NCBI GenBank assembly: GCA_013151835.1
Contig: JAADHK010000058.1
Location: 1-35,954 of the forward strand
Direction of reading: 5' to 3'
DNA: 35,954 bases
Source: Deltaproteobacteria bacterium
GTDB lineage: Bacteria > Desulfobacterota > Desulfobacteria > Desulfobacterales > Desulfosalsimonadaceae
Shown: positions 1-35,954 of the stretch, piece after piece
How the letters are laid out: every line of letters starts with the position of its first letter
How positions within the stretch are numbered: the first letter of the stretch is position 1
Translations under genes and position numbers: made by a program
Notes under the pieces: model-generated
What the model saw: only the letters and a program-made list of their open reading frames with translations
Told to the model about the DNA's origin: nothing
Database searches by the model: none

Positions 1-1
1 G

Positions 2-1321
2 TGCTTTCGGAAGTTCACGGAGCAGGCGGCAGGGACGGTTCGTGCGCCCGACCGGATTCGCCGCGGGCTTTCCCCGTACAGGGACGCCCAGATGGTTATC
101 GGCCTCAGGATGACCGGTTTTTCCGCAGCCAGGCACGAGGACATGCAGCATGCCTTTATCATGGCTTCGATTCTCATTGTCCTCGGTGGCGGCACGATTT
201 TCTTTATTTATGTGATTCAGCGCTATCAACGGATGAACCGTGTGCTCAAGGAAACCCGGGATTACACTGACCTGGTGGTCGATAGCATGGCCAACGGTCT
301 ATTGAGCATCGATTCCACAGGCCGGGTCCTTTCCTGCAACCGGCATGCACTGGAACTTCTGGGAATCAGGGCGGAGGATCCAAAGGAAATTCTCCTGGAC
401 CGGGTGCTTGATTTTGATGCCTGCGGTATTTCCGAAACGCTGTCGGATTGCGTGCCGGTTTACGACCGGGAAGTGACCTTGCCGGAAGCAGACGGCCTTG
501 CACGGATATTGTCGCTTTCCGTGACGCCCATTCTCGAAAACAAGGAGTGCGGCGGCGCGGTCCTGATGCTGCGGGATCTGACGGAAATCAAGGAACTCGA
601 ACAGAAGGTGCAACGCGCGGAAAAGTTTGCCGCCTTAGGCAAGCTTGCGGCGGCTGTGGCCCACGAGATACGCAATCCCTTGAGTTCCATACGCGGTTTT
701 GCGCGGTTCTTATCACGGCAGTTAAAGGATCGGCCCGAGGATCGTGAATATGCCGATATCATGGTAAGGGAAGTCGACCGTATCAATCGCGTGGTCACGG
801 ATCTGCTTAATTTCGCCCGCCCCCTGGAGCTGACGCTATCGCCGGTAAGCCCTCAGGAGCTGTTGGCCCACCCCTTAAACCTTGTCAAGGGCGACGCCGC
901 ATCCCGAGGTATTTTAATTCATGAACATGCTTCCGGGGACACAACGCCGGTACTGCTCGATTCAAATCTTCTGACCCACGCCCTTTTAAACCTGCTGTTA
1001 AACGCACTCTCTGCATCCGGTCAGGGCGGTGAGGTTGATGTGGGGGTTTCTGTTGAACAAAACCGGTTTTCAGATCAGGGTCGCTCAATGGTGAGATTTA
1101 TCGTCGAGGATAACGGCCCCGGAATACCGCCGGAACATATGGAAAAGATATTCGATCCCTTTTTCACGACCCGGGAAAACGGAACCGGGCTGGGACTTGC
1201 CATTGTCCATAAGTTTGTTGAAATGCATCACGGGGCCATACGGGTGGAAAGCCCTGTTTACGGGAAAACAGGCGGGTGCCGGTTTACGCTTGAGTTGCCC
1301 GCGCAATTGGCCACATCCTGA
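2..1321 (+). CDS. Sensor histidine kinase, ZraS/HydH-like (5'-truncated by window edge)
   Basis: Membrane sensor kinase expected to phosphorylate the regulator encoded just downstream. The frame is open to the left edge, so the true start and most of the periplasmic sensor domain lie outside. Counting from the Met codon at 92, a membrane segment spans about 20-45, a PAS-like domain about 60-170, and the HisKA motif [11 protein letters not shown] places the phospho-accepting His at residue 191. The C-terminal ATPase domain shows an N-box (LLNLLLNAL), VEDNGPGIP and GTGLGLAIV. The last stretch before the membrane helix (VIGLRMTGF) resembles the end of a ZraS-type periplasmic domain. Family knowledge: ZraS and HydH kinases pair with sigma-54 activators and often sense metals or envelope stress. 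The ligand here is unknown. Confidence 0.93.
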
Positions 1322-1353
1322 ATTGGGTGATAGGAAAAAATGGAGACCAAAAC

Positions 1354-2712
1354 ATGATCCCCCGCATACTGGTTGTCGATGATGACACGGCCCACAGGCG
1401 GATGCTTGAGACCGTTCTTTGTGCCGAAGGGTATGAAATCACAAAGGCGGCCGACGGGCAGGCGGCCGTCGAGGCCGTGGAGAACCGCTTTTACGAACTG
1501 GTGCTCATGGATATCCGCATGAGCCGAATGGACGGCCTTGCGGCATTAAAAAGGATAAAGGAGATCAGCCCGGAGATACCCGTTATTATCATGACCGCTT
1601 ACGCGGAGGTCGCAACAGCAGTGGATGCCTTGAAATCAGGGGCCTTCGATTATTTGACCAAACCGCTTGATATCGATGAACTCAAGATTTTCGTAAAAAA
1701 GGCCCTTGATCATTTCCGGCTTGAAGAAGAGAACCTGCGCTTAAGGGAGCGGCTTGGCGAGCGCTTTGATTTTTCAAATATCATAGGAAGCAGCCCGGCC
1801 ATGGAGAAGCTTTATGAAACCATATCGCTTGTTGCGCCAACGGATGCGACAGTCCTGATTCTCGGGGAAAGTGGAACCGGCAAGGAGCTTGTCGCAAACG
1901 CCATCCATGAAAACAGCCCCCGGGTCGGCCGCCCCTTTATCAAGGTAAATTGCGCGGCCCTCCCCGAGACCCTGCTTGAAAGCGAATTGTTCGGCCATGA
2001 ACGCGGGGCGTTCACCGGAGCCGTCGGCAGGAAATCGGGCCGTTTCCGGCAGGCCCACACCGGCACGATATTCCTGGATGAAATCGCGGAAATGCCCATA
2101 ATGACTCAGTCAAAGATATTGAGGGCCATCCAGGAACAGGAATTCGAACCCCTGGGTGCCACCGGGACCGTCAAGGTCGATATCCGGGTCATGGCGGCGA
2201 CAAACCGGGTGCTTGAAAATGAAATCAGGGCCGGCCGGTTCCGGGAAGATCTTTATTACCGCTTAAACGTCGTCTCGGTCAGTGTCCCGCCCCTGAGGGA
2301 GCGCCGGGAAGATATCCTCACCCTGGCCGATCATTTTGTAAAGATCTATGCCGAAAAAAATCGGAGGATCATAAACAGCCTTGCGCCCAGGGCTGCGGAC
2401 ATGCTCATGCGCTATGAATGGCCGGGAAATATCCGGGAACTGGAGAATTCCATTGAACGGGCGGTCATCCTGTCGCGGGGGGAAGTGATCACGCCGGACC
2501 TGCTGCCCGATGCCGTCAGGAGCGTCGGCGGTGAGACCGAAGAAGAAGCATACCTTGCCCCGGCCGGACCGACACTGGGGGAGGCTGAAAAACGGATGAT
2601 ATTAAAAACCCTCCAGGAAAATGCCGGCAACCGGACAAAGACCGCCGAAATCCTAGGCATAAGCCGCCGCACCCTCCAGTTGAAACTGAAAAAATTCGGT
2701 GTAAATCCATGA
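1354..2712 (+). CDS. NtrC-family sigma-54-dependent response regulator (ZraR/AtoC-like)
   Basis: Enhancer-binding activator of 452 residues with all three expected domains. The receiver domain (1-120) starts ILVVDDD and has the phospho-Asp at residue 53 (LMDIRMSRMDG). The AAA+ domain carries GESGTGKE (Walker A), the sigma-54 contact loop GAFTGA and an LDEIAEMP Walker B. A C-terminal Fis-type helix-turn-helix (AEILGISRRTLQ) completes it. I place the start at the ATG at 1354, which has GGAG eight bases upstream, rather than the in-frame ATG at 1327. The gene begins 32 bases after the kinase stop, so the two form a two-component operon. Eight sigma-54-type promoters in the window are its natural candidate targets; that link is inference. 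Confidence 0.96.
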   Translation: MIPRILVVDDDTAHRRMLETVLCAEGYEITKAADGQAAVEAVENRFYELVLMDIRMSRMDGLAALKRIKEISPEIPVIIMTAYAEVATAVDALKSGAFDYLTKPLDIDELKIFVKKALDHFRLEEENLRLRERLGERFDFSNIIGSSPAMEKLYETISLVAPTDATVLILGESGTGKELVANAIHENSPRVGRPFIKVNCAALPETLLESELFGHERGAFTGAVGRKSGRFRQAHTGTIFLDEIAEMPIMTQSKILRAIQEQEFEPLGATGTVKVDIRVMAATNRVLENEIRAGRFREDLYYRLNVVSVSVPPLRERREDILTLADHFVKIYAEKNRRIINSLAPRAADMLMRYEWPGNIRELENSIERAVILSRGEVITPDLLPDAVRSVGGETEEEAYLAPAGPTLGEAEKRMILKTLQENAGNRTKTAEILGISRRTLQLKLKKFGVNP

Positions 2713-2749
2713 AGAGGGGATGGTAAGACGATTTTGCAAAAGCGGATGA

Positions 2750-2775
2750 CGGGGGAGCCAAAGGCGGCTCCCCCG
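2750..2775. terminator. Strong GC hairpin after the regulator gene
   Basis: A perfect 10-bp stem (CGGGGGAGCC / GGCTCCCCCG) with a 6-base loop lies 38 bases beyond the regulator stop and between convergent genes. No U-run follows on either strand, so it is a plausible but not classical intrinsic terminator. Confidence 0.5.
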
Positions 2776-2823
2776 ACGCGTAGGAAGGTGGGGAGTCGTT
2801 CTTTTCAGGATTATCTTGTTTAC

Positions 2824-3177
2824 TTAGAACTCGCTCCCCATTTTTTCCAAATCTTTTTCATAGGTTTCCATTACAGTACGATGTTCCTTCAGGGTTGCGC
2901 AACTGCAACCTGATTTCATTTCATGCATCATCTTCGCCATGTTTCTCATCATCCCGCACATTTTTTGTGTATCTGCGGGGGACATCTGGCCTTTGCTTAA
3001 CTTTTTCTGCATTTTCATCATCACATCGCCCATCGCTCCGATATTGTCTTTAGTCATTGAATCAGCCATAATTTTATCTGATTGCACCGTGATTTTTTCT
3101 GGCTTTTCTCCCTGGGCAAAAACGGCATTTGCGCCAAGAAGCACCAGGATACTCGTAAAAATTATTGCGATTCTCAT
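2824..3177 (-). CDS. Small Met-rich periplasmic protein with a CxC motif
   Basis: Predicted secreted protein of 117 residues that I do not recognise as a named family. It starts with a Sec signal peptide (hydrophobic IAIIFTSILVLLG, cleavage near VFA-Q). The mature part is helical, rich in Met and Lys, and ends with a cluster of Cys near SGCSCATL. Met clusters (MMKMQKK, MCGMMRNMAKMM) suggest soft-metal binding such as Cu(I) or Ag(I), which is inference. I prefer the ATG at 3177, eight bases after AGGAG; the ATG at 3183 is only two bases from that site. A sigma-54-type promoter lies upstream at 3381-3396. ZraP-like periplasmic metal chaperones commonly neighbour ZraSR-type regulators, but no direct ZraP motif is visible here. 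Confidence 0.8.
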   Translation of the reverse strand: MRIAIIFTSILVLLGANAVFAQGEKPEKITVQSDKIMADSMTKDNIGAMGDVMMKMQKKLSKGQMSPADTQKMCGMMRNMAKMMHEMKSGCSCATLKEHRTVMETYEKDLEKMGSEF

Positions 3178-3374
3178 TTTCATCTCTCCTTTTTCTGATT
3201 GGTTATTGTTTTTTACGCCGGTTTATAATCATCAAAATAATATCCGATTATATATCAAAAAGTCAAGTTGTTAATTAACAGATAAGAATGATTGTTATGA
3301 TAGAATGCTTATCCATGTGGAACCTCCTTTTAATGAAGGTTGAGACCTCATGTATCTGTCGGTCTGTTGATTAC

Positions 3375-3439
3375 AATTAACGCATTAATCGTGCCAGGGA
3401 ATCTATTATAATAACTAAAGTTTGACGGATGCGTTAATT
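3375..3439. repeat. 11-bp perfect inverted repeat enclosing the sigma-54 promoter
   Basis: AATTAACGCAT at 3375-3385 is matched by ATGCGTTAATT at 3429-3439 with 43 bases between. The right arm runs into the stop codon of the barrel gene (3438-3440). It could be an operator, or a weak AT-rich hairpin after the barrel gene. Confidence 0.5.
3381..3396 (-). promoter_or_regulatory. Sigma-54-type promoter for the 2824-3177 gene
   Basis: Read on the minus strand it is TGGCACG-ATTA-ATGCG, against the consensus TGGCACG-N4-TTGCW. The -24 half is perfect and the -12 half keeps GC but starts with A. It lies about 200 bases upstream of the start codon, a long leader. The -12 half coincides with one arm of an 11-bp inverted repeat (3375-3385 / 3429-3439). 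Confidence 0.55.
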
Positions 3440-4283
3440 AAAAAAAACGGACAAGACTGACGTCGCCGCCGTAATCCGCCGCGCCGTTCGACAGGCCCAG
3501 TGCCAGGTTCCCCTTAAGTGAATAGTCATACCCGAGCAAATGGAAAAATCCCAGGTTCAGGACAAGGGGATTGTCGGTGGTCATTATCATGGTTTGACTT
3601 CCTTCAAGGGAAAGATAGAGTTCGGATTGTTCAAACTGCCTTGAGACGCCGACACCGTAAAGGAACAGGTTGCCGAAGTCTTCCTCTTTCGTATCACCGA
3701 CAACAATGAGGCCCGACATCAGGGAAAATGTGAAATCGGACAAATTCTGATTTGCCGTAAGAAAGCCGCCGTAATCCGCCTCTCCCGTGCCGAGCCCCTT
3801 GTTTTTATCGGCGGTGGGCAGTTTTAGGGCCAGGGTCCCGGTCAATGAAAAACCGCCATCGGTTTCGGATACAAGATAGCCGCTGCCCCGAAGAACGATG
3901 TCTCCTATTCCCGATGTGGTTTCCCGGACATTGCCGGTTTTATAGGTTTGATATAAATACGGCACGGTGACATTGATATCCATATCCGGAGTCAGAAAAC
4001 CCAGGCGCGTGCCCACATAAAAGAGACTGGAGTCGATCGTGGTCCCGAAATCGCCCGATTGAAAACCGGTTTCCGTTTCCAGATAGGCGCGGCCGGCATT
4101 GGCGGGTTTGCAAAAAAGGGCCAACCCCAGCCAGATTAAAAAGAAAATCCAGGCAAGGGCAAACCGACCGGATGAGGCCCCCTTTCCGGTCAGGCAAAGG
4201 GGGCCGTCATTTTTGTACGGTATTGTTTCTGGTGTTTGCATCGCCTTGATCAATCGCGGCATCCCATACTTGTTATTGCGCAT
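3438..4283 (-). CDS. Outer-membrane beta-barrel protein (phenol-degradation MetA / transporter-like)
   Basis: Predicted outer-membrane barrel of 281 residues. A long hydrophobic signal (FALAWIFFLIWLGLALF, likely cleavage after ANA) lies about 37 residues in. After it come alternating polar/aromatic strands, repeated G-x-GD-x-x-L turns (SGIGDIVLRG, GTGEADYGG) and a C-terminal aromatic (LVRFF), typical for BAM-dependent barrels. The pattern resembles the family annotated as MetA-pathway of phenol degradation, whose members are usually of unproven substrate. I place the start at 4283, with AAGGA nine bases upstream, so the gene overlaps the preceding Met-rich gene by 11 bases and is translationally coupled to it. 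An upstream in-frame ATG at 4310 lies inside the neighbour and lacks a ribosome site. Confidence 0.82.
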   Translation of the reverse strand: MRNNKYGMPRLIKAMQTPETIPYKNDGPLCLTGKGASSGRFALAWIFFLIWLGLALFCKPANAGRAYLETETGFQSGDFGTTIDSSLFYVGTRLGFLTPDMDINVTVPYLYQTYKTGNVRETTSGIGDIVLRGSGYLVSETDGGFSLTGTLALKLPTADKNKGLGTGEADYGGFLTANQNLSDFTFSLMSGLIVVGDTKEEDFGNLFLYGVGVSRQFEQSELYLSLEGSQTMIMTTDNPLVLNLGFFHLLGYDYSLKGNLALGLSNGAADYGGDVSLVRFF

Positions 4284-4719
4284 TCGGCAAAGTCCTTTTT
4301 TCAATGGCATCCAGTTCGCCGTCTATCCGTGTTATGTCCTGATTGATCTGGTCGGCCTGCCCGGGCGTCAGCGCCTCGCCGCCGGTCATGTGGCCCGCCA
4401 TGGATTCCATGTGGGAGGACATCTTATTCATCATTTTACCCATTGCAGTTATGGATTGAGCATCCATTTGATTCGACCTCATGTTACGGGACATGCGATC
4501 CATGACGCCGCCCATGCGGTTTATCATCGAAAACATGTCGTGCTGCATCTGCTGATGCATCATCTGCTGGCCACCCATATTGTGGATCGCCTGCCGGGAC
4601 CCCATGCCCTGGTGGCCGCTCATGCCGTTGTTGCCGGACATCTTGGCGCCCATGCCCGCATAGCCTGAGCCCATCGTCATGGAAAGAATAAGAATTGTCA
4701 TTACAAGTGTTTTATTCAT
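4273..4719 (-). CDS. Met/His/Gln-rich periplasmic protein
   Basis: Secreted protein of 148 residues, not matched to a named family. The signal peptide (LVMTILILSMTMGSGYA) is followed by a mature chain with many Met, His and Gln residues in short clusters (GGQQMMHQQMQHD, MGKMMNKMSSHM, MAGHMTGG). Such composition is typical of periplasmic copper or silver chaperones and of spheroplast-protein-Y/ZraP-like sensors, but the function is inference. The start at 4719 has AAGGAG close upstream; the longer frame to 4749 has no ribosome site. It overlaps the barrel gene by 11 bases, and a near-consensus sigma-54 promoter at 4852-4867 drives the pair. Confidence 0.82.
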   Translation of the reverse strand: MNKTLVMTILILSMTMGSGYAGMGAKMSGNNGMSGHQGMGSRQAIHNMGGQQMMHQQMQHDMFSMINRMGGVMDRMSRNMRSNQMDAQSITAMGKMMNKMSSHMESMAGHMTGGEALTPGQADQINQDITRIDGELDAIEKRTLPNAQ

Positions 4720-4851
4720 CTCTGATCTCCTTTTAATTAATGTTGACATATGACAAAACCCTGATCGTTATTTTTAACAACCCGGCCCATAAGGGCCGGT
4801 TAATTCAAATCCGTTGTTTGGCGCAGGAAAAAAGTGTTTATCTGCAAAAAA

Positions 4852-4867
4852 AGCAATGAATGTGCCA
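4852..4867 (-). promoter_or_regulatory. Sigma-54-type promoter for the Met-rich/barrel operon
   Basis: On the minus strand: TGGCACA-TTCA-TTGCT, which keeps the invariant GG and GC with correct spacing and the full TTGC. It lies about 130 bases before the start codon at 4719 and is divergent from the promoter at 5112, so both could share enhancer sites in 4868-5111. Confidence 0.75.
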
Positions 4868-5111
4868 ATATTCCCGAATTGAACAAATCAAATATTTTTA
4901 CTTATAAAAACGGGGAGATAATGTTTTATGCCGGACTTGAATGAATATGTAGGGGTCTCGTACCTCCAAAAGGGCCGCTAACTATTTACGCACCATAAAA
5001 TATCGAGCGCGCAATTTCCTGCCGCCACAATGTGTTCCCCCGTACAAATCGTTCAGGTAATATACGCCCCAGGTCCGGCCAATTTATTGAATATGGATAT
5101 TCTCCACCTGC

Positions 5112-5127
5112 TGGCACGACAATTGCT
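5112..5127 (+). promoter_or_regulatory. Consensus sigma-54 promoter of the exopolysaccharide operon
   Basis: TGGCACG-ACAA-TTGCT is a perfect match to TGGCACG-N4-TTGCW. The predicted transcript start is near 5137, giving a leader of about 65 bases before the ATG at 5205. Transcription from here needs an AAA+ activator, for which the regulator at 1354-2712 is the obvious local candidate. Confidence 0.87.
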
Positions 5128-5204
5128 ACATAATAAGAAAATCATCGGGGCGCAACCGCAATTGCGTTTTATTGTCCGTAACCAGTGGAGCCATAAACCA
5201 TACC

Positions 5205-8200
5205 ATGAATGATCTTGTTAAATCGAGGAGCAGGCGGAAGACCATTTCGGTTTTTATAGTCATCGGCCTGATGAGTGTTCTCGTTGTCGGATATTTCGCT
5301 TACCGGCTGTTTAACGACACCGTACCTTATACATCTCTTAAGCCCGAAAACGAACGGGTCTTTGCCGTTCGGTTCGACCCCTCCTATTATTATAATCCCT
5401 ACGCGCGGCCTGCGGGCATTGCCGAAAATCTTGCGAAAAAATGGAAGGATGCCGGTATCAACACCGTTTTTTACAGGGCATACGATCCCAAACACGGGGC
5501 CTTTTACCGTACCGGTTACAGGATGAACCGGGAGGGGGATTTCGGACGATACGGGCTCCTCGAACAGGTGCTTGATGTGTGCCATAAATCAGGTATCCGA
5601 GTTTTCGCATGGTTTCCGGTATTGAATCATGCCGGGGCATGGCGGGCGAATCCGCAATGGCGAACGAAAAAGGCGGATGGCGGGGATTACCGGGCCGAGG
5701 GTCTTCAATATCCCCTTTGTGCTCGCAACCCGGAAGTGCGAAGATGGTGGAACGGGTTTATCACGGATTTCCTTAAAACATATCCGGCCATAGACGGCAT
5801 TGATTTCGGAGAGCCGATCATCAGTTGGAACGCCGATGATGCTTGTTATTGCAGGATCTGCCGTGCAAAATTTAAAACGGACCCAAAACGCCGTAGCGAT
5901 ATACGGGCCGCGGCCTTGACGGAAATTCTTGAAAACAGCATCCGCAGGGTGCACCGGTTCGGCAAGACAGCGGTATTAACGACGGTCCAGGTTGCCGGCG
6001 CCAATGGCGACCTCCTGGATTTTGGCGAATTAAGCGCCATGACCGGGCTGGATCTCACGGCGCTGCTGACGGCGGAAAATGGCTCCCGTCCGGATATTGT
6101 GTGTCCTGAATTTCTCTGGCAGCAATTGCGTTACCGGCATGAGGGGCAAACTGTGTCTTCAGGAACGGGCCGGGCCGTAAAAAGCGTATTTACCCCTGAA
6201 TGGACCCAAAAGGCCTGCCGCCGGTTTATCGACCAGCTCGAGACGGGAATCCGGGTTGTCGCCCATGTGGAACTGACTGATTTTCCCGGTGTCGATGTGA
6301 AATCGCGTGACCTTCAAACCGCAATGGAAGCGGCCCTGCGCGCCGGGGCTTCGGGCATCGACATTTACAGTTCCCGCGAAATCGACCGGGAATCCGCATG
6401 GCCGATTGTGAAGCTTATCGCAACTCGTAAAACGGTATCGCCCCGCAGATGCCTGGTATTGTATACGGGCGGCGGAAGCGCACCCGTGGATGCCATTCAG
6501 ACCGGCGAACTCCTGCGGCATTTTAGCGCGAAAGTGACGATTCTGCCACTGCAATCCTATAAGAAAGATATGGGAAGGTCTCGTGATGTGGTCTTTGTCA
6601 TCGGGACGAAACTCCCTGATGCCATACCCCGGGCGCTTAAGGCCGATATACTGGCCGGTTCGCCGGTGGTCTGCTGGGTTGGCGACGGCATTTCAATGCT
6701 GTTAAATGATAAAGCCGTGTCAAGACGCCTGGGGCTTGAATACGTGGACACCGTGGAAAACAGATTCAATCATGTTACCTACAAGTCAATAGATCTGCCA
6801 AAACAATCGCCCTGGACCCATATCGTCAGGCCCTTGAATCGCCGCCGGTGCGAAGTGCTCGCAACAACCGCCGGCCATGACGAATCGGCGATTCCGTATG
6901 CCGTCAGGTGCGACCGCCGATTCTGGTATTTCGCCGACCTGCCCACTGCCTACACTATTGAAGGCGGCAATTATCTCGTTTTTGCCGATTTGCTTCATGA
7001 TATCCTGGGGCAGGATCATAAGGCCAAACAACCCGCCCTGGTCCGTATTGAAGATGTTCACGCTTTAAGCAACCCCAAAGCCCTTAAACGGATTGCGGAT
7101 ATGCTGAATGCCGAAGGTGTGCCCTTTCAGGTCGCCGTGGTTCCGATCTATGTCTTCCCGGCGGAAAATATCCGGGTGGCATTGCATGAAAGGCCGGAGA
7201 CTGTGAAAGCGCTCCTTTACATGGTTAAAAAAGGTGGAGTGATCGTCATGCACGGGGTCACCCACCAGAGATACGGAGAAAGCACGGCGGATTATGAGTT
7301 CTGGGACCCGGTTGCGGGCTCTGCTCCCAGGGGCGAAACAAAGGCCGCTATCCGGGAAAGAATTGAAAAGGGATTGGCCGAGTTGCACCGCTGCGGGCTT
7401 TATCCCCTGATGTGGGAAACGCCCCATTATGCCGCCTCACAATCGTTTTATAATATTATAAATGATTATTTTTCCATTGCCATGGAGCGCAGGCAGGCGC
7501 TGGACGTTCTGGGCACGGATCAATTATTTCCCTATTTGATAACATCCGATCGTTTCGGCCAGACCATCGTGCCCGAAAATCTCGGCTACGTTCCGCTGAA
7601 CCACCAGGATGCCAGGACCATGCTGGATCTCGCGGCAAACATGAAAGTCGTCCGGGACGGCGTGGCGTCTTTTTTCTTTCATCCTTTTATTGACGTAAAG
7701 GTATTGAAGACCATCGTCCGGACAATGAAAAACAATGGATGGCGATTTACGAGCATCCGGGACCTTTCTATAACCGTGCGCGGCCCGGAAAGCATCGTAA
7801 CCAATGTGCCCGGGCAGACCCTTTCGCCGGCCGGGGAAGGGTTAGCCCGGGATGCGAGACTCGATTTTCCGGGAATACCGGAGCGGCGATTCCCGTTCAT
7901 GACGGGCGGGAAAACCGGATCGGAAACGGTGGGAACCGATTTGTCCCCGGGCCAGCTTTATGTCCGACAAATCAAGGCGCTTCCTTTGGAAAAAACGGGT
8001 GCGGACGCGCCGGTTGCGGAGTCTGCCGCACACGGGAAGTCTGTAATCATAACAAATGCCGCCGGTGAACACTGCCGGGTTCCCCGGCCGCTGATACTCC
8101 GTAATGACGAATCGGAGCCTGGGGACAGCGTCGATGACAAGTCGGCTAAAAAATGGGAAATCCTGCTCGGACTTGCGGGCGTCAACGTGGAAAGCATCGC

Positions 8201-10208
8201 CATTAATCATTTTACCAGGATTCCCCCGTGGGTAAACCTTGTGGTGGCCCCCCGGTCGGTTGCCCGGGCATTAACCGACGACCAGGTCAGCAATATCCTG
8301 TGGGCGCTCAAGCGCGGCGATATTTCGCTTGTGGCCGACGGGTTCGGCGCGCTTTCGGATGAACTGGGGATCGAGCCGGTCGGTAAGCCGACGGAGGTGA
8401 CCCGGATACAGGATGTTTCTTATCCGGGAGTCGATATCCGTCCGAACCCGTCATATCCTTTCAGATTTTTTGAGGCCCCATCCGATGCCTCATTTGTCTA
8501 CACGGACCGGGTTTCAAAAATGCCCATGGTGATTACCGGGGCTTATGCAAAGGGCAAATACCTTTTTACCGGGGGCGATACTCCGGGAAACGGGCCCTAT
8601 GGCGGCGGCTGTTATCCATACCTGCTCTCCCATTTGTTCAGTGCCATGAATATGTATCCCATGATCCGGAAAAATGCCGGCGAAATTTTTTTTAATCCCG
8701 GGGAACGCGAGAATATAAGCATTGAAGAACTGGTCGCCCAGTGGCGGCGAAGCGGGATACGGATCATCCACGCCGCAGCCTGGCATGTCTATCCCGAGTG
8801 GACCTATGATTATAAGCGGCTCATCCGCCTGGCCCATGCCGGCGGCATGCTCGTGTACGCCTGGTTTGAGCCGCCCTGGATCAACGAAAAATTCTGGCTG
8901 GAACATCCCCAATGGCGGGAAAAAAACGCCCTGGGCATTGATGCCGTAAACGGGTGGAGAAAGCCCATGGCCCTGGGCGACCCGGACTGTTTCGATGCCG
9001 CATGGACTGAAATGAAACGGATGCTGACCGGATATGAATGGGACGGGGTATTGATCAACCGCCTGGGATGGGAATCCGGCGACGGGATCCGTGAACCTGA
9101 ATTGTATACGCCTTTCTCCCCGGCGATTTGTGATGCGTTTGTGAAAGAATACGGCGTGGATCCACGCCGATGGCAAGTCCTGAGCGCGCCTGACCGCCGG
9201 AATATGCTGGCCGAATTCGAAAAATTCCGCAGCCGGGAGGCCCGCAAATGGGCCTCGGACCTTCTGGAGCGTTTAAATTCGCTGAACGCCGGGAGTAATT
9301 CCCAATGGGAAATGATCATCAATAATGATGAAACCCGGAAGAACAGCGGATTGGATAAAGACGACATGCTCGGGTTCAGGACGCGTTTCGGGCTGCTGCT
9401 TGTGCGAAGCGCCGGGCCGGAAGCGCAATGGGAGCCGCCTTCCAACGACTATGACCTGACGCGGCTCTTTATCGCCCCCCAACATTTCAACACGTCTTTT
9501 ATCGATGGTGCGCCGACCGCATACCCCACTGGCACCGCCATGTATGAGCGGCTTTGCGAGATGGTCGAAGCACGGCATCGTTTTATCATCGATTCCGAAA
9601 GTTCTATCTACCAGGTGGACCAGAGTATGCTCCCCTTTATTTTTGCCCGGTCGGTCAGGGAATCATGGGACGGGGATCAAATGCTGCTGAGTTCGCCGGT
9701 TTCCTCCCAAATCTCCCTTCCCGTCGGAAGCGAGGACTTGATTTCGATCGACGGCAAACCGGCGGTGTCGATCAACGGCAGGTACGCCATTATTCCGGAA
9801 GGTTCCCACCGGTTGACCATGAAGCGGCCCTGGCCGGAGTTTGCATCGATTGATTCAAATGCCCGGCTGCGGGATTTTTCAGCGGAGCTTTTTTCGGCAA
9901 CTGCGACAAAACAAGGTGTAATGATAGATTATTCAGCCGTTTGTCATGCCGTGGCGGTTTTAAACGAAAAACCTCTTAAGGTGGTTGAAAATGATATCGC
10001 GCTGCCGTGCGAGCCCCGGAAAGCCTATTCAGGCTGGACATTAACCCTTCCAAAGGGCCGCCATCAGCTTGAAATCCATACGCGCTCGATGATGTCGACA
10101 ATGCTGTCCATGTTCAGCCTGGGAGTTTCCCGGACAATCGTTGCGATCAGCATATTCGCCATGCTCGGCCTGTTTTTCATCGGCGTTTTACGAAAGGAGA
10201 AAAAGTAA
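5205..10208 (+). CDS. Giant membrane-anchored polysaccharide-processing protein: glycosidase-like barrel + DUF2334 deacetylase + second barrel
   Basis: Predicted envelope protein of 1667 residues. A membrane anchor (13-33) is followed by a first TIM-barrel-like domain (about 50-430) that resembles family-10-like glycosidases; DGIDFGEP supplies Asp200 and Glu203, and a CYCRIC pair follows. Next come a glutaminase-like Rossmann segment and a DUF2334 polysaccharide-deacetylase domain (about 608-860) with the metal motifs RIEDVH and HGVTHQ. A second Rossmann-like part and a second barrel (about 1170-1470; GVLINRLGWESG) follow. The chain ends in another membrane helix and a KEKK tail. PgaB and PelA also join a deacetylase to a hydrolase, but I know no standard member with two barrels. 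The start at 5205 is the first ATG in frame; its GGAG site is a rather distant 14 bases upstream. The synthase gene begins two bases after the stop. Confidence 0.85.
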   Translation: MNDLVKSRSRRKTISVFIVIGLMSVLVVGYFAYRLFNDTVPYTSLKPENERVFAVRFDPSYYYNPYARPAGIAENLAKKWKDAGINTVFYRAYDPKHGAFYRTGYRMNREGDFGRYGLLEQVLDVCHKSGIRVFAWFPVLNHAGAWRANPQWRTKKADGGDYRAEGLQYPLCARNPEVRRWWNGFITDFLKTYPAIDGIDFGEPIISWNADDACYCRICRAKFKTDPKRRSDIRAAALTEILENSIRRVHRFGKTAVLTTVQVAGANGDLLDFGELSAMTGLDLTALLTAENGSRPDIVCPEFLWQQLRYRHEGQTVSSGTGRAVKSVFTPEWTQKACRRFIDQLETGIRVVAHVELTDFPGVDVKSRDLQTAMEAALRAGASGIDIYSSREIDRESAWPIVKLIATRKTVSPRRCLVLYTGGGSAPVDAIQTGELLRHFSAKVTILPLQSYKKDMGRSRDVVFVIGTKLPDAIPRALKADILAGSPVVCWVGDGISMLLNDKAVSRRLGLEYVDTVENRFNHVTYKSIDLPKQSPWTHIVRPLNRRRCEVLATTAGHDESAIPYAVRCDRRFWYFADLPTAYTIEGGNYLVFADLLHDILGQDHKAKQPALVRIEDVHALSNPKALKRIADMLNAEGVPFQVAVVPIYVFPAENIRVALHERPETVKALLYMVKKGGVIVMHGVTHQRYGESTADYEFWDPVAGSAPRGETKAAIRERIEKGLAELHRCGLYPLMWETPHYAASQSFYNIINDYFSIAMERRQALDVLGTDQLFPYLITSDRFGQTIVPENLGYVPLNHQDARTMLDLAANMKVVRDGVASFFFHPFIDVKVLKTIVRTMKNNGWRFTSIRDLSITVRGPESIVTNVPGQTLSPAGEGLARDARLDFPGIPERRFPFMTGGKTGSETVGTDLSPGQLYVRQIKALPLEKTGADAPVAESAAHGKSVIITNAAGEHCRVPRPLILRNDESEPGDSVDDKSAKKWEILLGLAGVNVESIAINHFTRIPPWVNLVVAPRSVARALTDDQVSNILWALKRGDISLVADGFGALSDELGIEPVGKPTEVTRIQDVSYPGVDIRPNPSYPFRFFEAPSDASFVYTDRVSKMPMVITGAYAKGKYLFTGGDTPGNGPYGGGCYPYLLSHLFSAMNMYPMIRKNAGEIFFNPGERENISIEELVAQWRRSGIRIIHAAAWHVYPEWTYDYKRLIRLAHAGGMLVYAWFEPPWINEKFWLEHPQWREKNALGIDAVNGWRKPMALGDPDCFDAAWTEMKRMLTGYEWDGVLINRLGWESGDGIREPELYTPFSPAICDAFVKEYGVDPRRWQVLSAPDRRNMLAEFEKFRSREARKWASDLLERLNSLNAGSNSQWEMIINNDETRKNSGLDKDDMLGFRTRFGLLLVRSAGPEAQWEPPSNDYDLTRLFIAPQHFNTSFIDGAPTAYPTGTAMYERLCEMVEARHRFIIDSESSIYQVDQSMLPFIFARSVRESWDGDQMLLSSPVSSQISLPVGSEDLISIDGKPAVSINGRYAIIPEGSHRLTMKRPWPEFASIDSNARLRDFSAELFSATATKQGVMIDYSAVCHAVAVLNEKPLKVVENDIALPCEPRKAYSGWTLTLPKGRHQLEIHTRSMMSTMLSMFSLGVSRTIVAISIFAMLGLFFIGVLRKEKK

Positions 10209-10210
10209 GT

Positions 10211-11503
10211 ATGATACCGATTCAGGCATATTCCAGTCCGGTTATCGAATTTGTTTTCCTGTCATCCGTTGTGGTGCTGTGGTCCATGATTTTTTACCAG
10301 CTTTTTTTTGCATTTGCCGGATTCATCTATCACCGGCGGATGCTCCGCAAGGCGAAAATAATGGCGGGAATTCCGGGCAACGCCGACCTGCCGGGCGTTT
10401 CCATCCTGATCCCCGCACACAATGAGGCACTGGTGATCGAAAAGACACTGGAGGCCATGTGCGCGCTCGATTATCCAGGTGATCGGCTGGAGATTATCGT
10501 GATAAACGACGGTTCAATGGACGAAACGGGCACGCTGGTTGATGCGTGCGCGAAGACCGATCCGCGTGTGCGGCTCTTTGATGTCCCGGTGGAAAAAGCC
10601 GCACGGGGCAAATCCCACGCCCTGAACCTGGGGCTTGAGGTGACCCGTCATGACCTTGTGGCCATATATGACGCAGATAACCGCCCCGACCCCGGGGCCT
10701 TGAAGTTTTTGGTCCGGACCCTTTCCGAACAACCGAAAACCGCCGCCGCCTTCGGCCTGTTTAGAACCCTAAACCGGCACAAGAATCTTCTCACCCGGTT
10801 TATAAATCTTGAGACCCTGTCTTTCCAGTACATGATCCAGGCGGGTCGCTGTCTTGTCTCTAAAATCGGCATTCTTCCGGGAACCAACTTCGTCATCCGC
10901 AAGGATATTCTGACCGAGCTGGGAGGCTGGGACGAGCAGGCCCTGACGGAGGATACGGAATTGAGCATTCGGATTTACGAGCATGGCAAAGAAATCATAT
11001 TTGTCCCGTTTGCGGTGACGTGGGAACAGGAACCCGAAACATGGGGCGTGTGGCTGCGGCAGCGAACACGCTGGGTCCGGGGAAATTTTTACGTGCTTAA
11101 AAAATTCATGATCCCATCACTGCGATTCCGCAAGCGCAGCCTGGCCATGGAACTGATTTACCTGTTTCTGCTCTATTACCTGTTTTTGGGATCCATACTG
11201 GCGTCCCATTTCATTTTTATCCTGTCGGCGGCCGGGATTATTTCGGTTTTATCACCGGGCCCGTACTTCGCCGTATGGTTCTGCGCATTCGCCCTCTTTT
11301 GCGCGGAAATGATGGTGTGCGCGTCCTATGAAGGGGAGGCCGGGGTTAAAAATTTTTTTATTATTGCGCTGATGTATTTCACCTATTGCCAGGGCTGGAT
11401 TGTCCTCGTCTTTCGCGCCCTGTTCCAGGAGTTCCGGTCCGGGGGTAAGTTCCAGTGGGAAAAAACGCGGCGGTTCGCGGTTGATGCGGGTAAAAAATTG
11501 TAG
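10211..11503 (+). CDS. Processive GT2 polysaccharide synthase (PgaC-like)
   Basis: Inner-membrane glycosyltransferase of 430 residues that should polymerise and translocate a sugar chain from a UDP-sugar. One or two N-terminal membrane helices (15-40) precede the GT-A domain: SILIPAHNE, IVINDGS with Asp100, the DAD metal site near 155, the TEDTELS base region near 247 and the processivity motif QRTRW near 285. Three C-terminal helices form the translocation channel. An AAAGGAG site lies inside the end of the upstream gene and only two bases separate the genes. Its TAG stop is the first triplet of a palindromic repeat unit (TAGGGGCAGG), so the C-terminus appears to have been set by the repeat. 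The product is likely an N-acetylhexosamine polymer, judged from the deacetylase and epimerase beside it. Confidence 0.93.
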   Translation: MIPIQAYSSPVIEFVFLSSVVVLWSMIFYQLFFAFAGFIYHRRMLRKAKIMAGIPGNADLPGVSILIPAHNEALVIEKTLEAMCALDYPGDRLEIIVINDGSMDETGTLVDACAKTDPRVRLFDVPVEKAARGKSHALNLGLEVTRHDLVAIYDADNRPDPGALKFLVRTLSEQPKTAAAFGLFRTLNRHKNLLTRFINLETLSFQYMIQAGRCLVSKIGILPGTNFVIRKDILTELGGWDEQALTEDTELSIRIYEHGKEIIFVPFAVTWEQEPETWGVWLRQRTRWVRGNFYVLKKFMIPSLRFRKRSLAMELIYLFLLYYLFLGSILASHFIFILSAAGIISVLSPGPYFAVWFCAFALFCAEMMVCASYEGEAGVKNFFIIALMYFTYCQGWIVLVFRALFQEFRSGGKFQWEKTRRFAVDAGKKL

Positions 11504-11585
11504 GGGCAGGCCCCTGTACCTGCCCGATTTAATGCGGGAAAATCGTAGGGGCAGGCCCCTGTGCCTGCCCAATTTGATGCGGGAA
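11483..11585. repeat. Two tandem extragenic-palindrome units
   Basis: Two copies of a 45-48-base unit and a short third start. Each unit begins GATGCGGG-(T)AAAA and contains the stem GGGCAGG...CCTGCCC with a loop CCCCTGTA or CCCCTGTG. The first unit overlaps the last codons and the stop of the synthase gene. Similar GGGGCAGG/CCTGCCC palindromes are common dispersed repeats in environmental bacteria (recalled, not searched). They may form RNA hairpins that tune expression between synthase and barrel genes. Confidence 0.85.
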
Positions 11586-11604
11586 AAAAGCGAGTTGATC
11601 TTTA

Positions 11605-12486
11605 ATGGACATAAAAAAGCTTGTTCTTATTTGTTTGATAATAGTTGGGGCGGGATCCCCCTTAGCCATTCCGCAACAGGCCATTGCCGGTCAGGATACG
11701 TCGGATGCCGGGCATGCGACGATACCCGATGCGGGATTGTTTGCCGGGCGGATGTGGGGTGAGGTCTATTCGGATGCGGTTTCGGAGCAGGCTCAGGGGT
11801 ATAACATCATCGGTGACCTGTTTGTAAAACAGGGTCTCCATTTGTTCAAGATCAACGGCGAGTATCTGGACGCTTACGCCAAGACGCGCCTGAACCTGGA
11901 TGTGGACGGCAATTATTTCTATAATCGATGGGAAAACGGAATCGGTCTCCGGTACAAGCCCTTTAGATACTACGGCCTTTATGTCTATGCGGAATATCTG
12001 CTTAATTCGTATCTGGGCCGCGAGTTGCCGGACGAGCCGAATCCCTATGCCGGCCACCAGTTGAATGCGCAGGGCGGACTGACATTCTGGCAGTGGTGGG
12101 GAAAAGAGGGCTGGCAGGTCCGGGGGCCTGAATATTATCTCCCGTTTACGGGCTGGCGCGAAGTCTATGCGGACGCGATTTACTACGGCAATGAAAATAA
12201 TATCGTGGCCACCCTTGATTACAAGGAAGGACTGATGCTGGTCCCGGTGGGTCCCGTGCTGTTTGACGCCTATATCGCCACGCAGGCCGGGACCGATGCA
12301 AATGGCGACCCCTGGTATCATTTCGCGGAAATCGGCCCCGGCATCCGGGTCAAGCCGTTTGATAATCTGGACCTGCAAATCAGCGTGGAATATTTCATGG
12401 GGCGGTATACAAGGGGCGGCTTCGGCGATACAAAAGCTGAAATCGCAGATTTTGAATTCACCATTGCTTTCTGGCAGGGATGGTAA
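11605..12486 (+). CDS. Outer-membrane beta-barrel protein of the exopolysaccharide locus
   Basis: Predicted secreted barrel of 293 residues. A signal peptide (LVLICLIIVGAG, cleavage near AIA-G) precedes strands rich in Tyr, Trp and Phe (YGLYVYAEYLL, TFWQWWGKEGWQ) separated by polar turns. The chain ends FTIAFWQGW, with the terminal aromatic expected for outer-membrane insertion. It sits between synthase and epimerase, where PNAG-type systems place their export porin. However, no TPR region is visible, so it is shorter than PgaA (about 800 residues) and corresponds at most to a porin domain. I see no strong ribosome site before the ATG at 11605; the preceding palindromes may matter for its translation. 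The export role is inferred from context. Confidence 0.75.
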   Translation: MDIKKLVLICLIIVGAGSPLAIPQQAIAGQDTSDAGHATIPDAGLFAGRMWGEVYSDAVSEQAQGYNIIGDLFVKQGLHLFKINGEYLDAYAKTRLNLDVDGNYFYNRWENGIGLRYKPFRYYGLYVYAEYLLNSYLGRELPDEPNPYAGHQLNAQGGLTFWQWWGKEGWQVRGPEYYLPFTGWREVYADAIYYGNENNIVATLDYKEGLMLVPVGPVLFDAYIATQAGTDANGDPWYHFAEIGPGIRVKPFDNLDLQISVEYFMGRYTRGGFGDTKAEIADFEFTIAFWQGW

Positions 12487-12511
12487 AACAAAGAACAAAG
12501 GAGGTATCGAC

Positions 12512-13693
12512 ATGTCTTCGATCAGACTGATGTTTGTGATGGGAACCCGGCCCGAGGCGATCAAGCTGGCTCCGGTAATCCTCGAGGCGCGGAATCGTAA
12601 ACCGGTTTTCGATGTCACGGTGGTCTCCACGGCCCAGCACCGGGAGATGTTAGACGACGTATTGACCACATTCGGCATCCAGCCGGACAGGGATCTGGAT
12701 GTTATGCATCCCCGGCAGTCCCTGTATCATGTCACATCGGATGTCATCCGGAAGATGGAGCGGGTCATTGACGATTATGATCCGGATATACTGGTCGTGC
12801 AGGGGGACACCAACACCTGTCTCGCGGCGGGCTTGAGCGGATTTTACGCCGGCAAAAAAGTGGCGCATGTGGAAGCCGGACTGCGCACCGGCGACAAACG
12901 GATGCCCTTTCCCGAGGAACTCAACCGGCGCTTGACGTCGGTGTTGACCGATTACCATTTCGCGCCGACGGAGCGCGCTCGCCGAAATCTGATCGAGGAA
13001 GGTTTTGACGATGATGCGATTTTTGTCACCGGCAATACGGTCATTGACGCATTAAAGCAGACGCTTGCGGCCCAGCATAAAGCGCCCGACCTGATGCGGA
13101 TGTACGAAAGCGTATTTTTGGGATATCCCAGGATCGTTCTGATAACCGGCCACCGCCGGGAGAATATCGGCAGGCCGTTTGATCAGATATGGAAGGCCCT
13201 GCGGATTTCGGCATTGCAGAATCCGGAAGTCGCCTACGTATATCCCGTGCATCCCAATCCCAATGTCCGCAACCATGTGGAAGCCCTCCTGGGCGATATT
13301 AAGAATTTTTTTCTTTTGCCGCCCCTGTCCTATCCGGAGTTTTGCTGGCTGATGAAACGTTCTTACCTGATCGTCACCGATTCCGGCGGAATACAGGAAG
13401 AAGCCCCGGCCCTGGGCAAGCCGGTCCTGGTTACACGGGAGAAAACCGAGCGGCCCGAGGCTGTTGATGAGGGGCTTGTCAAGCTCGTGGGACACGATAC
13501 GAAGCAATTACTTACCCATATCCACCTGTTGCTTCACGATCCATCCACCTACGGGGCCATGTCCGGGGGGGGCAGCCCGTATGGCGACGGAAAGGCTTCC
13601 GGGCGGATACTGGATATTTTGCAGCTAGTCTCGAACGTTGAATCGGAGGCCGCCTGTCGCGGCGAGTTGCAGGAAGAGTCCATTCTTATCTGA
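12512..13693 (+). CDS. wecB: UDP-N-acetylglucosamine 2-epimerase (non-hydrolysing)
   Basis: Cytoplasmic enzyme that interconverts UDP-GlcNAc and UDP-ManNAc. The 393-residue length is normal for the family. Conserved stretches are present in order: GTRPEAIKLAPVI, QHREML, VQGDTNT, HVEAGLRT, PFPEELNRRL, TGNTVIDAL, ITGHRREN, YPVHPNPNV and DSGGIQEEAPALGKP. The start at 12512 has a strong AAAGGAGG site; the longer frame reaching back to 12263 lies inside the barrel gene and is not used. The intergenic gap to the barrel gene is 25 bases. No UDP-ManNAc dehydrogenase (WecC) is nearby, which suggests that ManNAc itself, not its uronic acid, enters the polymer. Confidence 0.96.
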   Translation: MSSIRLMFVMGTRPEAIKLAPVILEARNRKPVFDVTVVSTAQHREMLDDVLTTFGIQPDRDLDVMHPRQSLYHVTSDVIRKMERVIDDYDPDILVVQGDTNTCLAAGLSGFYAGKKVAHVEAGLRTGDKRMPFPEELNRRLTSVLTDYHFAPTERARRNLIEEGFDDDAIFVTGNTVIDALKQTLAAQHKAPDLMRMYESVFLGYPRIVLITGHRRENIGRPFDQIWKALRISALQNPEVAYVYPVHPNPNVRNHVEALLGDIKNFFLLPPLSYPEFCWLMKRSYLIVTDSGGIQEEAPALGKPVLVTREKTERPEAVDEGLVKLVGHDTKQLLTHIHLLLHDPSTYGAMSGGGSPYGDGKASGRILDILQLVSNVESEAACRGELQEESILI

Positions 13694-13745
13694 AAACGGG
13701 AAATAAATCGGGCGAGTCCGTAACGGGAAACAGGGCGGCGTCAAC

Positions 13746-15215
13746 ATGGGAAAAAGGATCGCGGGGATGAAGGGTTGCGGAATCGGATGGAAAGAACCGG
13801 CCATGATCGTTGTATTCGTCATGGCATTTGCGAACATCGCATCCGGTCTTGAATACGGGCAGGAGATATGGAATCGGCAGTTTGCCGATCCAATTACGGC
13901 GCTTTGCCGTATAGCCGATCTAAGTGATGACGGATTTCCGGATGTTATCGCCGGAACCGGGGGAGACCGGATTTTTTGCATTGAAACAAGGAATGGCAAT
14001 GAATGGTGGAGTGCTCCCACGGGGGGAACAATCCGGTCCGTGGCGGACATCGGAGATGTCGATGCCGACGGCTATGCAGACGTGGCGGTCGGCACTTCCG
14101 CCAATGAAATTTTGTGTATCTCCGGCGGCAGCCCTTCGGGTGTCGGGATCGAATTATGGCGCAGGACCGGATTCAATGGTGATATATGGGCCATCAGTCC
14201 CATTGCGGACCTTGATGGCGACGGGATTCCGGAACTGGTCGCCGGAACGGACGCAAACGAAATCCGTTGCCTGCGGGGTCAGGACGGCGCCGATCTCTGG
14301 ACCTTCCCGACGTCCGGAGGAGTCCGGGTCGTCATCGCCGGTCCGGATGTCAGCGGAGACGGCCGGCCGGATATACTGGCCGGAGGCGGCGATGGTATTG
14401 TATACTGCCTGAATGGATTTGACGGCAAACTCCTGTGGCAATATTCAGGCGTGACCACCGTGTGGGCGCTGACCTGGATGCCGGACGCCGATGGTGACGG
14501 GTATCCCGAGGTCCTGGCCGGTACCGGCGACAACCGGGTGATATGCCTGAGTGGAAACCCGTCAACAAATGCTCGGCTTCGGTGGTCTTTTACGACCGGC
14601 GGCGATGTCCGCGCGCTTATGGCATTGCCGGACATAACCGGCGACGGTGTATCGGATACGGCCGCCGGCAGCGCGGATGATCGATTATATCTCATCGATG
14701 GCGGGACCGGCAAACCGATATGGACGCAGGAAATCGGCGGAGAGATTCTCGACATTGCCACGGTCCGGGATTTCACCCGGGACAGCATCCCGGAAATCGC
14801 CATCGGCACCGCGCTCAGCGCCGTTTTCTGCCAATCGGGGAGAGATGGCGCAGGGCTATGGTACTATCCGTTTCTCAATGTAGGTGATATCGGTAATATC
14901 GTGGCAATCCCGGATATGGGTGATGACGGAGTCGATGAACTCGTGGCGGCGTCGGCAAACGGAGAACTGAGATGCCTGAGCGGCTCGGCGGGATTGAATA
15001 TCTATACTCCCGGCGACGCGAATTGCAGCGGCGATGTGACGATCGAAGATGTTCTTGAATCGCTTCGCGTTCTTGCCGGTATTGCCGCAAGTCCAGCCAT
15101 AGCCGGCTGCATTATTGGAGACAGCACCGGCGACAGCCGGGTCGATCCCATGGATGCGATATTGTCGCTTCAAACCGCTGCCGGACTGTTTCCATCCCCG
15201 GGAACGGCGCCATGA
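13746..15215 (+). CDS. Secreted FG-GAP/VCBS-like beta-propeller with C-terminal dockerin-like domain
   Basis: Extracellular protein of 489 residues. A hydrophobic leader (MIVVFVMAFANIASG, about 20-34) suggests Sec export. Eight repeats follow, each ending in a pattern like DGFPDVIAGTGGDRIFCI (others: DGIPELVAGTDANEIRCL, DGYPEVLAGTGDNRVICL), consistent with an eight-bladed propeller and FG-GAP-type Ca-binding turns. The last 65 residues carry two EF-hand-like loops (GDANCSGDVTIEDVL and GDSTGDSRVDPMDAIL), a type-I-dockerin-like module. Non-cellulosomal dockerins are common in Desulfobacterota, and the partner here is unknown. The gene closes the exopolysaccharide run, so a matrix or polymer-binding role is plausible. 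The ribosome site before 13746 is weak, and an alternative ATG exists at 13803. Confidence 0.88.
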   Translation: MGKRIAGMKGCGIGWKEPAMIVVFVMAFANIASGLEYGQEIWNRQFADPITALCRIADLSDDGFPDVIAGTGGDRIFCIETRNGNEWWSAPTGGTIRSVADIGDVDADGYADVAVGTSANEILCISGGSPSGVGIELWRRTGFNGDIWAISPIADLDGDGIPELVAGTDANEIRCLRGQDGADLWTFPTSGGVRVVIAGPDVSGDGRPDILAGGGDGIVYCLNGFDGKLLWQYSGVTTVWALTWMPDADGDGYPEVLAGTGDNRVICLSGNPSTNARLRWSFTTGGDVRALMALPDITGDGVSDTAAGSADDRLYLIDGGTGKPIWTQEIGGEILDIATVRDFTRDSIPEIAIGTALSAVFCQSGRDGAGLWYYPFLNVGDIGNIVAIPDMGDDGVDELVAASANGELRCLSGSAGLNIYTPGDANCSGDVTIEDVLESLRVLAGIAASPAIAGCIIGDSTGDSRVDPMDAILSLQTAAGLFPSPGTAP

Positions 15216-15321
15216 TGTTTATGCTTATCCGCCCGGCGCAAACTCCGGAAAATTATTTCCAGTGCGTAATATTTTCGCTGCAGGCCGTGGTGAGGGCGAA
15301 TAGATTGCTCATTAAACGATG

Positions 15322-15380
15322 AAGGATGAGGCAATTAACTTGCCGGAAACACACCCGCAAGTGTGTCAGTTCTCATCCTT
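15322..15380 (+). promoter_or_regulatory. Nested inverted repeats forming a possible three-way junction
   Basis: An outer 9-bp stem AAGGATGAG/CTCATCCTT (15322-15330 / 15372-15380) encloses two perfect hairpins, GGCAA-TTAAC-TTGCC (15330-15344) and ACACAC-CCGCAA-GTGTGT (15349-15366). A short TTTT follows. It could terminate the exopolysaccharide operon or be an activator-binding region, since it ends about 42 bases before a sigma-54 promoter. Confidence 0.6.
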
Positions 15381-15421
15381 TTACTTGCCTTTATTATGTA
15401 TAAAGAGTAGTAGAACAATTG

Positions 15422-15437
15422 TGGCATGGTTTTTGCC
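15422..15437 (+). promoter_or_regulatory. Sigma-54-type promoter of the first DFFYG gene
   Basis: TGGCATG-GTTT-TTGCC fits the -24/-12 pattern with the invariant GG and GC correctly spaced. It lies 76 bases before the ATG at 15513. Because no strong terminator is obvious between 15860 and 26762, it may also feed the long downstream gene run. Confidence 0.72.
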
Positions 15438-15512
15438 CTTTTATTTGTCGAGCCGTCCGGCTGTTCGGTGTCCCTGCTACCGGACGAATACAAATGAAAG
15501 GAGGTGATCCCC

Positions 15513-15860
15513 ATGAAAAAGATCATAATGGTTGTTACCGTTTCATTGATTTTCGGACTGACTGCACCGCTTGCCGCCGCTGCTCTGGATAATGGCCTTT
15601 CAAACGCCGATTTCTTTTACGGCATTTCCAGTAACATGGATAAAAGTTTAACCATCCGGCCGGCCGGTAAAAAAGCAACCGTGAAAGAAGATCGAAAAAC
15701 CGATATCTTCAAAGATATGACCCCCGGCTATTTTTTCGGTTATATAAATGTTGATGCCGGCAACCGTTTCAGCGTGAAAAGCGATGAACAGGACGAGGTG
15801 AAATTCAATGCGGAAAAATCATTGTCGCCGGATTATTTCTTCGGGTACCGCAATCCGTGA
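15513..15860 (+). CDS. Small secreted DFFYG-repeat protein (copy 1)
   Basis: Secreted protein of 115 residues that I cannot assign to a known family. A signal peptide (KKIIMVVTVSLIFGLTAPLAAA) is followed by a basic, low-complexity mature chain with three spaced motifs: LSNADFFYGIS, MTPGYFFGYIN and LSPDYFFGYRNP. The same motif series occurs in the protein at 29701-30072, so the two are paralogues. A textbook AAAGGAGGTGA site sits just before the ATG at 15513, and the gene has its own sigma-54 promoter. The strong ribosome site and regulated promoter suggest high, condition-dependent production of an exported structural or binding protein; that is inference. Confidence 0.85.
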   Translation: MKKIIMVVTVSLIFGLTAPLAAAALDNGLSNADFFYGISSNMDKSLTIRPAGKKATVKEDRKTDIFKDMTPGYFFGYINVDAGNRFSVKSDEQDEVKFNAEKSLSPDYFFGYRNP

Positions 15861-15952
15861 CAGGGGCGTGAAAAAGGAGGATTCGCGGCATAATAACGGG
15901 TTCTCCTTAGCCTTGCCGGATCAATCACAATTGAGGAAAAAGGATATGTCGC

Positions 15953-16321
15953 ATGTTTTTTAAAATCGGAGATTTTATTACGCCCATATTTATCGGCAGC
16001 ATCACTGCGGCGGCCGTGGCGCTCACGGTCACGCCCAGCGGGTCGATGATCGCGGCAATGTTTTACGGCATGATGTGGGGCATGGCCGCTCAGGTGCTGA
16101 TGTTGCTTGTACTGATGCCGCTGCTCGGCGCCTTTGAAGTCATGATTCCGTCAATGCTTTCCGGGATGGCGGGCGGCATGGCGGCCGGGATGCTTGTGGC
16201 TTCCGGGGCGGACAGCGCCGTTATTATAGGCTGTGGGGCATTTTTCGGCATGGTGGTATACATATGGGTATGGTTGCAAAACAAGAGTTTACAGGGGGAG
16301 GTCAAATGGCCGCATCGGTAA
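15953..16321 (+). CDS. Small polytopic membrane protein, glycine/methionine-rich
   Basis: Integral membrane protein of 122 residues with about four hydrophobic helices (roughly 7-28, 33-60, 62-80 and 85-108). Gly and Met are dense (SMLSGMAGGMAAGMLV), as in helix-packing segments. I do not recognise the family. It starts at 15953 behind a loose AAAAAGGA site and overlaps the methyltransferase gene by 16 bases, which indicates co-translation. Its place at the head of the methyltransferase-ABC-Exb run suggests an accessory membrane role. Confidence 0.75.
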   Translation: MFFKIGDFITPIFIGSITAAAVALTVTPSGSMIAAMFYGMMWGMAAQVLMLLVLMPLLGAFEVMIPSMLSGMAGGMAAGMLVASGADSAVIIGCGAFFGMVVYIWVWLQNKSLQGEVKWPHR

Positions 16322-16911
16322 CGCAGAAAAAATGGGACCGGATCTCGAGCTTTTACAAATGGAGCAACGGTGCCGCTGAACGGCGATGGGAGCCGTGGAA
16401 AAAGGAAATGTTTTCCCGGATGGGCGATGGAAATATTCTGTTTCTGGCCATCGGCATCGGCGAGGAAATCCGTCTGTTTCCGGAAAATCGGAGGATCACT
16501 GCCATTGACATCAGTCCCCGTATGCTGTCCAAGGCGGCCGCAAAAGCGGCACATTATAATGGGAGCATCCGGCTCATGCAAATGGATGCGCGAAATTTAA
16601 GTTTTCCTTCCGGGACCTTTAACCAGGTCTTCACCGCCTGCACCTTTTGTTCGGTTCCCGAACCGGTAAAGGGGTTGAAGGAGCTTTATCGTGTGCTGAA
16701 ACCGGGCGGCGAACTTTTAATGTTCGAACATACCGGAAGCAAACATTTTCCTTTTCGGGAAATGTTGCGGATCATGAATCCGATTGCGGAGATGATCGGC
16801 CCTTCGGTCACGCGGGATACGGTTGCGAATGTCAGTGCGGCCGGTTTTTCCATTATCGGCCTGCATAATGTCTATCTGGATATCGTAAAGACCATATCCG
16901 CCCTGAAGTGA
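16306..16911 (+). CDS. Class I SAM-dependent methyltransferase (methyltransferase 11 / phospholipid-methylase-like)
   Basis: Cytoplasmic methyltransferase of 201 residues. The SAM-binding glycine motif is degenerate (LFLAIGIGEE). It is followed by the acidic strand-2 end ITAIDISPRML, MDARNLSFPSGTF and the post-motif VLKPGGELLMFEH. The segment TACTFCSVPEPVKGLKEL resembles PmtA/METTL7-type lipid methylases, a weak hint of a lipid substrate. The start at 16306 follows a GGGGGAGG site six bases upstream; the frame reaching back to 16264 lacks one. It overlaps the preceding membrane-protein gene by 16 bases. Confidence 0.85.
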   Translation: MAASVTQKKWDRISSFYKWSNGAAERRWEPWKKEMFSRMGDGNILFLAIGIGEEIRLFPENRRITAIDISPRMLSKAAAKAAHYNGSIRLMQMDARNLSFPSGTFNQVFTACTFCSVPEPVKGLKELYRVLKPGGELLMFEHTGSKHFPFREMLRIMNPIAEMIGPSVTRDTVANVSAAGFSIIGLHNVYLDIVKTISALK

Positions 16912-16980
16912 TTTTGTCCGACTCCCGGATTGTCCATTCACATCACCCTGAATTGAATTTTATCGGGTTACCGGAGCACC

Positions 16981-18096
16981 ATGGTTTTTGTCTTTTTTAA
17001 AATATTGAAAACTCGCGCATTGGAGTTTCTCCTGATCACCGTGGTCGTCGCAGCGCTCATTGCCGCCATGGCGGCCCAGGCTTCACTGTCCGGTTACTCG
17101 GAAGACCGTGTTCATGATTTCGCCCACAACATCGGCGGGAATATGCTGATCGTCTCCGACCGGACCGATTTGGGCAAATTTTTTGAGATGCGCGCCGACT
17201 ACGCGGGCATGCCGGCGTCTTACGCCGGAAAACTCTTTGATTCTCCGGTCGCAAGTCATATCCGCGTCGTCTACCCGCGTATTTACGGCAAAGGGAAGGT
17301 CAATGGAACGACAATGAGCATCATCGGCGGCGGCATGGTTCAAAGCAATGGCAATGGACTGGATCTGCCGGATGATCATGCGCTGGTCGGACAGGCGGCC
17401 GCGAAACAGATGGGGGTGCGGCAGGGTGATGCCATAACGGTCACCGGCGCCGGAAAAACCGGGACGTTTATGGTGGACCGGGTTCTGGACCGGGCGCCGG
17501 AAGGTATTGATACCGGAATTTTTATTAATCTTGACATGGCCCGGCGGATACTGGGCCGGCCGGACGACATCAGTTCCATGCGGATTGCGGGGTGCTGGTG
17601 CAGTCTCGATATCGATAAACTGGCCGCAGATGTGGAAAAAAATCTGCCCGGCACAAGGGCGCTGACCGTCAAGGGAATGATCAAGGCGCAGAAATCCATG
17701 ATCGAGACCGTCAAATCATATTCATTACTTGTAAATATCGTGGGTTGTCTTTTTATTTCACTAATTGTCGGCCTGTCCATCTATTCCCTGACCCGCCGCC
17801 AGTTGATCGATATTGCCCTGTTTCTGATCGTGGGCGCGCGTCCGTGGATGATCGTGATGATATTCGTCACCATGGCCGCGCTTATCGGGCTTGCGGGCGG
17901 GGCGCTGGGATGGGCGCTGTGCCCTATCCTGATAAAGAAAATCGGGGTTGTGCTCATCGGTGCGTCACTACCCGTTTCAGGCATTGATATTAAAACGGTT
18001 CTGGGATTTGCCACGATGCTTTCGGCCGGGGCCGCGCTGATACCCGCGCTGGTCGCCTCACGACGCAACCCGTCGGACATTTTTGCGAAAGAATAA
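16981..18096 (+). CDS. ABC transporter permease, FtsX/MacB/LolC-like
   Basis: Inner-membrane permease of 371 residues with the MacB/Lol fold: one N-terminal helix (about 15-35), a large periplasmic domain (about 40-245, MacB core-like) and three C-terminal helices ending in the ALVASRRNP signature typical of FtsX domains. Family members do not import but use ATP to move lipoproteins, peptides or envelope factors out of the inner membrane. The order permease-ATPase-permease is the same as LolC-LolD-LolE. The ATPase starts three bases after the stop. Its periplasmic domain contains an unusual CWC pair (GCWCSLDI). Confidence 0.93.
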   Translation: MVFVFFKILKTRALEFLLITVVVAALIAAMAAQASLSGYSEDRVHDFAHNIGGNMLIVSDRTDLGKFFEMRADYAGMPASYAGKLFDSPVASHIRVVYPRIYGKGKVNGTTMSIIGGGMVQSNGNGLDLPDDHALVGQAAAKQMGVRQGDAITVTGAGKTGTFMVDRVLDRAPEGIDTGIFINLDMARRILGRPDDISSMRIAGCWCSLDIDKLAADVEKNLPGTRALTVKGMIKAQKSMIETVKSYSLLVNIVGCLFISLIVGLSIYSLTRRQLIDIALFLIVGARPWMIVMIFVTMAALIGLAGGALGWALCPILIKKIGVVLIGASLPVSGIDIKTVLGFATMLSAGAALIPALVASRRNPSDIFAKE

Positions 18097-18099
18097 AAG

Positions 18100-18795
18100 A
18101 TGCTTCAATTAACGGATGTAAAAAAGGTATTCAGGGGCCGCAACGGCAATCCCGTTGTCGCCATCGATAATGTCAGCCTGCGGATCGATCCGGGAGAATT
18201 TATTGTTATAAACGGCCCGTCCGGAAGCGGCAAAAGCTCCCTGCTCTTCACCATGGGCGGAATGCAGCCCCCGACAACGGGCAATGTGACCTATGATCAC
18301 ATGGATATGTATGCCGTTTCCCCGTCAAAACGGTCCGTCATGCGGAACAAACGGATGGGTTTCGTCTTTCAGACCTTTAACCTGATTTCATATCTTAACA
18401 GCTTGGAGAATGTGGCATTTCCGGCCTTGCTGGCGGGTATTTCCAGAAAAGACGCCTTTAAACGCGCTGAGATGCTGCTCGGGCGGCTCGGACTCGACGA
18501 GCGACTTTTTCACCGGCCCATGGAATTGAGCGTGGGTGAACGGCAGCGGGTGGCTATTTGTCGAAGCCTCGTCAACGCGCCGGATATCCTTCTGGCCGAT
18601 GAGCCTACCGGTAACATGGATCCTGAACTGACCCTGGAAACAATGCGCATTTTTCGCGATATCAATCAACAGGGGCATGCCATTGTAATGGTGACCCATG
18701 ATCCCGAGTTATCAAAAGTCGGTTCCCGCCATATTGTTATTGAAAATGGACTTATCAGCGGGGACCGGATGATTGAAGAGGAGATGGTATTGTGA
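18100..18795 (+). CDS. ABC transporter ATPase, LolD/MacB-like
   Basis: ATP-binding subunit of 231 residues, the normal size for LolD. It shows Walker A GPSGSGKSS, a Q-loop in VFQTFNL, a signature LSVGERQRV (variant of LSGGQ), Walker B ILLADEPTGNMD and the switch His in VTHDPE. It is sandwiched between two FtsX-type permeases; its stop overlaps the GTG start of the second by four bases. The trio should form one mechanotransmission-type exporter acting on periplasmic or outer-leaflet substrates, possibly the lipoproteins encoded downstream (inference). Confidence 0.95.
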   Translation: MLQLTDVKKVFRGRNGNPVVAIDNVSLRIDPGEFIVINGPSGSGKSSLLFTMGGMQPPTTGNVTYDHMDMYAVSPSKRSVMRNKRMGFVFQTFNLISYLNSLENVAFPALLAGISRKDAFKRAEMLLGRLGLDERLFHRPMELSVGERQRVAICRSLVNAPDILLADEPTGNMDPELTLETMRIFRDINQQGHAIVMVTHDPELSKVGSRHIVIENGLISGDRMIEEEMVL

Positions 18796-19922
18796 AAGCC
18801 GCCTTATGGCTGACCGGAAAAGAATTGTACGGGCGGAGAATTTCGCTTATGATCGGTCTTGCCATGTGCGGCCTGATCGTTTCCATGTTCATCTTTGTGG
18901 AATGGTCTCTGATGAGCAGGGAAAGTCGAATCCGCGGGGATATAGATCTGATGGGCCCGCCCATTATCGTCGTTCCCCCGGGCAGATCAATGACCGACCT
19001 GAGACGTTTTGACCTGGGTTCCGTATATTTTGACGCGAGCTCCTTTGTTTCGCCTCTGGTTGATGAGTTGTCCACGTATGTCCGGGCTGTGGATTCGCGT
19101 CTGTCCATCCGGATGCCGGTTTCAGGCCGGATGCCGGTTTCGGGAAAAGAGCGACCCGTTATCGGTATCGACCCGACAAGCGTGGTCACACCCTACGATC
19201 AATTGCAGGATCTGGGAAAAAATCAGGTGGCTATCGGGAAGTTACTTGCGGACAGGTTGGGATTGCGGACGGGCGATGTCGTCCGGATAGCGGGGTCCGC
19301 CTTGTCCGTTAACGCGGTTTTGTCCTCGGCCGGAGACGCGACGGACATGGCGGTATTCATGAACATTTCTGTTTTGCGTCGACTTTCGGGTTTGAAAGAC
19401 GCGGTTAATGAAATCCGGATTTTCCCGAAAAACGACACGGATATGGACCCGATCCGCAAAAAACTGGCGGCGCGGGGAGACACTCTGCGCACAATCAGCA
19501 TAGACCGGGGAGATATTGCTGAAAACCGGATCACGCAAACCCTTTCGAGCCATCGGTATGCGATATATCTGTCGCTGGGCGCAATCCTGTCTCTGGCGAT
19601 GATGATCTGGACTTACCTGGATACCCGGGAAAGAGGTGTCGAACTTGCGACAGTGGCCGCCCTCGGCGGATCGTCGACAACCATCATAGGGCTTCTGATC
19701 AGCCGCTCGACAATTGTCGGGGCTGCCGGCGCTCTGATAGGCGCGGGTTTCAGCCTGAGCGTTAAATGGTTTACGGACGGCGCCTTTCCGGTGGATATCA
19801 TGGAGTTGGCCGGCCTTTTGGGGGTCTCGATGTGCGGGGCTGTTTTTTTCAGCATGGCCGGAGCCATGCCGGTTGCCATGAATCTTTCCTGGCAAAACCA
19901 CGTGGCATTGTTGCAGAATTGA
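18792..19922 (+). CDS. ABC transporter permease, FtsX/LolE-like (GTG start)
   Basis: Second permease of 376 residues with one N-terminal helix (about 20-40), a periplasmic domain and three C-terminal helices beginning near YAIYLSLGAILSLAMM. It starts with GTG inside the GTGA overlap with the ATPase gene. Its periplasmic domain carries an exact six-residue duplication, RMPVSG-RMPVSG, produced by an 18-base tandem repeat at 19110-19145. Together with the two upstream genes it completes a heteromeric Lol/MacB-like exporter. Confidence 0.93.
   Translation: MKAALWLTGKELYGRRISLMIGLAMCGLIVSMFIFVEWSLMSRESRIRGDIDLMGPPIIVVPPGRSMTDLRRFDLGSVYFDASSFVSPLVDELSTYVRAVDSRLSIRMPVSGRMPVSGKERPVIGIDPTSVVTPYDQLQDLGKNQVAIGKLLADRLGLRTGDVVRIAGSALSVNAVLSSAGDATDMAVFMNISVLRRLSGLKDAVNEIRIFPKNDTDMDPIRKKLAARGDTLRTISIDRGDIAENRITQTLSSHRYAIYLSLGAILSLAMMIWTYLDTRERGVELATVAALGGSSTTIIGLLISRSTIVGAAGALIGAGFSLSVKWFTDGAFPVDIMELAGLLGVSMCGAVFFSMAGAMPVAMNLSWQNHVALLQN
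19110..19145 (+). repeat. 18-bp tandem duplication inside the permease gene
   Basis: Two adjacent units beginning CGGATGCCGGTTTC encode RMPVSG twice. The repeat stays in frame and looks like a recent slippage event or a functional loop extension. Confidence 0.8.
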
Positions 19923-19991
19923 AATTTGCCATGTAAGAGCAGATTCACATGGACAAGATGCGCACTAATAATTTCCTGGAGACGAATTATC

Positions 19992-20492
19992 ATGAAAGGT
20001 AATTTCAGATGGGTTTTCACCTGCATTATGATTGCCCTGTTTTTTTTCACCGGCTGCGCGGCCTTAAAAAAACCTGCCCCGCCCACCTGTGCCCAGGTTC
20101 TGAGGGGGGAGCCGGCGGCCCTTGGGGATGAGGAAATCTCGAAAGTCCTTGATGGAGCCGTCCTGGAAAACAGGATAGACGAGTGCTGGACCCCGCTTGT
20201 CAAGCAATTGCTTGACCGTAACCGAGCGATCCCCATGCGGCATCTGGTCCGAGCGATCCGGCGATTCAATACGGTCGGGACAATTGCTTGGTTTCACAAG
20301 GCGGTTTATCGCTATTTTTCGGAAATGATAGTAACCGGCAAAGCCTATCGACCCGAGGACCGGAGGCTTTTGTCCGCCTACTCCCGTTTTGTTATCCGGG
20401 AGGCTGCGAGCAAATCCGATCCAAACCTGAAAAACGCCGAACAGATTTGCCTGCGGCTGGATCAGGATCTCTTTAACAGATTATTTCATTAG
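19992..20492 (+). CDS. Lipoprotein of unknown function
   Basis: Predicted lipoprotein of 166 residues with a type II signal peptide and lipobox (IALFFFTGC, Cys at about residue 22). Residue +2 is Ala, so outer-membrane sorting is plausible. The mature domain is mostly helical and of unknown family (DRNRAIPMRHLVRAIRRF). The start at 19992 has GGAG ten bases upstream; the longer frame from 19926 has no site and would bury the signal. It lies 69 bases after the ABC permease and 18 before the next gene, so it belongs to the same run. Confidence 0.8.
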   Translation: MKGNFRWVFTCIMIALFFFTGCAALKKPAPPTCAQVLRGEPAALGDEEISKVLDGAVLENRIDECWTPLVKQLLDRNRAIPMRHLVRAIRRFNTVGTIAWFHKAVYRYFSEMIVTGKAYRPEDRRLLSAYSRFVIREAASKSDPNLKNAEQICLRLDQDLFNRLFH

Positions 20493-20510
20493 ATATAACA
20501 GGAGGCGAGC

Positions 20511-21575
20511 ATGAACGATTCATTCAGGGCGCCGATAATAGTCCGGATAGTGTTGCTGGCGCTGCTTATGCCGGCCGGGACGTCCTCATACGCCTCGACC
20601 GCCGATGACTACGGCAGCGCGGACCGGGCCGTTGTAATCGCGAAGCAGGCCAGGGCAAAGGTTGAACAAAGCGGGAAGCTGCTCCAGTCCACATCAAAAG
20701 AAATGTTCACCGAGTTTGCGCGGGCCACGGGCGAGCTTCAGAAACTCATCGATACCAGAAACCAGCTCGAGCAGGCCGGCCTGCTGTCAAAGGATGATCC
20801 GGACGGCCTCGCAAGGCGGGCGAATCTCAATGCCAGGATTCTGCTTGAAGTCGGCACCCTTAAAAAAGTATGTGACAAAAATATCGACAACCTTTTGTTG
20901 TCGCTCGATTCATTTGACCGGTCCGTTGCGGATTCACTGGTGGACACCCAGGCTACGCGATCCTTGAACAGCAATTATGAACTGGCATTGAACCGCTACA
21001 TCACACAGGAGAAAAAAGCCTTTGTCATAGCGGCCGCAAGCGCTCAAAAGGCTCTTGAAAGTTACCGGTCGGCGGCTGATCCCATGGAAAAAAACCGTCT
21101 TAAAAAAAAATACATGCGTCTCAAGAAGCGCCTGCAACTGACGGAACAGCGGCGCAGGATTTATGAATCAAGGATCAAGGTAGCTGAAATGAATCAGAAA
21201 ATGACCGGCGTGATCCGGGATAAAATCCGCCGGGACGGCGGTGACGTTCCCGAAAGGTTCCGCAAGGTCATGACGGAATTGTATACCCTTTTCTCCAAGA
21301 TCGTGCCCGTGGCCGAGGCCGGGGTAACCGGCATGCCGGACGCCATGGCCGACATGGGATTTGATAACATGACAAAGCTCAATGAAACACTTGAGATCGT
21401 TGAGGATTCCACGGCCAAGTTAAACAGCGTCCTCGACGACATGGTCGGCGATGTTCTGGCCGGTCTCGGAGACATTCAGGTTGTGGACGACGGCTCCCTT
21501 ACGGGAAAGGCCCTCAGCGTGGAAGACGAAATGGAGTATCTGAACCGGCAGCGCATGAGCTGGAACCGGGAATAG
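20511..21575 (+). CDS. Periplasmic coiled-coil protein
   Basis: Predicted secreted protein of 354 residues. The signal peptide (IIVRIVLLALLMPAGTSSYA) is followed by almost entirely helical sequence, with heptad-like Leu/Ala patterns and a very basic stretch (NRLKKKYMRLKKRLQLTEQRRR, about 197-218). No catalytic motif is visible. A good AGGAGG site precedes the ATG. It could be a periplasmic strut or a TolA/YbgF-like coiled coil for the Exb-like genes downstream; that assignment rests on context only. Confidence 0.82.
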   Translation: MNDSFRAPIIVRIVLLALLMPAGTSSYASTADDYGSADRAVVIAKQARAKVEQSGKLLQSTSKEMFTEFARATGELQKLIDTRNQLEQAGLLSKDDPDGLARRANLNARILLEVGTLKKVCDKNIDNLLLSLDSFDRSVADSLVDTQATRSLNSNYELALNRYITQEKKAFVIAAASAQKALESYRSAADPMEKNRLKKKYMRLKKRLQLTEQRRRIYESRIKVAEMNQKMTGVIRDKIRRDGGDVPERFRKVMTELYTLFSKIVPVAEAGVTGMPDAMADMGFDNMTKLNETLEIVEDSTAKLNSVLDDMVGDVLAGLGDIQVVDDGSLTGKALSVEDEMEYLNRQRMSWNRE

Positions 21576-21587
21576 GGAGGCATTTAA

Positions 21588-22289
21588 ATGATTCAATTGA
21601 GACGATACCTCACTGGAATCGTTATTTCCGGCTTACTGATGGCGTTCCCCGCGTCCCCGGTTTCCGCCGGATCACTGTTTGAACAATACGCAAACAAGAC
21701 CGCCGCAGGGCTTGATGCCGAAACCGCCGACATGGGAAAACAAATCCGGGAGGTGTTCACCGAGCGGTCCATCAATGGCTATCAGCGGAAAATTGATTTT
21801 GCCGATTACTTCGCCAACTTCAAGAAAATAATCCTGTACGGAGCGAAACTCGCCAACTACGGTGAATACAAAACCGACCTGCTCTTTGCAAGGGACAAGG
21901 AAATCTTTATGGACCTGCCGGACGCGCCAAAGGGCGACAAGGCCGAACAGGCCGATTACGCTGATAAAAAATATGAAGAAATAAAGAAAAATGTAAAAGA
22001 GGAGATCGATACCTATGTCGATCTCATCGGCATATCACTCGATGCCTGTGAGATAATGGCGAACAACGACCTGAGCGGTTTTACGGCCAACGAGGAAAAC
22101 CGGAACCGCATCCGGACATATCTTTTGGAAAGCGAGGCTTATCGAAAATTTTCATCCCGCGTCGACCGGCTCAAAAAGGGATGGCCGGATATTGAACGTC
22201 GTATTTCGCTCCAGGTGAAGCAATGGACGCCGGCGCCGAAAAATCCGGATGATCCATTGATCGATACGGCCATAACCGGAGCCCTGTAG
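21588..22289 (+). CDS. Periplasmic protein of unknown function
   Basis: Secreted protein of 233 residues with a clear signal peptide (GIVISGLLMAFPASPVSA). The mature part is charged and helical, with no family motif I recognise. GGGAGG precedes the ATG at 21588. The gene starts 12 bases after the coiled-coil gene and ends two bases before the TonB-like gene, so it is part of the same translation-coupled operon and probably of the same envelope complex. Confidence 0.8.
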   Translation: MIQLRRYLTGIVISGLLMAFPASPVSAGSLFEQYANKTAAGLDAETADMGKQIREVFTERSINGYQRKIDFADYFANFKKIILYGAKLANYGEYKTDLLFARDKEIFMDLPDAPKGDKAEQADYADKKYEEIKKNVKEEIDTYVDLIGISLDACEIMANNDLSGFTANEENRNRIRTYLLESEAYRKFSSRVDRLKKGWPDIERRISLQVKQWTPAPKNPDDPLIDTAITGAL

Positions 22290-22291
22290 CC

Positions 22292-23362
22292 ATGCGTCGA
22301 TTCCTGACTCATGCGGACGGACGCCTGAAATCGGGACGGATTGCCTTTCTTTTGTTTGTGGGGCTTATTGTCTGTTTTTCACTTGCCTACCGGTTCGCCA
22401 GGCCCGTGGACAGGGTCATGGTGGCGGTGACGCACATGTTTAACGCACAGCCTGTGAAAACCGCGCCCGAGGCGGCCCGGCCTCAAGAGAAACCTGCAAA
22501 ACCCGTGGAGGCGAAACCTGCGGCTCCCGAACTCCGGCAGGAAAGATCCGGTCCACCCGTGGAAAATAAGCCGGCAAAGCGGGAATCCGGTGAACAAGCC
22601 GTGCCCCGGACCGGCGAATCATTGGATAAGGGAAAAATGGATAAGGGAAAAAACAGATCCCGCCCGGCGTCCGCAAAAAAGCCCGCCAATATCACGACGG
22701 CCCCGGCAGCCCCGCCCGGAACGGTCCTGTCCGAGAAGGAAAAAACGGATGAAGGGGTTTCACTGACACTTGAAGGCAAGGCGTATGAATCGATTTACAG
22801 GCAATGGCGGGAGGCTGGCGGCAACAATAGGGGCGCGCTTTCGCTACGCATCGAAAACCTGAGGGAAGTATATCCGCTGTTGCAGATGAAAGCCGTGGCA
22901 ACGCTCAATGGAAAGCCCTATGTGGATCTTTCCGACGGGTCGCGGGTGGCCGAAGGCGCGCTTGAATCATATTCCAGCACCCGGTTTCTGGTGAGCGACC
23001 CGTTTGAGAAATGGCCGGATGCCCTGGCGCGGGCGGGCCTGGTTCCGTCAATGCGGGTCGAGGTCTGGTATTACACCTATGACTTTATCCGCAACGCCAT
23101 TTACGGCCGGGCATGGCAGGCCATTGATTGCGCAATCCAGGGTGGATTGATCCCTGCGGAAACGGACCCGGCTTCCATGGACCTGCTCGGCCGGGCCTAT
23201 GCCGTTAAAAGAAAGGGCGGCGGCGGTTTCGCCGTTTTCGTGCCGATCCGGGTGGACCTGCCCGGAGACCTGCCCGGAGGCCGGACAGTCCGCATTGATC
23301 CGTCCTGTTTTGCGGGAAACGGGGACGTGGCGGCGCTGATTGCTGCGGGCATTCTCAGGTAG
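22292..23362 (+). CDS. TonB/TolA-like membrane-anchored protein with Pro/Lys-rich linker
   Basis: Protein of 356 residues with the topology of an energy-transducing arm. It has a short basic cytoplasmic N-terminus, one membrane helix (IAFLLFVGLIVCFSLAY, about 17-34) and a long Pro/Ala/Lys/Glu linker (about 50-150; EKPAKPVEAKPAAPE). A folded C-terminal domain (about 155-356) follows, with RVEVWYYTYDF and a putative LysM- or TonB-sized tail. The C-domain does not show a recognisable TonB YP motif, so this is an analogy of layout, not proven homology. Its neighbours are ExbB- and ExbD-like genes, which strengthens the reading. It starts two bases after the previous stop. Confidence 0.78.
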   Translation: MRRFLTHADGRLKSGRIAFLLFVGLIVCFSLAYRFARPVDRVMVAVTHMFNAQPVKTAPEAARPQEKPAKPVEAKPAAPELRQERSGPPVENKPAKRESGEQAVPRTGESLDKGKMDKGKNRSRPASAKKPANITTAPAAPPGTVLSEKEKTDEGVSLTLEGKAYESIYRQWREAGGNNRGALSLRIENLREVYPLLQMKAVATLNGKPYVDLSDGSRVAEGALESYSSTRFLVSDPFEKWPDALARAGLVPSMRVEVWYYTYDFIRNAIYGRAWQAIDCAIQGGLIPAETDPASMDLLGRAYAVKRKGGGGFAVFVPIRVDLPGDLPGGRTVRIDPSCFAGNGDVAALIAAGILR

Positions 23363-23371
23363 GGGGTCCGG

Positions 23372-23995
23372 ATGGGGTTTCTCAAATGGTTTTTACAAAA
23401 TTTCGGCATGTTTTTCGGCGGTCTTTTCCTTGTTTATATTTATATGATACTCAGACGTTTAACCGTTCTATATGATTTTTTGCGACATGTTCAGGCCGGA
23501 GAGGAGCAGACAAGAATGCCCGTCGGCCGGGACCCCGCGCTGGCTTTTCTTTCGCCCTTCTTCGACAGGCTGCGGACGGCGAAGGGCGGATCGCCTGCGG
23601 TCGAGGCCGTCATAGACGCGATATGGTCTGAAGTCGACTGCCGCATATCAGTTCATTTTACCGCGATAAACGGTTATATCAACACGCTGGTGCTTGTTGG
23701 TTTCGCCGGGACTATTTTTGGGTCTATCGGCGCTTTTAATGAGATGTTTCAGGGTCTTGCAAAGGGCAGGGCCGCGTCCCGGGTATTTATCGATTCATGG
23801 AACCTGGGGCTTTCCACCGCCCTTTATACATCCCTGGGCGCTGCGGCCATCGGCGGGTTTGCGGTTACACTCCTGTATTCACGTTTTTTAATGACCCGGG
23901 CAAAACGCCTTGAAACCATGATCGGCCTGAGGATCGTTGAAGTGCTTGAAAAGGGTGATACATGTCAAGAAGAAAACAACGAAGCGGTTTCGTGA
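23372..23995 (+). CDS. MotA/TolQ/ExbB-family proton-channel subunit
   Basis: Inner-membrane protein of 207 residues with three helices in the ExbB pattern. TM1 lies near the N-terminus (about 10-28), followed by a cytoplasmic loop (about 30-105). TM2 is in INTLVLVGFAGTIFGSIGAF and TM3 in ALYTSLGAAAIGGFAVTLLY. The TM2-TM3 motifs match the GLLGTVxGM...TAxG signature of the family in looser form. Family function: a pentameric stator that with its ExbD/TolR partner converts proton flow into motion across the periplasm. It begins nine bases after the TonB-like gene and overlaps the ExbD-like gene by 34 bases. Confidence 0.88.
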   Translation: MGFLKWFLQNFGMFFGGLFLVYIYMILRRLTVLYDFLRHVQAGEEQTRMPVGRDPALAFLSPFFDRLRTAKGGSPAVEAVIDAIWSEVDCRISVHFTAINGYINTLVLVGFAGTIFGSIGAFNEMFQGLAKGRAASRVFIDSWNLGLSTALYTSLGAAAIGGFAVTLLYSRFLMTRAKRLETMIGLRIVEVLEKGDTCQEENNEAVS

Positions 23996-24438
23996 CGCAA
24001 GGCGCCGCCGACCCCGGGAAGGATCTGTTTGCTTATCTTTTCCTGATGATCATGGTCTTTTGTTTCATGCTGCTGATGTCCGCGTCCGAGGTCACCAGGT
24101 CCATGAGCGGTCAACAATCGCCTGAAACAAGAAAGGCCGCGTCCGGTTCAACCCTGATCTCGGTATCCGTTGAAAATATCGGACGGCTGGTCCAAAAAGA
24201 CGGCGCCGTATATCTGATGTTCGGTAATGTCCTTTACAGCCCCGTCACGGATATCGGACGTCTGACAACCGACGGGCGCGTGGAGAAAACGACCGGCAAA
24301 AACGGTGAAAATAAAAGGGTGTTGTATATCGAGGCAAACAGCAGCGGGCGGGTTCTTTTGAGCGAGTATCTTTCGGCCTTTGAGGCCCTGAACCAACAGG
24401 GGATCAGTGTGGCCTTTGCCGAGCGGGTCCATGAATAG
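23962..24438 (+). CDS. ExbD/TolR-like proton-channel partner
   Basis: Protein of 158 residues with a basic N-terminus, one membrane helix and a periplasmic domain. Asp21 stands at the head of the helix (GKDLFAYLFLMIMVFCF), where ExbD, TolR and MotB place their essential proton-carrying Asp. The C-terminal part (VLYIEANSSGRVLLSEYLSA...) matches the shape of the ExbD/TolR periplasmic fold. It overlaps the ExbB-like gene by 34 bases and the transglycosylase gene by eight, so all three are co-translated. AAGGGTG precedes the ATG. Confidence 0.82.
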   Translation: MSRRKQRSGFVTQGAADPGKDLFAYLFLMIMVFCFMLLMSASEVTRSMSGQQSPETRKAASGSTLISVSVENIGRLVQKDGAVYLMFGNVLYSPVTDIGRLTTDGRVEKTTGKNGENKRVLYIEANSSGRVLLSEYLSAFEALNQQGISVAFAERVHE

Positions 24439-25207
24439 CCGGGCCGGGCCGGGCTGCCGGGTCGCGCTGCTGCTGGCCTGGGCGCTGTTGATTGCCTCGC
24501 ATTCGGCGGCAATGGCCGATGATGACCCGTGGCGGATGCTTCGGGACGCATTTCACGCAAAGCCCGGGACCACCGGGCCGGTTGCCGGGGAAAAGAACAA
24601 AAAAGACCCGTGGGCCAGGCTTCGGGCGATTTATCTCCCGTTTAACGAAAAAGACGAGGCTGCGGCCCAGACCGATAAAAATGCCCGGAAAAGGGTTGCC
24701 GGAAAAATTAATGGGACCCTGGCTCCATTTGCAGCGCTCATCAAAGATGCTTCCAATTTGTTTAATGTGCCGGAGGCGATTATTTCCGCGCTGATTATGG
24801 TGGAATCAGGCGGCGATCCGGATGCCAGAGCGTCGACAAGCTCGGCGGCCGGCCTGATGCAGACCATCTCATCCACGTTTAAGGCGGCCCGGAAATCACT
24901 TGGTGCCAAGGGAATCATCATAAGCGCATCCCCCGTGAATCCGCGTTCCTCCATCATGGCCGGGACCTGGTATCTGGACCGGATGTATGCCAGGGCCGTT
25001 TCGGACCGACGGATCGAGGCCGAAATGCGGCGGGTTCTTTCATCCTGGAAGAAACCGCTGGAATATTACTATGCCGGCCCGGTTCATGGCGCAAAACGCT
25101 CGGACACGGTTATCATCTATGCCGGCGGCCGGAAAGTGGTCGTTGATAAGCGAGCGTATTCAACAAAAGTCCTCAAGTGGGCGAAAATTTTACGGAAGAC
25201 CGTATAA
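24431..25207 (+). CDS. Lytic transglycosylase (SLT domain)
   Basis: Periplasmic murein-cleaving enzyme of 258 residues. After a signal peptide (VALLLAWALLIASHSAAMA), a basic spacer leads to the SLT/goose-lysozyme-like domain (about 95-250). It has the catalytic Glu in ALIMVESGG, the GLMQT motif and an EYYYAGPVHG stretch late in the domain. The start at 24431 overlaps the ExbD-like stop by eight bases; the frame back to 24407 lacks a site. Its coupling to ExbB/ExbD/TonB-like genes suggests that it opens the peptidoglycan for the machine. Confidence 0.9.
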   Translation: MNSRAGPGCRVALLLAWALLIASHSAAMADDDPWRMLRDAFHAKPGTTGPVAGEKNKKDPWARLRAIYLPFNEKDEAAAQTDKNARKRVAGKINGTLAPFAALIKDASNLFNVPEAIISALIMVESGGDPDARASTSSAAGLMQTISSTFKAARKSLGAKGIIISASPVNPRSSIMAGTWYLDRMYARAVSDRRIEAEMRRVLSSWKKPLEYYYAGPVHGAKRSDTVIIYAGGRKVVVDKRAYSTKVLKWAKILRKTV

Positions 25208-25247
25208 TGATAAAGATTAATCATTTAATAATAAAAGAGGTACGATC

Positions 25248-26762
25248 ATGAAAACAAAACATTTTTGCTGGTGGATTCCCGTCCTCGTGCTGTCACTTTT
25301 TCTGGCCGGCTGTCACAAGGCCGGGCCTGAACCGATAATCGACCAGGGTCTTAAAAACAAATTTGACAATGCCATCGGCAGGACCATCGACACCATTATC
25401 GGAAAGGAAAAGCTTTCTGCGGTCGCATTATCGCCGGTTGCGGTTTTCCCGGGAGCGCTGAAATCCGGCGGTGTCTATACCCGGCTGGAGGAAGTGATCA
25501 TGGAACGGCTATCCCGCCGTTTGTCGAAAAATCATGAAGTAATCCGGCTTTCACGCGAGAACTGGTTCGAATACAGGGAAGGCCGGCCATTGAGCGCCGG
25601 GGTCCACGGTGGATACGATCCATCCATAATTAAAAATCTATTGCTCTACAGAGTCAACGTTTCCGCAGACAGCATTCTTGAGGAGCTGAGGATAAGTATC
25701 GCCGGGTATCGCGCCGACGGCCGGATAATCAACGGTCTGTCGGCCGGAACGACCCTTGACTTCCGTCCCGGCCGGGTCGCACGGATATTGTACGAGACCC
25801 CGGCCCAGGCCAATCCCTTCCCCATAGGGATGGAGGAAAACCCCTATGCGTCCGTTGACCGACTTTGTTTCAGCCTGGCATCCGAGCTTACGGATGCCTA
25901 CCGGACGGGGATAACCGCCGGGAACCGCCATGTGGGAGATGAGGAAATAAAGGTTCTGCTGTATCTCAATCCCATCGGCGGCGTCGCCCCCCGGACCGTC
26001 GCCGCCATTGGCAGCGGCCTTCAGCAGGCCATTGTCGCAGATCGCGGATTTACCTGCGTTATCAGCCAGGCGGATTTCGGCCCGGCATTTAAACAGATAG
26101 ATTTTTACAAGAAGAATTTTTCGACTTTTTCGATTGAAGACCCGAAATTTCTTGCCGGCACCGTCCTTCTCATGGCGGATGTTTTTCCGCATCCATCCGG
26201 CCGTAAAACCGGCATCGCCCTCCGCGCCATATGGCGCGTAAGTCCGCTGTCCGATAAAAACGGTGCGTTTGTGCCCGATGAGACCGCCGGAACGTATATT
26301 TCTGGCTTTACCGCCAGGGCGTACCTGAGCGGCGGCGTTTTCACGGGCGCGTCGCCCGGCGTGAACTCCGGTGCATCCCTTAAAACAGCAGGCGCGCCGT
26401 CATCGGGAAACAGTGTGCGGGTGTGGTTTTATCATGTGCCGAAAAATCGCATGGCGACCGTGGAAGCCGCGCTACGCACCGCTGCGGGCGTTGAATTGGT
26501 CGCCATTGATACGGCCCTGTGTGAAGACGCCCGAACCTGCATGGCCTATGAAATCCAATGCCGATGCTCCGCGTTCGACCTGGCCTGGACGCTTGAAAAA
26601 TCATTTGCCGGAATAAAAGGCCTGATCCTCGACCGAATGGCCCCGGAATCTGATACGACACTCAGGATCTATTTCCGTGGCGTTGATGACGAACATGAAT
26701 CAAACAGCGGGGAGGGCAACGATTGGCCGGAAAGGAGAAAGTCATCTATGGGCGGGTGTTGA
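25248..26762 (+). CDS. Large lipoprotein, possibly with a FlgO/CsgG-like domain
   Basis: Predicted lipoprotein of 504 residues with a lipobox LFLAGC (Cys about residue 25). The following segment (AVALSPVAVFPGALK...RLEEVIMERLSRRLSKNHEVI) resembles the start of FlgO/CsgG-like folds, a weak call. The rest is unassigned. AGAGG precedes the ATG at 25248, 40 bases after the transglycosylase. The last nine residues (RRKSSMGGC) look unlike the body, and the gene ends 14 bases before a broken kinase fragment, so the 3' end may have been altered when the accessory region was joined here. Confidence 0.82.
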   Translation: MKTKHFCWWIPVLVLSLFLAGCHKAGPEPIIDQGLKNKFDNAIGRTIDTIIGKEKLSAVALSPVAVFPGALKSGGVYTRLEEVIMERLSRRLSKNHEVIRLSRENWFEYREGRPLSAGVHGGYDPSIIKNLLLYRVNVSADSILEELRISIAGYRADGRIINGLSAGTTLDFRPGRVARILYETPAQANPFPIGMEENPYASVDRLCFSLASELTDAYRTGITAGNRHVGDEEIKVLLYLNPIGGVAPRTVAAIGSGLQQAIVADRGFTCVISQADFGPAFKQIDFYKKNFSTFSIEDPKFLAGTVLLMADVFPHPSGRKTGIALRAIWRVSPLSDKNGAFVPDETAGTYISGFTARAYLSGGVFTGASPGVNSGASLKTAGAPSSGNSVRVWFYHVPKNRMATVEAALRTAAGVELVAIDTALCEDARTCMAYEIQCRCSAFDLAWTLEKSFAGIKGLILDRMAPESDTTLRIYFRGVDDEHESNSGEGNDWPERRKSSMGGC

Positions 26763-26776
26763 AAGGTTTTATGGAC

Positions 26777-26941
26777 CCATTGTCTGGAGATGATCTTAAT
26801 CGCCACGTCCCGGTTCAGATTAACCTGATGCGCCCGGTAAACCTCACCCATGCCCCCCCCCCTGGCGATAGATTCGAGTATGATTCATTTAACGCCGAGG
26901 ATCGTTACAATGGTAATCAGATTTGTGTTTGAACTGTTCAT
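26777..26941 (-). pseudogene. 5' fragment of a Ser/Thr kinase gene (duplicate of the 32367 gene start)
   Basis: The first ~55 codons of the kinase at 30574-32367 are repeated here, including MNSSN, GGMGEVYRAHQVNL and VAIKIISRQW. The copy is dead: a TGG codon has become TGA (codon 19 region), a C-run is three bases longer, and similarity stops right after RQW. It lies just beyond the lipoprotein stop and marks one edge of a 5.4-kb segment bounded by direct repeats. Confidence 0.9.
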
Positions 26942-26973
26942 CTGCGATCTTTCTCTGCGCCATAAAAAGATTA

Positions 26974-26994
26974 GCCGGGATTTAGGGTCCCGGC
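26974..26994 (-). terminator. Intrinsic terminator after the copper ATPase
   Basis: On the minus strand the stem is GCCGGGA/TCCCGGC with a 7-base loop, followed by AATCTTTTTA. It is the repeat-copy twin of the hairpin at 32400-32420. Confidence 0.72.
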
Positions 26995-27076
26995 ATATGA
27001 AATTTTTATTTCAGTAGTTTTCATTTTAAAGCACACCTTGGCGAATCGTCAAGGCTGAGTCCTCCATATTCGCATT

Positions 27077-29509
27077 TCACAATTTCACCCCTTTTAGTCT
27101 GAGCGCGTTTGTGATCACGGAAACAGAGCTGAAGCTCATTGCGGCCGCTGCTATGATCGGCGACAGCAGTATTCCGAAAAATGGGTATAGAATCCCTGCG
27201 GCAATGGGAACACCCGCCGAGTTGTAGATAAATGCAAAAAACAGGTTCTGCCTGATATTTCGCATGACGGCCCGGCTCAGGCGGCGGGCCCGTACGATTC
27301 CGCTCAAGTCGCCCTTTACCAGGGTGACGCCGGCACTTTCCATTGCCACATCTGTCCCCGTGCCCATGGCGATGCCGACCTGTGCCTGGGCCAGCGCGGG
27401 AGCATCGTTGATGCCGTCTCCGGCCATGGCAACAATGTGCCCTTTTGCCTGAAGATCTTTAACGACCAAGGCCTTTTGTTCGGGCAATACCTCCGCCCGG
27501 ACATCATCGATTCCCAGTTTGCCGGCAACTGCTTTCGCTGTGGCCCGGCTGTCACCTGTAAGCATTATGACCTGAATGCCCTCGGCGTGCAAATCACGGA
27601 TGGCTGCCGGTGTTGACTCTTTTATGGGATCAGCAACACCGATAAGTCCGGCGGCCTTGCCGTCGATCCCGACCAGCATGACGGTTTTACCTTCGGCACG
27701 CTCTCTGTCGGCCTTATCCGGAAGGTCTGCGGAGTTTATACCCAGGCTTTCAAACAGCTTAAGGTTGCCCACCGCCACCTTATGACCGTCGACTGTGCCC
27801 GTGACACCCTTGCCTGTAACGGATTGAAAAGCATCCGGCTTGACCGGCGTAATTCCCTTGTCTTCGGCTCCGCGTACAATGGCTTCCGCCAGGGGATGCT
27901 CGCTGGCGCGCTCAAGGCTTGCGGTCAGGCGTAATACTTCTTCTTCGGTAAAACTATTTTCCACCTCTACTGCAACCAGTTTCGGTTTGCCTTCGGTCAG
28001 TGTGCCGGTCTTGTCCACCACCAGGGTATCGACCTTTTCCATGATCTCCAGCGCTTCCGCGTTCTTGATTAAAACACCGGCAGTGGCGCCGCGCCCGGTG
28101 CCGACCATGATGGAAATGGGTGTGGCAAGTCCCAGGGCGCACGGGCATGCGATGATGAGCACCGCAACGGCATTGATGACCGCATGGGCCAGGCGGGGTT
28201 CGGGACCCCAGAGCCACCAGACAATAAATGCGAGAACCGCCAAACCCACCACTGCGGGAACAAAGTAGCCGGCCACCATATCGGCCAATTTTTGAATCGG
28301 CGCCCGTGAGCGTTGCGCCTCGGCCACCATGTTAACGATCCTGGCAAGCAACGTGTCGGCCCCGACCTTTTCCGCCCGCATCAATAAGCTGCCGGTTCCG
28401 TTGACCGTGGCGCCGATCAGTTTTTCATTTTCTTTCTTTGTTACAGAGAGAGGTTCACCGGTGACCATGGATTCATCCACGTTACTCTCCCCATCGATGA
28501 CAATGCCGTCCACGGGTATTTTTTCACCGGGTCGAACTCGAAGGGTATCACCGGGTTGCACCTGTTCCAGCGAAATATCCTCTTCCGTCCCATCATTCCG
28601 CACGATGCGGGCCGTATTCGGCGACAGTCCGAGCAGCATCTGGATGGCCGCGTTGGTTCGTGAACGGGCACGCAGTTCAAGCACCTGTCCCAGCAACACC
28701 AGCGCCGTAATCACGGCAGCCGCTTCAAAGTAAACATCAACCAGGCCCCCTTCCATCTGCATAATGGCCGGAAAAACCTGTGGGAAAAGAAGAGCGACCA
28801 TACTGTATACCCAGGCCACCGAGACCCCCAGTGAAATCAGGGTAAACATGTTGAGATTCCAGGTCCGGATGGACTGCCATCCTCTTACAAAAAACGGCCA
28901 GCCGCCCCACAGCACCACGGGGGTTGCCAGTACGAACTCGATCCACTGGATCATTTGCATGGAAAGGCCGGCCGGCAGCCATGACGGCGCAAGGTCGGCC
29001 GTCATGGCCAGAATGAAAAGGGGCAAGGCAAGGATCGCGCTGACCCGGAAACGGCGTGTCATGTTGATGAGTTCTTCATCCTTTTCCTCGACACTCACCA
29101 TAACCGGTTCAAGCGCCATGCCGCATTTAGAGCAGCTACCCGGATGGTCCTGTCTTATTTCAGGATGCATGGGGCAGGTATACTCTGTCTTTGCGACGGT
29201 TTCCGGTATGCCCGCGCTTTCCAGGGCCATGCCGCATTTTGGGCAACTACCCGGATGGTCCTGCCTGATTTCGGGATGCATGGGGCAGGTATATACGCCC
29301 GGCCGGGCACTTTTTTCCGGCAATGACGGCATTGGTTTTGCGGCCACATACAGGTCCGGGTTTTCCTTGAATCTGTTCAGGCAATGCCCCCCGCAAAAAT
29401 AATAATCCGTTCCCGCATGACGGTGATGATGTTCGGAATCCGCCGACACCGCCATGTTGCAGACAGGATCCCTTAACTGTTCTTTTTGCGTATTTGACTG
29501 TCTGTTCAT
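27077..29509 (-). CDS. copA: Cu(I)-translocating P1B-type ATPase with YHS and two HMBD domains
   Basis: Copper-exporting ATPase of 810 residues. A YHS domain (about 12-55; [17 protein letters not shown]) is followed by two near-identical heavy-metal-binding repeats ([17 protein letters not shown] and a Cys/Met variant, about 73-135). The membrane and catalytic core shows the actuator TGEP, the CPC metal channel (ACPCALG), the phosphorylation site DKTGTLT, the SEHP motif and [13 protein letters not shown]. Late helices carry YN and MSFSS, the Cu(I)-type (CopA) signature. The two HMBD units are also a direct DNA duplication (29108-29300). AAGGAG lies nine bases before the ATG at 29509. I see no sigma-54 site upstream. 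Confidence 0.96.
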
Positions 29510-29643
29510 AATGAAATACTCCTTGTGGACACCTGATTAAGGCTTTTCGCCAGTCGATAGAATGCTTTTCCCAACTGGAATTGAGAGGATTTTGAACTTT
29601 TCGGTTTTTTTACGAGTCCGTCATCATTGTTGTCGCAATATAA

Positions 29644-29683
29644 AAAGGCGGAATGGAAAAACATTCCTTTCCATTCCGCCTTT
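29644..29683 (-). terminator. Strong intrinsic terminator after DFFYG copy 2
   Basis: A perfect 16-bp stem (29644-29659 / 29668-29683; AAAGGCGGAATGG...) with an 8-base loop is followed by a U-run on the minus strand. It sits 17 bases past the stop at 29701. Confidence 0.9.
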
Positions 29684-29700
29684 GTTCGCAGGGTTTGTTA

Positions 29701-30072
29701 TCAGAGTTTATCAATAAGACAATTTTCTGCGGTTGCATCCAGATATCCATAGAATATCTCCGGTGACAGGGTGGCATGCGAGAGGGCTGCGCAATCTTTT
29801 GCATCAATTTTACCCTTTACATTTGTTTTCAGAACGCTTGTTTTATCCGTTGTTACGCCGTAGAAAAAATCGGCGTTTGATAAATCAGCGGCAATGATCG
29901 ATGCACCGCTGTTTCCAGTCCTGTCAACGTGCAAAGCCTGTCCATTGTCGATGGTCACGCCGTAGAAGAAGTCGGAAGAACTAATTGCGTCAACTCCGCC
30001 TCCCGCCAGTGCGCTGCCTGCAAATACCGCGAAACAGATTACAATGATGGCTGTGATAATCGCTTTATTCAT
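29701..30072 (-). CDS. Small secreted DFFYG-repeat protein (copy 2)
   Basis: Secreted protein of 123 residues, paralogous to the one at 15513-15860. The signal peptide (AIITAIIVICFAVFAGSALA) is followed by three motifs, ISSSDFFYGVT, LSNADFFYGVT and LSPEIFYGYLD. The ninth-last-type tail carries two Cys (KDCAAL, ENCLID) that copy 1 lacks. The ATG at 30072 is preceded by the same AAAGGAGGTGA site as copy 1, and the longer frame to 30132 has none. It has its own sigma-54-type promoter and a strong terminator, so it is a single-gene unit between the copper ATPase and the kinase. Function unknown. Confidence 0.85.
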   Translation of the reverse strand: MNKAIITAIIVICFAVFAGSALAGGGVDAISSSDFFYGVTIDNGQALHVDRTGNSGASIIAADLSNADFFYGVTTDKTSVLKTNVKGKIDAKDCAALSHATLSPEIFYGYLDATAENCLIDKL

Positions 30073-30573
30073 GAAGCTCACCTCCTTTCCTGTGGATACT
30101 GTTAGTTGAACCTTTGGTAATAATATATGCATTTATAGTGCCAGCACAACAAGAAGACGGAAAACAAGGCGGGCGGGGGATAAGCTCCGGGGGTTGAAAC
30201 CGGCGCGCATATTCTGCGCGGTTGTGTGTGTTTTTTTTACGCATACTGTTTTATAATTTTAATCGCCGGACACCATGGATACTGAACCGGTCAGGTTTTA
30301 TCATGCGGAAACCGGAACTCCGGCATATAGTCTGCTGAAAGCCCGTAAGCATCGTTTAAGTATCCTGTCTGGCGGCCTTGATAACGGGCATATCATACCA
30401 GGCGTTTAATTATTGATGCACTCGTAAAAAGTCAGACAACCCGGTAAAGATGGCTAAGTAGAAAGTTTCATATACAAGGCGTAGTGGTGCCGCGAAAGCG
30501 GAGGCATACATATAGTATTCCGAGCATTTCACGACCCGCTACAACGCAGTAGATGGGACTTTTTACGACGCCA
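30073..30573. other. Intergenic stretch: DFFYG leader and MITE
   Basis: This gap of about 500 bases holds the sigma-54-type promoter at 30128-30143, roughly 260 bases in which I see no gene or clear structure, and the MITE-like element from 30408 onward. Confidence 0.6.
30128..30143 (-). promoter_or_regulatory. Sigma-54-type promoter of DFFYG copy 2
   Basis: On the minus strand: TGGCACT-ATAA-ATGCA. The -24 half is perfect; the -12 half keeps GC but starts with A. It lies 56 bases before the ATG at 30072, close to the spacing seen for copy 1. Confidence 0.6.
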
Positions 30574-30582
30574 TCAATTATT
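30408..30582. mobile_element. MITE-like element, complete copy
   Basis: A ~175-bp element without an ORF, bounded by imperfect ~26-bp inverted repeats (AATTATTGATGCACTCG... and, on the other strand, AATAATTGATGGCGTCG...), both continuing into GTAAAAAGTC. Its interior matches the sequence at the right end of the window. The right terminal repeat supplies the last codons and stop of the kinase gene. Confidence 0.85.
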
Positions 30583-32367
30583 AATTGCGGCTGCATCAAT
30601 CACGCATCTGAATCCGACCTCTTCAAAAGATTCCCAGGGCTGGCGATTTATTATGGAATATCCGGCGGGATTTTTCTCTTTTTGCCAGGAATTTCCAGCT
30701 ATGGAGTAAACCATGCTTTTATTGGTTTTCATGGATGAAGAAGCAGTCCATTCATTTATGCACTGGTTCAAGCCCCTGATGCCTAATCTGTTGGGGGTTA
30801 ACAGGATGACCGGTGTTGGGAGCGGTTTTTGCTCGCACGATCCCCGTGGCGCGGGATTCAAACTTGCCCTTGCGCCCTGATACGCATAAATCCATTCAAT
30901 CTCCGTGGGCAATCGTTCCCCGTAAAACCGGGCATACGCCAATGCGCCGAATGCGGTTACCCTGAGGACCGGACAAGCGGTATGACCGGGATGTTTTACA
31001 GTAAACTCATCGTTTTTATAGATAATTGGCTCGTAGCCGGGAGAGACTTCACCGAGCATCAGCCATATTTTTTTGTCTCCAATCACGGCATTGTTTTTTA
31101 CGACGAGCCTGTTTTTGATTTTATTCAGAAAAGAAACATATTGCAGGTTGGTAACCGGTGTTTCGTCCATGTAAAAGGCTTTTACATCAATCCGGCGGCC
31201 TTTGTGAAGCAAGAGTGTTCCGGCCGGCACATAATGAAAAGTGGAGTTGTCTTTTGTGTAAACTGGTTTTTTTAAATTTACAAAAGCAGGGGCAGTCGCT
31301 GTAATGGGCTTGTCTGCGGTCAAGGAAACTTTTTGAGCGGGTAAGCCGGGAGATTTACCGGGGTTGCCCAGCAGATGCCAGACAGTCATCATGAGAACCG
31401 ACAGCAGTGCTATGAAAATTCCCGTCCATATCCATTTGGGATGTTCATGAAAAGTCCACATGCTCTTTCCGTCCGGCCGCTGTTCGGAAATGGCGAGTGT
31501 CTTTAAAATTGCGCTGCGGAACTCTTCAATAGATTTGAACCGGTTGTTTTTATTTTCCGCTGTCGCCCGCCGGATAATTTGGTCTATTTCATTGAAAAAT
31601 ACGGTTTCAGGTTTTTCCAGGCCCACGCATTTGAAAAAGCTGGGGTCCGAGACCGTGCTTATTTTACCGGTTACGGCCTCATACAGAATTTTTCCCAGGG
31701 AATAGATATCAGCCCAGTGATCCGTACGCCTGAAGTCGGCAAGCTGCTCGGGAGACATGTACATGAGCGTGCCCTTGATATCCACCGACTGGGTCACGCC
31801 TTTCCACCGGCAGGAGCGGGACAGGCCGAAATCGGCGATTTTCGGTATACTGCCGTCAAGTAAAATGTTTTCCGGCTTCAGGTCCCTGTGAACTATGTCC
31901 TTTTTATGGATCGCTTCAACGCCGTTGAGAGTTGGCAGAAAATATTTTTCAACCCATTCACGGGTCAGGCCCTCTTCGGGGAAGAAGCCCTCTTCGGACA
32001 TTGTTTCGCGGAGCGTGTCGCCGGGAATAAACTCCATTGCGATATAATGAAGTGGTTTCCCCCCTTTTTTGCCATTGATCGTTTCAAGGTCATAGTCAAA
32101 AATCTGCAATACATTTGGATGATTGATACCGGCCATTGCCTGGACTTCTCTTTGAAACCGCTGCAATGTGGTTTCAACTTCGTCATCCGCCTCAATACTT
32201 TCAATCCATTGCCTGGAGATGATCTTAATCGCCACGTCCCGGTTCAGATTAACCTGATGCGCCCGGTAAACCTCACCCATGCCCCCCCTGGCGATAAATT
32301 CGAGTATGATCCATTTGCCGCCGAGGATCGTTCCAATGGTAATCAGATTTGCGTTTGAGCTGTTCAT
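30574..32367 (-). CDS. Ser/Thr protein kinase fused to a formylglycine-generating-enzyme-like (FGE-sulfatase) domain
   Basis: Membrane-anchored kinase of 597 residues. The kinase domain (about 12-290) has a glycine loop (GGMGEVYRA), the Lys of VAIKII, HRDLKPEN, DFG, MSPEQ and DIYSLG, so it should be active. One membrane helix (about 315-335; IWTGIFIALLSVLMMTVW) leads to an extracytoplasmic FGE/C-type-lectin-like domain (about 360-590) with MDETPVTNLQYVSF, RLPTEIEW, INEWTASS and GFRCV. Such fusions are known in Desulfobacterota and Planctomycetes; the outer domain probably senses a ligand. The start at 32367 is shared with the broken copy at 26941. The stop codon lies inside the terminal repeat of the MITE, so the C-terminus (INN) is element-derived. 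Confidence 0.92.
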   Translation of the reverse strand: MNSSNANLITIGTILGGKWIILEFIARGGMGEVYRAHQVNLNRDVAIKIISRQWIESIEADDEVETTLQRFQREVQAMAGINHPNVLQIFDYDLETINGKKGGKPLHYIAMEFIPGDTLRETMSEEGFFPEEGLTREWVEKYFLPTLNGVEAIHKKDIVHRDLKPENILLDGSIPKIADFGLSRSCRWKGVTQSVDIKGTLMYMSPEQLADFRRTDHWADIYSLGKILYEAVTGKISTVSDPSFFKCVGLEKPETVFFNEIDQIIRRATAENKNNRFKSIEEFRSAILKTLAISEQRPDGKSMWTFHEHPKWIWTGIFIALLSVLMMTVWHLLGNPGKSPGLPAQKVSLTADKPITATAPAFVNLKKPVYTKDNSTFHYVPAGTLLLHKGRRIDVKAFYMDETPVTNLQYVSFLNKIKNRLVVKNNAVIGDKKIWLMLGEVSPGYEPIIYKNDEFTVKHPGHTACPVLRVTAFGALAYARFYGERLPTEIEWIYAYQGARASLNPAPRGSCEQKPLPTPVILLTPNRLGIRGLNQCINEWTASSSMKTNKSMVYSIAGNSWQKEKNPAGYSIINRQPWESFEEVGFRCVIDAAAINN

Positions 32368-32503
32368 CTGCGATCTTTCTCTGCGCCATAAAAAGATTAG
32401 CCGGGATTTCGGGTCCCGGCAGATGTAATTTTATTTCAGTGGTCTTCATCATAACGTTTGCCTTGGCGAATCGTCAAGCCCGATTCCTCCATATCCACAT
32501 TTC
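32206..32503. repeat. Direct repeat copy 2 (~300 bp)
   Basis: The functional copy of the repeat at 26777-27079. It spans the first ~55 kinase codons, the leader hairpin at 32400-32420 and the last ~9 codons of the membrane-protein gene at 32474. Confidence 0.92.
32400..32420 (-). terminator. Intrinsic terminator between the membrane-protein and kinase genes
   Basis: On the minus strand: stem GCCGGGA/TCCCGGC, 7-base loop, then AATCTTTTTA. It follows the His-rich membrane-protein gene and lies in the kinase leader, so it could also act as an attenuator. Confidence 0.7.
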
Positions 32504-33148
32504 ATATATGCCGCGAAGGAATACAAAGGCAAAAATGGCGCCGAAAATACCCCCACCAAAAATGTGAAGCCAGAAAAAGGCCGGGGACACATAGCTTTTA
32601 AGCCACAGCACGGAAATGTCGACGATGATCCCGAAAAACGGCAGGACAATGAGCCAGGTGCGTGTCTTTTCACTCAAATCAAGAAGAACCGTCACGCCGC
32701 CCAAAATGATAAAGATCAGACTAATGCCAAACAGGTGAATATGGGTCCATTTCAGGAGCCAGACAAATTGAGGTGAATTATAAAAAGCAGGCGCTTCATT
32801 TGAGGTTTCCTCTTTTGCCGGCGCATCGGTGACCATGCCGGCGCCTGCCTTTTCCGCCATGTCTTCAAAAAAGCCCTCATTATTCCCCTGATGATCATGG
32901 TTGCCGGTGGCGGCCTCAACATGATGCGGCTTGTCCATTGGCGTTTCATTATGGACATGGCCACCATGTTCGCTCCCATCCAAAAAAAAGGTGGGAATGA
33001 TATCATGGATCAGAATCTGTCCCGCAGCCCCCGCCATGCCCATTGATAAAATCAGCAGAACCATTGTTACCAGGGCTTTCGCCGGAAGGGGTAAAGCTCT
33101 CAGTGTCAAGTGTGCCTGATTGTTTTTTGTTTGTCGTTCTTCATTCAT
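32474..33148 (-). CDS. His-rich membrane protein of unknown function
   Basis: Integral membrane protein of 224 residues. One N-terminal helix (about 26-45) is followed by a His/Glu-rich external loop (about 55-120; SEHGGHVHNE, KPHHVEAATGNHDHQG) and about four C-terminal helices with intramembrane His residues (WTHIHLFGIS, FFWLHIFGGG). The loop could bind Zn, Cu or Ni, which is inference. I recognise no named family. It has a near-consensus sigma-54 promoter at 33207-33222. Its last codons lie inside direct repeat copy 2, and a decayed copy of this tail remains at 27060-27080. Confidence 0.82.
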   Translation of the reverse strand: MNEERQTKNNQAHLTLRALPLPAKALVTMVLLILSMGMAGAAGQILIHDIIPTFFLDGSEHGGHVHNETPMDKPHHVEAATGNHDHQGNNEGFFEDMAEKAGAGMVTDAPAKEETSNEAPAFYNSPQFVWLLKWTHIHLFGISLIFIILGGVTVLLDLSEKTRTWLIVLPFFGIIVDISVLWLKSYVSPAFFWLHIFGGGIFGAIFAFVFLRGIYEMWIWRNRA

Positions 33149-33206
33149 GGCTTCCTCCTGTCTGTTTTTCAGTTAGGATGTGAGAATATCAGCTATAAAC
33201 AGCATC

Positions 33207-33222
33207 GGCAAAGAATATGCCA
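33207..33222 (-). promoter_or_regulatory. Sigma-54-type promoter of the His-rich membrane protein
   Basis: On the minus strand: TGGCATA-TTCT-TTGCC, with correct spacing, 59 bases before the start codon. An 8-bp inverted repeat (TTTTACTT / AAGTAAAA, 33233-33240 and 33258-33265) lies just upstream and could be part of an activator site. Confidence 0.68.
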
Positions 33223-33238
33223 ATGAGGCACATTTTAC

Positions 33239-33266
33239 TTGTAAATTCAAAAATATTAAGTAAAAT
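33239..33266 (+). promoter_or_regulatory. Possible housekeeping (sigma-70) promoter for the HAMP-like gene
   Basis: TTGTAA, a 16-base AT-rich spacer, and TAAAAT form a passable -35/-10 pair facing the gene at 33359. It overlaps the inverted repeat noted for the divergent sigma-54 promoter. The region is AT-rich, so chance is a real alternative. Confidence 0.3.
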
Positions 33267-33358
33267 AAGAATACTCTCTTCGTAACAACTCACGGCGTAC
33301 AATACAATTTTCCTCAGGCGCTTTGCCCGTGGGAAAGCAATTAATATGGAGGTTTATC

Positions 33359-33874
33359 ATGCAAGTAAAGAGTCTGTCATATTATGTGTCGATATGGACC
33401 GGCATTGTAATTGCCTTTTCAATGGCCGTTTATGCCGTGTTCCAATATGTTATGTTGCCGGATGCTACCGTTTGGAGTCTTTTTCTCAATCACCTCTGGC
33501 ACGTACTGGTCCTGGGTATTTTTATCTACGCATTATGCTGGCTTGTTTTTCAAAAACTCCTTCTTGTGCCGATCCGGGCAATCAGCATCCACCTTTACGG
33601 TGTCGGGACCGGACGCCTCAGGGAACTTGAGTTGAATACCGACATAAGCGAGCTTCGGATGATTGCGGACGGAATTAACAGAATGATCCGGAGAATGAAG
33701 CAGGGACAGGATCCCCGGGTTCTGGAAAACATAGAGGAACGGATGATTTCTTTGCGCAAGATTGTAAAGGGACTTCCTCCTGCGGACAAGGATAAGGGAG
33801 CCTTGATGCTCGATGAAATTTCCGGGCTTGAACAGTCTCTTCTTTCCCTTGTCCGCGAAGATTACAAAGAGTGA
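33359..33874 (+). CDS. Small membrane protein with two helices and a HAMP-like domain
   Basis: Protein of 171 residues with two membrane helices (about 8-28 and 40-60) and a HAMP-like linker (about 65-110; VPIRAISIHLYGVGTGRL). A helical tail rich in charged residues follows. It has no kinase or methyl-accepting domain, so it looks like a signalling stub or an adaptor. The ATG at 33359 has GGAGG eight bases upstream, better than the frame to 33323. It is the only plus-strand gene in the right-hand accessory region and is divergent from the His-rich gene. Confidence 0.8.
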   Translation: MQVKSLSYYVSIWTGIVIAFSMAVYAVFQYVMLPDATVWSLFLNHLWHVLVLGIFIYALCWLVFQKLLLVPIRAISIHLYGVGTGRLRELELNTDISELRMIADGINRMIRRMKQGQDPRVLENIEERMISLRKIVKGLPPADKDKGALMLDEISGLEQSLLSLVREDYKE

Positions 33875-33884
33875 AATACGATCA

Positions 33885-34142
33885 TCAGTGACATTTCATG
33901 GCCCTGCCTCCGTGGGCCTTCTCCAGTCGTTCAAGATATCTGCCCCATAGCCCTTTTTTCTTTGCAGGTCCCGGTTTGAGGAATTTTTCAGGATTGTCCG
34001 TAAATGATCTTCGGCAGCCTTCGGAGCAGAAATAGTAGGTTTTTCCGTCGATATTTGTGATTACTTCCTTTCCGTTGGGGACGACCCCCATGCCGCAAAC
34101 CGGATCAATAATAGTTTTGTTATTTTTCGCTGACAGGTTCAT
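33885..34142 (-). CDS. Small YHS-domain metal-binding protein
   Basis: Cytoplasmic protein of 85 residues made largely of one YHS domain: DPVCGMGV near residue 15, then DGKTYYFCSEGCRRSF and NPEKFL. A basic tail (PGPAKKKGLWGRYLERLEKAHGG) ends MKCH. The Cys and Met residues match YHS modules that bind copper or other soft metals, including the one at the front of the local copper ATPase. The start at 34142 has TGGAGG upstream; the frame reaching 34184 lacks one. A sigma-54-type promoter lies at 34194-34209. The stop falls 10 bases after the convergent HAMP-like gene. Confidence 0.88.
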   Translation of the reverse strand: MNLSAKNNKTIIDPVCGMGVVPNGKEVITNIDGKTYYFCSEGCRRSFTDNPEKFLKPGPAKKKGLWGRYLERLEKAHGGRAMKCH

Positions 34143-34482
34143 CGTATAGCCTCCATATTTATATGTTTGCGTTTTCAATCCCACTCAATACCTTGCAAGC
34201 AGTATGCCACTTCTGAACATGGCGCTGGATGAGCGGCGGAAAATGGTAAATTTTCATGGCTTCCTGTTTTGTAAAAGGCAACGAGTTTGCCTTTAGATTA
34301 ATATTAGATGAATTTTCAAGCTATTATTTGAGATCTAGTGATAGTGGTTTTCTATGAGAGCAAAGGCATGCCCGTGATCCGGGAATCCAATCCCGCGAAA
34401 AACGAAAAGCAGGATAATACGTATGTTGCACGGCTTCCGGGGATTGTGTGTAATTATTTCGCAGGGGGCTCATAGCATCAAC
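34143..34482. other. Gene-free stretch upstream of the YHS gene
   Basis: These 340 bases contain the sigma-54-type promoter at 34194-34209 and the inverted repeat at 34274-34294 (perfect 7-bp arms, 7-base loop). I see no ORF with coding character. The remainder (34295-34482) shows nothing I can name. Confidence 0.6.
34194..34209 (-). promoter_or_regulatory. Sigma-54-type promoter of the YHS gene
   Basis: On the minus strand: TGGCATA-CTGC-TTGCA, with GG and GC correctly spaced. It lies 52 bases before the ATG at 34142. A perfect 7-bp hairpin sequence (AAAGGCA/TGCCTTT, 34274-34294) stands about 65 bases upstream as a possible activator site. Confidence 0.72.
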
Positions 34483-34786
34483 TCACCGGGAATAAATCGT
34501 TAAAATAAAACACCCGCCGTCGAACACAGATGAACAGTCCAAAAAACCGGTCGCGTTTTCCACGGTGGTTGAAATTTCAACGGTCTTTGTGCTTTCATTT
34601 CCGGATGTGTCATAGGTCGAGGCCGCGAAATACAAGATGGGATCATGATCAAGGTCCGTCAGGACATAGGATGTCTCCGTCTTCAGATCAACAATGGTGT
34701 CGTAGACCCCCGAAGCTGATCCATAATAAAGCTTTATCCCGGCGAAATCATGCGTTTATTTTTTCTGAATTTGCGTGTTTGTTCAT
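34483..34786 (-). pseudogene. Relic of a secreted fibronectin-III protein with a CFI-box-like tail
   Basis: On the minus strand a start-like ATG at 34786 with GGAGAG upstream opens a 12-codon frame (MNKHANSEKINA, stop). A different frame then encodes the last strands of an FN3 domain: AGIKLYYGSASGVYDT, TSYVLTDLDHD, YFAASTYDTSGNES. It ends GGCFILTIYSR and a stop at 34483-34485. Intact Desulfobacterota proteins of this type often end in a CFIATAAYGS-like box (recalled), so the tail looks decayed. The middle of the gene is missing. It overlaps the 3' end of the methyltransferase gene by a few bases. Confidence 0.72.
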
Positions 34787-35568
34787 GGTGAACTCTCCCG
34801 AAGGCCGGATTTCATAATACCTGGTTTTTTCGCGTAAAACAGGGCGCCCCTTGTTTTGGGGGAGCTGTTGAACCCGATTTCGGATATAATCTTAATATCA
34901 TAAAAGCCGGCGTTTCCGAGCATTGCCAGGAAATCCTTTCCCGGTACGGCGCCGCCCTCTCACCGGGCCCACTTGTCGATACGCTCCCTTTTATCCGGAT
35001 TAATCCCGCCTTTCAGTATCTGATCGGCAATCATCAACCGGCCGTTGGGCTTTAAGACCCGCATGGCTTCCTTTACGGCAGCGTCTTTATCGGGAATCAG
35101 GTTGATTGCGCCATTTGAGATCACCACATCAAAACGGCTGTCTTCAAAAGGCAGTTTCTCGCCGGAGGCCCTTTTAAACGTGATATTTTTCAGATCCGTA
35201 AGCGCAAGATTTGCTTCGGCCCGCCGCAGCATTTCAGCCGTTAGATCAATTCCAACTGCTTTTCCCGCAGGTCCGGCCATCAGCCCTGCGAAAATGGTGT
35301 CCACCCCCGCGCCGCAGCCGATGTCCAGGACTGATTCATCCTTATGGATCGCTCCGATGGAAAAAGGATTGCCAACACCGCAATAGGAAGCGGCAACCTT
35401 TTCAGGAAGCGCCCGGATCAATTCCGGGGCATAGCCCAATCCTTTAAGACCGGCTTTTCCGGTGGGAAATTTGAACAGTCCCTCGGGGCTGTCGGCGACT
35501 TTCCTGTATTTTTTATGGATGCCGGCCAAAATCCTGTCTCTGTCTTTCCGGGATATTCGGGGTTGCAT
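34783..35568 (-). CDS. ArsM-like SAM methyltransferase with an in-frame UGA, probable selenoprotein
   Basis: Class I methyltransferase, 261 residues if the UGA at 34960-34962 is read as selenocysteine (residue 203). The fold is clear: VLDIGCGAGVDTIFAG (SAM site), VGIDLTAEML, FDVVISNGAINLIPDK and VLKPNGRLMIAD. Before the UGA the chain reads DKWAR; after it the same frame continues with EGGAVPGKDFLAML, then AGFYDIKII and GFNSSPKTRGALFYAKKP, the usual end of ArsM-like enzymes. That family has a conserved Cys in a W-x-x-C-x-x-GA-x-P motif exactly where the UGA stands (recalled alignment). A hairpin with an apical G lies 23 bases past the UGA. If not recoded, the gene is truncated at 202 residues. 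AAAGGAT precedes the ATG, and a sigma-54-type promoter lies at 35631-35646. The substrate (arsenite or another soft element) is unproven. Confidence 0.82.
34926..34962 (-). promoter_or_regulatory. Candidate bacterial SECIS element with its UGA
   Basis: Downstream of the UGA (34960-34962) the mRNA can form an 8-bp stem CCGGGAAA/UUUCCUGG (one G-U pair) with the loop GGA. Twenty-three bases separate the UGA from the first loop G, within the range known for bacterial SECIS elements. It was judged by eye; no folding was run. Confidence 0.65.
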
Positions 35569-35630
35569 TTTTTTATCCTTTCAACCTGTGAAGTTTTGTT
35601 ATTGTAATTGGTTCCGTCTGAAAATCAAAT

Positions 35631-35646
35631 AGCAATTATTATGCCA
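35631..35646 (-). promoter_or_regulatory. Sigma-54-type promoter of the selenomethyltransferase
   Basis: On the minus strand: TGGCATA-ATAA-TTGCT, complete -24/-12 core, 63 bases before the ATG at 35568. An inverted repeat CAAATC-GATAT-GATTTG lies at 35668-35684. Confidence 0.72.
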
Positions 35647-35839
35647 TAATTATTTCAAAGCGCTTAACAAATCGATATGATTTGAATTATTTATAAATAA
35701 GCCCATGTCCCTGGAATGCTGCAAGCGGCATTGCGGAAAGGTGTAAAAAAAATTCTCATTTTATATTCCGGTCGTGAAATAATTATGCAAAACATTATTG
35801 ATTTCTTTTTTTCACCGTGTTTTGTTCGGATGTTAAAGC

Positions 35840-35954
35840 TGATGCACTCGTAAAAAGTCAGGCCCCCCGGTTACGATGGCTAAGTAGAAAGTTCCATATA
35901 CAAGGCGTAGTGGTGTCGCGAAAGCGGAGGCATACATATAGTATTCCGAGCATT
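35840..35954. mobile_element. MITE-like element, second copy cut by the window edge
   Basis: From TGATGCACTCGTAAAAAGTC onward it is about 93% identical by eye to 30414-30528, in the same orientation. Its left flank differs from copy 1, so the homology starts at the terminal repeat. The right half lies outside the window. Confidence 0.88.

What the first reader, a model, noticed from the sequence alone, without database searches (positions are those of the whole stretch)
20511..26762. Exb/Ton-like proton-driven machine with its own transglycosylase
In tight order come a coiled-coil protein, a periplasmic protein, a TonB-layout protein, ExbB/TolQ-like, ExbD/TolR-like (with the expected Asp at the membrane helix), a lytic transglycosylase and a large lipoprotein. 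Overlaps of 34 and 8 bases tie the stator and the murein enzyme together. This is neither Tol-Pal (no Pal or TolB), nor standard TonB uptake (no receptor), nor Zorya. It may power secretion, matrix export or envelope remodelling across the wall.
Basis: partly seen in the sequence, partly recalled or inferred. Interest (0 to 1): 0.78.

Follow-up and report, generated by a model that had tools for sequence, protein, structure and literature searches.

The report
New proton-driven envelope machine gene cluster
A tightly linked set of genes, kept in the same order in scattered related bacteria, looks like an extra kind of proton-powered machine, beside the known Ton and Tol-Pal machines, that reaches across the cell wall and brings its own wall-cutting enzyme; what it pulls on or moves is not yet known.

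Summary
Window 19992-26762 carries g0 (lipoprotein), A and B (predicted exported), C (TonB layout), D (ExbB/TolQ family), E (ExbD/TolR-like), F (SLT lytic transglycosylase) and G (lipoprotein). All 11 loci that hold the whole set on one stretch keep the order g0-A-B-C-D-E-F; 7 more are cut short and fit it. A and E occur in the same 9 of 395 genomes sampled across the phylum. The genome also has tol-pal-like and exbBD-tonB-like loci, so this is an extra system. E keeps the membrane Asp in 10 of 10, but PF02472 does not match it. C lacks the SHLS motif (0 of 12); its confidently modelled C-domain has no significant PDB match; a strand-like segment after its helix resembles the TonB D-box. In 13 of 18 loci a sigma-factor gene lies nearby, not in the window. 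Best reading: a PMF-driven trans-envelope force transducer with its own murein enzyme; assembly and output are inferred, the target unknown. New variant of a known kind.

The parts
19992..20492 (+). g0: short lipoprotein (predicted; FTGCA, Cys22), first gene of the conserved cassette
   Evidence: found directly before A in the 16 of 18 loci that reach it (the other two, L005 and L026, start inside the cassette); Cys22 invariant in 12 of 12; a simple lipobox pattern matched 10 of 12
20511..21575 (+). A: predicted exported protein, probably helical/coiled coil (by eye), the most specific marker of the cassette
   Evidence: 36-58% identical to 13 relatives; no significant Pfam, NCBIfam or PADLOC match
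21588..22289 (+). B: predicted exported protein of unknown family
   Evidence: 30-49% identical to 11 relatives; no significant family match
22292..23362 (+). C: force-transducer-like protein: N-terminal membrane helix (residues 17-35), Pro/Ala/Lys-rich linker, globular C-domain
22421..22441 (+). C residues 44-50 (VAVTHMF): conserved strand-like segment just after the membrane helix, at the place of the TonB D-box / motor box
   Evidence: pattern present in 12 of 12 N-termini; D-box described in PMC10907165 (passages)
22733..23359 (+). C residues 148-356: C-terminal domain, confident model without significant PDB match
   Evidence: AlphaFold2 pLDDT 90.7, pTM 0.85; Foldseek best E 0.39, VIA-align best Z 3.5
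23372..23995 (+). D: ExbB/TolQ-type subunit, three hydrophobic segments; Thr114 (23711-23713) and Thr153 (23828-23830)
   Evidence: MotA_ExbB listed for 10 of 10 members at E <= 1; hhalign to a TolQ/ExbB alignment E 1.1e-5; Thr in 10 of 10
23962..24438 (+). E: ExbD/TolR-like subunit; invariant DPGKDLFAYLF with Asp21 (24022-24024) at the start of the single membrane helix
   Evidence: invariant in 10 of 10; the three best VIA-align rows are ExbD, Z 4.6-5.0; no PF02472 match
24431..25207 (+). F: predicted exported SLT-family lytic transglycosylase, Glu125 (24803-24805), two DPWxxLR motifs (24524-24544, 24605-24625)
   Evidence: Pfam SLT 1.3e-14; motifs in 10 of 10 with a tolerant pattern; best solved-structure matches EmtA and MltC
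25248..26762 (+). G: large lipoprotein (predicted; LAGCH), accessory gene of the cassette
   Evidence: found in 6 of 18 loci; no Pfam match at E <= 0.5

Best explanation
[quoted passage not shown] Inferred working: D forms the pentameric channel and two E helices sit in it; protons passing at Asp21 of E against Thr114/Thr153 of D turn or move E. The periplasmic domains of E catch C through the strand-like segment at residues 44-50, as ExbD catches the TonB D-box. C spans the periplasm with its Pro/Ala/Lys-rich linker, and its own C-domain acts on a partner at the outer membrane, most likely the lipoprotein g0 (with G where present), with A and B as periplasmic scaffold or adaptor. F opens the peptidoglycan locally so that the machine can pass or so that wall and outer membrane are remodelled together. 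Shown: gene set, order, co-occurrence, family of D and F, conserved residues, predicted membrane and export signals. Inferred: assembly, proton flow, C-E contact, partner, output. My preferred output is envelope remodelling or outer-membrane anchoring, in many carriers switched by the neighbouring sigma factor; that step alone I hold at about 0.35.
For: Order g0-A-B-C-D-E-F in each of 11 whole loci; F present in 12 of 12 loci that have E. A and E found in the same nine genomes of 395. D: MotA_ExbB in 10 of 10, hhalign score 42.3 against at most 19.7 in 20 column shuffles. E: single membrane helix with invariant Asp; of the rows shown by VIA-align the three best are ExbD. C: helix, linker, globular domain, post-helix motif in 12 of 12. 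F: SLT domain, Glu125 in 10 of 10. g0: Cys22 invariant in 12 of 12. Separate tol-pal-like and ton-like loci in the same genome.
Against: E is not recognised by the ExbD family model (0 of 10 members at E <= 5) and hhalign to ExbD/TolR is not significant (E 0.13; sub-domain runs E 0.04-0.68). The E model is only moderate (pLDDT 72.9), Foldseek gave nothing below E 0.23, and a VIA-align Z near 5 is within what unrelated models can reach by that tool's own note. C lacks the SHLS motif by which TonB and TolA bind their motors (0 of 12), so the contact with the motor may be different or absent. The D-box-like pattern does not follow the published hydrophobic/hydrophilic spacing exactly. No outer-membrane partner is identified and no complex was modelled.
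Confidence: 0.6

Rival explanations
1. A diverged Tol-Pal-like system: it anchors or constricts the outer membrane, with g0/G or an OmpA-family partner taking the place of Pal.
For: OmpA-family protein near the cassette in L067 (Pfam 5.5e-22) and, by eye, in L005 and L006 (in L006 on the other strand); lipoproteins in the cassette.
Against: No TolB, Pal or CpoB in the cassette (no such Pfam match); a tolQRA-tolB-pal-cpoB-like set exists elsewhere in the genome (names by eye); C lacks SHLS. No OmpA-like gene was noticed by eye next to the cassette in the window or the f114 loci; no family search for it was run there.
Confidence: 0.2
2. An export machine: the motor pulls or pushes cargo or a filament through the envelope and F clears the wall, as specialised transglycosylases do for secretion systems.
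For: A transglycosylase gene in 12 of 12 loci that have E; the G homologue in L024 carries FlgO/CsgG-like regions.
Against: The CsgG-like part of L024's G lies outside the part that aligns with the window's G; no conserved outer-membrane pore or cargo gene was recognised by eye among the neighbours.
Confidence: 0.12
3. A regulated self-damage or defence device (Zorya-like): D/E leak protons while F and a neighbouring caspase damage the cell on a trigger.
For: Caspase-domain gene in 5 of 18 loci (four of these five gave the profile) and a sigma/zinc-finger/Lon-domain trio.
Against: No PADLOC model matches (0 of 8 proteins at E <= 0.01); two caspases (L006, L007) have lipobox-like N-termini and others look exported (by eye), hence outside the cytoplasm; no match of D on plasmids or of A on phages or plasmids; no caspase found in the window with those queries.
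Confidence: 0.05

Closest known systems
Ton system (ExbB-ExbD-TonB)
   Same: D is of the ExbB/TolQ family; E has the one-helix layout with membrane Asp, and its model points weakly to the ExbD periplasmic fold; C has helix, Pro-rich linker and C-domain plus a D-box-like segment
   Different: No SHLS motif, no TonB_C match, its own transglycosylase, lipoprotein and two further proteins; the genome has a separate exbB-exbD-tonB-like locus
Tol-Pal
   Same: Multi-gene motor cassette with periplasmic and lipoprotein partners
   Different: No tolB/pal/cpoB in the cassette; such a set lies elsewhere in the genome
AglRQS-Glt gliding machinery and its wider 'core complex' (PMC3169522, passages)
   Same: PMF motor with trans-envelope partners, found in deltaproteobacteria
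   Different: There AglQ and AglS both match PF02472 and GltG has a TonB-like proline-rich motif (paper); here one E-profile hit per locus without PF02472 match, and a transglycosylase in the set
vWA force transducers next to tolQR-like genes (PMC12204202, section 8 read)
   Same: The same idea: TonB layout with a non-TonB C-domain beside a motor
   Different: Many of those keep SHLS, others insert a helix of their own in the motor, and their C-domain is vWA; C has no SHLS, and no vWA match was seen by Pfam or by fold search (fold search inconclusive)
Lytic transglycosylases EmtA/MltE, MltC, Slt70
   Same: SLT domain with the Glu kept
   Different: Own N-terminal part with two DPWxxLR motifs; encoded inside a motor cassette

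Membership tests
MotA/TolQ/ExbB channel family (D) | Profile match | tested here: met
   MotA_ExbB in 10 of 10 members at E <= 1, best 8.3e-6; the window protein itself only 0.012, under Pfam's cut-off; hhalign E 1.1e-5
MotA/TolQ/ExbB channel family (D) | Three membrane helices with channel Thr residues | tested here: met
   three hydrophobic segments; Thr114 and Thr153 in 10 of 10; that these are the channel Thr rests on the alignment and on recall
ExbD/TolR (E) | PF02472 match | tested here: not met
   not listed at E <= 5 for any of 10 members; hhalign to 15 ExbD/TolR sequences E 0.13
ExbD/TolR (E) | Single N-terminal membrane helix with Asp | tested here: met
ExbD/TolR (E) | ExbD-type periplasmic fold | tested here: inconclusive
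   three best VIA-align rows are ExbD, Z 5.0, 4.8, 4.6, next unrelated row 4.0; Foldseek best E 0.23
TonB/TolA (C) | SHLS motif in the membrane helix | tested here: not met
   SxxxH in 0 of 12 N-termini (L005 lacks its N-terminus and was left out)
TonB/TolA (C) | TonB_C-type domain by sequence | tested here: not met
   no Pfam match at E <= 1 for the window protein; relatives not scanned
TonB/TolA (C) | TonB/TolA C-domain fold | tested here: inconclusive
   Foldseek best E 0.39, VIA-align best Z 3.5
Tol-Pal | tolB, pal, cpoB in the operon | tested here: not met
   no such Pfam match among the cassette proteins; the genome's tol-pal-like set lies on another contig (names by eye)
Zorya | PADLOC Zorya proteins | tested here: not met
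   0 of 8 cassette proteins match any PADLOC model at E <= 0.01
vWA force transducers | vWA C-domain | tested here: inconclusive
   no Pfam match for the window protein, no structural match
AglRQS | Two ExbD-type (PF02472) proteins beside AglR | tested here: not met
   one E-profile hit per whole locus and no PF02472 match of E; PF02472 was searched in the window's genome, where its two hits lie on other contigs, not in the relatives' loci

The most novel reading that the evidence does not exclude
This is a further class of PMF-driven periplasmic force transducer, separate from Ton, Tol-Pal, Agl-Glt and the vWA transducers: a new output domain of a fold not yet seen in solved structures is coupled through a D-box-like strand, without SHLS, to a strongly diverged ExbBD-type motor, carries its own peptidoglycan-cutting enzyme, and in most carriers is switched by a dedicated sigma factor with a zinc-finger protein and a Lon-domain protein.
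Probability: 0.45. Interest if true: 0.75.

Novelty: new variant of a known kind. Interest (0 to 1): 0.62.

Why it matters
Only a few outputs of the ExbB/TolQ/MotA motors are known. A cassette in which the motor comes with its own wall-cutting enzyme and an output domain not recognised as TonB makes two open questions testable: whether the post-helix strand contact is enough to couple a transducer to the motor without the SHLS contact, and how such a transducer gets past the sacculus. Pfam misses E and scores the window's D below its cut-off, so annotation pipelines may overlook the system (inference).

Tried and rejected
Considered and rejected: TonB-dependent uptake (C lacks SHLS and a TonB_C match; separate ton-like locus); Tol-Pal; Zorya; a phage or plasmid system (no match of D on plasmids, nor of A on phages or plasmids; no match of a 201-base piece of D in E. 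coli genomes); matrix export from the window's upstream genes (no match beside 16 other cassettes; L026 was not searched for them; the window's response regulator matched one in L070, taken as generic). PHROGs gave one weak match for A (phrog_15749, unknown function, 3.3e-4), read as coiled-coil similarity; likewise PDB matches of A to a spike fragment (5.7e-5) and others.

Led nowhere: profile searches of solved structures for g0, B, C, D, E and G gave nothing usable. The first search with C alone listed 4 of 195 genomes, but two of those (G107, G177) are short partial matches in frames with stops and were dropped. Structure searches of the C-domain found no significant match in PDB or in viral models. 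TonB, TolA and vWA chains do not appear in those lists, which does not exclude them. Local and global hhalign of E's C-domain against ExbD/TolR gave no significance, although the full-length alignment puts Asp21 on the TolR Asp. That ExbD/TolR alignment has 15 sequences: of 30 loci my motif filter found an ORF in 15 and left 15 out. Promoter- and terminator-like sites in the region (10 and 17, against 6.0 and 11.9 in shuffles) were not informative. Trees of the D-E-F rows, D and A keep the f114 loci together (support 1.0 in the joined tree) but differ in other branches; no test of transfer was made. Other phyla were not reached. Literature searches with no paper describing the cassette; one search listed the motor-evolution papers cited.
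Full report
What is there. One more gene belongs at the front: g0, a small predicted lipoprotein (ATG 19992, stop 20492). The cassette is therefore g0-A-B-C-D-E-F, with G as a follower in some loci.

Conservation. A genome-contig scan with D found three relatives (L005-L007). Profile searches with A found matches in 9 of 395 genomes drawn across the phylum, 9 of 16 genomes of one family, f114, 1 of 17 in the class of G478 and 6 of 389 in the window's order. The C-domain profile was found in 5 of 388 genomes of the class of G683. The samples overlap, and each count includes the genome at its centre. I scanned 18 loci with profiles of all parts. The profiles were built from rows that include many of these loci, so those match by construction; most had been identified before by single-sequence BLAST with the window proteins. 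Eleven loci hold all seven genes on one stretch (window, L006, L007, L017, L018, L019, L020, L022, L024, L067, L068), and each has the order g0-A-B-C-D-E-F; L024 has a caspase gene between E and F. The other seven (L005, L021, L023, L026, L063, L070, L071) are cut short and fit the order. With G762, a 3-kb contig with B and C, that makes 18 carriers, as far as contig lengths can tell duplicates. Two are single-contig genomes (G654, G683).

Co-occurrence. Searching the phylum sample separately with A and with E gave the same nine handles out of 395 (G000, G239, G331, G357, G478, G483, G502, G519, G536). Seven of the nine sit in one family (f114), so these are not nine independent events.

An additional system. 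In the window's genome, the ExbD and MotA_ExbB family searches find two other motors. One lies with tolA-, tolB-, pal- and cpoB-like genes (L031), the other with a tonB-like gene (L032); these names are by eye from translations. Both of those transducers show S-x-x-x-H in the membrane helix by eye; C does not. The family searches did not report D or E of the cassette.

D. Pfam lists MotA_ExbB for 10 of 10 members, best 8.3e-6, but the window copy scores 0.012, under Pfam's cut-off. hhalign against a TolQ/ExbB alignment from relatives gives E 1.1e-5 and score 42.3, against a best of 19.7 in 20 column-shuffled controls. Thr114 and Thr153 are in 10 of 10.

E. One membrane helix preceded by the invariant DPGKD; Asp17 and Asp21 in 10 of 10. 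PF02472 is not listed for any member, hhalign is not significant, Foldseek gave nothing below E 0.23. The AlphaFold2 model is moderate (pLDDT 72.9). In the VIA-align second look at 1000 chains the three best rows are ExbD periplasmic domains (8vgd Z 5.0, rmsd 2.9, 70 aligned; 8pek 4.8, 3.9, 85; 8p9r 4.6, 3.2, 72), with TolR 5by4 at rank 29, Z 3.1. The margin over the first unrelated row (4.0) is about 1, and the tool warns that Z under 8 may mean only a common arrangement; so this supports but does not prove the family.

C. Membrane helix at residues 17-35; linker 56-150 rich in Pro, Ala and Lys; the whole protein is 462-538 residues in the f114 loci with a complete C, against 356 in the window. 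The pattern aliphatic-x-aliphatic-polar-His-aliphatic-Phe directly after the helix is in 12 of 12 N-termini; SxxxH in the helix in 0 of 12 (L005 is cut and was left out). TonB's D-box lies at the same place and binds the ExbD dimer by strand recruitment (PMC10907165, passages); 'motor box' is the name in PMC12204202 (passages). The published spacing is not matched exactly. The C-domain model is confident (pLDDT 90.7, pTM 0.85); its best PDB Foldseek match has E 0.39 and its best VIA-align row Z 3.5. I call the fold unmatched, not proven new.

F. SLT domain, best solved-structure matches EmtA and MltC; Glu125, GLMQT and YYY(A/S)GP in 10 of 10, and two DPWxxLR-type motifs before the domain in 10 of 10 with a tolerant pattern, possibly docking motifs.

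Regulation in relatives. A sigma-70-type gene lies within the fetched upstream flank of g0 in 13 of 18 loci, with a zinc-finger-like gene (9 of 18) and a Lon-domain gene (8 of 18), on the opposite strand to the cassette (profiles from L006 and L022, which match by construction; the sigma and Lon names from Pfam on L006, the zinc finger by eye). L024 has a fused zinc-finger/Lon gene (Lon_C by Pfam) and a different sigma-like gene (by eye). The window has none of the three in 36 kb, and in its genome (97.6% complete) the Lon-gene profile finds only two long frames of 837-844 residues, taken as ordinary Lon. Caspase-domain genes accompany 5 of 18 loci and DUF4384 genes 6 of 18 (four of the five and two of the six gave the profiles).

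Literature. PMC12204202 (abstract, passages and section 8 read) describes vWA force transducers and says that more PMF-driven systems remain to be discovered. PMC12505986 and PMC9389320 were searched for passages; the word transglycosylase is in none of the three. I found no description of this cassette in the searches listed under Tried and rejected, in an open-licence library only.

Verdict. A real, conserved gene cassette, undescribed as far as those searches show, that most likely builds a proton-driven trans-envelope machine with its own murein enzyme. The kind is known; motor, transducer domain and gene set are a new variant. The output is unknown.

Noticed in passing
window 26777-27079 and 32206-32504: Direct repeat of about 300 bases (82-99% identical in three pieces), spaced 5.4 kb, flanking a P-type ATPase gene (by eye); the second copy holds the start of the kinase gene at 30574-32367, so the first, just after G, is a fragment of it.
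   Followed up: partly
window 30574-32367 (-): Protein kinase domain fused to an FGE-sulfatase domain; FGE domains also occur near cassettes in relatives (L067 fused to a caspase by Pfam; L007, L024, L063 by eye).
   Followed up: partly
L006 281-2361, L022 13726-16539, and L007, L020, L023, L068, L070, L071: Sigma factor, zinc-finger-like protein and Lon-domain protein as a three-gene unit beside the cassette; in L024 the last two look fused. Possibly a sigma switch based on proteolysis.
   Followed up: partly
window 5172-13690: Genes resembling an exopolysaccharide locus: DUF2334 plus glycosyl-hydrolase-like protein, weak NfrA_C match under cut-off (2.4e-4), glycosyltransferase and UDP-GlcNAc 2-epimerase-like genes (by eye).
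   Followed up: partly
window 16981-19922: ABC transporter with two LolCE/MacB-like permeases directly upstream of the cassette; no match to it beside the 16 other cassettes searched.
   Followed up: partly
window 24524-24625: F carries two DPWxxLR motifs before the SLT domain, kept in 10 of 10 sequences with a tolerant pattern.
   Followed up: partly
window 29701-30132 (-): Small, probably exported protein with repeated SDFFYGV-like motifs (repeat seen, motif by eye).
   Followed up: no
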